From contig JAJJXM010000046.1 of assembly GCA_024516155.1 (NCBI GenBank), positions 62,001 through 126,000 on the forward strand: DNA of 64,000 bases. The letters run 5' to 3'. Source of the stretch: Pyronema omphalodes (taxonomy: Eukaryota > Ascomycota > Pezizomycetes > Pezizales > Pyronemataceae). The position numbers were made by a program, and so were the translations under genes. Below the pieces are notes generated by a model. The model was given only the letters and a program-made list of their open reading frames with translations, did not search any database and had not been told where the DNA came from. Below are positions 1-64,000 of the stretch, one piece after another (positions within the stretch are counted from its first letter, which is position 1; each line of letters starts with the position of its first letter).

Positions 1-1
1 T

Positions 2-178
2 ACCACCGCCGGAACCAAAGCACTGTCCGCTATGATCTCAGAGACCAAGATAGCGACTGCGGAGTGGGCTCACGCAAGGTTAAGTAAACTCCCCGCTGAG
101 GAGGACACATCTGCTACGCTGACAACAGACTGGGGGACGCTGCTGGACCTGACGGACGAGCACGCGGTTACCTCTAAT

Positions 179-184
<6 letters not shown>
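2..184 (+). CDS. LINE-A ORF2, C-terminal end (partial)
   Basis: This is the C-terminal ~60 residues of the LINE-A ORF2 polyprotein (endonuclease, reverse transcriptase, RNase H). The reading is nearly identical to the ends of the ORF2 copies at 8730-8912 and 22455-22640 (minus strand). The stop codon TAA at 182-184 is the start of the downstream A-tract. No catalytic motif lies in this piece. It is 5'-truncated by the window edge, so whether the complete gene is intact is unknown. Confidence 0.85.
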
Positions 185-210
<26 letters not shown>

Positions 211-935
211 TAATAATAAAAAGAAGTAGGAGGAGGACGGAGGGAGGGAGAAGCGGGAGGCGAGAGCGGAGAGAGAGACGAGGGAGAGGGGAGATGGAGG
301 AAGCGGACGATGACGAGGAGAGAGTGGAGACGGGAGACTGGGAGAGCGGAGGCGTGGTTGTTGTGGAGAATGGAGTCTTGTGTTTTTTTTTTCTTTTTGA
401 AACGGGAATGAAAGTGAGGCGAGGAGTCGAGGGAGAGGAGAGACGCGGTGGAGACGGACGGGAGGAGCACGAATGAGGCGAGTACGAGATGGTGACGCGG
501 AGAGAAGTGGACGGAGTGGGACGATGGATGGCTGGCGAGCCGAGAGGGAGGAGCGTGGTGAAGGGCAAGGGGAGGGACGTAGAGTAGGGTAGTGGCACAG
601 GGGAGAGAGGTGCGATGGGGGGGCGTTGACCCGGGGGAGTTATATCTTCTTTTCTTTTCTTTTTGCTTGTTTGTTTTTGCTTTGTGGAGGAAATAAAGGT
701 GGAAAAACGGTTAAAAAAGGGAGGGGAAGGGTGGAGGAAATGGGGGAACGACCCGGCGAGGTGGCCTCCGAGCGTACAGGGCTCCTGGAACAGACGACGC
801 TTGACGAACAAAAGCACAACGAGACTTGGGGGTCTACAACCCCACACCCTAACGACAAGCTCTGGGGCATACCCAGTGAGAGCTTGGCCTAACACCCGGG
901 TTTCTTAATTTTGTATTTACTGTAGATTCCGCCAT

Positions 936-947
936 AACCTTACGGTT
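936..947 (+). promoter_or_regulatory. 3' stem-loop of LINE-A (UUAC tetraloop)
   Basis: AACC-TTAC-GGTT forms a 4-bp stem, extendable by one T:G pair, 20-25 nt before the (TAAA)n tail. The same hairpin lies near the 3' end of every LINE-A copy and of D1a. LINE-B, D1b, D2 and D3 have the same stem with a TTCG loop. In LINEs whose reverse transcriptase recognises its own 3' end, such a hairpin is the usual priming signal. That role here is inferred. Confidence 0.6.
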
Positions 948-985
948 GGATGCGTGTATGAGTTAATAAATAAATAAATAAATAA

Positions 986-1115
986 ACCAATGGTCATGGT
1001 GTATCCGGCGCCAATGCCAGACGCGGTCTGCGACCCGTCCGTGTAGGCGATGATGACATTGCGGCGTCGTCTGAGGTTGTCGAGGAGTAGGAGGTGGGCG
1101 TGCGCTGTCTCGGGT
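986..1115 (-). mobile_element. LINE-C RNase H fragment
   Basis: Read on the minus strand, this 130-bp stretch encodes part of an RNase H domain. It shows the VIVAYTDGSQ-type first catalytic Asp region and a GAGY motif, like those of LINE-A and LINE-B but clearly a different sequence. A similar stretch lies on the plus strand at 17290-17430. It is caught between the A0 tail (985) and the truncated 5' end of A1 (1116). Too little remains to tell whether it belongs to the same copy as the other LINE-C pieces. Confidence 0.65.
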
Positions 1116-2452
1116 TACGTCGATGAACACAGTGAAGCAACAAACGTGCGCTTACCTAACGGCACCATAGTCACCCCTGGGACTCAAGGAGGCAGCAAGG
1201 ACGTGGTCCGGTGGATTGGCATACATTTTGATCGCAAACTTTCCTTCTCCCAACATGTAAAAATAAGACTGACGACCGCCGCTAGGTCCCTCAACGCCCT
1301 CCGCAGTTTGGTACGTCACGAAACAGGTCTGTCCCCCTCAGCGACCTGTACACTTTATCAAGCGTGTGTAACCTCTAGGTCGGATTTTGGCTCTGAGATC
1401 TGGTGGAATGGACAAAAAGGACTGGCCAGCACACTACAAACGCAACAAAACTCCGCCCTACGCCGCATACTAAACGCATTCACATCGACCCCCATAGTGG
1501 CCCTACACAACGAAGCCGCCATACCCCCCGTCGCAGTTCGCCTTCAACGCCGCAGCCGCAAATACGTTCTCCGCCTCCTCTCCCTCCCCCCTTCCCACCC
1601 CGTAGTTAGACGCTGCCCTTCCTCCTTCCCCGTGCCCAACCACTTCCCCACCTCCATATGTGACCCGTCCGAATATGACTACCCCTTGAACACCACCCAG
1701 AAAGCCCCCTCGCGCCTCGTTCGCATGCTCTGCTCCGTGAAGTCACACACCACACGGCAACAGCGACCCCCCCCCCTGCATTCTCAACAACGAGCACCGA
1801 AACCCCCGGTTTTCTCATCGGATTCGGATTCGCAGCACTCTGTTACGTTATTCTCTGAATTTTCAGGGAATTCTACGTTGTTTTTGTTGACTTTTGTCGC
1901 AAAATCAGAGTTTTCACAAGTTTTGGCTTACCCCACCTCACGAAATGTCGCCAAAACAACGACAGAACAACGCCCGACGATCGAAACGGTCCGAAAACGC
2001 GTACAATGTTCTAGCCGACCCTCCTCATGCTGGACCCAACCCTATTTTTGATGGAGGAGTTGGAATAGTTGATGAAGTTGATGGAAACTTCGCTGGAAAA
2101 CCCTTCCAGAGCGTGGTCTTGGCAGGATCACCAGTTCCTTCGGCTTCAACACACCAGCTACAAGCGACAACTGAACACAGCCGGTTCAGTACCTACCGTC
2201 GCTTGTGTGTATCCGCGATTAATGAGGCAGTTGCAGCTGATGACACCTATGCCATCCTGGATCAGCTGTTCCATGACAACTACGCCGAACTCACTGGAGC
2301 CAACTTCCTGGGGATACAACAGATCCACCGGGATACACAGCGAACCTTCAATACCCTCGATGAATCCATGCGCAAAAACAACGATGCGATACACGGCAGA
2401 TTCGACGTCATGATGACGAAATTCAACGATCTGCTCAACTGACACGGCAACG

Positions 2453-2480
2453 GCGACCCCCCCCCCTGCATTCTCAACAA
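2453..2480 (+). promoter_or_regulatory. Shared 5'-terminal oligo-C motif (D copy)
   Basis: The motif GCGA-C(9)-TGCATT followed by TCAACAAC lies about 20 bp inside the 5' end. LINE-A (28605-28633, minus) and LINE-B (43511-43540, minus) have the same arrangement of G(C/T)GA, C-run, TGC(A/C)TT and ACAAC at their 5' ends, although the following 5'UTRs are unrelated. Many non-LTR elements carry an internal RNA polymerase II promoter at the very 5' end. That this motif is such an element is inference. Confidence 0.55.
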
Positions 2481-2634
2481 CGAGCACCGAAACCCCCGGT
2501 TTTCTCATCGGATTCGGATTCGCAGCACTCTGTTACGTTATTCTCTGAATTTTCAGGGAATTCTACGTCGTTTTTGTTGACTTTTGTCGCAAAATCAGAG
2601 TTTTCACGAGTTTTGGCTTACCCCACCTCACGAA

Positions 2635-4089
2635 ATGTCGCCAAAACAACGACAGAACAACGCCCGACGATCGAAACGGTCCGAGAACGCGTACAATGTT
2701 CTAGCCGACCTTCCTCACGATGGATTTAATCCTACTTTCGATGGAAGAGATGGAAAAGTTGATGAAGTTGATGGAAACTTCGCTGGAGAGCCCTTCCAGA
2801 GCGTGGTCTTGGCACGATCACCAGTTCCTTCGGCTTCAACATCGCAGCAACAGGCGACAACTGAACACAGCCGGTTCAGTGACTACCGTCGCATGATGGT
2901 ATCTGCAATTAATAAGGCAGTCGCAGTTGACGACAACTACCTCACCCTAGATCAACTGTTTCTAGACAACGAAGCCGGACTCACTGGAGCCAGCTTCCTG
3001 GGGATACAACAGATCCACCAGGACACACAGCGACGCTTCAATACCCTCGATGACACCATACGCAACAACAGCGATGCGATGCGCCTCAGATTCGACGTCA
3101 TGATGACGAAATTCAACATTCTGATGGACGAAAACACGAAGCTGCGCGCACCCTACGGCTCTACACAGGCAGAAACAGCAGCTCTCAAGGCTGCTGTGGA
3201 CGCCCTGACGAGGAAAATCGACGAACAGCAACAAGTCATTTCGGCGCCCCCCTCACCGAACCTCACGGCCTCTTCCTCAGCGATGGAAGAGATGACTATG
3301 CAACTGTCCGTCGTCCAACATGACATTCAGGATGTCCTGGACGCTGTTCGCAACCCTCCTGGCAAGAGAAAGCGAAGGGGAAGCGACCAGAACACCGAAC
3401 CCACCTCACCGACAAACAGAAGACAGGTGAACCACAAACCGAGAGCGGCATCACCGGTGCGAAGCCTGATGCACTCAAAACATGCGACTACCGCCGCCCA
3501 GGACAAGCTTGATGCCCTCAAGCCTATGTCCCCCCTACCTCTCCTCGCGATCACGGAAACCGATGCGACACCGGAACCTCACCCTGACAGTCCATCTGCT
3601 CAGGACACACCTCTACCCGACGCCCCAAGCACTGCCCCTGCTGAGACGAACGGATGGAAGACTGTGGAGGCGAAGGCTGCACAGAGGAAGAAGCAGAAAG
3701 CGAAGGAGACGACACCTACGGCAGCGCCACCCAGCAAGACCCCTACAACAAAGAATGGTGGACGGGGAAAGAACACCCACCAACCCAGAACGACAACACC
3801 CTCTGCAAAGAAGACTTGGGCAGAAGTCGTCAAGAGCGGAGTCATCAACGTCCAGATTGTGCTTGGGAATGGCAATCTTGGACTGACAACACCACCGACA
3901 AGAAGGGGAGAGAGGCGAGGGGGAGCAGCGCGGAGGCTGAGGAAGAAGGAAGGAGAAGGGGAGAGAGGGGAGGAGAAGAGGGGCAGGGCGGGCCCGGGTG
4001 TCTCAAAGGGCAAAGAGTCAGGAGACACCGGCGGAGAAGGGGAGAGAGGAGAGGAGAGTGGGGGCACGGGGGGCCCGGCGGCTGTTTAA
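2635..4089 (+). CDS. D-family protein, 484 aa, coiled-coil ORF1p-like
   Basis: I chose the first ATG (MSPKQRQNNARR); the frame is open further upstream, but only from non-ATG codons. In order: a basic N-terminus; a variable acidic region (residues 25-120); a heptad-rich coiled coil (about 122-200, through FDVMMTKFN and ALKAAVDALTKKIDEQQQ); a Pro/Ser/Thr-rich linker with a KRKRRG basic patch; a GWKTVEAKA segment; KKTWAEVVKSG; and a Gly/Arg/Glu-rich basic tail. There is no endonuclease, reverse transcriptase, RNase H or CCHC knuckle. Coiled-coil trimerisation and basic RNA-binding tails are typical of LINE ORF1 proteins, so an RNA-chaperone or RNP role is plausible. I recognise no named family. 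Confidence 0.8.
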   Translation: MSPKQRQNNARRSKRSENAYNVLADLPHDGFNPTFDGRDGKVDEVDGNFAGEPFQSVVLARSPVPSASTSQQQATTEHSRFSDYRRMMVSAINKAVAVDDNYLTLDQLFLDNEAGLTGASFLGIQQIHQDTQRRFNTLDDTIRNNSDAMRLRFDVMMTKFNILMDENTKLRAPYGSTQAETAALKAAVDALTRKIDEQQQVISAPPSPNLTASSSAMEEMTMQLSVVQHDIQDVLDAVRNPPGKRKRRGSDQNTEPTSPTNRRQVNHKPRAASPVRSLMHSKHATTAAQDKLDALKPMSPLPLLAITETDATPEPHPDSPSAQDTPLPDAPSTAPAETNGWKTVEAKAAQRKKQKAKETTPTAAPPSKTPTTKNGGRGKNTHQPRTTTPSAKKTWAEVVKSGVINVQIVLGNGNLGLTTPPTRRGERRGGAARRLRKKEGEGERGEEKRGRAGPGVSKGKESGDTGGEGERGEESGGTGGPAAV

Positions 4090-5930
4090 CTTTGCTTTGG
4101 TTTTGTTTTTGCTTTGTGGAGGAAATACAGGAGGAAAAATGGTTAAAAATGGGAGGGGAAGGGAGGAGGAAAGGGAGGAGCCCGGCGAGGCGGCCTCTGT
4201 GCAAGCAGGGCACTTGGAACATCAGACGCGCTTGGACAAGAAACCCCCGTAGTATACAGTGGGGACAGACCCCACAACCACAACGATCAAGAGGAGGAGA
4301 CTGGTAGAGGTGGAGACTGGGTTTTTGCTTTTACATTTCTTTCTTCTTCTCTTTTGTATTTATCTGTCCCTTGTCATAACCTTCGGGTTGCAAACAAGTA
4401 ATGAGAGAACAAACAAACAATCAACGATCTGCTCTTCGAAAACGCGACGCTGCGCACAGCATACGACTCTACACAGGCAGAAACAGCAGCTCTCAAGGCT
4501 GCTGTGGACGCCCTGACGAAGAAAATCGACGAACAGCAACAAGTCATTTCGGCGCCCCCCTCACCGAACCTCACGGCCTCTTCCTCAGCGATGGAAGAGA
4601 TGACTATGCAACTGTCCGTCGTCCAACACGACATTCAGGATGTCCTGGACGCTGTCCGCAACCCTCCTGGCAAGAGAAAGCGAAGGGGAAGCGACCAGAA
4701 CACCGAACCCACCTCACCAACGACCAGAACACCGGTCAACCACAAACCGAGAGCTGCATCACCGGTGCGAAGCCTGATGCACTCGAAACATGCGACTACC
4801 GCCGCCCAGGACAAGCTTGATGCCCTCAAGCCTATGTCCCCCCTACCTCTCCTCGCGATCACGTCAACCGATGCGACACCGGAACCTCACCCTGACACTT
4901 CATCTGCTCAGGACACACCTCCACCCGACGCCCCAAGCACTGCCCCTGCTGAGACGAACGGATGGAAGACTGTGGAGGCGAAGGCTACGCAGAAGAAAGA
5001 GATGAAAGCGCAGGAGACGAGACCTACGGCAGCGACACCCAGCAAGACCCCTACAACGAAGAATGGTGGAAGGGGAAAGAATACCCACCAACCCAGACAG
5101 ACAACCCCCTCCGCAAAGAAGACTTGGGCAGAAGTCGTCAGGAGCGGAGGCATCAACGTCCAGATTGTGCTTGGGAATGGCAATCTTGGACTTACAACAC
5201 CACCGACAAGAAGGGGAGAGAGGCGAGGCGGGGCAGCGAGAAGGCTGAGGAAGAAGGAGGGAGAAGGGGAGAGAGGGGAGGAGAAGAGAGGCAGGGCGGG
5301 ACCGGGTGTTTCAAAGGGCAAAGAGTCAGGAGACACCGGCGGAGGAGTTGAGAGAGGGGAGGAGAGTGGGGGCGTAGGTGGCCCAGCGGCTGTTTAACTT
5401 TGCTTTGGTTTTGTTTTTGCTTTGTGGGGGAAATAAAGGCGGAAAGATGGTTAAAAATGGGAGGGGAAGGGTGGAGGACATGGGGGAACGACCCGGCGAG
5501 GTGGCCTCCGAGCGTACAGGGCTCCTGGAACAGACGACGCTTGACGAACAAAGCACAACGAGATTTGGGGGTCTACAACCCCACACCCTAACGACAAGCT
5601 CTGGGGCATACCCAGTGAGAGCTCGGCCTGACACCCGGGTTTCTTAATTTTGTATTTACTGTAGATTCCGCCATAACCTTACGGTTGGATGCGTGTATGA
5701 GTTAATAAATTAATAAATAAATGCTCCGCTCCGTCGGTCAGTGGATATTACCAGACGACGTAATCGAGGACACGGGGAACCCAAATCCCACCCCGTGGAT
5801 AAGCTCACCCCTACGAATAAAGATATCCTCCCTCCCCAAACCCGAAGCCGCCGTCGAACACATCTCGCTGATCCGCGACCTGAGTGACGACAAAAACAAC
5901 ATTATCGCCTATACAGACGGCTCCCAACTC

Positions 5931-7929
5931 ATGAGGCTTCCTGACGGCAACGGCGACCCCCCCCCTGCACTCTCAACAACGAGCACCGAAACCCCCGGTT
6001 TTCTCATCGGATTCGGATTCGCAGCACTCTGTTACGTTATTCTCTGAATTTTCAGGGAATTCTACGTTGTTTTTGTTGACTTTAGTCGCAAAATCAGAGT
6101 TTTCACGAGTTTTGGCTTACCCCACCTCACGAAATGTCGCCAAAACAACGACAGAACAACGCCCGACGATCGAAACGGTCCGAAAACGCGTACAACGTTC
6201 TAGCCGACCTCCCTCATGATGGATCTAATCCTACTTTCGATGGAAGAGATGGAAAAGTTGATGAAGTTGATGGAAACTTCGCTGGAAAGCCCTTCCAGAG
6301 CGTGGTCTTGGCAAGATCACCAGTTCCTTCGGCTTCAACTCAGCAGCAACAAGCAACAACTGAACAAAGCCGGTTCAGTAACTACCGTCGCAATGTTGTA
6401 TCTGCGATTACTCGGGCAGCCCTGGTTGATGACAATTATGCCTCCCTTGACCAATTTTTTTATGACAGCTACCCCGAAGTCACTGGAGCCAGCTTCCTGG
6501 GGATACAACAGATCCACCAGGACACACAGCGACGCTTCAATACCCTCGCTGACACCATACGCAACAACAGCGATGAGATGCGCCACCGATTCGACGTTAT
6601 GATGACGAAATTCAACGTTCTGCTCGGCGAAAACACGAAGCTGCGCGCAGCATACGACTCTACGCAGGCAGAAACAGCAGCTCTCAAGGCTGCTGTGGAC
6701 GCCCTGACGAAGAAAATCGACGAACAGCAACAAGTCATTTCGGCGCCCCCCTCACCGAACCTCACGGCCTCTTCCTCAGCGATGGAAGAGATGACTTTGC
6801 AACTGTCCGTCGTCCAACATGACATTCAGGATGTCCTGGACGCTGTTCGCAACCCTCCTGGCAAGAGAAAGCGAAGGGGAAGCGACCAGAACACCGAACC
6901 CACCTCACGGACAAACAGAAGACCGGTGAACCACAAACCGAGAGCGGCATCACCGGTGCGAAGCCTGATGCACTCGAAACATGCGACTACCGCCGCCCAG
7001 GACAAGCTTGATGCCCTCAAGCCTATGTCCCCCCTACCTCTCCTCGCGATCACATCGACCGAAGCGACACCGGAACCTCACCCTGACAGTCCATCTGCTC
7101 AGGACACACCTCTACCCGACGCCCCAAGCACTGCCCCTGTTGAGACCGACGGCTGGAAGACTGTGGAGGCAAAGGCTACACAGAGGAAGAAGCAGAAAGC
7201 GAAGGAGACGACACCTACGGCAGCGCCACCCAGCAAGACCCCTACAACAAAGAATGGTGGACGGGGAAAGAACACCCACCAACCCAGAACGACAACCTCC
7301 TCTGCAAAGAAGACTTGGGCAGAAGTCGTCAAGAGCGGAGGCATCAACGTCCAGATTGTGCTTGGGAATGGCAATCTTGGACTGACAACACCACCGACAA
7401 GAAGGGGAGAGAGGCGAGGGGGAGCAGCGAGGAGGCTGAGGAAGAAGGAAGGAGAAGGGGAGAGAGGGGAGGAGAAGAGGGGCAGGGCGGGCCCGGGTGT
7501 CTCAAAGGGCAAAGAGTCAGGAGACACCGGCGGAGGAGGGGAGAGAGGAGAGGAGAGTGGGGGCACGGGTGGCCCGGCGGCTGTTTAACTTTGCTTTGGT
7601 TTTGTTTTTGCTTTGTGGAGGAAATAAAGGCGGAAAAAATTGGTTAAAAATGGGAGGGGAAGGGAGGAGGAAAGGGAGGAGCCCGGCGAGGCGGCCTCTG
7701 TGCAAGCAGGGCACTTGGAACATCAGACGCGCTTGGACAAGAAACCCCCGTAGTATACAGTGGGGACAGACCCCACAACCACAACGATCAAGAGGAGGAG
7801 ACTGGTAGAGGTGGAGACTGGGTTTTTGCTTTTACATTTCTTTCTTCTTCTCTTTTGTATTTATCTGTCCCTTGTCATAACCTTCGGGTTGCAAACAAGT
7901 AATGAGAGAACAAACAAACAAACAAACAA
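5931..7929 (+). mobile_element. D element D2 (LINE-B-type 3' end), full length
   Basis: This complete 1999-bp copy sits in the RNase H region of LINE-A A1. The perfect 14-bp duplication acggctcccaactc flanks it (5917-5930, 7930-7943). It begins with a few extra bases, then the oligo-C motif, carries an open D ORF, and ends with the LINE-B 3' module and an (ACAA)n tail. The insertion lies next to the codons of the first RNase H Asp. Confidence 0.93.
6134..7588 (+). CDS. D-family protein, 484 aa (copy D2)
   Basis: This is an open 484-codon copy of the D ORF, starting at the same ATG as in D1b. It has the same layout: basic start, variable region, coiled coil (~122-200), P/S/T-rich linker, TWAEVVKSGG segment and R/G/E-rich tail. 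Compared with D1b, differences cluster at residues ~80-115 (RRNVVSAITRAALVDD here versus RRMMVSAINKAVAVDD there). The C-terminal ~250 residues differ at few positions. No frameshift or stop is seen, in contrast to several neighbouring LINE ORFs. A role as an RNP protein of the element is inference. Confidence 0.8.
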   Translation: MSPKQRQNNARRSKRSENAYNVLADLPHDGSNPTFDGRDGKVDEVDGNFAGKPFQSVVLARSPVPSASTQQQQATTEQSRFSNYRRNVVSAITRAALVDDNYASLDQFFYDSYPEVTGASFLGIQQIHQDTQRRFNTLADTIRNNSDEMRHRFDVMMTKFNVLLGENTKLRAAYDSTQAETAALKAAVDALTKKIDEQQQVISAPPSPNLTASSSAMEEMTLQLSVVQHDIQDVLDAVRNPPGKRKRRGSDQNTEPTSRTNRRPVNHKPRAASPVRSLMHSKHATTAAQDKLDALKPMSPLPLLAITSTEATPEPHPDSPSAQDTPLPDAPSTAPVETDGWKTVEAKATQRKKQKAKETTPTAAPPSKTPTTKNGGRGKNTHQPRTTTSSAKKTWAEVVKSGGINVQIVLGNGNLGLTTPPTRRGERRGGAARRLRKKEGEGERGEEKRGRAGPGVSKGKESGDTGGGGERGEESGGTGGPAAV

Positions 7930-10900
7930 ACGGCTCCCAACTCGAAGGAAAAACAGGCGCCGGATACTGCATCACCTCAGGTTTCCCCCGTCAAGTCAAC
8001 GAATCCATCCCCATGGGCACGACCACGGAAGTGTTCGACGCCGAGCTACGAGCAATTCACGACTGCCTCGAGATGTGCCACAAAATCATCTCCCACAACC
8101 ACCTCCGACGCCGCCGGATACACCTCTTTACAGACAACCAGGCGGCCATCCTCCGCGCCTCCCGCACAACATATGGTCCGGGCCAAGAGCTCACCCGCGC
8201 TATACACGACATCGCCTCCTCCCTCCGTTCCAAAGACACATCCGTCACCTTACATTGGGTCCCAGGACATACCGATATACCCGGGAACGACCAAGCCGAC
8301 CTCCTCGCCAAAACTGCAACCACCCTAACTCCCCCCTCTTCGCTACCGGTCTCCCTGTCCTGGATACGCCGACAGATTCACGATCAATACATCCAAGACT
8401 GGACGACCTGGTACTCCTCCGCGCCGAAACTTAAAACGTACGACGCCCCACACCGTCGACGCCTCGACCATGCCTACACGGCCCTACCACGCAAACTATC
8501 AACCGCAATCTTGGGATTGCGAACCGGACACGGTTATTTTTTGGACTGCCTTGCTCATCCCCCCACCGCCCAATACCCCTCCCGCTCGTGCTCATGCCCC
8601 CTTCACCCTCCGCAATCCCCCAAACATCTCATTCTCTCGTGCCCCTACTTCACTTCCCAACGGACCGAACTGCGACGTACACTGAAAATCCCACGACGAC
8701 GACACCTCACACTACCGACAATCCTACATACCACCGCCGGAACCAAAGCACTGTCCGCTATGATCTCAGAGACCAAGATAGCGACTGCGGAGTGGGCTCA
8801 CGCAAGGTTAAGTAAACTCCCCGCTGAGGAGGACACATCTGCTACGCTGACAACAGACTGGGGGACGCTGCTGGGCCTGACGGACGAGCACGCGGTTACC
8901 TCTAATAATTAAAAAAAAAAAAATAATAATAAAAAGAAGTAGGAGGAGGACGGAGGGAGGGAGAAGCGGGAGGCGAGAGCGGAGAGAGAGACGAGGGAGA
9001 GGGGAGATGGAGGACGCGGACGATGATGAGGAGAGAGTGGAGACGGGAGACTGGGAGAGCGGAGGCGCGGTTGTTGTGGAGAATGGAGTATTGTGTTTTT
9101 TCTTTTTGAAACGGGAATGAAAGAGAGGCGAGGAGTCGAGGGAGAGGGGAGACGCGGTGGAGACGGACGGGAGGAGCACGAATGAGGCGAGTGCGAGATG
9201 GTGACGCGGAGAGAAGTGGACGGAGTGGGAAGATGGATGGCTGGCGAGCCGAGAGGGAGGAGCGTGGTGAAGGGCGAGGGGAGGGACGTAGAGTAGGGTA
9301 GTGGCACAGGGGAGAGAGGTGCGATGGGGGGGCGTTGACCCGGGGGAGTTATATCTTCTTTTCTTTTCTTTTTGCTTGTTTGTTTTTGCTTTGTGGAGGA
9401 AATAAAGGTGGAAAAACGGTTAAAAAAGGGAGGGGAAGAGTGGAGGAAATGGGGGAACGACCCGCCGAGGTGGCCTCCGAGCGTACAGGGCTCCTGGAAC
9501 AGACGACGCTTGACGAACAAAAGCACAACGAGACTTGGGGGTCTACAACCCCACACCCTAACGACAAGCTCTGGGGCATACCCAGTGAGAGCCTGGCCCG
9601 ACACCCGGGTTTCTTAATTTTGTATTTACTGTAGATTCCGCCATAACCTTACGGTTGGATGCGTGTATGAGTTAATAAATAAATAAATAAATAAAAGGAC
9701 GACGATCGCTACGTCGTCAATGTAGCTAGGTGTCCAGGCGTACGGGTGTACCTGCGCTAGTTCGTCGAATAATGGGCGGAGGTATAATAAGAAAAGTATG
9801 GGTGATGCAGGGGAACCTTGTGGGATGCCTGTTTGCACTGGGCGTTGCGTGTCAGTTCGCCCATCGAACGCTAGAGCGATCGTGCGATCTGCGAGGAAAG
9901 ACTGGCACCACGATACTACTGGTTGCGGGCACCCAAGCTGTCGTAATGTTTGTTGGAGGCGGTCAGCAGAGACGTTGTCGAACGCTCCACGAACATCGAG
10001 GAAGAGGGCAGAGGTTAGCATTCCGTGAGATTTCCCAATCTCAACGTCGTGCACCAGCGCCATCGCCGCGTCAATTGCTGATCTCTGCGGGCGTCCACCT
10101 ATTTGGTCTCTATGTAGTAAGTCGTGAGAGTCTGCCATCGTGCCTAGGCGAGTGGCCATTAGTTTTTCGAGGGTCTTCCCAAGGCAGTTTAGGAGCGCAA
10201 TCGGACGGTATGCCTTTGGATTGCTGTAATCCGGCTTGTTAGGTTTGGCGATAATGACTGTGGTGGCCTGGCGCCAGCATCGCGGATGGTAGCCTACCGT
10301 CCCTAATGTGGCGTAGAGGTTGTTCATGTGTTCGGGGATGGCAAGGTATGCTTGGCGTAGGCAAGCGAATGTGAGCCCATCGGGTCCGGGCGCCTTCTTC
10401 GGCGAGGAGGAGAATATCGCTGCTTCTACCTCTGTCGGTGTAAAGGTTGTCCACTGCAACTCGCGGCGCGGGGGGAGGACGGACGGAGGCGGTGGTGGCG
10501 GCGGCGGGGGAAACAACTTTTGGAAGGCCTCTACCTTTGCGTCGAAGGAGCTGCAGATTGTTTCTTGGCCGTTTATCATTGCGCGGAGGTTTGGTGTTAG
10601 CTGAGCACGCCGAGGGTTGGTGTACCTAAACGCCTGCCACACATCGGGTCCTTCGGCTTGGGAAAGGTATTCCTTCCACTTTGCATCTTTCGCCGTTTGA
10701 ATGGTCCTGTGGTATTCGTTTCGGTGTTGTTTGTAGTTTAGGTGGGATCTATCGTCACGTTTGCGTTTCCACTTACGTCTTGCTTTGGTCATCTTTTTCC
10801 TTGCCTCGGTGACTTCTGCGGTCCACCATCTTTTCGATTGTGGGGTCACTTGTAGTACGTGGGTGGACGTAGTCGCGGCATTAAGGATGGCATCACGTAT

Positions 10901-11206
10901 TGACTCCGCCCACGCATCGAGGTTGTCTGTGGTAGGGTGGTTGCGGTATTGTGTCCATGATGGTGTGAGGGCTAAGCACGAGGCACGGAGGGTTTCGGCG
11001 AAGAGCTCCCAATCCGTCTTTTTCCAGTTCAGTCGGTTTGTTGGGGGGGTTGTTTCAGCGTCTGGGTGGGTTGTGTGCACTTCGAAACGTATGACTTCAT
11101 GGTCAGATCCCGTAGCGTTGTCGTCGTCAATTGCCCAGTTGATTGTTTCCTCTGCCATGTGGGGCGATGCTAGGGTCAGGTCGAGGACGGAACAACTGCG
11201 GCCTTG

Positions 11207-13193
11207 TTCGTTTGTTTGTTCTCTCATTACTTGTTTGCAACCCGAAGGTTATGACAAGGGACAGATAAATACAAAAGAGAAGAAGAAAGAAATGTAAAAG
11301 CAAAAACCCAGTCTCCACCTCTACCAGTCTCCTCCTCTTGATCGTTGTGGTTGTGGGGTCTGTCCCCACTGTTACTACGGGGGTTTCTTGTCCAAGCGCG
11401 TCTGATGATCCAAGTGCCCTGCTTGCACAGAGGCCGCCTCGCCGGGCTCCTCCCTTTCCTCCTCCCTTCCCCTCCCATTTTTAACCATTTTTCCTCCTTT
11501 ATTTCCTCCTCAAAGCAAAAACGAAACCAAGCAAAGTTAAACAGCCGCCGGGCCACCCGTGCCCCCACTCTCCTCTCCTCTCTCACCCCCTCCGCCGGTG
11601 TCTCCTGACCCTTTGCCCTTTGAGACACCCGGGCCCGCCCTGCCCCTCTTCTCCTCCCCTCTCTCCCCATCTCCTTCCTTCTTCCTCAGCCTTCTCACTG
11701 CTCCCCCTCGCCTCTCTCCCCTTCTCGTCGGTGGTGTTGTCAGTCCAAGATTGCCATTCCCAAGCACAATCTGGACGTTGATGCCTCCGCTCTTGACGAC
11801 TTCTGCCCAAGTCTTCTTTGCAGAGGAGGTTGTCGTTCTGGATTGGTGGGTATTCTTTCCCCGGCCACCATTCTTCGTTGTAGGGGTCTTGCTGGGTGTC
11901 GCTGCCGTAGGTGTCGTCTCCTTCGCTTTCTGTTTCTTCCTCTGTGTAGCCTTTGCCTCCACAGTCTTCCATCCGTCGGTCTCAGCAGGGGCAGTGCTTG
12001 GGGCATCGGGTAGAGGTGTGTCCTGAGCAGATGGACTGTCAGGGTGAGGTTCCGGTGTCGCTTCGGTCGACGTGATCGCGAGGAGAGGTAGGGGGGACAT
12101 AGGCTTGAGGGCATCAAGATTGTCCTGGGCGGCGGTAGTCGCATGTTTCGAGTGCATCAGGCTTCGCACCGGTGATGCCGCTCTCGGTTTGTGTTTCACC
12201 GGTCTTCTGTTTGTCGGTGAGGTGGGTTCGGTGTTCTGGTCGCTTCCCCGTCGCTTTCTCTTGCCAGGAGGGTTGCGAACAGCGTCCAGGACATCCTGAA
12301 TGTCATGTTGGACGACGGACAGTTGCATAGTCATCTCTTCCATCGCTGAGGAAGAGGCCGTGAGGTTCGGTGAGGGGGGCGCCGAAATGACTTGTTGCTG
12401 TTCGTCGATTTTCTTCGTCAGGGCGTCCACAGCAGCCTTGAGAGCTGCTGCTTCTGCCTGTGTAGAGTCGTATGCCGCGCGCAGCTTCGTGTTTTCGCCG
12501 AGCAGATCGTTGAATTTCGTCATCATGACGTCGAATCTGCTGTGTATCGCATCGCTGTTGTTGCGGATGGATTCATCGAGGGTATTGAAGCGTCGCTGTG
12601 TGTCCTGGTGGATCTGTTGTATCCCCAGGAAGCTGGCTCCAGTGACTTCGGGGTAGCTGTTATAAAACAGTTGCTCAAGGGAGGCATAATTGTCATCAAC
12701 CAGGGCTGCCTGATTAATGGCAGATACAATATTGCGACAGTATGTACTGAACCGGCTTTGGTCAGTTGTCGCTTGTTGCTGGTGTGTTGAAGCCGAAGGA
12801 ACTGGTGATCCTACCAAGACCACGCTCTGGAAGGGTTTTCCAGCGGAGTTTCCATCAACTTCATCAACTTTTCCATCTCTTCCATCGAAAGTAGGATTAG
12901 ATCCATCATGAGGAAGGTCGGCTAGAACATTATACGCGTTTCCGGACCGTTTCGATCGTTGGGCGTTGTTCTGTCGTTGTTTTGGCGACATTTCGTGAGG
13001 TGGGGTAAGCCAAAACTCGTGAAAACTCTGATTTTGCGACAAAAGTCAACAAAAACAACGTAGAATTCCCTGAAAATTCAGAGAATAACGTAACAGAGTG
13101 CTGCGAATCCGAATCCGATGAGAAAACCGGGGGTTTCGGTGCTCGTTGTTGAGAATGCAGGGGGGGGGTCGCCGTTGCCGTGTCCTTTTTTTT
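11207..13193 (-). mobile_element. D element D3 (LINE-B-type 3' end), full length
   Basis: This complete 1987-bp copy lies on the minus strand inside LINE-B B1 ORF2. The 13-bp duplication aactgcggccttg is present at 11194-11206 and 13194-13206. It has the (TTTG)n tail complement on the left, the TTCG-loop hairpin at 11239-11250, an open D ORF, and the oligo-C motif (G-run at 13161-13169) at its 5' end. The 5' junction has an extra T-run before the target sequence, consistent with untemplated bases added at the end of reverse transcription. Confidence 0.93.
11537..12991 (-). CDS. D-family protein, 484 aa (copy D3)
   Basis: This is the fourth D ORF and the third that is uninterrupted; it is again 484 codons from the conserved ATG (12989-12991). 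Domain order is as in D1b and D2, with the coiled coil near residues 122-200 and the R/G/E-rich tail at 430-484. Residues 80-115 differ again (CRNIVSAINQAALVDD), while the coiled coil and tail are nearly unchanged. The identical length across four diverged copies argues that the protein is or recently was under selection. Its function is not known from the sequence. Confidence 0.8.
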   Translation of the reverse strand: MSPKQRQNNAQRSKRSGNAYNVLADLPHDGSNPTFDGRDGKVDEVDGNSAGKPFQSVVLVGSPVPSASTHQQQATTDQSRFSTYCRNIVSAINQAALVDDNYASLEQLFYNSYPEVTGASFLGIQQIHQDTQRRFNTLDESIRNNSDAIHSRFDVMMTKFNDLLGENTKLRAAYDSTQAEAAALKAAVDALTKKIDEQQQVISAPPSPNLTASSSAMEEMTMQLSVVQHDIQDVLDAVRNPPGKRKRRGSDQNTEPTSPTNRRPVKHKPRAASPVRSLMHSKHATTAAQDNLDALKPMSPLPLLAITSTEATPEPHPDSPSAQDTPLPDAPSTAPAETDGWKTVEAKATQRKKQKAKETTPTAATPSKTPTTKNGGRGKNTHQSRTTTSSAKKTWAEVVKSGGINVQIVLGNGNLGLTTPPTRRGERRGGAVRRLRKKEGDGERGEEKRGRAGPGVSKGKGSGDTGGGGERGEESGGTGGPAAV

Positions 13194-14500
13194 AACTGCG
13201 GCCTTGGTTGTAGTAGTAGGTGGGAATGTCAGGGACGGACACGAGGGTCCAGTCTCGTTGTTCGATGAGGTCAACTATTTCAGTGGCGCGGATGGGGGAA
13301 CGTGTGGAGGAGTTCCACAGGGCATGGTGAGCGTTGAGGTCACCTGTGATGATGCACCTGCGGGGGAGGGGGAGGGGGGTGAGGGCTCTCGGGATGGTAT
13401 AAATATTGCTTTCGGGGTGTTTTTCGTTGTACATATTAAGAAGAAACAAAGAAGGAATTAAGTCGGTGCCTACCTCAAGGACCTGGAGGTCAGGATCCGC
13501 GCATATATCGGTGCGCTGAGAAACCCTGAGGTATGGGTTTGTCCTGGTCACATAGGCGGCTGTTCTGTTGGTGGTTCTATCCCCACGCGGTGGCAAGACC
13601 AGTGTGAACGATGGGTGTGTGGTGGCGTATGTTATGTCGGTAATGTGAATTTCTTGTATTAGGATTATGTCGGCTGTGTTGTGTGCGCTATTCAGCAGCG
13701 CATCGAGTGCTGTTCGTTGTCGGTTCACGTTGTGGGAGACGATCCGTATGGTTGCTGCCAGTCTGTGGTAGCTAGACATGGGCGTTCATCTCAGTGTCTC
13801 TGTCGGCTGGGTTGGGTGGGGCGGCGGCGGGGTTTTGTGACGCTGTCCAGGCTTCTTTGAATATGCGGATGCGTACGGGGCATTGCTTGCTGAAGCCTGG
13901 GTGGTCGAGGTCGGGGAGGTTGGCGTCCGCGCAGTTTTTGCAATGGTATCTAGTGTGCTCACAACTCTTACCTTTGCTTTGGGGGCAGTCGTTGCAGGCG
14001 TGGTCGTCCGTGGGGTGGTTCTGGCCGCAGATGCCGCAGGTGGGGCCTTGCGGTCCAGTGCAGTTGGTATAGTGGTGGCCAAAGAGCAAGCAGCGCCGAC
14101 ACTGGTCGGTCCGTCGGGCAGAGTGGTACTCGGTGACTCTTCGGGGCTCGAAGAGTACCATGACTCGTTTGCGCTTCAGGAGTGCGAGCTCTTCGGCGGT
14201 ACGTCCCGCTATAACCACACTGGACGCTTCTATCAGAATCCGTATCCACGGTTACTGACGACAGGCAGCGCGGGGTTTTCGGCGGCGAGGAGGGCGGCGG
14301 CGGGTTAGGTAAGGCTGGTAAGTTGGGAATGGGCAAGGGTTTGTGGGCTTGGGAAATCACAGGTGAGTTTGGCGAGATGGGATATCACAAGGGAACTTTT
14401 GTAGATAGGATTGTGGTAAATAGAAACTTGATTGCGTGAAGAAATAAACTACATACAAATTTCCTCCTCTTATACTTGTTCCTTCATGACTCGTGACTCA

Positions 14501-14524
14501 GCATTCTCCGCCTGCGGAGAATGC
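14501..14524. repeat. Perfect 11-bp hairpin in the solo LTR
   Basis: GCATTCTCCGC, a 2-nt spacer, then GCGGAGAATGC form a perfect inverted repeat. It lies beside the TATA-like sequence of the LTR. Function unknown. Confidence 0.8.
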
Positions 14525-14531
14525 TCCCAAT

Positions 14532-14870
14532 GCTAACCGCCGTGATAACTACATACATGACCAACATTCCCCAACATTTGCCAACCGCCGTAATTCCAAA
14601 TAAGAAAGCAAGATAACTAAACGCCGTAATTCCAAATAATAATAATAACAAGGAAAGAGTACATACCAAAAGAGATAACTACCGGCTAACCGCCGTGATT
14701 CCAAATAGCAAAGAAAGAGTACATACCGAAAGAGATAACTTCCTGGCTAACCGCCGTAATTCCAAATAGTAAAGAAAGAGTACATACCAAAAGAGAGAAG
14801 TAAAAGATTCCAACATTTTCCTAGCCGCCGTGATACCTAAAAGAAATCCAAATAAGAAATAACTCCGAAC
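14532..14870. repeat. Degenerate tandem repeat in the solo LTR
   Basis: About six imperfect copies of a unit beginning CTAACCGCCGTRATTCCAAAT follow each other. The longest, about 60 bp each, also contain AAAGAAAGAGTACATACC and AAAGAGATAACT. Copies start near 14533, 14581, 14617, 14685, 14746 and 14821. Confidence 0.75.
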
Positions 14871-14884
14871 ATATGAAAATCCTC

Positions 14885-14907
14885 GGCAAGGGGCCCAGCC
14901 CCTTGCC
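14885..14907. repeat. Perfect 10-bp hairpin in the solo LTR
   Basis: GGCAAGGGGC, a 3-nt loop, then GCCCCTTGCC. This is a strong GC-rich stem on either strand and could act as a terminator or RNA structure of the LTR transcript. Confidence 0.8.
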
Positions 14908-16715
14908 CTAACCCTATCCCTTCACTTCATGACAGCGTAGCAGGTTGCTAGGGTGATGACGATCACCCATAGCCCTGCGGTGGTGACGGCGGAGGCCAGG
15001 AGCATGTCACGGGAGCGTTGTGACAGCTTCCTTGCCCACACGTTTCTCTGCGGTCGTCATATATCGGGGGGGTTGCGCCAGGGTGACAGGTCCGTTGCTG
15101 CGTTCGATCTCCTCCTGGAGGAGGCGCATTCCGTCGGGGGAGTCGGGGTATTGGCTCGTGGGGATTCCATGAACTGCGAGCTTATACCACCGCTCGTTCA
15201 GCCGGGGTGCGGCGATGGAGGTGTTGACCTGTCGCGTCGCTGTGTGTATGGTCCCTAGGTTCTCGGTCAGCTCGGATTCAGTGGTGCCGTCTGTCATGGT
15301 CACGATGAGGTTTCCTGATGTGGCTTGTCTGATCGTGGCGACAGCCATGTGAGGCGGCGCCTGTGTCTGGGTGAGTGCAGCGTTGATCGCCCTTCCCAGT
15401 TGGGCTTTGGTATTGACGTCGATTTCCGCAGGGTGTGGGAAGGGTATGATGACAGACTGGGGGCGGGTGCGTTGGCGTCGGGGGTGCGGTTTTGCGGGGG
15501 GGTTGTTTTTGGGGGCGTGGGCGGGGGAGAAGAGGTCAGCGACGGTTGTGCCGGAGGTCCACGGCTGGTGAGTGGTCGTGGGGGGGTTGTGGCGGCGAGT
15601 AGTGGTGGAGGTCGGTATGGCGATGTTGTGGTGGCGAAGGGCGTTTTCCAGGAGTCGGCATCGTTCTTTCCAGTATTGGAGGTCGTCGGGGGGTGAGTTG
15701 GCGGTGGTCGTTTGTTCGGGGTGGGGTTGACGTTGGGGCTGTGTCGGAGGGGGCGGGCTGGGTTTTGTGACTTTGTCGAGTCTTTTGTTGATGGTGTCGA
15801 TGGAATGGACAATAGGTCGGAGCGCGTCGTTGGTGTTTTTCGAAATCATAGTGGCGATGGCTGAGAGGAGGTTGTTGTCGGGCTGAGGCTGGGGGTAGTC
15901 GTCGTCGTCGCCGAGTTCGATGTCGGAATCGGCGGGTGGAGGCAGGGAGGGGGTAGCTTCGAGGTCAGAGGGGGCGATGCGTTTCTTTTCTTCAACGGCG
16001 CGGCGGAGGACTTCAATGCCGGCGACGCTCTTCGCGTATGGGGCACTGGCGCGTTTGTTGATTCTGGAGGTCGTCGTTTGTTTTCTGCGAGGGGGGGCAA
16101 TGGTGGAGGATGTACCGGCGTGAGGGGCATCTGCGCGAGAGAGGGGGTCGGTTGACATGCCGGTGTTGGGGTCAATGGTGATGATGCGGTGGTTTGGGGT
16201 TGTCGGAACTGGGGTGGAAGGGCTGCAGGTGTCAACGGGTACCTGCATAAGCGAGGAGGTTGGCGGGAGGGACGGATTAGCGTCCATGTGAGCGTCGGAG
16301 TTCGCCGGGGGCGAATACGTCACGACACGTGTGGAGGCTCTGCTTAAGCAAGCGAAAATTTATCGCGAGAATAGGGGTCCGAAAGGGGGGAAATTTTGAG
16401 GTTCACCACAACCAGTGCTGCTGGCGTTTGGGGAATTGGGGGGGGGGGGGGGGATTTCGGTATGCCGAAACCGAAAAGAAGGTCGGTTTGATGATTGGAG
16501 GGCGGGTGGTGGAGCGGCGTTGATGAAAGTGCCCGGAATCCAGCCCGGAGGTCCCAGAATCGCGTTTTTCCGCTGAATCTCAACGGTAAACGGTAGCTGG
16601 GTTCCGAAAATCGAGATTCGGGGTAATTCCGAGGTAAGAAATCGATTACCGATTCGAAAATCGGGGAAATTGTTGTTGTTGTCGAAAATGCGGGGGGGGT
16701 CAGCGGTTGCTGTGT

Positions 16716-17093
16716 GGCGTTAGAGTACCATGACCTTTCTGCGCTTCAGAAGTGCCAGCTCTTCGGGTGTTTTCACTGCGATTACCCCACTCGATGCGCT
16801 CTTACCTGTACGTTTCTCCGGACTGGTCATGTAGCGGGGAGGTTGCATCAGGGTCACAGGGCTGTTGTTGCGTTCGATTTCTTCCTGGAGGAGGCGCATG
16901 CCCTCAGGGGTGTCTGGGTATAGGTCTGTGGGGATGCCGTGAACTGCGAGTTTGTACCAACGTTCGTTCAGGCTGGGTTCGGATAGGGAGGTGTGGACTG
17001 TCTGCGTGGCTGTCTGTATCGTAACTAAGTTCTCTATCAGCTCTGCCTCAGTTGTGTTGTCCGACATGGTTAGCATAAGGTTCCCGTTCAAGG
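16716..17093 (-). mobile_element. LINE-C ORF1 fragment
   Basis: The minus strand encodes about 120 residues of a gag-like ORF1 central domain: LNERWYKLAVHGIPTDLYPD, then IERNNSPVTLMQPPRYMTSP, ending at LLKRRKVMVL. It is related to the same region of LINE-B but differs at many residues, so it is a separate lineage. B1 was inserted at its left edge. At its right edge the sequence switches abruptly to an ORF2 fragment on the opposite strand. The zinc knuckles and the N-terminal part are missing. Confidence 0.7.
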
Positions 17094-17437
17094 TAATCCG
17101 CCGCTATTGAGATCGCAAACGAGTACGACCACCCGTGGCACAACACCACACGACAACCCACGCGCCTCCTCAGCGCTCTACACTCTCTCTCGCCCTGGCT
17201 CCCTCTCAACGCACCGGTCGAAGACACCTCCTTCCCCGTTCCGCTCGACGCCGACGAAAACCTCTTAACCGTCGACATCCCCACAGCCCCGAAACCCGAG
17301 ACAGCGCACGCCCACCTCCTACTCCTCGACAACCTCAGACGACGCCGCAATGTCATCGTCGCCTACACGGACGGGGCGCAGACCGCCTCTGGCACCGGCG
17401 CCGGATACACAATCACCTCTGGACTACCCACCACCAT
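17094..17437 (+). mobile_element. LINE-C ORF2 fragment (linker and RNase H start)
   Basis: The plus strand encodes EIANEYDHPWHNTTRQPTRL and further linker sequence, then VIVAYTDGAQ and GAGYTITSGLP, the beginning of RNase H. The homologous part of LINE-B is near 38300-38690. The piece ends where the A2 tail was inserted (17438). With the inverted ORF1 piece just upstream it forms the head-to-head layout that twin priming produces. No continuation appears beyond the far end of A2 at 31424. Confidence 0.68.
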
Positions 17438-20400
17438 CTTATTTATTTATTTATTTATTAACTCATACACGCATCCAACCGTAAGGTTATGGCGGAATCC
17501 ACAGTAAATACAAAATTAAGAAACCAGGGTGTCAGGCCAGGCTCTCACTGGGTATGCCCCAGAGCTTGTCGTTAGGGTGTGGGGTTGTAGACCCCCAAGT
17601 CTCGTTGTGCTTTTGTTCGTCAAGCGTCGTCTGTTCCAGGAGCCCTGTACGCTCGGAGGCCACCTCGCCGGGTCGTTCCCCCATTTCCTCCACCCTTCCC
17701 CTCCCTTTTTTAACCGTTTTTCCACCTTTATTTCCTCCACAAAGCAAAAACAAACAAGCAAAAGAAAAGAAAAGAAGATATAACTCCCCCGGGTCAACGC
17801 CCCCCCATCGCACCTCTCTCCCCTGTGCCACTACCCTACTCTACGTCCCTCCCCTCGCCCTTCACCATGCTCCTCCCTCTCGGCTCGCCGGCCATCCATC
17901 GTCCCACTCCGTCCACTTCTCTCCACGTCACCATCTCGTACTCGCCTCATTCGTGCTCCACCCGTCCGTCTCCACCGCGTCTCTCCTCTCCCTCGACTCC
18001 TCGCCTCACTTTCACTCCCGTTTCAAAAAGAAAAAACACAAGACTCCATTCTCCACAACAACCACGCCTCCGCTCTCCCAGTCTCCCGTCTCCACTCTCT
18101 CCTCGTCATCGTCCGCTTCCTCCCCCTCCCCTCTCCCTCGTCTCTCTCTCCGCTCTCGCCTCCCGCTTCTCCCTCCCTCCGTCCTCCTCCTACTTCTTTT
18201 TATTATTATGTTTTTTTGTTTTTTTTTTTTTTTTTTTAATTATTAGAGGTAACCGCGTGCTCGTCCGTCAGGTCCAGCAGCGTCCCCCAGTCTGTTGTCA
18301 GCGTAGCAGATGTGTCCTCCTCAGCGGGGAGTTTACTTAACCTTGCGTGAGCCCACTCCGCAGTCGCTATCTTGGTCTCTGAGATCATAGCGGACAGTGC
18401 TTTGGTTCCGGCGGTGGTATGTAAGATTGTCGGTAGTGTGAGATGTCGTCGTCGTGGGATTTTCAGTGTACGTCGCAGTTCGGTCCGTTGGGAAGTGAAG
18501 TAGGGGCACGAGAGAATGAGATATTTGGGGGATTGCGGAGGGTGAAGGGGGCATGAGCACAAGCGGGAGGGGTATTGGGCGGTGGGGGGATGAGCAAGGC
18601 AGTCCAAAAAATAACCGTGTCCGGTTCGCAATCCCAAGATTGCGGTTGATAGTTTGCGTGGTAGGGCGGTGTAGGCATGGTCGAGGCGTCGACGGTGTGG
18701 GGCGTCGTATGTTTTAAGTTTCGGCGCGGAGGAGTACCAGGTCGTCCAGTCTTGGATGTATTGATCGTGAATCTGTCGACGTATCCAGGACAGGGAGACC
18801 GGTAGCGAAGAGGGGGGAGTTAGGGTGGTTGCAGTTTTGGCGAGGAGGTCGGCTTGGTCATTCCCGGGTATATCGGTATGTCCTGGGACCCGATGTAAGG
18901 TGACGGATGTGTCTTTGGAACGGAGGGAGGAGGCGATGTCGTGTATAGCGCGGGCGAGCTCTTGGCCCGGACCATATGTTGTACGGGAGGCGCGGAGGAT
19001 GGCCGCCTGGTTGTCTGTAAAGACGTGTATCCGGCGGCGTCGGAGGTGGTTGTGGGAGATGATTTTGTGGCACGTCTCGAGGCAGGCGTGAATTGCTCGT
19101 AGCTCGGCGTCGAACACTTCCGTGGTCGTGCCCATGGGGATGGATTCGTTGACTTGACGGGGGAAACCTGAGGTGATGCAGTATCCGGCGCCTGTTTTTC
19201 CTTCGAGTTGGGAGCCGTCTGTATAGGCGATAATGTTGGTTTTGTCGTCACTCAGGTCGCGGATCAGCGAGAGGTGTTCGACGGCGGCTTCGGGTTTGGG
19301 GAGGGAGGATATCTTTGTTCGTAGGGGTGAGCTTATCCACGGGGTGGGATTTGGGTGCGCCGTGTCCTCGATTACGTCATCTGGTAATATCCACTGACCG
19401 ACGGAGCGGAGCATGCGAACGAGGCGCGAGGGGGCTTTCTGGGTGGTGTTCCAGGGGTAGTCATATTCGGACGGGTCACATATGGAGGTGGGGAAGTGGT
19501 TGGGCACGGGGAAGGAGGAAGGGCAGCGTCTAACTACGGGGTGGGAAGGGGGGAGGGAGAGGAGGCGGAGAACGTATTTGCGGCTGCGGCGTTGAAGGCG
19601 AACTGCGACGGGGGGTATGGCGGCTTCGTTGTGTAGGGCCACTATGGGGGTCGATGTGAATGCGTTTAGTATGCGGCGTAGGGCGGAGTTTTGTTGCGTT
19701 TGTAGTGTGCTGGCCAGTCCTTTTTGTCCATTCCACCAGATCTCAGAGCCAAAATCCGACCTAGAGGTTACACACGCTTGATAAAGTGTACGGGTCGCTG
19801 AGGGGGACAGACCTGTTTCGTGACGTACCAAACTTCGGAGGGCGTTGAGGGACCTAGCGGCGGCCGTCAGTCTTATTTTTACATGTTGGGAAAAGGAAAG
19901 TTTGCGATCAAAATGTATGCCAATCCACCGGACCACGTCCTTGCTGCCTCCTTGAGTCCCAGGGGTGACTATGGTGCCGTTAGGTAAGCGCACGTTTGTT
20001 GCTTCGCTGTGTTCATCGATTCGCGACTTATGGAAGTGCAGCATCTCCGATTTGGAATCGTCGAATGCTACCGCGTTTGTCTGCGCCCAGTTGAATGCGG
20101 TGCGAGCGGCTGCTTCCAGGGCGCGCGCATTTTGTTCTCTCGTTCGTCCATGGGCCACCAAGGCAACGTCGTCTATATAGCTAGGGGTCCACAGGGTCGG
20201 GTGTTCGGATTGTAGGGCGTCAAAGAGGGGGCGAAGGTATATGAGGAAGAGTATTGGCGACGCGGGGGATCCCTGGGGAATGCCGGTTTGAATTGGTCGC
20301 TGTGAATCTGTTCTGCCGTCAAATAGTAGTGCGGTTGTGCGGTCACTTAAGAATGAGGAACACCACGATATTACCGCCTGTGGTCAGCCGAGTGAGTGCA

Positions 20401-22454
20401 TAGTTGCCAGTAATCTGGCGGAGGAGACGTTATCGAAAGCTCCTCGTACATCTAAAAATAGGGCAGACGTCACGAAGCAATTTCCCGCGTTAACTTCTAC
20501 CTCATGCGTCAGTGCCATCGCAGCGTCAATTGCCGAGCGTTTTGGGCGCCCGCCAATCTGGTCCTTATGCAGGATTTCGTGCGACTCCCGCCATAAGGCT
20601 GAGCCGGGTCGCCATGAGTTTTTCTAGCACCTTGCCCAAGCAGTTGAGTAGGGCGATCGGGCGGTAATGCCTTTATGGCGCTATAGTCCGGTTTGTTTGG
20701 TTTAGGTATCACCACCGTCGTGGCCTCTCGCCAGCTCCGCGGATGATATCCTTTCGTTCCTAAGGTTGAGTACAGGGCGTTGAAAACTTTGGGGACTGCA
20801 TCGTACGCCTTCCTAAGGCACGCGAACGTGATGGAGTCCGGGCCGGGGGCTTTCTTGGGGGAGGATGTTGTGATAGCGGTACGAATTTCTTCGGGGGTGA
20901 ATGTTTTCCAGGGGAGTTGGGGGTTGGGTCGTGAGGTGCGTGTGGGGGGGGCAGCTGGGGGGGGAGGGAATAACGCCTTGAAAGGCCTCTACCTTACTGT
21001 CGAAGTCGACGCATATCCTTCTCCATTCCTCCTACCTGTGTCTTGATCGGTGGTGTCAATTGAGCGCGGCGCGGGTTTGTATATCGGAAGGCCGCCCATA
21101 TGTCTGGTCCTTCCACCGCGGCTAAGTATTCCTTCCACATGGAGTCCTTTGCATGTCGGACTTTCCTGTAGTGGGCGTTTCGAGACTGTTTGTATTCGGC
21201 GAGGTGTTGGGGGAAGGCGGGTCTGTTTCCATCTCCTCCTGGCCCGGGTCATGTCTTTACGTGTCAGGCGTACCTCCTCCGTCCACCATCTCTTCGACCG
21301 CAGGGTTGGGGTGAGGGTAGGTGTTGATATCGTGGCGGCGGTTTGGATAGAGTCGGCGAAGGAGGGCAGCCCATTCGTCGAGGTTCTCGGCGGAGGGGTT
21401 GGCTCGGAGGTGGGACCATCGGGGGTAGGAAGCTTCGGTGAGGCGTTGCAATTCTTCGGTGAAGGTCTCCCAGTCCGTCTTGCGCCAGTTTAGTCGTGTA
21501 GTGTCGCCGGCGGTGTTGTGGTGGTCTGGGTGTAAGGAGTTGATTTGGAAACGGATCACCTCGTGGTCCGATCCCGTGGCAATGCCGTCGTCAATGGCCC
21601 AAGAAGAAATTTCCCTTGCCATCGCCGGGGCTGCCAGAGTCAGGTCGAGGACCGAAGAGCCCGATCCGTTTTTATTTATTTATTTATTAACTCATACACG
21701 CATCCAACCGTAAGGTTATGGCGGAATCTACAGTAAATACAAAATTAAGAAACCCGGGTGTCAGGCCAGGCTCTCACTGGGTATGCCCCAGAGCTTGTCG
21801 TTAGGGTGTGGGGTTGTAGACCCCCAAGTCTCGTTGTGCTTTTTGTTCGTCAAGCGTCGTCTGTTCCAGGAGCCCTGTACGCTCGGAGGCCACCTCGCCG
21901 GGTCGTTCCCCCATTTCCTCCACCCTTCCCCTCCCTTTTTTAACCGTTTTTCCACCTTTATTTCCTCCACAAAGCAAAAACAAACAAGCAAAAGAAAAGA
22001 AAAGAAGATATAACTCCTCCGGGTCAACGCCCCCCCACCGCACCTCTCTCCCCTGTGCCACTACCCTACTCTACGTCCCTCCCCTCGCCCTTCACCACGC
22101 TCCTCCCTCTCGGCTCGCCGGCCGTCCATCGTCCCACTCCGTCCACTTCTCTCCGCGTCACCATCTCGCACTCTCCTCATTCGTGCTCCTCCCGTCCGTC
22201 TCTACCGCGTCTCTCCTCTCCCTCGACTCCTCGCTTCACTCTCATTCCCGTTTCAAAAAAAGAAAAAACACAACACTCCATTCTCCACAACAACCACGCC
22301 TCCGCTCTCCCAGTCTCCCGTCTCCACTCTCTCCTCGTCATCGTCCGCTTCCTCCTTCTCCCCTCTCCCTCGTCTCTCTCTCCGCTCTCGCCTCCCGCTT
22401 CTCCCTCCCTTCGTCCTCCTCCGGCTTCTTTTTATTATTATTTTTTTTTTTTTT

Positions 22455-25400
22455 TTAATTATTAGAGGTAACCGCGTGCTCGTCCGTCAGGTCCAGCAGC
22501 GTCCCCCAGTCTGTTGTCAGCGTAGCAGATGTGTCCTCCTCAGCGGGGAGTTTACTTAACCTTGCGTGAGCCCACTCCGCAGTCGCTATCTTGGTCTCTG
22601 AGATCATAGCGGACAGTGCTTTGGTTCCGGCGGTGGTGTGTAAGATTGTCGGTAGTGTGAGGTGTCGTCGTCGTGGGATTTTCAGTGTGCGTCGCAGTTC
22701 GGTCCGTTGGGAAGTGAAGTGGGGGCACGAGAGAATGAGATGTTTGGGGGATTGCGGAGGGTGAAGGGGGCATGAGCACGAGCGGGAGGGGTATTGGGCG
22801 GTGGGGGGATGAGCAAGGCAGTCCAAAAAATAACCGTGTCCGGTTCGCAATCCCAAGATTGCGGTTGATAGTTTGCGTGGTAGGGCCGTGTAGGCATGGT
22901 CGAGGCGTCGACGGTGTGGGGCGTCGTATGTTTTAAGTTTCGGCGCGGAGGAGTACCAGGTCGTCCAGTCTTGGATGTACTGATCGTGAATTTGTCGGTG
23001 TATCCAGGACAGGGAGACCGGTAGCGAAGAGGGGGGAGTTAGGGTGGTTGCAGTTTTGGCGAGGAGGTCGGCTTGGTCATTCCCGGGTATGTCGGTATGT
23101 CCTGGGACCCAATGTAAGGTGACGGATGTGTCTTTGGAGCGGAGGGAGGAGGCGATGTCGTGTATAGCGCGGGCGAGCTCTTGGCCCGGACCATATGTTG
23201 TGCGGGAGGCGCGGAGGATGGCCGCCTGGTTGTCTGTAAATACGTGTATCCGGCGGCGTCGGAGGTGGTTGTGGGAGATGATTTTGTAGCACATCTCGAG
23301 GCAGTCGTGAATTGCTCGTAGTTCGGCGTCGAACACTTCCGTGGTCGTGCCCATGGGGATGGATTCGTTTACTTGACGGGGGAAACCTGAGGTGATGCAG
23401 TATCCGGCGCCTGTTTTTCCTTCGAGTTGGGAGCCGTCTGTATAGGCGATAATGTTGGTTTTGTCGTCACTCAGGTCGCGGATCAGCGAGAGGTGTTCGA
23501 CGGCGGCTTCGGGTTTGGGGAGGGAGGATATCTTTATTCGTAGGGGTGAGCTTATCCACGGGGTGGGATTTGGGTGAGCCGTGTCCTCGATTACGTCGTC
23601 TGGCAATATCCACTGACTGACGGAGCGGAGCATGCGAACGAGGCGCGAGGGGGCTTTCCGGGTGGTGTTCCAGGGGTAGTCATATTCGGACGGGTCACAT
23701 ATGGAGGTGGGGAAGTGGTTGGGCACGGGGAAGGAGGAAGGGCAGCGTCTAACTACGGGGTGGGAAGGGGGGAGGGAGAGGAGGCGGAGAACGTATTTGC
23801 GGCTGCGGCGTTGAAGGCGAACTGCGACGGGGGGTATGGCGGCTTCGTTGTGTAGGGCCACTATGGGGGTCGATGTGAATGCGTTTAGTATGCGGCGTAG
23901 GGCGGAGTTTTGTTGTGTTTGTAGTGTGCTGGCCAGTCCTTTTTGTCCAGTCCACCAGATCTCAGAGCCAAAATCCGACCTAGAGGTTACACACGCTTGA
24001 TAAAGTGTACGGGTCGCTGAGGGGGACAGACCTGTTTCGTGACGTACCAAACTTCGGAGGGCGTTGAGGGACCTAGCGGCGGCCGTCAGTCTTATTTTTA
24101 CATGTTGGGAAAAGGAAAGTTTGCGATCAAAATGTATGCCAATCCACCGGACCACGTCCTTGCTGCCTCCTTGAGTCCCAGGGGTGACTATGGTGCCGTT
24201 AGGTAAGCGCACGTTTGTTGCTTCGCTGTGTTCATCGATTCGCGACTTATGGAAGTGCAGCATCTCCGATTTGGAATCGTCGAATGCTACCGCGTTTGTC
24301 TGCGCCCAGTTGAATGCGGTGCGAGCGGCTGCTTCCAGGGCGCGCGCATTTTGTTCTCTCGTTCGTCCATGGGCCACCAAGGCAACGTCGTCTATATAGC
24401 TAGGGGTCCACAGGGTCGGGTGTTCGGATTGTAAGGCGTCAAAGAGGGGGCGAAGGTAAATGAGGAAGAGTATTGGCGACGCGGGGGATCCCTGGGGAAT
24501 GCCGGTTTGAATTGGTCGCTGTGAATCTGTTCTGCCGTCAAAGGATAGGGCGGTTGTGCGGTCACTTAAGAATGAGGAACACCACGATATCACCGCTTGT
24601 GGGCAGCCGAGTGAGTGCATAGTTGCCAGTAATCTGGCGGAGGAGACATTATCGAAAGCTCCTCGTACATCTAAAAATAGGGCAGACGTCACGAAGCGAT
24701 TTCCTGCGTTAACTTCTACCTCATGCGTCAGTGCCATCGCGGCGTCAATTGCCGAGCGTTTTGGGCGCCCGCCAATCTGGTCCTTATGCAGGATGTCGTG
24801 CGACTCCGCCATAAGGCTGAGCCGGGTCGCCATGAGTTTTTCTAACACCTTGCCCAAGCAGTTGAGTAAGGCGATCGGGCGGTAGGCCTTTATGGCGCTA
24901 TAGTCCGGTTTGTTTGGTTTAGGTATCACCACCGTCGTGGCCTCTCGCCAGCTCCGCGGGTGATATCCTTTCGTTCCTAAGGTTGAGTACAGGGCGTTGA
25001 AAACTTTGGGGACTGCATCGTACGCCTTCCTAAGGCACGCGAACGTGATGGAGTCCGGGCCGGGGGCTTTCTTGGGGGAGGATGTTGTGATAGCGGTACG
25101 AATTTCTTCGGGGGTGAATGTTTTCCAGGGGAGTTGGGGGTTGGGTCGTGAGGTGCGCGTGGGGGGGGCAGCTGGGGGGGGAGGGAATAACGCTTGAAAG
25201 GCCTCTACCTTACTGTCGAAGTCGACGCATACCTTCTCCATTCCTCCTACCTGTGTCTTGATCGGTGGTGTCAATTGAGCGCGGCGCGGGTTTGTATATC
25301 GGAAGGCCGCCCATATGTCTGGTCCTTCCACCGCGGCTAAGTATTCCTTCCACATGGAGTCCTTTGCATGTCGGACTTTCCTGTAGTGGGCGTTTCGAGA

Positions 25401-26456
25401 CTGTTTGTATTCGGCGAGGTGTTGGGGAAGGCGGGTCTGTTTCCATCTCCTCCTGGCCCGGGTCATGTCTTTACGTGTCAGGCGTACCTCCTCCGTCCAC
25501 CATCTCTTCGACCGCGGGGTTGGGGTGAGGGTAGGTGTTGCTATCGTGGCGGCGGTTTGGATAGAGTCGCGAAGGAGGGCAGCCCATTCGTCGAGGTTCT
25601 CGGCGGAGGGGTTGGCTCGGAGGTGGGACCATCGGGGGTAGGAAGCTGTGGTGAGACGTTGCAATTCTTCGGTGAAGGTCTCCCAGTCCGTCTTGCGCCA
25701 GTTTAGTCGTGTAGTGTCGCCGGCGGTGTTGTGGTGGTCTGGGTGTAAGGAGTTGATTTGGAAACGGATCACCTCGTGGTCCGATCCCGTGGCAATGCCG
25801 TCGTCAATGGCCCAAGAAGAAATTTCCCTTGCCATCGCCGGGGCTGCCAGAGTCAGGTCGAGGACCGAAGAGCCCGATCCGTCTCGATAGTGGTAAGTAG
25901 GAACGTCCGGGACGTTTACCAGTTGCCAGTGATGGTCTTCCATCAGTTCCACCAGCACGTCCGCTCTCGCTGGTCTGCGTGCGTGGGAGTTCCACAGAGG
26001 GTGATGGGCATTGAGGTCCCCTGTGATCACGCAACGGTGGGGGAGAGTGAGGGGGGTAAGGGAGCGGGGGACGGTATATAGTTTTGTTTGGGGGTCTTTT
26101 TCATTGTAGATGTTTAAGAGGTAAAAGGAGGGAATGAGTGTGGTGCTGACCTCGAGTACCTGGAGGTCAGGATCTCCGCTGACGTCCGGTCTTGGTGTGA
26201 CTCGAACGTGTGGGTTGAGGCGGGAGATATAGGCAGCAGTGCGATTGACTTTGTGGTGGCTGCGGGGGGGAAGTAACAAAAGGAAATCTGGATGTGTGAT
26301 TGCGTACCGGGGATCTTTAACGTTAATCTCTTGTACCAGCAATATGTCTATTTTGGATCCTGCTGAGTTCAGCAGTGTTGTTAGTGCGGTGGCGCTGCGA
26401 TTCGTGTTATGTGACACGATGCGAAGGGTCGCCGCTGATGAGTCGTATCTATTCAT
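22455..26456 (-). CDS. LINE-A ORF2: endonuclease, reverse transcriptase, RNase H (1333 aa)
   Basis: This is the complete polyprotein for target-primed reverse transcription. Residues ~1-230 are an apurinic-type endonuclease (LLVQEINVKD, ITGDLNAHHPLWN, ATGSDHEVIRF). Residues ~440-720 are the reverse transcriptase (AYRPIALLNCLGK, FLDVRGAFDN, GIPQGSPASP, and the YIDDVAL catalytic box near 685). Residues ~1000-1130 are RNase H (AYTDGSQ, FDAELRAIHD, FTDNQAAI, HWVPGHTDIPGNDQAD). A C-terminal CSCPLHP...LILSC Cys/His motif follows. APE, RT and RNase H in this order is typical of Tad1/I-group LINEs. The ATG overlaps the ORF1 stop, so translation probably depends on termination-reinitiation. Confidence 0.95.
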   Translation of the reverse strand: MNRYDSSAATLRIVSHNTNRSATALTTLLNSAGSKIDILLVQEINVKDPRYAITHPDFLLLLPPRSHHKVNRTAAYISRLNPHVRVTPRPDVSGDPDLQVLEVSTTLIPSFYLLNIYNEKDPQTKLYTVPRSLTPLTLPHRCVITGDLNAHHPLWNSHARRPARADVLVELMEDHHWQLVNVPDVPTYHYRDGSGSSVLDLTLAAPAMAREISSWAIDDGIATGSDHEVIRFQINSLHPDHHNTAGDTTRLNWRKTDWETFTEELQRLTTASYPRWSHLRANPSAENLDEWAALLRDSIQTAATIATPTLTPTPRSKRWWTEEVRLTRKDMTRARRRWKQTRLPQHLAEYKQSRNAHYRKVRHAKDSMWKEYLAAVEGPDIWAAFRYTNPRRAQLTPPIKTQVGGMEKVCVDFDSKVEAFQALFPPPPAAPPTRTSRPNPQLPWKTFTPEEIRTAITTSSPKKAPGPDSITFACLRKAYDAVPKVFNALYSTLGTKGYHPRSWREATTVVIPKPNKPDYSAIKAYRPIALLNCLGKVLEKLMATRLSLMAESHDILHKDQIGGRPKRSAIDAAMALTHEVEVNAGNRFVTSALFLDVRGAFDNVSSARLLATMHSLGCPQAVISWCSSFLSDRTTALSFDGRTDSQRPIQTGIPQGSPASPILFLIYLRPLFDALQSEHPTLWTPSYIDDVALVAHGRTREQNARALEAAARTAFNWAQTNAVAFDDSKSEMLHFHKSRIDEHSEATNVRLPNGTIVTPGTQGGSKDVVRWIGIHFDRKLSFSQHVKIRLTAAARSLNALRSLVRHETGLSPSATRTLYQACVTSRSDFGSEIWWTGQKGLASTLQTQQNSALRRILNAFTSTPIVALHNEAAIPPVAVRLQRRSRKYVLRLLSLPPSHPVVRRCPSSFPVPNHFPTSICDPSEYDYPWNTTRKAPSRLVRMLRSVSQWILPDDVIEDTAHPNPTPWISSPLRIKISSLPKPEAAVEHLSLIRDLSDDKTNIIAYTDGSQLEGKTGAGYCITSGFPRQVNESIPMGTTTEVFDAELRAIHDCLEMCYKIISHNHLRRRRIHVFTDNQAAILRASRTTYGPGQELARAIHDIASSLRSKDTSVTLHWVPGHTDIPGNDQADLLAKTATTLTPPSSLPVSLSWIHRQIHDQYIQDWTTWYSSAPKLKTYDAPHRRRLDHAYTALPRKLSTAILGLRTGHGYFLDCLAHPPTAQYPSRSCSCPLHPPQSPKHLILSCPHFTSQRTELRRTLKIPRRRHLTLPTILHTTAGTKALSAMISETKIATAEWAHARLSKLPAEEDTSATLTTDWGTLLDLTDEHAVTSNN
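26449..26456 (-). promoter_or_regulatory. ORF1/ORF2 translational overlap ATGAATAG
   Basis: On the minus strand the 8-nt string ATGAATAG contains the ORF2 start (ATG, 26456-26454) and the ORF1 stop (TAG, 26451-26449). LINE-B has ATGTCTAG in the same role at 41419-41412 and 13779-13772. The fixed spacing in two diverged families suggests coupling by termination-reinitiation. Confidence 0.7.
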
Positions 26457-28359
26457 CAGTGGTCATGGTGGTGTCGGCGATGGGGTTTATTTCGGCGGGG
26501 ATGGCGTCCAGGGGTGTTGTCTCCGGGCGGGTCTTCTGCCAGGCTTCCCTGACGACGGTCACTTTGACGGGGCATCGGGTGCTGTATGCGGCGTGGTGGA
26601 CGTCTGTGTGGCCAGCGGCGACGCAATTTGCACACTTGTAGAGGGTGTGTTGACATTTGCGGCCCTGGATTGTGGGACACTGGCTGCATTGGTGATATTC
26701 GGTGGGGTGAGGGGCGGCGCATATCGCGCAAGCGGGGCCATTGTCAGCTGGGCAGATTGCGTGATGATGTCCAAATTTCTGGCACCTGCGGCATTGGTCA
26801 ATGGAACGGGCGGTGAAGAATTCTGTCACCTTGCGTTGTTCGAATAATACTGTCACCTTTGTTCTCTTGAGGAGGTTGTATTCCTCGCTGGACTTCAGTG
26901 CGATCATCACACTGGAGGCGGTCTTACCAACACGCTTGTCCGGGTGAGAGATGTACCGTGGGGGTTGTGTCAGGCGTACGTTGTGGTTCGTCTCGATTTC
27001 TTGCTGCAATTTTTGCATACCCTCGGCGGTGTCCTCGTAGTAGTCCGTGGGGATTCCGTGGACTGCCAACTTATACCATTTTTCGTTGAGTCGGGGGGGC
27101 AAGAGGTCGGGGTGGACTGTGCAGGCAGCGGCGTGGATAACTGAGAGGTGGGGGGTGAGATCGGTAATGGATGTGTTCGGGGAGGGGGTAAGCATGAGGC
27201 TTCCTGCCATATTTTTCCTAACCGTCATGATGTTTCCTTCCACCTTCGCCTGGCGTAGGGCTTCGTTGATGGCTAATCCAATGGCGGCCTTAGAGCTATC
27301 GGGCAGGGCACGGGGGTCAGGGCAGGGGATCACAATGTCTTGGACGCGGGGGGGGTTCTTGCGTTGGGGGTTGGGTTTGGTGGTCTTAGGGGGGGTCTTT
27401 GATGGGGCAGCGGCTTTCTCTTTGAACAACTTGGAGGCCGCGGGTATCGGTCCTTGCCACGGTTCGTCCGCCTGGGGTGGGGGAGGGGGTAGGTGAGGGG
27501 GAGGAGTGAGCTCGTTCTTCCGGAGTTCAGCTTCGGCGTTCAGGCACCTCTGCTTCCAGTACTCGGCTTCGCTGAGGCGGGGGGCATGTTTGGAGGGTAA
27601 ATCGAGAGGGGCGTTAACGGGTTGGGTATCGGGGCTGGTGGTCTCGAGGGGGGTGGAGGATGCGGAGACGGGGGTGGGGGACACGGCGGTAGCTGTTCCT
27701 TTCGGTAGGAGGGACGGGGCGAGGAGTTGGACGGCATCGTAGATGGATTGGAGGAGGGACTGGTTCTTGTTGATTGTCTTGAACGCTTTGTTGATTCTGT
27801 CGTTCGTTGTCTGGTCGGCGTGACGAAACATGTCCGCGGTGGTGGCAAGATTGTGGTGGAGGACGTCGATGGATTGAGCGAGGTCGGCGTTGCTGGGAGG
27901 TGTGGCGTTGATCGGAGCGATGTCGGGGTGGAGTCGTTTGACGTTTGCGGGGACGGGGGTGGAGTCTTCGGCGATATGGGTGATAGTATGGGCAGTGGAG
28001 GCGGCGGGGCGTTTTTTCTGTTTTCCGGTGGTTTGTTGGATGGAGTATTTGGGGTCATTGTTGCTCAGTTGGCCGGGGGTGTCGGAGTTTACAGGGAGGG
28101 GTTTTTTGTTGTGGGGTGTTTTGGGTGGGGCGTTGGTGGTGTTGCGAGAAGTTGGCGTTGGGGAGCTGTCTCGGGGAGACGCGTCGTCGTCGCTTGAATC
28201 CTCGCTGACGTCAGAGCACGTGTCTACGTGCATCTCATCGTCGGACGCGTCGGACTCGTGCGGCTCTGCGTTAGCGCGTTTTTCTTTCGCGAGCGCTCGA
28301 GGGGGCGCTTTGTCGGGGGGGAGAGGTTGTTTCTCCACAACGGTGGATCGGGGAGGCAT
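26449..28359 (-). CDS. LINE-A ORF1: gag-like zinc-knuckle protein (636 aa)
   Basis: This is the RNA-binding ORF1 protein of the element. The N-terminal half is low complexity, rich in Pro, Thr and Asp/Ser. A helical segment (EAEYWKQRCLNAEAELRK) follows near residues 265-285. The central domain contains LNEKWYKLAVHGIPTDYY. The C-terminus carries Cys/His knuckles: CRRCQKFGHHHAIC fits CX2CX4HX4C exactly, followed by CAICAAPHPTEYHQC and CANCVAAGHTDVHH. The start is the first ATG after a 290-nt 5'UTR. The frame is uninterrupted, unlike that of A2. It is expected to coat the element RNA and form the RNP with ORF2. Confidence 0.92.
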   Translation of the reverse strand: MPPRSTVVEKQPLPPDKAPPRALAKEKRANAEPHESDASDDEMHVDTCSDVSEDSSDDDASPRDSSPTPTSRNTTNAPPKTPHNKKPLPVNSDTPGQLSNNDPKYSIQQTTGKQKKRPAASTAHTITHIAEDSTPVPANVKRLHPDIAPINATPPSNADLAQSIDVLHHNLATTADMFRHADQTTNDRINKAFKTINKNQSLLQSIYDAVQLLAPSLLPKGTATAVSPTPVSASSTPLETTSPDTQPVNAPLDLPSKHAPRLSEAEYWKQRCLNAEAELRKNELTPPPHLPPPPPQADEPWQGPIPAASKLFKEKAAAPSKTPPKTTKPNPQRKNPPRVQDIVIPCPDPRALPDSSKAAIGLAINEALRQAKVEGNIMTVRKNMAGSLMLTPSPNTSITDLTPHLSVIHAAACTVHPDLLPPRLNEKWYKLAVHGIPTDYYEDTAEGMQKLQQEIETNHNVRLTQPPRYISHPDKRVGKTASSVMIALKSSEEYNLLKRTKVTVLFEQRKVTEFFTARSIDQCRRCQKFGHHHAICPADNGPACAICAAPHPTEYHQCSQCPTIQGRKCQHTLYKCANCVAAGHTDVHHAAYSTRCPVKVTVVREAWQKTRPETTPLDAIPAEINPIADTTMTTDE

Positions 28360-28604
28360 CGGAATTTCGGAATAAGTTTGTTTGGCGGTAGCGACAAGGA
28401 ATCCGCGATTGAAATGATGGTTGTTGATGTGGGTGGAGGGTGGTGTTGATGGAACCGGTTCGCGGGGCTTTTCTCAGGGGCCCGAAAACTCTTTTTCGAT
28501 GAAAACTCAACGAAAAAGAGAGGGCCTGATCTGGAAATGCTGCGAATAGGTAATTCGGGGCTGCCGAACAATAATCCGCGATAAAATCTTGCGATTTCGG
28601 CGTG

Positions 28605-28633
28605 GTTGTTGAAAAGGCAGGGGGGGGGTCGCT
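28605..28633 (-). promoter_or_regulatory. 5'-terminal oligo-C motif (LINE-A copy A3)
   Basis: On the minus strand: AGCGA, a run of 9 C, TGCCTTTTCAACAACC. It is about 15 bases from the 5' end of the element. A2 has the same motif near 31384-31411 with 7 C. See the matching motif in D elements and LINE-B. A promoter or initiator role is inference. Confidence 0.55.
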
Positions 28634-29227
28634 CTTTGCTGGGTGTACGAGCCCGATCCGTCTCGATAGTGGTAAGTAGGAACGTCCGGGACGTTTACCA
28701 GTTGCCAGTGATGGTCTTCCATCAGTTCCACCAGCACGTCTGCTCTCGCTGGTCTGCGTGCGTGGGAGTTCCACAGAGGGTGATGGGCATTGAGGTCCCC
28801 TGTGATCACGCAACGGTGGGGGAGAGTGAGGGGGGTAAGGGAGCGGGGGACGGTATATAATTTTGTTTGGGGGTCTTTTTCATTATAGATATTTAAGAGG
28901 TAAAAGGAGGGAATGAGTGTGGTGCTAACCTCGAGTACCTGGAGGTCAGGATCTCCGCTGACGTCCGGTCTTGGTGTGACTCGAACATGTGGGTTGAGGC
29001 GAGAGATATATGCAGCAGTGCGATTGACTTTGTGGTGGCTGCGGGGGGGAAGTAACAAAATGAAATCTGGATGTGTGATTGCGTACCGGGGATCTTTAAT
29101 GTTAATCTCTTGTACCAGCAATATGTCTATTTTGGATCCTGCTGAGTTCAGCAGTGTTGTTAGTGCGGTGGCGCTGCGATTCGTGTTATGTGACACGATG
29201 CGGAGGGTCGCCGCTGATGAGTCGTAT

Positions 29228-31139
29228 CTATTCATCAGCGGTCATGGTGGTGTCGGCGATGGGGTTTATTTCGGAGGGGATGGCGTCTAGGGGTGTTGTC
29301 TCCGGGCGAGTCTTCTGCCAGGCTTCCCTGACGACGTTCACTTTGACGGGGCAGCGGGTGCTGTATGCGGCGTGGTGGACGTCTGTGAGGCCAGCGGCGA
29401 CACAATTGGCACACTTGTAGAGGGTGTGTTGACATTTGCGGCCCTGGATTGTGGGACACTGGCTGCACTGGTGATATTCGGTGGGGTGAGGGGCGGCGCA
29501 TATCGCGCAAGCGGGGCCATTGTCAGCTGGGCAGATTGCATGATGATGTCCAAATTTCTGGCACCTGCGGCATTGGTCAATGGAACGGGCGGTGAAGAAT
29601 TCCGTCACCTTGCATTGTTCGAATAATACTGTCACCTTTGTTCTCTTGAGGAGGTTGTATTCCTCGCTGGACTTCAGTGCGATCATCACACTGGAGGCGG
29701 TCTTACCAACACGCTTGTCCGGGTGAGAGATGTACCTTGGGGGTTGTGTCAGGCGTACTTTGTGGTTCGTCTCGATTTCTTGCTGCAGTTTTTGCATACC
29801 CTCGGCGGTGTCCTCGTAGTAGTCCGTGGGGATTCCGTGGACTGCCAGCTTATACCATTTTTCGTTAAGTCGGGGGGGCAAGAGGTTCGGGTGGACTGTG
29901 CAGGCAGCGGCGTGGATAACAGAGAGGTGGGGGGTGAGATCGGTAATGGATGTGTTCGGGGAGGGGGTAAGCATGAGGCTTCCTGCCATATTTTTCCTAA
30001 CCGTCATGATGTTTCCTTCCACCTTCGCCTTGTGTAGGGCTTCGTTGATAGCTAACCCAATGGCGATCTTAGAGCTATCGGGAAGGGCACGGGGGTCAGG
30101 GCAGGGGATCACAATGTCTTGGACGCGGGGGGGGTTCTTGCGTTGGGGATTGGGTTTGGTGGTCTTAGGGGGGGTCGTTGATGGGGCAGCGGCTTTCTCT
30201 TTGAACAGCTTGACGGACGAGGGTATTGGTCCTTGCCACGGTTCGTTCGCCTGGGGTGGGGGAGGGGGTAGGTGAGGGGGAGTAGGGAGCTCGTTCTTCC
30301 GGAGTTCAGCTTCGGCGTTCAAGCACCTCTGCTTCCAGTACTCGGCTTCGCTGAGGCGGGGGGCATGTTTGGAGGGTAAATCGAGAGGGGCGTTAACGGG
30401 CTGGGTATCGGGGCTGGTGGTCTCGAGGGGGGTGGGGGATGCGGAGACGGGGGTGGGGGATACGGCGGTAGCTGTTCCTTTCGGGAGGAGGGACGGGGCG
30501 AGGAGTTGGACGGCATCGTAGATGGATTGGAGGAGGGACTGGTTCTTGTTGATTGTCTTGAACGCTTTGTTGATTCTGTCGTTCGTTGTCTGGTCGGCGT
30601 GACGAAACATGTCCGCGGTGGTAGCAAGATTGTGGTGGAGGACTTCGATGGATTGAGCGAGGGCGGCGTTGCTGTGAGGTGTGGCGTTAATCGGAGCAAT
30701 GTCGGGGTGGAGTCGTTTGACGTGTGCAGAAACGGGGGTGGAGTCTTCGGCGATGTGGGTGATAGTATGGGCAGTGGAGGCGGCGGGGCGTTTTTTTCTG
30801 TCTTCCGGTGGTTTGTTGGATGGAGTATTTGGGGTCGTTGTTGCTCAGTTGATCGGGGGTGTCGGAGTTTGCAGGGAGGGGTTTTTTGTTGTGGGGTGTT
30901 TTGGGTGGGGCGTTGGTGGTGTTGCGAGAAGTTGGCGTTGGGGAGCTGTCTCGGGGAGACGCGTCGTCGTCGCTGGAATCCTCGCTGACGTCAGAGCACG
31001 TGTCTACGTGCATCTCAACGTCGGACGCGTCGGACTCGTGCGGCTCTGCGTTAGCGCGTGGATTTTTTTCGGGCGCCCGAGGGGGTTCTTTATCGGGGGG
31101 GAGAGGTTGTTTCTCCACAACGGTGGATCGGGTAGGCAT
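29228..31139 (-). pseudogene. LINE-A ORF1, copy A2, one frameshift
   Basis: The start is ATG 31137-31139. The frame follows A3 ORF1 until a T-run at about 30791-30797, which has one more T than A3 (28011-28016), shifting the frame within the P/T-rich N-terminal part. From 30610 to the stop at 29228 the sequence again matches A3, including the helical segment, LNEKWYKLAVHGIP and the Cys/His knuckles. The overlap ATGAATAG with ORF2 is preserved. Confidence 0.85.
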
Positions 31140-31505
31140 CGGAATGTCGGAATAAGTTTGTTTGGCGGTAGCGACAAGGAATCCGCGATTGAGACGATGA
31201 TTTTTGATGTGGGTGGAGGGTGGTGTTGATGGAACCGGTTCGCGGGGCTTTTCTCAGGGGCCCGAAAACTCCTTTTCGATGAAAACTCAACGAAAAAGAG
31301 AGGGCCTGATCTGGAAATGCTGCGAATAGGTAATTCGGGGCTGCCGAACAATAATCCGCGATAAAATCTTGCGATTTCGGCGTGGTTGTTGAAAAGGCAG
31401 GGGGGGGTCGCTCTTTGCTGGGTCGCTGGGAACTCCAGGATTATACTTACCAGGAGCAAGTCCGTCACACCATCCGACTTAAGCCGATCCTCCGAGCCCG
31501 CCAAC

Positions 31506-32853
31506 ATGCATGTTAAAGTCATCGACGAAGGGCATTGGCAGCAAATCGTCAACGCTGCCTCCATGACTCAGTTTCCCGACGGGCACGAACCACTCACGTT
31601 CACCAAGCAGCTCGCGCAATCAATCCTAGACGCCCAAGACCATCCCATGGGCTACATCTTAAACGACCTCACACAGACCCCCGGCTCCCGCAACAGCACT
31701 CGAGTCTCCAGCCCTGTCGCCTCCCACGCTCCGGAAGCACCCACCCCTGCCCCCATTCCCCCTGTTGTTATTCAGACTGGCTCCGTCCAGGTTCACCCCA
31801 ATGGCCCAGAAGCAGTGCCGCGAACCGCCGCACCCCCCACGACAGCCGCAGCCGCAGCCCCCGCCCCCGCTATGATCGCACCAGTTCCAGGACTTCCCCC
31901 CCCGAGACCCCGAAATCCTCCTAACCCCGGCGGAACAAGCAGATACCAATGAAATTCATTCCTACGAAAAGGAGCTCAACCGCCAGCGTGAACTCATCAA
32001 CGCGCTACTCGCCTCCCCTGGCATCCGCGTTACCGGAGATAAAATTTTGGATCCACCAACCTTCGATGGGTCCAACAGGAAGGACCTCCGCCGTTTCGTC
32101 TCCTTGCTTCGCATTAAATTGGTCAGCGACGAATTACGCTTCCCAACCCCCCACAAGCGAATCTCTTATGCCATGGGCCGTCTCTGCCGACGCTCCCTTG
32201 ATCAGATCCTTCCGTATATCAAGGATCATGGTAACAGCTGGGCCCTAACCGACGTCGAGGACGTCATTAAAATCCTACAACGTACCTTTGGAGACCCGAA
32301 CGAGCGCGCAACGGCTCGTTTCAAACCACAACATCTCCGACAAAACAACCGCGAGTTTTCAGATTATTATGCAGAGTTTTCCCGCCTGGTCGCAGAATTG
32401 GGCTGGGATGAAGCCGCTACCATGGATGCTCTGCGGAACGGCCTATCCCTCGAGTTGCACGAAAAGTTGGTTGGCGCCCCTCCCACCGCTACGATGCACG
32501 AATTTGTTGAACAGTGCCAAAAATTGGACTCCCAATTGAGAGCACTTGAGAATCTCCGCAAGCTGCGTACCAACCGTGGCCAAGTTAAACCCACTACCGC
32601 CGCCACCCCCGCCACCAGTCGCCCCACCCCCGCTACCCAAGCCACCACCGCCTCCTCCAGCAAGCAAACCCCTGCCCAGGGACTCCGTCAGAAACTGTCG
32701 GCACAGGAACGCGCGACCCGCCTGTCAGAAGGACATTGCCTCTACTGCGGTGGTCTCGGCCACATGGCTGCTTCGTGCCCCGCCAAGACGAATGTTAAAG
32801 TGGCGAGTGTGGAATTATTGGATAGTGAAGAAGAGGTGTCGGGAAAAGACTAA
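31506..32853 (+). pseudogene. Gypsy gag (one frameshift)
   Basis: This is the structural capsid/nucleocapsid gene. The ATG is at 31506. The N-terminal Pro/Ala-rich part is read to about 31895, where a C-run (about 31898-31905) causes a shift. The next frame holds the capsid (DPPTFDGSNRKDLRRFVSLL through FSDYYAEFSRLVAELGW) and one CCHC knuckle, CLYCGGLGHMAASC, near 32740-32781. The gag stop TAA is at 32851-32853. A single indel in a homopolymer could also be a sequencing error. Pol is in the -1 frame relative to the capsid frame. Confidence 0.85.
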
Positions 32854-32885
32854 ACCAGCTGCAAGAAGATGGCTCTGCCGCTGGT
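32841..32885 (+). promoter_or_regulatory. Probable -1 ribosomal frameshift signal at gag/pol
   Basis: GGGAAAA at 32841-32847 is a canonical slippery heptamer in the correct phase (G GGA AAA in the gag frame), one sense codon before the gag stop. A 6-nt spacer is followed by the perfect 6-bp stem ACCAGC (32854-32859) / GCTGGT (32880-32885). The -1 frame is open across the junction and leads into the protease. All three parts of a classic -1 signal are present. Efficiency is unknown. Confidence 0.75.
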
Positions 32886-35800
32886 GGGAAAATTATTGCT
32901 GATACATTGTTATTATCGGGCGCAAGTTTTACTGGCAAATTAGAATGCAAACACCTTGTTCTCTCTTGCTTCTTGTTCTCTAATAACTGCTCCGTGAAGA
33001 CAGTAGCGCTGGTTGACTGCGGCGCCACTGGCATCGCCTTTGTGGATCGCAATTTCGCCTGCCATCACAAACTCCCTCTAACCCCCCTACCCACCGCCCG
33101 AACGGTCGAAGTTATTGACGGCCGACCCATATCCTCAGGGAAAATCACACACCTTGCCGAAGTAGAGTGTACCATCAATGGTCACTCGGAAACCCTCCCC
33201 ATGTTCGTCACCAAGTTGGGTCACTACCCGGTGGTGTTGGGCATCCCCTGGTTGAAGAAACACGACGTGACAATAAGCTTCAGTTCCAACACTGTAAGCT
33301 GCGACTCACAATACTGCCTCAGGAACTGCACCCCGTTACCTGTGAGCACAACCGGTGTCGAGGTCCTGTACTCGAGGCCCCCTCCCGTTGTCCACGAGCC
33401 CGACACAAACCCCATGCCGGAATTGGAAGACTCGGTCCCCGACCCTGCAGACGAACCCCCAATAGCGATCTCAAGTCTGACCATCTCCGACTTCAAAGAA
33501 ATGGTAGAAGACGAAAGCCTGACAGTATTTTCGCTATCGTTGGACGAAATCACCGTCGCCCTACAAGACAAGCCCCCCCTCACGGATGATGAACTGAAAG
33601 ACATGATCCCCGAAGTGTACCATGACTACCTCGACTTGTTCAAGGAGGTCAATGCAAAGGAACTTCCCCCACATCGACCCTCCGACCACAAGATCCCACT
33701 GAAAGAAGGATTCGTTCCCCCCTTTGGCCCGTTATACTTGCTGGTACGCAACGAGTTACAGACGCTGAAAGCATGGCTCGATGAGAATTTGGAAAAAAGG
33801 CTTTATACAACGCTCCCAATCATCAGCCGCCTCGCCGATATTGTTCGTGAAAAAATCAGACGGATCCCTACGCCTATGTGTAGATTACCGAAGACTGAAC
33901 GAAGGGACCGAAAAGAATCGGTACCCGCTGCCATTGATGTAGGAAACGATGATGAATCTTTCCAAAGCTCAATATTTTACGACCCTTGATGTCTGCAGCG
34001 CCTATAACCTTATTAGAATGGCAGATGGCGAAAAATGGAAGACGGCCTTCGCACACGGTATGGACTATTTGAATCAAAGGTGATGCCCTTTGGGCTCACC
34101 AACGCGCCTGCCGATTTCCAGGCATTCATAAATGATGTCCTGAGACCATACCTGGACCAGTTTTGTACGGCATGCCTGGACGATATCCTGGTATTCTCTG
34201 AAACAAAGCCCGATCACACATCACACGTCCGAAAGATCTTGGAACGACTCAAACAAGGAAAACTACACTTGAAGCCAGAAAAGTGTAAGTTTGCTAAGGC
34301 AGAAGTACAGTACCTGGGCTACAACATTGGCCGCGACGGCGCTCGCATGATGGATTCCAAAGCAGCCACAGTCAGAGAAAGGAAGGAACCAACCAATTTG
34401 AAACAGGTCCAAGAGTTCCTGGGTTTCGCGAACTTCTACCGACGATTTATCAAGGACTACTCAAAAGTAGTCTCCCCTCTAACGGCTCTGACCAAACGAA
34501 AGATGGTAAAGCAATCCCCTTTACCTGGGGTAAAGATCAGCAAAGCGCCGTCGACCGACTGAAGGACGCATTTACATCAGCACCAATTCTCAAGCACGTC
34601 GACTACGAGAAGCCGATTGTAGTAGAAACAGACGCATCTGACTATGTGTCCGCTGGAGTTTTCTCACAATACGACGACGATAACGTGTTACATCCTGTCG
34701 CGTTTTATTCCAAAAAGCATTCCCCGGCAGAATGCAACTATGAGATCTATGACAAAGAACTACTGGCAATAGTTCGTTGTTTCGAGGAATGGCGTCCCCA
34801 CTTGGAGGGCTCCGCCTTCCCGATAGATGTATTGACAGACCACAAGAACCTCGAATACTTTATGACGACAAAGCTACTAAACAGACGACGAGCACGCTGG
34901 TCCGAATTCCGGTCTCGGTTCAACTTTGTCATCACCTACCGACGGGGAACGTTGGGAGGGAAACCGGACGCCCTGACGAGACGAGCCGCCGAACTCCCGG
35001 GAGAGGGACACGAACGTATACTAGCGAATCAGCAAGCTGTCCTTAAACCACGAAACTTCCAATTGTGCATGACCCCGCCCATGCAACTTGCACCCTCCGA
35101 TGTGGACCTCTCGTTTAAGGAGGGCTACAAGACAGATTCATTCCCAAACCGAGTGTTGGGGATGCTGGAAGACGGTACACAAATCTGGAAGGACATATCA
35201 CTCGCCGACTGCTCCGTGTTGGAAAACAGATTGTACTATCGAGATTGCCTCTATGTCCCCGCGCTGGACAAACTACGACTGAAACTACTACAAGATCACC
35301 ACGACCCCCCCACCATGGGACACCCGGGCCTTGCAAAGACTTTCGAACTCCTCGCCAGGAATCATTACTGGCCTTCGATGCGAAAAGATGTGGATCAATT
35401 CGTCCGGAATTGCCACATTTGTAAAAGAACAAAAGCGACCCGCCACGCACCCTATGGAACCTTGAAACCCCTACCGGTCCCGCACCACCCGGGGCAGAAC
35501 ATATCTGTGGGCTTTGTTACTGGGCTACCGATATCAGAAGGCTTCGACACAATATGTGCGATCGTTTGCCGACTCAGGAAACAGCGTCACTTGGTGCCCT
35601 GTCACTCCACGATAGACGCAGAAGGCTTCGCGCAACTCTTCCTGGAAAACGTATTCAAACTACACGGTCTGCCAGACACAGTAGTGTCTGACCGCGGCCC
35701 GCAATTTGTTGCCCACTTTTGGAAACACCTGGCAAATTGCATGGGTATCGAGATTGCCACGAGCACGGCCTTCCACCCCCAGACCCATGGCCAAACAGAA

Positions 35801-36574
35801 AGGATCACTGCGGTCACGGAGCAATATCTCCGCGCGTACGTCTGTTATCGACAAGACGACTGGAAGAAATTTTTACCACTGGCAGAATTTGCTGCAAATA
35901 ACCAAGTATCGGATACAACGTCGCTGTCCCCGTTCTACGCGGTATACGGCCGACACCCCAAATGCTCCTTCGAATTGGAAATCAGGACAGACAATCCTGG
36001 AGAAGTGAAAGCGAACGAGGTAGCGGAAAGGATGTCGCACATCCATGACGTCTTACGTTCTGAAATGAAATACGCCCAAGCCCGCCACATAGAAGCCGCC
36101 GACAATTCCCGACTCCCCGCACCGGTCTTCAAACCAGGAGACCTGGTATGGCTGGACGCCCGCAACCTCAGAACCCGCCGCCCCTCAAAGAAACTAGAAA
36201 ACAAACACCTAGGCCCCTTCACCGTGGTTTGACCCATTGGATCCCACGCCTACGAGCTGGACATACCGGAGACAATGAAACATCACAGGACCTTCCCCGT
36301 GTCCCTACTCAACCCAGCCCCTTCGGACCCCCTCCCTGGCCAGATTATCCCACCGCCCCTACCGGTAGTAGTTGACGGCGAAGAAGAATGGTTCGTGGAT
36401 GAAATTCTGGATAGCCGTTGGTCAAGAGGAAACCTGCAGTACCTCGTCAAGTGGACCGGCCATGACTCCCCAACCTGGGAACCGGAAACGAACCTATCCG
36501 AAACTGAGGCCGCTGAGAGATTCCACCAACTTTACCCAGACAAGCCTTCTCCTCTCGTAGGAACTCGAGCCTAA
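32848..36574 (+). pseudogene. Gypsy pol with chromodomain (several frameshifts and a stop)
   Basis: Protease: VALVDCGATG near 33002-33031. Reverse transcriptase: broken by indels between about 33730 and 34035; the CLDDILVFS box is intact near 34170-34200. RNase H: VVETDASDYVSAGVF near 34620. Another frameshift lies near 34510. Integrase: the HHCC zinc finger is present (HH near 35300, CHICK near 35412). The first catalytic Asp is lost, as VGFVTGLP stands where family members have a DFVTGLP-type motif (near 35510); VSDRGPQF and HPQTHGQTER remain. An in-frame TGA at 36230-36232 probably replaces CGA. The chromodomain (EILDSRWSRGNLQYLVKWTG, 36400-36560) places it among chromoviruses. Confidence 0.88.
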
Positions 36575-36702
36575 CGGGGGGATACTGTCACGGCACACGG
36601 CTGACGAGCCGTTGTGTTGTTACGTGACCATTGTGTTGTCGTTGTTGTTGTCGACGTCGTGCCATTGTTGTTTGTTTGTTTGTTCTCTCATTACTTGTTT
36701 GC

Positions 36703-36714
36703 AACCCGAAGGTT
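36703..36714 (-). promoter_or_regulatory. 3' stem-loop of LINE-B (UUCG tetraloop)
   Basis: On the minus strand AACC-TTCG-GGTT, followed by GCAAACAAGTAATGAGAGAACAA and the CAAA tail. The loop has the cUUCGg sequence, the most stable RNA tetraloop. The same hairpin is in D1b, D2 and D3. Confidence 0.65.
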
Positions 36715-37498
36715 ATGACAAGGGACAGATAAATACAAAAGAGAAGAAGAAAGAAATGTAAAAGCAAAAACCCAGTCTCCACCTCTACCAGTCTCCTCCT
36801 CTTGATCGTTGTGGTTGTGGGGTCTGTCCCCACTGTTACTACGGGGGTTTCTTGTCCAAGCGCGTCTGATGTTCCAAGTGCCCTGCTTGCACAGAGGCCG
36901 CCTCGCCGGGCTCCTCCCTTTCCTCCTCCCTTCCCCTTCCCATGTTTAGCCATTTTACCGCCTTTGTTTCCTCCGCGTACAAAAGAAAAAGGTAACTCCC
37001 GTCGTCCTCCTCTGCCCCTTCCCCGCGCCCCTCTCTCTCCTTTCGCAACGTCTCGCACTCCTCCCGCCCTTCGAACATAAGAAAAACATCGTCGCACCTA
37101 AACAAAGGAAAGTACAAAAGAAACTCGTCTGCCCTCTCTCGCCTGCCGTCCCCGTCATCTCCCTTCCTGTGCACCATTCCACCATCCGTTCCCTTCTCAC
37201 CCGCCGTACCATAAAACAACTCCAACCCGTAAGACAAACAATTGAAAGACAAAGAAAAGAAAACTCAAAACACCCGAACCCCAAGCAGACCCAAGCAACG
37301 ACCCCAGCCCGATCCCGTCACCGCGTGCCCGTTCCCTTTCTCTCCGCCTATCCCTCTTCTACCTTCCCCTTTTTCTTGTCCCTTTTTTTTTTTTTTTTTT
37401 TTTTTACAAAACAGAGATCCTAAGTAGGAAAGCACTGCAAAATCAGCGCGCGCGAAAGTTCCTAAGGTACTGTGGTCAGTGTAGTCAGCGGTAGGGGT

Positions 37499-40400
37499 CT
37501 ATCCCCTTCTGCGAGGCTTCTCTAGCCGGGAGTGTGCCCAGGTCGAGGTAGCAACCTTGGTTGCAGAGATAAAGGTGGAAAGAGCGTTGGTGCCGGAGGG
37601 GGTGTCCAGAATGGTGTTTAGGTTGATCCGGGAGTGTTGTCTGAGTTTGAGGTCCTTCCTGAGTGTGGAGCGAGCGGCCTGGAAGTCGGGGCAGCTCAGG
37701 AGGAGGTGTCGAGGCGTCTGCGGTGGATGGATTGGGCAGCTGCAGCTGCGGGAGGGGTATGCGTCGGATGGAGGGTGGGCCAAGCAGTTGAGGAAGTACC
37801 CGTGGCCGGTGCGAAGACCCAGGATTGCAGTTGATATCCAGCGGGGGTTTTCGGTGTACGCAGTGTCCATTTTGCGGCGGTGTGTGGCGGCGTACGTGCG
37901 CGGTCGGGGGAAAGAGGTGAACCAGGTAGCCCAGTCTTCGGTGTACCTCTCTCGAGCGCGGCGGCGCAGGCAAGTGAGGGATATCGGTATTTGTCGGCGT
38001 GGCGGTACTGTTGTCGCCTGTCGGGCCAGTTCGTCGGCGGCTTCGTTTCCGGGGACGCTAGTGTGTCCTGGGACCCAGTGGATGGTAATTGAGGTACCGT
38101 AAGTGTGAAGGTCGTGAGCGGTGTTGTGGATGGCCCAGGCGAGCTCCTGGCCGGGGCCTCGACGGAGGTGAGAGGCTCGACGTATCGCGGCTTGGTTGTC
38201 GGTAAAAACGTGGATGTGTTTGTCGTATAGGTCGTTGCGTCGAATATGTGTCAGGCATGTCCGGAGTCCTTCGTGGATGGCCATAACTTCCGCGTCGAAG
38301 ACTTCTGTTCTGTCGCCCATGGGCACTATGGAGTTGACAGGTCGTGGCAGCCCGTGGGGGATGGTGTATCCTGCGCCTGTTATGCCGTCAAGTTGAGAGC
38401 CGTCCGTGTACAGTAGGATAGTATCCGATCGTTGGCGAAGGGCGTGGAGGAGGAGGAGGTGGTCGTCGGCAGCGTCAGCCTTCGGGGAGGAGGAGATGTC
38501 GATCGTTAATGTAGGGGCGAGGTCGTCGTCGGGGATGTTTTGGGAGGTGTCCTCGATTTCGGCGTTTGGTTGGACCCACGGGGAGAGGGTGCTGATGACG
38601 TGCAGGAGGCGGGACGGGGCTTGTCCTGGGACGTGCCACGGGTGGTCGTACTCGGTGTCCGGGTTGATGGAGGCATCATCGATACTCGGGGCGGGAAACG
38701 AGACGGGGCAGCGTGTGATGATAGGGTGCGAAGCGGGTAAGGTGAGGGTGCGCAGGGCGTATTTCCGCTGGCGGTTGTCAAGACGTATTGTGACGGGGGG
38801 GAGTGCGGATTCATTGTGGAGGGCCAGGATCGGAGTAGAGGTGAAAGCGTTGAGAATCCTGCGGAGGGCGGTGTTCTGTTGATTCTGGAGGGTGCGGGCA
38901 AGGTCTTTTTGTTGGTTCCACCATATCTCTGCGCCGTAGTCTGCTCTCGACTGGACACACGCCTGGTAGATTAGTCTTGTAGCAGCGGGGGACAGACCTG
39001 TTTCGTACCGTGCTAACCTACACAGTGCGTTCAGAGTTCTTTGCGCGGCGGTTACTCGTCTAGCTACATGTTTTCTAAAGTTAAGTTTCCTATCTAAATA
39101 CAGGCCTATCCACCTCACAACATCCTTCTCTCCTCCTTGTGTTCCCGGTGTGATAACTGTACCGTTTGGTAACTTAACTTTTTCCTCCTCAGTGATGCTA
39201 TCGGTGCGTGCCCAGTGGAAATGCAGGAGCTCTGACTTGGCATCGTCAAATGCAACGGCGTTTGCGTCGGCCCACCGAAAGGCTGTTGTCGTGATGTTCT
39301 CAAGTGCGCGGGCGTTCGCTTTTCTGGTGCGTCCCTGGACGACGATCGCTACGTCGTCAATGTAGCTAGGTGTCCAGGCGTACGGGTGTACCTGCGCTAG
39401 TTCGTCGAATAATGGGCGGAGGTATAATAAGAAAAGTATGGGGGATGCAGGGGAACCTTGTGGGATGCCTGTTTGCACTGGGCGTTGCGTGTCAGTTCGC
39501 CCATCGAACGCTAGAGCGATCGTGCGATCTGCGAGGAAAGACTGGCACCACGATACTACTGGTCCCGGGCACCCAAGCTGTCGTAATGTTTGTTGGAGGC
39601 GGTCAGCAGAGACGTTGTCGAACGCTCCACGAACATCGAGGAAGAGGGCAGAGGTTAGCATTCCGTGAGATTTCCCAATCTCAACGTCGTGCACCAGCGC
39701 CATCGCCGCGTCAATTGCTGATCTCTGCGGGCGTCCACCTATTTGGTCTCTATGTAGTAAGTCGTGAGAGTCTGCCATCGTGCCGAGGCGAGTGGCCATT
39801 AGTTTTTCGAGGGTCTTCCCAAGGCAGTTTAGGAGCGCAATCGGACGGTATGCCTTTGGATTGCTGTAATCCGGCTTGTTAGGTTTGGCGATAATGACTG
39901 TGGTGGCCTGGCGCCAGCATCGCGGATGGTAGCCCACCGTCCCTAATGTGGCGTAGAGGTTGTTCATGTGTTTGGGGATGGCAAGGTATGCTTGGCGCAG
40001 GCAGGCGAATGTGAGCCCATCGGGTCCGGGCGCCTTCGTCGGCGAGGAGGAGAATATCGCTGTTTCTACCTCTGTCGGTGTAAAGGTTGTCCACTGCAAC
40101 TCGCGGCGCGGGGGGAGGACGGACGGAGGCGGTGGTGGCGGCGGCGGGGGAAACAACTTTTGGAAGGCCTCTACCTTTGCGTCGAAGGAGCTGCAGATTG
40201 TTTCTTGGCCCTTTATCATTGTGCGGAGGTTTGGTGTTAGCTGAGCACGCCGAGGGTTGGTGTACCTAAACGCCTGCCACACATCGGGTCCTTCGGCTTG
40301 GGAAAGATATTCCTTCCACTTTGCATCTTTCGCCGTTCGAATGGTCCTGTGGTATTCGTTTCGGTGTTGTTTGTAGTTTAGGTGGGATCTATCGTCACGT

Positions 40401-41419
40401 TTGCGTTTCCACTTACGTCTTGCTTTGGTCATCGTTTTCCTTGCCTCGGTGACTTCTGCGGTCCACCATCTCTTCGATTGTGGGGTCACTTGTAGTACGG
40501 GGGTGGACGTAGTCGCGGCATTAAGGATGGCGTCACGTATTGACTCCGCCCACGCATCGAGGTTGTCTGTGGTAGGGTGGTTGCGGTATTGTGTCCATGA
40601 TGGTGTGAGGGCTAAGCACGAGGCACGGAGGGTTTCGGCGAAGAGCTCCCAATCCGTCTTTTTCCAGTTCAGTCGGTTTGTTGGGGGGGTTGTTTCAGCG
40701 TCTGGGTGGGTTGTGTGCACTTCGAAACGTATGACTTCATGGTCAGATCCCGTAGCGTTGTCGTCGTCAATTGCCCAGTTGATTGTTTCCTCTGCCATGT
40801 GGGGTGATGCTAGGGTCAGGTCGAGGACGGAAGAACTGCGGCCTTGGTTGTAGTAGTAGGTGGGAATGTCAGGGACGGACACGAGGGTCCAGTCTCGTTG
40901 TTCGATGAGGTCAACTATTTCGGTGGCGCGGGTGGGGGAACGTGTGGAGGAGTTCCACAGGGCATGGTGAGCGTTGAGGTCACCTGTGATGATGCACCTG
41001 CGGGGGAGGGGGAGGGGGGTGAGGGCTCTCGGGATGGTATAAATATTGCTTTCGGGGTGTTTTTCGTTGTACATATTAAGAAGAAAGAAAGAAGGAATTA
41101 AGTCGGTGCCTACCTCGAGGACCTGGAGGTCAGGATCCGCGCATATATCTGTGCGCTGAGAAACCCTGAGGTATGGGTTTGTCCTGGTCACATAGGCGGC
41201 TGTTCTGTTGGTGGTTCTGTCCCCACGAGGTGGCAAGACCAGTGTGAACGATGGGTGTGTGGTGGCGTATGTTATGTCGGTAATGTGAATTTCTTGTATT
41301 AGGATTATGTCGGCTGTGTTGTGTGCGCTATTCAGCAGCGCATCGAGTGCTGTTCGTTGTCGGTTCACGTTGTGGGAGACGATCCGTATGGTTGCTGCCA
41401 GTCTGTTGTAGCTAGACAT
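37499..41419 (-). CDS. LINE-B ORF2: endonuclease, reverse transcriptase, RNase H (1306 aa)
   Basis: This is an intact polyprotein with the same order as LINE-A ORF2. Endonuclease at residues ~1-230 (ILIQEIHITD, ITGDLNAHHALWN, ATGSDHEVIRF). RT at ~430-710 (AYRPIALLNCLGKTLEKLM, FLDVRGAFDN, GIPQGSPASP, YIDDVAIVV). RNase H at ~1000-1125 (LLYTDGSQ, FDAEVMAIHE, FTDNQAAIRRAS, HWVPGHTSVPGNEAADELA). A C-terminal CSCPIHPPQTPRHLLLSC motif is present. A poly-Pro stretch precedes RT. The sequence is clearly diverged from LINE-A, so the two are separate lineages. The start overlaps the ORF1 stop as ATGTCTAG. Confidence 0.95.
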   Translation of the reverse strand: MSSYNRLAATIRIVSHNVNRQRTALDALLNSAHNTADIILIQEIHITDITYATTHPSFTLVLPPRGDRTTNRTAAYVTRTNPYLRVSQRTDICADPDLQVLEVGTDLIPSFFLLNMYNEKHPESNIYTIPRALTPLPLPRRCIITGDLNAHHALWNSSTRSPTRATEIVDLIEQRDWTLVSVPDIPTYYYNQGRSSSVLDLTLASPHMAEETINWAIDDDNATGSDHEVIRFEVHTTHPDAETTPPTNRLNWKKTDWELFAETLRASCLALTPSWTQYRNHPTTDNLDAWAESIRDAILNAATTSTPVLQVTPQSKRWWTAEVTEARKTMTKARRKWKRKRDDRSHLNYKQHRNEYHRTIRTAKDAKWKEYLSQAEGPDVWQAFRYTNPRRAQLTPNLRTMIKGQETICSSFDAKVEAFQKLFPPPPPPPPPSVLPPRRELQWTTFTPTEVETAIFSSSPTKAPGPDGLTFACLRQAYLAIPKHMNNLYATLGTVGYHPRCWRQATTVIIAKPNKPDYSNPKAYRPIALLNCLGKTLEKLMATRLGTMADSHDLLHRDQIGGRPQRSAIDAAMALVHDVEIGKSHGMLTSALFLDVRGAFDNVSADRLQQTLRQLGCPGPVVSWCQSFLADRTIALAFDGRTDTQRPVQTGIPQGSPASPILFLLYLRPLFDELAQVHPYAWTPSYIDDVAIVVQGRTRKANARALENITTTAFRWADANAVAFDDAKSELLHFHWARTDSITEEEKVKLPNGTVITPGTQGGEKDVVRWIGLYLDRKLNFRKHVARRVTAAQRTLNALCRLARYETGLSPAATRLIYQACVQSRADYGAEIWWNQQKDLARTLQNQQNTALRRILNAFTSTPILALHNESALPPVTIRLDNRQRKYALRTLTLPASHPIITRCPVSFPAPSIDDASINPDTEYDHPWHVPGQAPSRLLHVISTLSPWVQPNAEIEDTSQNIPDDDLAPTLTIDISSSPKADAADDHLLLLHALRQRSDTILLYTDGSQLDGITGAGYTIPHGLPRPVNSIVPMGDRTEVFDAEVMAIHEGLRTCLTHIRRNDLYDKHIHVFTDNQAAIRRASHLRRGPGQELAWAIHNTAHDLHTYGTSITIHWVPGHTSVPGNEAADELARQATTVPPRRQIPISLTCLRRRARERYTEDWATWFTSFPRPRTYAATHRRKMDTAYTENPRWISTAILGLRTGHGYFLNCLAHPPSDAYPSRSCSCPIHPPQTPRHLLLSCPDFQAARSTLRKDLKLRQHSRINLNTILDTPSGTNALSTFISATKVATSTWAHSRLEKPRRRG

Positions 41420-43122
41420 GGGCGTTCATCTCAGTGTCTCTGTCGGCTGGGTTGGGTGGGGCGGCGGCGGGGTTTTGTGACGCTGTCCAGGCTTCTTTGA
41501 ATATGCGGATGCGTACGGGGCATTGCTTGCTGAAGCCTGGGTGGTCGAGGTCGGGGAGGTTGGCGTCCGCGCAGTTTTTGCAATGGTATCTAGTGTGCTC
41601 ACAACGCTTACCTTTGCTTTGGGGGCAGTCGTTGCAGGCGTGGTCGTCCGTGGGGTGGTTCTGGCCGCAGATGCCGCAGGTGGGGCCTTGCGGTCCAGTG
41701 CAGTTGGTGTAGTGGTGGCCAAAGAGCAAGCAGCGCCGACACTGGTCGGTCCGTCGGGCAGAGTGGTACTCGGTGACTCTTCGGGGCTCGAAGAGTACCA
41801 TGACTCGTTTGCGCTTCAGGAGTGCGAGCTCTTCGGCGGTACGTACCGCAATAACCACACTGGACGCTTCCTTGCCCACACGCTTCTCCGCGGTCGTCAT
41901 ATATCGGGGGGGTTGCGCCAGGGTGACAGATCCGTTGCTGCGTTCGATCTCCTCCTGGAGGGAGCGCATTCCGTCGGGGGAGTCGGGGTATTGGCTCGTG
42001 GGGATTCCATGAACTGCGAGCTTATACCACCGTTCGTTCAGGCGGGGTGCGGCGATGGAGGTGTTGACCTGTCGCGTCGCTGTGTGTATGGTCCCTAGGT
42101 TCTCGGTCAGCTCGGATTCAGTGGTGCCGTCTGTCATGGTCACGATGAGGTTTCCTGATGAGGCGTGTCTGATCGTGGCGACAGCCATGTGAGGCGGCGC
42201 CTGTGTCTGGGTGAGTGCAGCGTTGATCGCCCTTCCCAGTTGGGCTTTGGTATTGACGTCGATTTCCGCAGGGTGTGGGAGGGGTATCATGATGGACTGG
42301 GGGGCGGGTGCGTTGGCGTCGGGGGTGCGGTTTTGCGGGGGGGTTGCTTTTGGGGGCGTGGGCGGGGAAGGAGAGGTCAGCGACGGTTGTGCCGGAGGTC
42401 CACGGCTGGTGAGTGGTCGTGGGGGGGTTGTGGCGGCGAGTAGTGGTGGAGGTCGGTATGGCGATGTTGTGGTGGCGAAGGGCGTTTTCCAGGAGTCGGC
42501 ATCGTTCTTTCCAGTATTGGAGGTCGTCGGGGGGTGAGTTGGCGGTGGTCGTTTGTTCGGGGTGGGGTTGACGTTGGGGCTGTGTCGGAGGGGGCGGGCT
42601 GGGTTTTGTGATTTTGTCGAGTCTTTTGTTGATGGTGTCGATGGAATGGACAATAGGTCGGAGCGCGTCGTTGGTGTTTTTCGAAATCATAGTGGCGATG
42701 GCTGAGAGGAGGTTGTTGTCGGGCTGAGGCTGGGGGTCGGGGTTGACGTCGGAAGCAGTTATTGCGTGCTGGCTGTCGTTGAGGTTTAGGTCAGAGTCGG
42801 ATTCGGAGTCGGTGTCGGGGCAACTGTCAGTGTCCATGGCGGTCGGCATTGTTTCGACGGGGGTCCCATCGAGGTTCACGTGGGTGTCTGTTTTCGGTCG
42901 GGTGACATTTTTGCGGAGGAGGTCGAGGTCACGTCTAGAGGCGGATTTTTTGGTGGGGGGTTTGGTGACTTTTCCGGAGACGGTCGTTGATTTCTTACAG
43001 GTCGCGATGGCGGAGGAGCCAGCGTGCGGGGCGTTGATTCGGGAAAGCTCGTCGGGGCTAAAAATATTCTCGGGTACCTGCATACGCGAGGGCGTGGCGG
43101 GGATGGGTGCGTTAGCGTCCAT
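41412..43122 (-). pseudogene. LINE-B ORF1, copy B2, one-base frameshift
   Basis: The ATG is at 43120-43122 (MDANAP). The frame holds the acidic, Pro-rich N-terminus and the WKERCRLLENALR segment, then shifts at a G-run (42299-42304), which has six G where B1 has five (15459-15463). After the shift, the LNERWYKLAVHGIP domain and three Cys/His knuckles follow to the stop at 41412. Except for this base the ORF would be about 569 codons. The shift may be real or a homopolymer error; if real, B2 would need ORF1p from another copy. Confidence 0.85.
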
Positions 43123-43510
43123 CGCTTAACCGGTGGTACGGTAAGCGATGGCGAAGAGTCACGTGAGGAGGCTCTTGCTAAGCGAGCACGAAAATTTCTC
43201 GCGAGGAAAGGGGTCCGGAGGGGGGGAAATTTGGGGTATCACCACAACCAGTGCTGCTGGTGGGGGGGGGATTTGGGGGGGGGGGGGGATTTCGGTATGC
43301 CGAAACCGAAAATAAGGTCGGTTTGATGATTGGGGGGCGGGTGGTGGAGCGGCGTTGATGAAAGTGCCCGGAATCCGGCCCGGAGGTCCCAGAATCGCGT
43401 TTTTCCGCTGAATCTCAACGGTAAACGGTAGCTGGGTTCCGAAAATCGAGATTCGGGGTAATTCCGAGGTAAGAAATCGATTGCCGATTCGAAAATCGGG
43501 GAAATTGTTG

Positions 43511-43540
43511 TTGTTGTCGCAAATGCAGGGGGGGGTCAGC
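43511..43540 (-). promoter_or_regulatory. 5'-terminal oligo-C motif (LINE-B copy B2)
   Basis: On the minus strand: GCTGA, a run of 7 C, TGCATTTGCGACAACAAC, about 20 bases from the element 5' end. It is the LINE-B version of the motif shared with LINE-A and D elements. B1 has it at 16671-16704. Confidence 0.55.
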
Positions 43541-44008
43541 GGTTGCTGTGTGGTGTCCCGTCGTGCCATTGTCTTGCGGTGTTGTGTTGTGTTCTTGTGT
43601 GTGCTGTGCCGTTGTTGTTGATGGACTGACTGATGATGGATGACGTACCATGAGCCGGAGAGCTGTGGCGTCGCACGTGAAATGATGGAGAACGGAAGCT
43701 GTCATGTAGCGATGTTGGATGACGGCCCAGCAAGAGTGATGGCCGCCCCTTTGTACATAAGGAGGCTTGCCTCCCCGTTGTCGAGTTCCCCATCGAACGT
43801 CTTGTGTCTTTCTCTTGTCCTTAATAAAGACTTCTCCTTTCAGCCCCACGTCATTCTTGTCCTTGTCCCTGTCCCTGTTTCGTGTGCCGTCCGTCTGCCG
43901 TGCACTTCGGTCCTTGTCCTTCCGTTCCCACATCCCGGAACCCGCCTAGTCTCCCCCTGCCGGTAGTGTTCAGTGTGTTCTTCGAACGTCCGTTCCTAGT
44001 TCCTGACA

Positions 44009-44189
44009 ATTGCTCGCTTAGTATGATACAAGCTATCAGCAGATGCGTCACAGCCTTGACCCATGTCTTATCTCCTAAGCTCAGTTTGGCAGTTGGTTCC
44101 CCAAGGAAGGCTGGGCGACTTTGTAGACGAAAGTCTATAAAAGACCCTATGTCTTCCCTCTGTCTCCTCCATTATCAACCATATGATCC
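44009..44189. other. Short flank between gypsy LTR and direct repeat
   Basis: No gene is seen. A TATA-box-like TATAAAA lies at 44136-44142, about 50 bp before the first copy of the direct repeat. It could be a promoter belonging to that repeat unit. Confidence 0.4.
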
Positions 44190-44426
44190 TGTACGCGACA
44201 ATACCTACTTACACCAACGAATACCTCTGGAGACAACACTTAAGTTTATTCGGCCTGTGATCGATTGATTTACTTCCTAGCTTATCCTTGGAACAACCTC
44301 TATTAGTTCTTGGGAACGAAGTGTCTGTTAGTTCTTGGGAGCGAAGTGTTGGTCTACGCAAGGACGAAGCACTTAGGTAACAATCGAAAAAGCCTCTGTA
44401 TAGTTAGGACTGTGCCCAGGTTCACA
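44190..44426 (+). repeat. Direct repeat, left copy (TGTAC...TTCACA)
   Basis: About 237 bp. It resembles 46092-46332 along most of its length, with shared AAGTTTATTCGG, GTGATCGAT, GGAACAACCT, GAACGAAGTGT, AAGCACTT, ATAGTTAGGACTGT and CCCAGGTTCACA. The TG...CA termini suggest LTRs of a small non-autonomous element, but no target duplication flanks the pair, so this stays tentative. Confidence 0.65.
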
Positions 44427-46091
44427 TTTAGCTAAACACCGAAAGTGTTTAGTTCAACACCCTAAACACCAAAGTTGTTTAGTCTGATTTAAGGTGTCTA
44501 GCTAAACCACCCATCGTTGGTTCAAAGTGTTTAGTTAAACACCCCTAAACACCGAAGTTCTTTAGTGCGATTTAAGGTGTTTAGCTCAACTACCTAGCGT
44601 TGTTTAGTTAAACAACTACCTTGATTTTCTTTTTTTTGTAGGGTTTATTCAAACACCCTAGGGGTGATTGATTAAACACCTTCTTTTTCGCTTATTCTTT
44701 GGTATTTATTTGAACATCCTAGGGGTGTTTCGATAAACACCCTAGCGGTGTTGAAGGATGTTTAAATAAACACCTTCTTTTTCGCTTATTCTTTGGTGTT
44801 TATTTAAACACCCTAGGGGTGTTTAAGGATGTTTCAATAAACACCTTCTTTTTTACATATTCTTTGGGGTTTATTTGAACACCCCTAGGGTGTTTGAATA
44901 AACACCTTCTTCTTCACCTATTAATCGGGGTTGATTTGAACTATCCTCTGACGTTTAAATAAACATCTACAGTCCACTTCCTAGGGATGGCGTTTCCATG
45001 GTTCATATAAATCACCCTGCAGTGTTCTACTGAACATTCAGTTTTAACCTGTAGAGCTGTGTTCTGTTCTTGTTTGTTGATGGAAGTGGATATTGCCTTA
45101 GTGCGCATCCCTTCCTTATGTTCTGTTCGTTCTGCTGTTTTCGTTCGTCGTTCTTCATCCATTTCATTCACTTGTTTCTCCACCTCCATCTTTCCCTCTT
45201 GTTTGACTGTAAGTTTTTCCTCATGTCAAATGTTTGTCCCTCAACAGAATTTGCTAGTTCATACACTATACACAACCGGAGGGAAAAAAGAGAGAGAGAG
45301 GGGGAATTGGGATATGAACTTCTAGATACTCGCTGAGTCAAGTACTGCAAACCAACCCCACAAATATCCACAATGCTAACCAGACAAACAGGATGCTCAG
45401 AAAACCTGAGTTTATTTATTGAAGCGATCCATGATTCCAGCATATGTAAGGGTCAATTAAAAAAGGCACAAAGTGAATGGTACTATACAGAGAGTAGGAG
45501 CAGGAGTAGGAGGGGTGAGGAGGGAGGTGGAAGGTTCCTGTATGTATAGAGAGAGAACCTGGCAATAGCTAGAGACATGTTATATAATGAGCGAGTGGTT
45601 TAGTAATTAATTTGACACATTCAAAAAATATCTGAGGTGCTTGATCAAACTACTATTGTGCAAGGTGTTTAAATCAGTGCTTAAAGGTGTTTAGTAGGTG
45701 TTTAAATCGGTGTTTAAAGGTGTTTAGTAGGTGTTTAGATCGGTGTTTAAAGGTGTTTAGTAGGTGTTTAGATCGGTGTTTAAAGGTGTTTAAAGGTGTT
45801 TAAATCGGTGTCTAAATCGTTGTTTAAAGGTGTTCAGTAGGTGTTTAAAGAGGTGTTTAAAGGTGTTTAGTATGTGTTTAAAGGGGTGTTGAAAGGTGTT
45901 TAGTAGGTGTTTAAAGAGGTGTTTAGTAGGTGTTTAAAGGGGTGTTTAGTAGGTGGTTAAAGGGGTGTATAGTAGGTGTTGAAAGGTGTTTAGTAGGTGT
46001 TTAAAGAGGTGTTTAGTAAATGAATTTTGCTGGTGTTTGAATTAAACACCTTTTGTGGTTTAAAGTGTGGTTTGATTAAACACCTTTTTTT
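44427..46091. repeat. GGTGTTTA/TAAACACC repeat tract
   Basis: The left part (44427-44950) has units of roughly 70-100 bp, each with AAACACCTTCTTTTTCGCTTATTC and the palindrome AAACACCCTAGGGGTGTTT. The right part (45650-46030) is a dense run of GGTGTTTAGTAGGTGTTTAAA-type units of about 15-35 bp. The middle (44960-45640) is mostly unique AT-rich sequence. No coding sequence is supported. Confidence 0.75.
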
Positions 46092-46332
46092 TGTACCACA
46101 GGGTTACACCACATCTCCACGAGCCAAGACCTCTGAAGACAACCCGTAAGTTTATTCGGTCTGTGATCGATGAATTCTCTTCCTAGCTTTATGTTTGGAA
46201 CAACCTTTATTGGTTCTTGAGAACGAAGTGTCTGTTTGTCTAGGAACGAAGTGTTCGTCTCCATCCAGGACAAAGCACTTGGGAGAATAATCGAAAAGCC
46301 TCTGCATAGTTAGGACTGTACCCAGGTTCACA
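46092..46332 (+). repeat. Direct repeat, right copy (TGTAC...TTCACA)
   Basis: About 241 bp, partner of 44190-44426. It keeps the same order of conserved words and the same final CCCAGGTTCACA. The first ~60 bp match less well. Confidence 0.65.
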
Positions 46333-46660
46333 AGCAGGGAGGGCAGCGGCAGGTCAGGACTAGTGTCAGCATCCAGAAGAGATAATGGAGAAGCAGGATC
46401 TAGCAGATGGACAAGGGATGACCATGGGAGTGATGAGGTGGTAGGGTAAAAGGCCGAGAGTGGAGAGGATGAGGGGACAAGGCAGATTGCTGTAGGGAGG
46501 TTTCCTTTTGCGTTTTTTCTTCTCCTATTGGACATGACTTTCCTCTTTTCATTTGCTTTCCTTTCCATCAGACATTCTGTGTTTATTTCCCTATGTTTCA
46601 CTCATCATGAACTCTGTCTTTGTTCCGTTTGAGTGTTTTCTTTTCGGCATCTTTTGTATG
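46333..46660. other. Intergenic, nothing recognised
   Basis: Purine-rich then pyrimidine-rich sequence with no supported ORF, RNA gene or repeat. Confidence 0.5.
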
Positions 46661-46985
46661 GAGCTGGAGGGGATAGAAAAAAAAAAAAAAGAACAGGCGT
46701 TGATACAATTGGGTACACGGCTGAGGAAGGGGAGGACTACACAGCGAAGAGGCCTCCATGCGCACAGGGCTCAAGGATCAAGCAATACAGCCAGAACAAC
46801 ATCTGGATCGAACAACACCGGGCCTGCAACTCAACACACATAGCCTGCTGTGGGGTCATTGCGGGGTGGAGGCGGAGGGTAGAAGTCCCAAGACTCAACA
46901 ATGTACTGTAACTCGTAGCGCTAGCCATTACCTCCAGCTTGCAAGTATGTATGAAACAAATAAACAGAAAAAAGCAAGTACACAG
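46661..46985 (+). mobile_element. Decayed LINE 3' end (LINE-E)
   Basis: After an A-tract (46676-46690) comes sequence resembling the LINE-A/B 3' module: GAGGAAGGGGAGGA, then GCGAAGAGGCCTC, then CAGGGCTCAAGGATCAAG. It ends GCAAGTATGTATGAAACAAATAAACAG, which is like the region before the (TAAA)n and (CAAA)n tails. The hairpin is not clear. This is probably an old LINE or SINE-like 3' end from a related family; it is the last recognisable transposon piece before the host genes. Confidence 0.5.
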
Positions 46986-47552
46986 TGGACTATATTCCCT
47001 GTGGTGTCTGCTGCTTCAGGAACTCACAGTGATAGTCCCGGCAATATTCAGCACACACCATTCCGGTCCTAGGCTATCAAGATACTGGTACTACCCATTT
47101 CTCAACCTCCAATTTGCTGCTGTTATCAAGTGTCCATGATTGCAGGAGAGGTGGAAGTACACCTGGATGCTTCTGAACTGGGTAGGGATAATATTCATCG
47201 CACCATGAGGATGAAGTCTTTGCAACCCCGGCAACAGTCCACATGTTTTGGCACTAAAACTTCAGGAGTACACTAGGCCGCTTCATGCCAAGCCCATGCC
47301 AACTTAATCTCCATATGGTTGTCTGTCATCAACACCTTCACAGCACACCCCTTCTCTCTGTCTCTTGTGGAATTCCCCAGGTGTTGAAGCATTTTGACCT
47401 CAGTTTCCACCTGTTGATCTGCATTGCAAATTGCTGAACCCAATTTTCTCGGTTAGCTCCTATCCCCAACCACAGTCCCCCCACCTTCATTCCCACCACC
47501 AGAATGCTGATCTTGCACAATAGATTACAATACACGCTTCAAGTCAGTAAGG
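46986..47552. other. Intergenic; possible old RNase H remnant
   Basis: Minus-strand codons at about 47270-47340 read VKVLMTDNHMEIKLAW, which is faintly like an RNase H second-Asp segment, followed by a stop. This is too short to call. Otherwise nothing is recognised. It includes the promoter side of the methyltransferase gene. Confidence 0.3.
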
Positions 47553-49284
47553 ATGACAACGGTGACCACCCAAGACACTATTCTCCAATCGGAACGTGTA
47601 ACAACGCGTTTGGGAGCAATTGATCTGTCTGTGAGTTTCCTCCAGGGCCTCCCACACACTTGCATCCTTCGGGCACGCGACCGCCGGGTAACCTGTAACT
47701 GACAAGCTAACTCTTTTAGTCGCACAACGTTCACATCGTGGATGAAATTGTTGATGACAATGTAAGCAACAAAAATTATTGGCATCATAACATGTGTTCA
47801 TTTTACTAACCATTCTTGGACAGGAGATCTTATACCTAGTCCAGTATCCTCAATGCCGACTCTGGGAACCCAGGACAACGATCTCTAGTATGCCTGGCGT
47901 CTTAGATGCTTGGAAGGAAGCCCGGCCGTAAGCTCCTTCACCAAAATCCGTTCTCACTATCTACTAATAATCGTGTAGCAACGGCAAAAGACGTCGAGGC
48001 CATGAAATCAACGACAATTCGAAGTCGACCGTTGTTTCTCCTGATGTCATAGACGAACACTTTTTGTCAACCCAAGAAGTCACACCTAGTCCGGCTAGTG
48101 AAGGTCCCGCTCCTTTATCCTTGGCGCAACTTGTTGCCGGCCATAAAGGCTCCTGTATGGTATGTTTTGAAATATTCGTTCACTACCTCAGTATCGCTGT
48201 CGTACTCGGTGGACACAGTTGATTGAAATCTTTTTTCGACATGTAGGGTATTGCCAAAACACCAAAAGTCAGTCAGAGAACGAAACGCCCACCCGCAGCG
48301 GTGTACGTCCCAAAACCTACGCCACAGGAGATTTTGGACCATCCCGATTACAAAGTATATACGGCAAAGCTCGCTGCCTTACCAGGTCCTCCTATTACAC
48401 TCGTTAATGAGGTCGATCTTGTTCCATCACCATCAGTGGACTTCGAGTTCTTGGATGAACTCAAGCTGGCGCCGGATGTCCCCGTTTACCATTCCGACTT
48501 TCTATTTGGTTGTGACTGCCCCGAGGAGGGTTGTGATGACCCAACGGAATGTTCGTGTCTTCGTGAATTTCCTGTGAAGCGGTTCGCATATAACAAACAC
48601 GGAAAGGTTGTTGTAGGCAGAGAAGTCTGTATCGTTGAGTGTAATGAAAAGTGTTCCTGTGGACCGCAGTGCATCAATAGGGTTGTACAGAATGGCAGGA
48701 AGGTGCCCTTGGAGATATTCAGATGTGAAAAGACGGGATGGGGTCAGTAATTACTCACCTAGTTTTAAGCACTGATCACTGATATTCGAATGACAGGTTT
48801 GAGATGTCCCGAAAGACTGAAAAAGGGCACATTTGTCGAACTGTATCTTGGAGAGGTTATTGGTCCCGCTGAGACAATAGCTCGCGTTGCACTTGCGGAT
48901 GAGCTGGGCGAATCATACCTGTACGACTTGGATAAGTTTACATTTAAAGAGGACAACTTACAAGACGAGATTTCTGTGGGAATGGACATTGATCATAACG
49001 ACCATTATACGATTGATGGACGTCTCTGCGGTTCGGTCGCTAGATTCATCAATCATTCTTGTGATCCGAACCTCGACACTTATGCAGTGGCGAGGAACAG
49101 GAGAGATTACAAGGTCTATGATTTGGCATTCTTTGCAACAAAAGATATAGAGCCATATGAAGAGTTGACCTTTTCTTATACCTACTGGGTCCCGACTGTG
49201 AAAGGCCGCAAGCAGGATGAGGAGAAGGACGGGTGGCCATGCTACTGCGGGGCGGATAACTGTATGCAGCGATTATGGAGTTAG
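47553..49284 (+). CDS. clr4: Histone H3K9 methyltransferase, chromodomain-SET (Clr4/SUV39 type)
   Basis: Predicted exons: 47553-47630, 47720-47761, 47824-47927, 47979-48159, 48247-48742, 48797-49284, giving 462 aa. Introns are 51-89 bp with GT...AG ends and CTAAC/CTAAT branch sites. Residues ~27-75 form a chromodomain (HNVHIVDEIVDDN, then EILYLVQYPQCRLWEP and LDAWKEAR). Pre-SET Cys cluster from ~223 (FGCDCPEEGC, CSCL, then ECNEKCSCGPQCINRV). SET core: TGWGLRC, FVELYLGEVI, RFINHSCDPNLDTYAV (~385), EELTFSY. Post-SET: CYCGADNCMQRL. It should methylate histone H3 lysine 9 to nucleate heterochromatin. Length is near that of S. pombe Clr4 (490 aa). The family is certain; the first two exons are the least certain part of the model. 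Confidence 0.9.
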
Positions 49285-49577
49285 TGATTGTAATCTTTGG
49301 AGATACGGATATCGGTTGTTCAAAATTGTGCATTCATAGATTATGAATTTTGTATCCCGCATTAATACCTTGATATACTCTAGACTTGTGTGGCGATGCG
49401 TTGTTGTATTATGGTTTAACAAATAATAAGTGCGGATTATTCACCGCCCATCGGCATGACACTCGTTCCATCTCCATTTGCTAGGTGTTTGAAACTATGT
49501 TTTTATGTTGGGTTCTTCGCCCCTTCCTCTGCTCTCTCCATCACAGCAACCTCCATCCCTTCCGCTCCACCACCAGC
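49285..49577. other. Intergenic between the methyltransferase and the next gene
   Basis: 3'UTR of the upstream gene and 5'UTR of the downstream gene. The pyrimidine-rich stretch just before 49578 fits a fungal leader. Confidence 0.5.
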
Positions 49578-50618
49578 ATGCCCGGTATCTTTCACTCCGC
49601 CGCGGGTTATTTTACTGGAAGCACTCCTGCTTCTCCTACCACGCCCACCGGACCTCCTGCCTATGCACCAGCCGACGATACTCATGCTCAAACGCCTGGA
49701 GGAGTTGGACCAGAAACAACGGATCCAGGGTTACGCCGCAACCTAAGTTTCAAGAAGATAGTGGAAGACATCATGGACAAGAACAAGCGAGCCGCATTAC
49801 TTCGAGAGATTCTACAAATCCCATTCCTTCGAGACGAGAAGTTTCCTTACGTTTTCGTCTTTGCAATCCTCCTCTGTTGTCTTGGACCTTCATTTGCTTC
49901 TATCATCGTCGTTGTTTGTACTACTTTCATCATTTGCTACAATGACATTGGTCTGTTCACAAAAAAGGATTCCGTCGTTAATCGAATTCAAGATGCTGCT
50001 CATCGTGTGAATCCACATCATCCAGCCTCTTCTTCTCCTCGTCACAATTTCCAGTCTGGTGTAGCAGCTGTGGAGTCGGTCGATTTCTGGAGGGGACATG
50101 GAGCGGGATTTGATAAGGGACATTCAGCTGGGTATGCGGAGGGAAGACAAGATGGGATTATGTTAGGACGTTCAGGCGTTGGTATCGATCAAATTCCTAC
50201 TGAAATGGATCACAACCCCTCCTCGACAGATGTAAAAATTAATTACAACCATGGACAGAATCAGAATCATACGGAACAAAACTTTCAGACACAGCATCAG
50301 ATTGATCATGGAACCCAGGAACAAACTCATATCCAGCAGAAACCGGGTAATACGGTCCATTTCGCTCAGCAGCATCAGCCTTGTCATACTCAGGTTCAAC
50401 ATCCACCGCTTGTGCAAACTTCTTTAATCACTAGTGCACCGGGCTTGATTCAGCAGCCGGGAATGGCTCAGGGTCAGCAATCTGATGGAAGTATGGAGCC
50501 TGCAAGAGAGGGAAGACCGGCACCGGTGCATATTCAGCGTGATGTTTTGGGGGTACCTATTTTGCCACCGGGACACAGAAGGGGTAGAAGTAGACCCAGG
50601 AGCAGACCTCGGGCGTGA
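49578..50618 (+). CDS. Unrecognised two-TM membrane protein with Gln/His-rich tail
   Basis: 346 aa from ATG 49578 (MPGIFHSAAGYF). An in-frame ATG at 49497 would add 27 residues, but that stretch looks like leader sequence. Residues ~60-85 hold a basic helical segment (FKKIVEDIMDKNKRAALLREIL). Residues ~95-130 are strongly hydrophobic (FVFAILLCCLG, then IIVVVCTTFIICY), enough for a short hairpin of two helices. A glycine-rich FWRGHGAGFDKGHSAGYAEG segment comes next. The C-terminal third is rich in Gln, His and Asn, with a basic Arg/Pro end (GHRRGRSRPRSRPRA). No intron is evident. I do not recognise the family; integral membrane placement is inferred. Confidence 0.7.
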   Translation: MPGIFHSAAGYFTGSTPASPTTPTGPPAYAPADDTHAQTPGGVGPETTDPGLRRNLSFKKIVEDIMDKNKRAALLREILQIPFLRDEKFPYVFVFAILLCCLGPSFASIIVVVCTTFIICYNDIGLFTKKDSVVNRIQDAAHRVNPHHPASSSPRHNFQSGVAAVESVDFWRGHGAGFDKGHSAGYAEGRQDGIMLGRSGVGIDQIPTEMDHNPSSTDVKINYNHGQNQNHTEQNFQTQHQIDHGTQEQTHIQQKPGNTVHFAQQHQPCHTQVQHPPLVQTSLITSAPGLIQQPGMAQGQQSDGSMEPAREGRPAPVHIQRDVLGVPILPPGHRRGRSRPRSRPRA

Positions 50619-51199
50619 GTTACGTGATGGTATACATGGTGTGGTGGACTTATGGGACTTGTGAGATAGGGAGCTGTTGTATGAGTATTGTCAAGTGGCG
50701 GATAGAATTGTGGACCTTGCTGGACGAGGTCACGGTTGGCTTTATTATTATTAGTGAATGAAGATATTTTGATTTGTAACAGTGTTTTCCTTTTTCCCTT
50801 GGGTTAAAACTCGATGTGCAGTGGAGAGATCTGGTTCGATGCAAAGGCTCGTTTCACTACGACTATGCGGACGCAGATAATTTCATAACAGGACAGCAAA
50901 CGCTGTGACGATATCTGATCTTGCAGAACCTTTCGCCGTCGGTCTTTTTTTGTAGGCTCAGGTGAAATTGAATCACGCCTAAAAGGTGGATTACTGTAGA
51001 ATGCAACGTCACCGTTGTGTATAGCGGGTGAGGTACTGTCTAATATGGTCACATAAAGCTCAAGCCGGAGTCACACACGCAAGTCCAAGGTACCATCGTT
51101 ACCGATTCATTCTACCTATTAATTCGTATATGATATACATTCTTACACCTGATATCTTAGTCCATTTTTCCTCATCCTATCCTACAAACCCCTCCCCCC
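50619..51199. other. Intergenic (convergent gene ends)
   Basis: 3' ends of two convergent genes. No ORF, RNA gene or repeat is supported. Confidence 0.6.
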
Positions 51200-51862
51200 T
51201 TAATCCCGACCAAACCCCCCCCTCTTCTTCTTCACCTCCGCAAACCCCTCCACCAACAACGCCGCCGCAACCTGTCCATTCGGCCGCTCGGTAGCAAGAA
51301 GATTATACTCCGCCGCCGCATGTGCCGTATCCATAACATCCACCCTAATCCCCAACTCCATAATCCTCTCCCGATCCTCCTTACTTAACATCAAACTCCT
51401 CTTCCCAGTCCCAACAATCAACAACTCCGGCTTCGGAGCAACAACATCCAACAACCCCCACGCTTCTCTTCCTAACTTCAAGATCCCGGTTTTGATGGCT
51501 GTGGCTTCGATGCTATCCCCCAGCATACAAGGACGCCATTTAAATGCCTCGTTGTGAAGAAGGATACAACCGCTCCCGTCGACAAAGGTTAGACCGGAGG
51601 TGAAGGTGAATCCGTGCGGATGGAGTATGTCGATGGACGATGCCGGAGCGGGAAGGTCCGAGTACACGTTGAGATTGCTGATTATGTCGAGAGTTGGAAT
51701 GTCCGGGTCGGTGACGCGGGACTCTTTGAGCGCTTGCAGCTCGGAGGGGGAGGTGGCGGTCGAAACTTGACGAGGCAGAGGGGGGGCGGTGTGGAAACCC
51801 CGGGATACGGGGAGGCGCAGGAGGCGGGGGAGGGACAGGAGGAGACGCGGGTGGGGGGGCAT
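51200..51862 (-). CDS. Mitochondrial Mth938/NDUFAF3-like protein
   Basis: 220 aa, single exon, ATG at 51860-51862. The N-terminus is rich in Arg, Leu and Ser without acidic residues (PRLLLSLPRLLRLPVSRGFHTAP), a typical mitochondrial presequence. The body matches the Mth938-type fold: SSIDILHPHGFTFTSGLTF, ILLHNEAFKWRP, WGLLDVVAPKPELLIVGTGK, LGIRVDVMDTAHAAAEYNLL and ATERPNGQVAAALL. NDUFAF3 in animals assists assembly of respiratory complex I, and fungal homologues are expected to do the same in the matrix. The enzyme-like GTG-K segment is conserved, but no activity is established. Basic residues end the chain. Confidence 0.85.
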   Translation of the reverse strand: MPPHPRLLLSLPRLLRLPVSRGFHTAPPLPRQVSTATSPSELQALKESRVTDPDIPTLDIISNLNVYSDLPAPASSIDILHPHGFTFTSGLTFVDGSGCILLHNEAFKWRPCMLGDSIEATAIKTGILKLGREAWGLLDVVAPKPELLIVGTGKRSLMLSKEDRERIMELGIRVDVMDTAHAAAEYNLLATERPNGQVAAALLVEGFAEVKKKRGGFGRD

Positions 51863-52910
51863 TGTGGCTGCGGGGAGGATGCGGGTGAGTGCTGGGTGCT
51901 GGGGGGTTACTTGGTGATTGGTGACTTGGTGATGGTGATGGGGTTCGTTGCTGCTGGAATTGCGCGGTGAAGGTGTTGCGCGGGTCGATGACGTCGGTTG
52001 ATGCGGTGATCTTCGCTAATTACGCTGGCTTCGGGATGAGGCCGGGATGCGGGGCTAGTGCGCTTTGCGTTATGGGGAGGCTAGGGGTTGTGTGACGGCG
52101 ATGGGAATATATGAACTTGAAAGATGGAGATATCGAATCAGTAACCAACCCCCAGGCTTCATCTTCGACAATCTCCAAGCCGAGGATATCTCCCACCTCC
52201 CGTTCCTGCTTAAACCAAATTCCATTACCAGTCAACAGACCATTCCAGCAATTCCAGCAATTCCAGCAATTCCAGCAATTCCAGGCAAACATCAAAAAAA
52301 GGCCATCCAAGACTTCCTCACATTTCCACTCCACATTTAAATGCCATGTTTCTATATAATATAATATATAAATTCCATCCATCCAATCCATCTATCCAAT
52401 CCATCTTCCCAGCATCCCAGTATCCTGACATCTTTTCATCCCAGCATCTTTTCATCTTAACAAACATTCAACTATAGAAACCCTATCAGTTCATAACGTT
52501 GAGCTAGGGTTCTACATATACAGATCTTAGATTTTGTTATTTTGCATCTATGTAATACGGTATTTATTCTATTGATTGTATTTATTTAGATCTATTTCTT
52601 TATTCTATTTCTCTAGCGATGGATGATAAGATAAGATATTTAGAATAAACAAAAGGAAAGAAAAAAAGGAAGGAAAAAAAGAAGGAAAAAAAGAAAAAAA
52701 AGGTAGTGTACAAGTGTGTTATGTTGTCTAGTAACAGAATGAAGCAATAAAAATAATAGGCTATGTACTGTCAGTTGAGCGCCGCTCGGCCCGTAATCCA
52801 CTGCTCCTCGTATTCACTCCTCCACTTCTCCTCCGCTCCTCCACCTCTCCTCCACCCCACCTTTACTCCACTCCTTCACTCCTCCTCCGCTTTCTGCCTT
52901 ACTCCCCAAT
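51863..52910. other. Intergenic with short tandem repeats
   Basis: A 9-bp repeat AGCAATTCC (about four copies) lies at 52243-52286. CCATCYATCCAAT-type repeats follow at 52373-52405. AT-rich and A-rich low-complexity sequence covers 52620-52705. No gene is supported. Confidence 0.6.
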
Positions 52911-54584
52911 CTACACCAACAACACAGCCGCCCCCGCCGCCAGTACAGCCACCACACTCCCCGCCTTAACCCTCTCAGCACCACCTCTACTAAACGCCCC
53001 CTGCCCCCAATAATCCCCCTGACCCGCATTATCCACCTTCCCATTCCCCGTCTCCACGCCCACATTTCCATTCTCCCCCTGTGCCCCCTCACCATGAGGC
53101 CCCGCCTTCGCCATCTGATTCCCAGCATTAGTCTCATCAATCCCCGGGATATAATCCACCTTTTCCAAATCCTCCTTCGAAATCTGTTCAATCCCCATAT
53201 TCTGCTGCAACCCCGAGGCCACAGAACTTTTCAGCACCGTGTTCCGATCCGTAATAACAACCGAGTCCTGAAGCCCACGCATAATATCATCGTATGCGTA
53301 TGATTTCTGGACGCTGCCTAGAAGCTTCGTTCCGGCTGGTGCGTCGTAACAGGTTATGTCCACTTGTTTAATCTTTGCGTAGTAGTATCCGGGGTTCTTG
53401 ATATCTGGGTGGTTGACCCAATCGATACGACCACCGGCCCAGGCGGCGGTGCCTTTGGAGGCCGTGTCCCCGCCCCCGGCCCAGATGGAGAATTGGACTA
53501 GGGACGGGGTTTGGGGGTATTTGTAAACCCCCGTTGTGGCGTCGAAGGTGTCGGATTTTTGGAGCGTGCGGAAGGGTCGGTTGTCGATTTTCCAGGTGAT
53601 TTGGGAGGGCGTCCAGTCGATTTCGTAGGTGTGCCAGTCGGTGAAGGTGTTGAAGGATCCTTCGTCGGCTTGGAGTTTGTCGTCTGGATGGGTGGTTAGT
53701 GGATTGAAATAACGAGGTTTTATTTAACGGTGATTTCTGGGTGGTGCATGAAAGAAGGAAAAAGGTGAAACTGGAAACCGAGGAAGGAAAATATGACAAC
53801 CACCAATGCTGGCTGTAGATAATGGGTGTATGATTTTGATACTTACATTTCTTCTCACCCTGCCAATAAAAATTCGTCTCAGTCCGTCCTAGGTCATAAC
53901 CCAACCACTCAAAGTCGACCTCATCCTTAACATCCGACATCAAAATAAACGCCGTAACAACACCCGCACCTCTCGCAGTTTTCAACGTCGCCTTGACATT
54001 TCCATACCAAACATAATTCGTCGAACTTAACACTGTTCCATACCTCGAAGTTTGAGGATCCATTTTTAATAACGCATAGTCATCCTGGAATGCAAATTCT
54101 CCACCATATCCAACAGTCCAGTCGAACCGGCTACTGTCACCAAGATATGTAGCCCCACTGGCAATTCGCGGTCCAAGTTGGTTGGTGAACTTCCAGGAGC
54201 CGGAGCGGCAGACAGGCGCGGGCATACAAGCAGCTGGTTTCTGGGAAAACCGCGGGTCGCAGCCTCCGAGACAATATCCACCGGCTCCGCAGAATCCATA
54301 TTCTAAGACGATGTATTAGCTTATTGATATTATTAACTTTGTTTCGAAAAATTTAGATTATATGATGCCAGGGGGGAGAATAAGGGGAATATGTATGGTG
54401 ATGGGGCTCAAAAAAAAATTAATTGAAGAGGGGAATGGTTTTTTGCCAAGGAGGTCGTACGGGAACAACAGGGGTTCAATGCGGTGCTACAAGATAGTCT
54501 TGCGTCAGCACCACAGCGGGCGGGTTCTGCTGTGACGAAGGATAATAATGATGTCGTGATCAGGGATAGCGACAGGAAACGCAT
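52911..54584 (-). CDS. CRH-type GH16 cell-wall transglycosylase, GPI-anchored (copy 1)
   Basis: Exons on the minus strand: 54584-54461, 54302-53847, 53683-52911 (450 aa). Introns are 158 and 163 bp. A signal peptide (MRFLSLSLITTSLLSFVTA) is followed by a CBM18 chitin-binding module spanning the first intron (CCSQYGFCGAGGYCLGGC). The GH16 domain has WYGNVKATLKTA and the catalytic DEVDFEWLG (residues ~168-176; Glu nucleophile, Asp, Glu acid/base), then HTYEIDWTPSQITWKID and GYYYAKIKQVDITCYDAP. The C-terminus is a hydrophobic GPI signal after a Gly/Asn-rich stretch. CRH enzymes link chitin to beta-1,6/1,3-glucan in the cell wall. It is tandem with a paralogue 1.6 kb away in the same orientation. 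Confidence 0.9.
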
Positions 54585-56192
54585 TTTAAGATTTGGTATG
54601 TCGCTGCGGTTTGTGGTGTGGTGGTGTATATTTGGAATTATTAAATGTGTCGAAATAATCACTGCGGCTGGCTTGCTGTGTATTTGGAATTATTTAATAT
54701 GTCCAATATATCGCTTTTTTCGAAAATCAAGGCGATCCCGAAAAAGTGAAGTCGTTGAAAAAGACTTGTAAGCGAATCGATGGAACCAGTCCCTTTCGTT
54801 GATTGTAAAACCCAAAGGTGAGGTCGCAAGAAGCAAAAGCGAGGGGAAGTACAGGTAAGCTGAATCTCTGGGATTTGGGGTAATTTATTACAGTTAGTCT
54901 AGAAACAACATTCCGCGGCTTGCTGTCGAAAAAAAGATGCAGAAGTAAGTGGTATATAGTTACCTAAATAAAATAAAGTGCTGTTTGGATACAGACGATT
55001 CTCCTTCTCCGAGGTCGGATAGCTGCTGCTGAATGCAGGTCCAATTAAACCCAAAAACTGAGGGTCTAAATTCACCGGGTGATTGTTTGAATTAAGTGGA
55101 TAGGAGATTTTTTTTTTCCAGGTCAGATAACGTGGTAATCCACCATGTGGCGAAAACAGAAAGACAGAAGATAGTAGACAACAATCACCACTCTTTAAGC
55201 CTGGATTTATGCAGAGTGGCGATAACATAACTGACACTCCAGCCATCCATCGTCATCCCTAACTAACAGAGTGACACGAGAAGAAAGATAATTGGCTGTT
55301 TTAAGCGTGCACTAGCGGGTGGGTGATGACAACAACAAGGAGAAACGTGGACGGTTACGTAGGCCATAACGGTAACAAGCTGACGAGGGAAAGGTACGAG
55401 CAACGACGTCGTTGGACTGATCAAACGATGAGGTTGCATTCTGTAGGGCTCGGACCCTGAATTCTAGATGGCCAAATGGAAAAACTTGCTTGCTTTTCTC
55501 ATACGCGTCACGCGATGCAGAACGCGTGAATTACCGCGTTTGACGCTGCGGATAACTCTGAGATGATCTCTTGGAGATAATCTATCGCGAAAATGAAAGG
55601 AAATGGATGCGCGTTTAAAGGTTTGAGAACAACGAAAGATGGAAGGTGGAGAAGACGAGGTGACAAGAAGGCGGATGCTCGATCGCAGGATGGATGTAGA
55701 TGGAGAATGTCCCCTATCCTGCCCCCCTGGGGAACAGCTGAACAGCTGCCGGACTCTGGTATATTTTTGAAACTGGATTTTATGCGTCTTTCTACACCAG
55801 AAACAGTTGATGATAGCGGAATCATAGCACATTCATATTGATATTTTTTTTGTTTCAACAACTTCGCATTAAAAGACATATCCGCTAAGCATTTACCCTC
55901 ACCAATCCGAGAAACTATGTAGAATTACAGAACCAATTCCCCGAATCCAGTTTGTAGCTGCCTGGTATTATCTCGCACAACTATACAGCAAAGAAAGAGA
56001 AAAAAAAGAAACATCGTACAGTACAGAACCTTACAACCCGCTTTCTCTAATTTCCAGCCGTGGTAACCATTACAATTAACTCATTACTCCCTCTACGGGG
56101 GATTTTGTTTTCGCAAAAACCCCTAGACACAGTAACTTCAGACCTCCTCAACCTTTCCATCTCTCGGACCATAACCACCCACAACATCACCT
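54585..56192. other. Intergenic between the two CRH genes
   Basis: Promoter side of copy 1 and 3' side of copy 2. Several short open frames exist, but none has a family signature or codon pattern that I would support. Confidence 0.55.
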
Positions 56193-57767
56193 TTAAATAA
56201 AGAAAGCAAACACCGCGGCCACTATAGCCAGCCTAGCAACCACGACTCTCGTCGCCGCGGAATAAGCACTAATAACGCCATCCTTATCCATGGAACCACC
56301 GAGGACGACTCTTCCCGTTCCCACCAGACCCGGGAGAGTTTCCACCATCTTCAACTCCTCATCACTAACCAAAGACCAAACCTTAGTAGACGGCTGACCA
56401 TTCGAAATCGGACTAGCCAAAACAGTCGACAAATCAGTCATGATAACTTCATCATAAGTCCAATTTTTTGCCGGGTTCACCCAGGTGAAGGAGGTTTTTC
56501 CATCAACTTTGGCATCGCTTGGTGCGTCGTATGGTGTGATCGTAACGTCTTTTACAGAGGCGTAGTAGTAGCCTTTTTCTTTGATGTCTGGATGATTCGC
56601 CCAGTCTACTTCTCCTCCCGCCCAGTCTCGTTGCCCGGTTGGTGCGTTTTTGGCTCCGCCTGCCCAGATGGAAAATTGTACTCGGCACGGAGTCTGTGGG
56701 TAGTGGTATAAGCCGTCGGGTTGGAGAGTGTCGGATTTCTTCTTCTCCCGGATGACAACACCGTCGAGACTCCATTTTATGGACTCCGGGCTCCAGTCGA
56801 TTTCGTAGTCGTGCCATTCGGAAAATGTATTGATTTGCTTAAAGTCGGGACTGGAAGGTTTCTGAAGATCGGGATATCGGAAAGAGTTGTTGTCTATTAT
56901 ATCCTCATATCAAGTTTCATTAGTCGTTAGCATACCCTATTATCCTATCTGTAAGGGAAAAAAAGAAAGTAGAGGGAAAAGCGACTTACGATTATTCAAC
57001 CCCTGATAATAAAAATTCGTCTGCGCCTGTCCCAATACATTCCCCGTCCACTCCCAATCAATCTCATCCCTAGTATTCCCAAACAACATAAACCCCGTAA
57101 CCACGCCATTCCCTCTGGAGCTCCTAATCTTAGCCTTAACCCTACCATACCAAATATACCCCGCACTACTAACAACAGTCCCCGAACGAGCCCTATCATT
57201 CCCCATTATAAGAGTAATGCCGTTGTTACCATCGATAATCGTTTCTCCTCCCTGCTGGATTATCCAATCTGTCTTGGTGGCGTCTCCGAGGTATTGGTAG
57301 GCGGGGGTTATACGGTCTTTGCTGCTTAAGGAGGAGGTTTGGGGTTCGAGAACTTTCGGGGAGGGGAGACAGGAATCTTGCGTGGCGGAATACCGTGGGT
57401 CGCAGCCGCCGAGACAGAAGGCTCCTGTGCCGCATTGTCCGAATTCTGGCGGGTGTTAGTTGCTTGATATCTCAATCGTCGATCCTGAGATCCTGAGATC
57501 CTGAGTCTTTATTCTGCTCTCTTATTTCTTGAATTATGAAGATAAAGACAAGAAGCAAATAGGATAAAGGATAAGAAGTATCAAGGAAGGAATAGCAACA
57601 ACAAAAGAAAATAAGCAGCACTCACGACTACAGCAAGGATTAAGACCCTGAGGACATTTCAGGAAACTGTAAGTGATTCCGCATGTTTTGATTGGTTCGA
57701 CTTCGGTTTCTGCGCTGCTGAAACTTATCAAGGACGCGACTAGAAGGGTTATTTGTAGAGGCCGCAT
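56193..57767 (-). CDS. CRH-type GH16 cell-wall transglycosylase, GPI-anchored (copy 2)
   Basis: Exons on the minus strand: 57767-57626, 57445-56990, 56893-56193 (432 aa). Introns are 180 and 96 bp. The signal peptide (MRPLQITLLVASLISFSSA) is followed by CBM18 with CCSQFGQCGTGAFCLGGC across the first intron, GH16 with the catalytic DEIDWEWTG (~174-182), HDYEIDWSPE, GYYYASVKDVTITPYDAP, and a hydrophobic GPI signal (VVVARLAIVAAVFAFFI). Exon 2 is 456 bp, as in copy 1, and the first intron splits the same codon. The splice acceptor of exon 3 is the least certain boundary. The role is chitin-glucan crosslinking, as for copy 1. Confidence 0.88.
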
Positions 57768-59939
57768 TTTGGGCTTTGGGGTGAGAGGTGCTTGATGTGC
57801 GCGTGTGTGTTTGTGCGGGGGGGGGGGGGGGTGGTGTATGGGGGGATTGATGATGATGATGATGATGATGATGTTGATGATGTTGATGATGTTGTTGATG
57901 TTGATTCTGAATACGGCGTTAGCTTGGCTTGTAGGCCTTTATTGATTTCCTTTGTCCGGCGACTTATTGAGTGAATGAAGACCTGACGCCTTAAAGAGTC
58001 GAAAAGTCGAAAAGTCTCTCAAGAAAATCCGTAGTATTAGACCCCGCGGGACTCGACGACGTGCTTCTGGAATTTTCACACGCTCTGTGGAAAAGGGTCG
58101 AAAACTTCAAAACTTAACGACGACACAAGAAGGGTCCGGAGGGTTATGGGTTTATTTGTACCCCCCCTTTTTTCTTTTGTGTTCTTTTGGCTTTTGTGTG
58201 TCTGGCTTCTGGCTTTTGGGTTCGGGCTGGGCTTCGGGCTTCGCGCTGGGCTGGGCTTCGCGCTGGGCTTTTGGTAACACGTGTGCTGGTGGATATGTAC
58301 ACTATTAATCCGTGGCTAACTGTGGCTTCCCGTTATGTAGGTTGTGGGTGTAGGTTGTAGGTGTGGGCTGTGTTGCGTGTGGAAAGGGAGATTGTTTGGT
58401 GGTCTGAAAAGAAAGTAAAGGAAATTATATGATGCGTGTGTGCGTGTGTATATATAGACTTAAGGGATCTAAGATGGACTACGGGTTTATTGATAGTGAT
58501 GACTGTGATCATGAGGAGGATGATGATGATGATGAGGAGGAGAAAAGAGTGCTGTTTTGACCGTGAGAATGAGTGTAAGAGTGGGCTATATTTATATATT
58601 TATATAGATAGATAGGTAGACGGATAGACGGATATAGATGGATAGATGGATAGATAGATAATAATAGATAGATAGATAGATATATAAGCAAACTGGTCAA
58701 AGTTCACATTATTACGCCTATGTTTTTGTAACAAATCCCTACCTACATGTACTCACCTCCCTTCCCGTCTGTCTGTTTTCATTCATTCTCTTGCCATAGT
58801 GCTGTACATACCTACAGGCTCCATCGGCATGGGAAATATACAATCTTATTTATATAACTTACATACATCCAATATCCTGTAACCATATTTTCCATTCCCA
58901 TCACTTTTGAGAAAAGAAATCAAACACCATGTACACATGTACGCCATCATCATATAACGAGGATTCTGCCTTCCGCCTTCTACTACATATCGTAAAGACT
59001 CAAGTGCACTGCACACATATAGATCCAGTGCAACGCCATGTCTTTACTATCGTGCCCATATAAACGCCTTTTAATTCAAGGGGTCACGTGTGCACTTTTT
59101 TCTTCCTTTTGCTCCCTCGCTTCTTTCTTTATATGTAACACGCAGACGCTGCTGTCTGTAGGGAGGTATCTGGTCTGTGAAGTCTAGCTAGCTATTCTTA
59201 TGTATCATGGTGATGTTTTTTTACGCACTTTCTTTTTGGTCGGTTTAGGAACTTGGAACCTTATCAGTTGATGGTAGAAAGAATAGAAGGAAATCGGCGC
59301 CCTTTTGCCCCTTCTCCTCCCACCCCCTGATATGCATGTGCAGTTTTTTTGTAGAGATTGCTATCGGGAAATAATTGTTTTTATTTTTGTTTTGTTTTTC
59401 TGACGGAGAATTTGTTGGATTGATGATAATGATATGGATAAGGATGTATATATGATGGGATGTGTACATGCACGTGATTCGGCAGTAAAATAGCGTATGT
59501 ATGGGGAATATGCGGAGATTCACCCGTGCGGACGTTCCAAGGAGATCATCCCTGGCTCAGTTCAGTTTAGACCTGACCGACCAACCAACAGAGCTCCACG
59601 ACGATACGCCCGACAAATCCACTGACTGACAAGCTCCCGTCCTCGTCCCGGTTCCATCCAAACACGATTATCAACAACAATAATAACAACAACAACAACA
59701 CTTTCACGCCGCAAAAGCCATCACGTCCGCCCGAAAAAACTACACTCTGGTCTACTTGCTTCCTTATACTACACTCTTTTTTCGTCATCTTCTACCCTTC
59801 ACTTTGCGAGTTGGGAGCTTTCCCTCTTCGTCTCCAGACACCGCTGCTACACAGTGTAGCTTCGTATAGCTTCGCATAGCTTCATAGAACTTGGTCCAGC
59901 TTTCCGTAACTTCGAACCGCGTTGAAAGCGCTGCTAAAG
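57768..59939. other. Intergenic with microsatellites
   Basis: Holds a G-run (57818-57832), TGA/TGATGT repeats (57849-57905), a second GAT run (58514-58540), ATAG/GATG-type tetranucleotide repeats (58590-58685), and a short AACAACAAC run (59667-59700). Three near copies of ATAGCTTCGC lie at 59856-59885, just before the phosphatase start. No gene is supported. Confidence 0.6.
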
Positions 59940-61956
59940 ATGGCTTCAAACGAACCGCTTCTCTCAGCGCGTCCAAGCAGTGAGATTTCACACGACAACG
60001 AGGATGGATACTCTCGTGGGTCTAAGAAGCCCGCGCAGAAAAGAGCAGATTGGATCAGGATCGGCTTGGGAGTATGGGCTAGTGTCGCCACTATTGGTAT
60101 GTTTTTTACATTGTGAATGGGTAACGCACGCGACATTGACATTGGACTTGACGCCACTGCTATGCAATAATGCCTCCTAAATGATCCCAAGCTGACATCA
60201 TTCTCTTCAGGTGCAATCCTCGCCATAGTTGTCTGTTCCACCCGTATCCCGCGTCCCAACGAGGATCCTTCCTTCCCTCCGAAGGGGAAACGTAACGTCG
60301 TCTTTATGGTATCCGATGGAATGGGTCCCGCCTCGTTACACCTTACAAGAAGCTACCGTCAACATGTCGCCGGTTTGCCTTGGGGGGACTCTTTGACTCT
60401 TGATAAGCATTTGATTGGGTCTTCTCGTACTAGATCCAGTAGCTCTCTTGTTACTGATTCTGCTGCTGGGGCTACGGCTTTCTCGTGTGGGTTGAAGTCT
60501 TACAACGGTGCCATTTCAGTCTTACCGGATGGTAGCCCTTGTGGTACTGTGTTGGAGGCTGCGAAACTTGCCGGATATAAAACTGGATTAGTGGTCACGA
60601 CAAGACTTACTGATGCTACCCCGGCTTGTTTTTCCGCCCATGTTAACCTCCGTAGTGAGGAGGATAGAATTGCGGAACAGCAGTTGGGTGATTATCCACT
60701 TGGGCAAATGGTGGATCTTATGCTTGGAGGTGGACGATGCCACTTTTTGCCGAATACCACGGCGGGATCATGTCGTGCGGATAACCGGGATCTGGTCAAA
60801 GAAGCAAAGAAAAAGGGATTCCATTATGCCGAGTCCAGGAATGATTTCGATAAATTAAAGAAAGGAAAGGGGTTGGAGTTGCCGGTTTTGGGTTTGTTTG
60901 CTTCAACGGATATTCCCTATGAAATCGACCGCAAAGATGAAGACTACCCTTCTCTTGACGAGATGACGGAGGTTGCTTTGAATGCCCTTGAGGAGGCTAC
61001 CAAGGACTCCGATAAGGGATTCTTCTTGATGGTCGAAGGAAGCAGAATTGATCACGCTGGTCACGGTAATGATCCCGCTGCTCAAGTTCACGAAGTCTTG
61101 GGTTATGACAAGACCTTTAAACGTATCCTTGACTGGGTTGAGAAGCACGATGCAGTCCTCGTTTCTACGTCTGACCATGAAACTGGTGGTCTTGCAATGG
61201 CTAGACAGCTCCATGATACTTATCCTGAGTATCTATGGTACCCTCAAGTTCTTGGCAACGCATCTCATTCTTCAGAGTACCTGGCAGCTAGGTACAGGGA
61301 GTACACAGGAACTGGAGGGAAAAAGGAAGATGAATTTCTGAAAACGGAATTGCTGGAAAAGGGATTCGGTGTACATGATGTTTCGGATGAGGAAATTGAG
61401 AAACTTAAGGCTCATAAGGCAGGTGCTGATTGGGTCTTTGCTGATATCATCTCCAGAAGAGCTCAGATTGGATGGTCTACTCATGGTCACTCCGGGGTTG
61501 ATGTCAATATTTATGGTTCTAAAGGAACTGAGAAGTTGAGGGGTAATCATGAGAATACTGAGATTGGTGGTATGTATTATTTCTGTGTTCTTCTTTTTTC
61601 GTGCTGCATGTGGGCTGGGATGTTGAACCACTGTTCTCACCCTGAACCTATGAACCCCATCCGCATCATCATCGCGTTTACTAAACTTAACATCCACAAC
61701 TAACAAACCCCCTCTCTCACTAGAATTCCTAGCAGAGTATCTCTCAGTAGACGTCCACGCAGTCACCAAGATCCTTAAAGAAAAAGGAGTCGGAAAACAG
61801 GACTGGATGGGTAAAGGTCTGGAACAGTTACAGTTCGAGGCTCTTGCAAAGGAACAGGCTGAGGGAAAACCCGGAAATGTTGTCCTTGGAGACCATTTTC
61901 ATAAGGATGAGATTGATGCTTATCATGGAGACTTTAGAAAGAGGTGTGTGCATTAG
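59940..61956 (+). CDS. pho8: Vacuolar alkaline phosphatase (Pho8-like)
   Basis: Exons 59940-60096, 60211-61569, 61724-61956 (582 aa). Introns are 114 and 154 bp. A short cytosolic N-terminus precedes a type II membrane anchor (residues ~42-65, IGLGVWASVATIGAILAIVV), split by intron 1. Active-site signatures: NVVFMVSDGMG (metal Asp, ~87), VTDSAAGATAF with the nucleophile Ser (~136), MVEGSRIDHAGHGND, VLVSTSDHETGG, and WSTHGHSG (~480). It hydrolyses phosphomonoesters with two zinc and one magnesium ion. Yeast Pho8 resides in the vacuole membrane and is matured there. The length is close to Pho8 (566 aa). The third exon supplies the conserved C-terminal helices. Confidence 0.92.
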
Positions 61957-62805
61957 GGGGGTTAGGTGTGCGTTAGACGGGGGGGTGTGTGGGTGTAGGC
62001 GGGGAGGGAATTGTGTAGGCGGACAGGGTGCTGGGGAAGGGATGGAGACATGGGATGGCGGTGGGTGATGACATCTTATCTTCCCTCATGTTGATTAACT
62101 TTTTATTTACCTTAAGTTGCTTTTTGTGTTGTATTGCTTTCTTTCGATGTATCACTTGTTTTGTTTTGTGTTTGTTTAACTTTTCGGTATATGGTATTGG
62201 ACAATTTAAATTTTCGTGAATATTATATCTTTTTATCTCTCTGTTTTTTTTTTGTTTTTGGTGAGCTTTCGGTGAGCTCTCGGTGCAATTTAACGGGAGG
62301 GGGGGGAGGGGCTCGGGGGTAGGTGGCTGGGTGGGGGGTGGATGATGGAGGAGCTGTATTCGTGTAAGAGTTATATCGTCCCAATATTCAATATTCAAGA
62401 TAATAACAAAACATAAACATAAACATTCCCTCCCTTCTCATTGCTTACCGCCCCCGCATCGGACCGGTCATAACTTATAGCTTCTCCATATATATATACC
62501 TGATACCTGGTAGTCGAATCGAACTGAAAATATACCCGTATATTTTTTTTGTCTTGGGGTGTAGTCACTAGTTATTATTGGTCTTGGATATTAAGGATAA
62601 ATACGGATTGGGGAAGTAAGAGGGGCCGTTTATTGGTGCAGAGTAGTCGTATAGTGGGGAAGCAAGAGTCTGGGTAGCCGTTTACTGGGGAAGAAAGCGC
62701 AAGAGCTGTAATTGAGATGTGGTTATGTATATTATGGTGGAGATGATTTTCGTTTTTTTTCTTCTTCTTTTTTCTTCTTTTTTTCTTTTTTTTTTGGATA
62801 TGTTG
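61957..62805. other. Intergenic downstream of the phosphatase
   Basis: G-rich then AT-rich sequence with no supported gene. T-rich runs lie at 62244-62258 and 62752-62795. Confidence 0.55.
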
Positions 62806-63030
62806 GTGATTGGGATTGGGATTGGGATTGGATTTGGGTTTGCGTCTGGGATTGGGATTGGATTTGGGTTTGCGTTTGGGATTGGGATTGGGATTGGTGG
62901 TTGAGATTGGGATTGGGATTGGGATTGTGTGCTTTGGATTGGGATTGGGATTGGGATTGGGTTTGGGTTTGGGATTGGGTTTGGGTTTGGGTTTGGGATT
63001 GGGTTTGGGTTTGGGATTGGGATTGGTGGT
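62806..63030 (+). repeat. TTGGGA/TTTGGG hexanucleotide-like tract
   Basis: Imperfect tandem GGGATT and GGGTTT units over about 225 bp, with short breaks at 62836-62842, 62898-62904 and 62928-62936. Many consecutive GGG triplets with 3-nt spacers make G-quadruplexes likely on the plus strand. Confidence 0.85.
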
Positions 63031-63100
63031 ATGATGTTATGCTTGAGGAGGGAGGTTGGTGGGATATTGGTTGGTAAACATAGGGTATACCATAGGGAGC

Positions 63101-63122
63101 GGGGGGGGGGGGGGGGGGGGGG
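63101..63122 (+). repeat. G homopolymer (22 nt)
   Basis: Uninterrupted run of G. Length may be unreliable, as is usual for homopolymers. Confidence 0.8.
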
Positions 63123-63245
63123 TTCTTGAAAAGAGGGATGGATGTGTTGTTTGTATGCTTCCAGGACGGCGTACGTGGGAAGGTGAATTCTGTGTTTTTT
63201 TTTTTTTTTGTATTTTTTTTTGGCAGGGGGAGCCTGGGAGGGGGT

Positions 63246-63391
63246 TATGTGAGTGAGTGAGTGAGTGAGTGAGTGAGTGAGTGAGTGAGTGAGTGAGTGA
63301 GTGAGTGAGTGAGTGAGTGAGTGAGTGAGTGAGTGAGTGAGTGAGTGAGTGAGTGAGTGAGTGAGTGAGTGAGTGAGTGAGTGAGTGAGTG
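63246..63391 (+). repeat. (GTGA)n microsatellite, about 36 copies
   Basis: Perfect tetranucleotide array of about 146 bp. On the minus strand it reads as a spurious Leu-Thr-His-Ser protein repeat. Confidence 0.95.
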
Positions 63392-64000
63392 ATGAACTGT
63401 GCAAAAGAGGGGCTTCGGACTTGTAATGTATGTGGAAAAACAAACTGATAAGTGCGTCTTGGGGAAGTTTTACGGCTATATATATACTGGCTTTAGTATT
63501 ATCTAGTGGGCTGTGGACGCTTTTGGTTGTATTAGGTACATAATGTATATATTTATTGCGGATGTACTGACTTTTTCTTGTTTTTTTTTTTTCCTTTGGG
63601 AAGCGGGTAAGGATTAGGTAATCTTCTCCAGGCGTGTGATAGACTTCTGGATCGATTTAGCTGTTCATCTCGGTATCTATTTTGGATACTGCTTTGGGTT
63701 TGGTTACTTTTGCTGTTCGGTGTTTAGTATCTACTTTGTCTTTACAAGCATGAGGAATCTGGATTCAAAGAATCTCTATAACTTCGGGAATAATCATTTA
63801 TAAGTGTTTTCTTTACAATTAATTCCCGTGGAAACCTGTAGGTAGGGTATAATAACTTCATTTTATGCCTTTATCTGGAACCTAGATGTTATAAGTGACT
63901 TTGTTAATGTATCGTTAATGTACATGTGAATGAACGAATTTGATAAGATAAGAGAAGGTTTTTTCATTTGGTTTTGCTTGGGGATAGATAATTCATGGCG
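63392..64000. other. AT-rich intergenic end of the window
   Basis: No gene, RNA or repeat that I can support. Confidence 0.5.

Follow-up and report, generated by a model that had tools for sequence, protein, structure and literature searches.

Four copies of D, an element of about 2 kb, are found in the window, which is the whole 64-kb stretch of DNA that was analysed, and all four are located within other repeats (Table 1). A BLASTn search of the window with D2 placed them where a preliminary description had put them, the coordinates of D1a, D1b and D3 being approximate. The elements and the repeats that border them can be read directly in the sequence. D1a lies between two copies of ATGCTCYGCTCCGT (1725-1738 and 5721-5734, 13 of 14 positions matching), D1b and D2 are each bordered by 14-bp repeats (2423-2436 and 4421-4434; 5917-5930 and 7930-7943) and D3 by 13-bp repeats (11194-11206 and 13194-13206); these are the target site duplications (TSDs) of 13-14 bp that had been claimed. 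A 484-codon ORF is present in D1b, D2 and D3 as described before, and in D1a it is cut by the insertion of D1b. Pfam searches with the D2 protein gave no model for EN, RT or RNase H, and the weak ones that appeared (coiled coils among them) stayed under their cut-offs, in keeping with the earlier view that D carries none of these enzymes. An Rfam scan of the 64-kb window gave no match.

The partner elements in the window are LINE-A and LINE-B, both of which we take to be Tad-type. Their ORF2 have Pfam matches to EN, RT and RNase H and compare at 62% over 1302 residues. The ORF1 of the LINE-B element is split over two overlapping frames, and the B end of this element is located at 36668-36990. 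At one place (L111) the 5' end of LINE-A was observed to adjoin another LINE.

Table 1. D copies and partner LINEs in the 64-kb window.
Feature	Position	Strand	Basis
D1a, 5' part (leader and first portion of ORF), split by D1b	1739..2436	+	sequence, BLASTn
D1a, 3' part: remaining ORF, shared module, LINE-A 3' end, TAAA tail	4435..5720	+	BLASTn, aligned 3' ends
D1b, full-length, LINE-B 3' end, nested within D1a	2437..4420	+	BLASTn, aligned 3' ends, TSD
D1b ORF, 484 codons	2635..4089	+	ORF list
D2, full-length, LINE-B 3' end, in LINE-A ORF2	5931..7929	+	BLASTn, aligned 3' ends, TSD
D2 ORF, 484 codons	6134..7588	+	ORF list
D2 shared junction module (TTTTTGC..GGGGAAGGG)	7605..7664	+	aligned 3' ends
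D2 3' tail, LINE-B-derived: TTCG hairpin, CAAA repeats	7665..7929	+	BLASTn, aligned 3' ends
D3, full-length, LINE-B 3' end, between two pieces of LINE-B ORF2	11207..13193	-	BLASTn, TSD
D3 ORF, 484 codons	11537..12991	-	ORF list
LINE-A 3' UTR, final ~314 bp match D1a end	8912..9690	+	BLASTn
LINE-A partner element; ORF1 26449-28359, ORF2 22455-26456 with EN, RT, RNase H	21671..28640	-	ORF list, Pfam
LINE-B partner element; ORF2 37499-41419 with EN, RT, RNase H	36668..43560	-	ORF list, Pfam

The 3' end of D1a matches that of LINE-A (95.5% over 314 bp) and the ends of D1b, D2 and D3 match that of LINE-B (95.7% over 326 bp) by BLASTn, and the aligned 3' ends bear out this assignment, which had been made earlier. 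A hairpin of the form CATAACC-loop-GGTTG is common to the tails read, varying slightly in some copies, and their terminal repeats are (T/C)AAA. A tails differ strongly from B tails outside the hairpin, and in the aligned ends the C tail is different again. The repeat unit was observed to follow the end class in 34 listed copies, with TAAA in class A and CAAA in classes B and C.

Counted by exact pattern over the genome, 111 D copies have the B end, 97 an A-type hairpin and 35 the end C, so that both of the classes first described are large. End E and the variants A' and B', which are given without a LINE of origin, were also observed, and together with C they rule out a plain A/B dichotomy. 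The earlier proposal that D had acquired the ends of two LINEs holds in that the ends come from different LINEs while D keeps its own protein, but not in number, since C, E and variants exist beside A and B, and the ends were swapped repeatedly. End C was found after the end of a LINE ORF2 at L014 and L036, which points to a third LINE, LINE-C, known from its last ~200 ORF2 residues and 3' UTR, with the RT outside the part seen. LINE-C ORF2 compares at 58% with LINE-A and 66% with LINE-B over these ~200 residues only and, judged by such sequence comparison, A, B and C are distinct LINEs. All D copies compared come from one genome and the sampling was non-random: L001-L008 are the copies nearest to D2, and L009-L038 are the first 30 entries of the A list, which runs in contig order. 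A hand count of the 100 listed of 328 D anchors gave 37 places without an exact A or B hairpin, and L081-L099 are 19 of these. The B places listed are 100 of 111, the full-length copies examined were those of the first contigs in the list and of chosen places, and hairpin typing left 6 of 97 anchored copies without a recognised hairpin.

TSDs were found in 27 of 29 full-length copies (9/9 A-ended and 18/20 B-ended, with none for the B-class copies L007 and L049), whereas among mismatched control pairs the figure was 10 of 171. The test comprised A- and B-ended copies, those with end C having too little flank. This result supports insertion by TPRT and disfavours a crossover after insertion. 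D has features expected of a non-autonomous element mobilised by LINEs: a TSD and a repeat tail, a 3' end in common with a LINE of the same genome (A, B and C, the last known from its 3' part only) and the lack of its own RT or EN. An RT ORF behind the D ORF, which the preliminary description had named as one of two findings that would speak against its reading, was present between the D ORF and the tail in none of the copies examined. Of 101 distinct anchored D copies, 25 have pieces of LINE ORF2 downstream, at least 329 bp past the anchor and beyond the D tail. These pieces begin at many different ORF2 residues, as is expected for D inserted into LINEs. Exceptions are L092, whose tail is truncated and directly followed by LINE-B ORF2 from residue 1116 (past the RT), and L013, where one of two ORF2 alignments starts at 205 and the other at 331.

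The body tree was built from the 65 copies left after those with little body or identical sequence were dropped, and it is midpoint-rooted. On this tree the end class changes at least seven times, where the minimum for four classes is three, and a single origin is rejected for C (p 0.0001) and for B (p 1e-7). If only well-supported branches are counted, three gains or losses are forced for B, three for C and one for A, and on the C-terminal body tree one change suffices to separate class A from the rest. Near-identical D copies group within end classes. The D bodies recombine internally, which weakens any single tree, and class changes differ between ORF segments. We read the end class as having been exchanged repeatedly, with tails drawn from three or more LINE families.

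A junction module of ~60-130 bp is common to D and to LINE-A, LINE-B and LINE-C, and several junctions are directly visible at different points in it. The B sequence begins after GGGGAAGGG in most B-ended copies read, at TGGCTAAAC in 15 copies among the 100 listed of 111 B rows (hand count) and at GGAAACAAAGG in L079. A B-to-C joint is present in 12 of the 35 C-ended D copies; it occurs 24 times genome-wide, eight of these at places where the element is untyped, and the joint may therefore also occur in some LINE. The mosaic ends of L094 and L056 run from B to C-like and back to B sequence, for which two exchanges are needed. Module columns of D2 matched LINE-A at 55/60, LINE-B at 52/65 and LINE-C at 53/61, and over the four window copies the module matched LINE-A in 53-55 of 58-60 columns, LINE-C in 51-53 of 59-61 and LINE-B in 50-52 of 63-65. 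LINE-A has the module closest to that of D, but A is not claimed as the ancestral end, given the narrow margin and a tree rooted only at its midpoint. The same junctions could arise by gene conversion among genomic copies, with the TSDs unbroken.

D is probably a protein-coding, non-autonomous element that several LINEs mobilise and that gains new tails through template jumps in the course of TPRT. It would be a non-LTR retroelement with one Gag-like protein and without its own enzyme. The enzyme of a LINE would begin TPRT on its own RNA and then jump onto D RNA inside the shared module, and the product would be a new D copy with the tail of that LINE. Such re-tailing would have occurred again and again, involving no fewer than three LINE families (A, B and C), the re-tailed copies then being amplified. 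We infer here the LINE that moves each tail class, the template jump and the role of the protein, and a tail swap is apparently a change of the copying machinery used.

A serious, if unlikely, alternative is that the 3' ends are swapped by ectopic recombination or gene conversion among D and LINE copies in the genome, with LINE enzymes amplifying the chimeras. Nesting brings copies side by side, and both the two exchanges in L094 and L056 and the class changes that differ between ORF segments would fit this process. In addition, D is internally mosaic, as a hypervariable central cassette in the coiled coil has a dS of 0.38 (dN/dS 0.64) compared with 0.08 for the rest of the ORF. However, the exchange reaches the extreme 3' end with matching TSDs retained, and, in the direction that was searched, D bodies with a LINE tail were observed. 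Because dS is raised in the cassette, positive selection cannot be the only cause of the variable segment; old, exchanged cassettes fit it better, and on this sequence pattern the cassette has apparently been exchanged. A cassette group of seven gave a p of 0.019, which is weak since the group was named after being seen.

The D ORF is 482-484 codons long, and of 56 copies 41 have it intact. Purifying selection acts on it, with a ratio of 0.52 (CI 0.40-0.67) relative to a spectrum-matched neutral expectation. Helices are predicted at residues 76-98 and 103-203 of the D2 protein, where residues 76-165 are hypervariable and 244-484 are of low confidence; in the AlphaFold model (mean pLDDT 47.8) the helical part 76-203 alone is usable. 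The best explanation is that this protein is Gag-like, with a predicted oligomerising coiled coil and a disordered basic tail. ORF1 proteins have the same look, as would be the case if D descended from an autonomous LINE and kept its ORF1, which would make it a true half-LINE similar to HAL1. The D leader also has a likeness to the LINE 5' ends: 65% over 153 bp (E 5e-10) with LINE-A and 72% over 67 bp with LINE-B. Part of this likeness is a C run, and it is confined to the first 70-150 bp of the leader. Against such a descent, no RT ORF is found inside the D copies examined, and the D ORF has no significant match to the ORF1 of LINE-A or LINE-B by BLASTp or HHalign (single LINE sequences, limited depth). 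As homology to these ORF1 is not detectable, descent as a half-LINE, the term used in the preliminary description, is unproven and we consider it doubtful.

Tail exchange could also be a neutral by-product if LINEs read only the common hairpin and the terminal repeat, so that any LINE moves any D and the tail class says nothing about the partner. The tails read do have these two features in common, but the sequences past the hairpin are very different, the repeat unit tracks the class and near-identical copies group within classes, and we find this reading rather improbable. An ordinary accident after insertion, by which D1a alone gained the A end once, would fit the single A-ended copy in the window and had been named beforehand as a possible objection, but it is ruled out by the 97 copies with the A-type hairpin and the TSDs in all nine full-length A-ended copies tested.

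Mobilisation and re-tailing by several LINEs is thus the preferred reading, and we extend it tentatively to a modular multi-host retroparasite, in which a selected coiled-coil protein would be kept, tails taken from at least three LINE families and the hypervariable cassette shuffled. If this is true, D could alter its enzyme partner and its self-assembly specificity with the remainder of the element constant. Three natural tails on one body form a ready substrate set for trans-mobilisation, and the specificity of LINE enzymes for 3' ends becomes a testable question, as does whether a parasite escapes the loss or restriction of one host LINE through the tail of another. It may also be asked why an element that borrows its enzyme retains a selected, cassette-switching Gag-like protein.

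HAL1 (half-L1) is non-autonomous and protein-coding without EN or RT, and its ORF is derived from L1 ORF1. D shares the former properties, but its ORF has no detectable relation to the ORF1 of LINE-A or LINE-B, and the parallel drawn with HAL1 in the preliminary description is functional at best. HeT-A of Drosophila telomeres is Gag-only and depends on the RT of another element. D likewise has no RT of its own; unlike the telomeric HeT-A, it inserts in interspersed repeats with TSDs and swaps tails. Among the literature matches listed, no case like D was found, a weak result as subscription literature was mostly outside the scope.

CORE-SINEs have related bodies with L2, L3 or RTE tails and therefore different LINE partners (PMC3747384, PMC3403934). 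D bodies are similarly related and carry differing LINE tails. However, SINEs are short and non-coding, whereas D is ~2 kb long with an ORF under purifying selection, its tail classes occur together in one genome and its junctions partly show the order of events. The R2/R1 hybrid SIDEs of Drosophila consist of the R2 ribozyme followed by 3' sequence of R1 and are described as rare, and a hybrid SIDE with a foreign 3' end acts as an R1 substrate, with insertion at the R1 site and a 14-bp TSD (PMC3414825). The non-autonomous D similarly carries the 3' end of a LINE, but its ORF is conserved and its copies number in the hundreds, whereas the abstract on the hybrids mentions no own protein. The MINE (WEIRD-MGL) chimeras of Magnaporthe combine a foreign 5' part with a LINE 3' part and have 10-20 bp duplications; they are attributed to template switches in reverse transcription, with one tripartite case, and WEIRD is described as non-coding and not a transposable element while MGL is the 3' donor in 31 of 33 bipartite chimeras (PMC2104539). 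D too joins a foreign 5' part to the 3' part of a LINE and has TSDs. Unlike MINE, whose 5' part comes from non-coding, non-transposable RNA, D is an amplified repeat family that encodes its own selected protein and has at least three LINE donors. Protein-only elements, mimicry of LINE tails and template-jump chimeras are each already known singly; here all three are joined in one abundant family whose junctions partly record the order of events.

The genome searched comprised 60.8 Mb in 232 contigs. Four copies of D, a retroelement family of about 2 kb with one coiled-coil ORF, were confirmed by BLASTn at their positions in the window, with D1b nested within D1a. The 484-codon ORF of the preliminary description is present in D1b, D2 and D3, the target duplications (TSDs) of 13-14 bp are directly readable in the sequence, and the 3' alignment gave one LINE-A end (end A) and three LINE-B ends (end B), in line with the two alternative ends claimed there. 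The lack of an enzyme also held, as Pfam gave none on the D2 protein while EN, RT and RNase H were found in the ORF2 of LINE-A and LINE-B. No autonomous D, with its ORF followed by an RT ORF, was found among 101 distinct anchored copies. LINE ORF2 matches were observed downstream of 25 of these 101, beginning at least 329 bp past the D stop anchor (the 16-mer used to locate copies), which is outside the D tail, and with varied ORF2 start residues. Insertion of D into LINEs, as with D2, is what would give such matches. In L068 a complete D tail and TSD are followed by the LINE-A ORF2 start, L092 has a cut tail directly joined to LINE-B ORF2 from residue 1116, and L013 gave two alignments starting at 205 and 331.

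Exact patterns joining the D stop region to the terminal hairpin were found in 111 B-ended and 97 A-hairpin copies genome-wide, against zero matches for the reversed control patterns. The D stop 16-mer alone occurs 328 times, and pattern counts gave 35 copies with a third end, C, and nine with a TTAAGG hairpin. Ends were read individually at 19 anchored places without an exact A or B hairpin (L081-L099). Five carry end C (L081, L086, L088, L089, L098), three A-like variants (L082, L084, L087) and five B or B-like ends with altered hairpin or tail (L085, L090, L094, L097, L099), and the remaining six are truncated, interrupted or at contig ends (L083, L091, L092, L093, L095, L096). A fourth tail type, E, with an A-like hairpin and a different interior, was observed in L080, one of the 97 A-hairpin rows; a second of these rows, also on C215, matches its length and module.

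End C occurs 99 times overall with at most one mismatch allowed, and a LINE ORF2 end precedes it at L014 and L036. Over about 200 residues this ORF2 shares 58% identity with LINE-A and 66% with LINE-B, a divergence from which the donor is likely to be a third LINE family, LINE-C, seen in its 3' part. The LINE-C end of L036 as query returned 44 rows, 37 of them near whole-query length by hand count.

Coordinates of individual features in the window and in the contigs (C-numbers) of the searched genome, G000
Feature	Contig	Positions	Strand
L080, D copy with tail type E	C215	1560-4016	minus
L092, D copy with cut tail	C44	7950-8570	
Recurring D-B and D-A copies	C189	1178570-1188135	
C-ended D pair	C166	136889/153653	
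C-ended D pair	C173	440396/457159	
D stop anchors every 675 bp	C151	158747, 159422, 160097	
LTR-retrotransposon-looking gag- and pol-like ORFs, several frames (by eye)	window	32173-36232	

A tree of D bodies, without the exchangeable tail, was built from 970 columns and 65 copies (32 B, 22 A, 10 C and one E). At least seven changes of end class are required on it, against a minimum of three. Class A forms one side of a single branch (support 96/87). B and C require six and five gains or losses, with starred branches forcing three each. Constraining C to a single group costs 112 log-likelihood units (p-AU 0.0001) and constraining B costs 131 (p-AU 1e-7). Because D bodies recombine, a single body tree can only approximate their history. 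When four segments of 39 intact ORFs were each given a quick tree, every segment needed 6-8 class changes, with 2 to 4 for A versus the rest.

The ORF is intact in 41 of 56 distinct copies having a start codon and the 3' anchor. Among 39 distinct intact ORFs, N/S was 0.52 of the spectrum-matched neutral value in the non-variable part (codon bootstrap 0.40-0.67) and 0.79 in residues 76-165 (0.63-0.96). With a dS of 0.38 against 0.08 elsewhere in the ORF, about five times higher, residues 76-165 look like an old, exchanged cassette, more than the product of fast protein change alone. A strongly divergent cassette (TTTRSLY..) is common to seven A-ended copies, for which a single clade on the body tree is disfavoured (p-AU 0.019), and residues 76-100 are identical between L107 (C end) and L013 (A end). 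Compared with D2, a hypervariable, apparently exchangeable coiled-coil segment was seen in L012, L016, L020, L023, L024, L028 and L036. AlphaFold, at low overall confidence, predicted two helices, 76-98 and 103-203, with little order past 244, and we infer a coiled-coil, Gag-like RNA-binding protein. The D ORF showed no significant match to ORF1 of LINE-A or LINE-B, the two compared (best BLASTp E 0.64, HHalign probability at most 0.1). The D leader is 65% identical to the LINE-A 5' end over 153 bp and 72% to that of LINE-B over 67 bp, a similarity due in part to a C run.

D and all three LINEs have in common a module (TTTTTGC..GGGGAAGGG) roughly 60 bp long, followed by about 70 bp of patchier similarity, and the point of exit from this module varies among D copies. 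Most B-ended copies read switch to B after GGGGAAGGG, while L054, L059, L065, L067, L070 and L099 are B-like already at TGGCTAAAC, L090 slightly before it and L079 even sooner. A hand count found TGGCTAAAC in 15 of 100 B-ended rows listed (of 111) and the LINE-A-like AAAAAAGGG in 12 of 97 A-hairpin rows, a one-base difference that is weak alone. C-ended copies are mainly of two kinds, either direct or B up to GGGCACTGGAACA and then C. An exact 34-mer spanning the B-to-C joint was found 24 times. By coordinates, 12 of these lie within the 35 C-ended D rows, one lies in a B-ended D row (L056) among those listed, and three lie 121-139 bp away from other listed D stop anchors. As the other eight lie outside typed places, the joint may also exist in some LINE; if it arose in D, a single lineage switched tails repeatedly.

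Initiation of TPRT at the RNA 3' end is established for LINEs. A LINE enzyme might start on its own RNA and jump to D RNA within the shared module, which would give a D body with a LINE tail, full TSDs and a junction inside the module. The observed copies agree with this predicted product, and TSDs were found in 27 of 29 full-length A- or B-ended copies. These show that finished chimeras were inserted by TPRT; alone they do not show that the chimeras formed within it, and gene conversion remains a rival source. Many of the 29 copies have a few extra bases (ACACC, A-rich strings) between the TSD and the common start, which may have been added without a template as TPRT finished.

Possible duplications were also noticed. 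The D-B and D-A copies on C189 recur at exactly 4628 bp, which suggests tandem duplication of a block holding both classes. The C-ended pairs on C166 and C173, about 16.76 kb apart and in opposite orientation, are a segmental or assembly duplication, and the C151 anchors seem to mark D 3' ends arrayed in tandem.

LINE RTs are reported to jump between templates, a fungal case included (PMC2104539, PMC3414825). A change of partner through a change of 3' end, as proposed for D, is reported for R2/R1 hybrid SIDEs (PMC3414825), and CORE-SINEs (PMC3747384, PMC3403934) resemble D in having tails from different LINEs. In the literature searched, no protein-coding family repeatedly re-tailed from three LINEs in one genome was found, but tail change itself is known.
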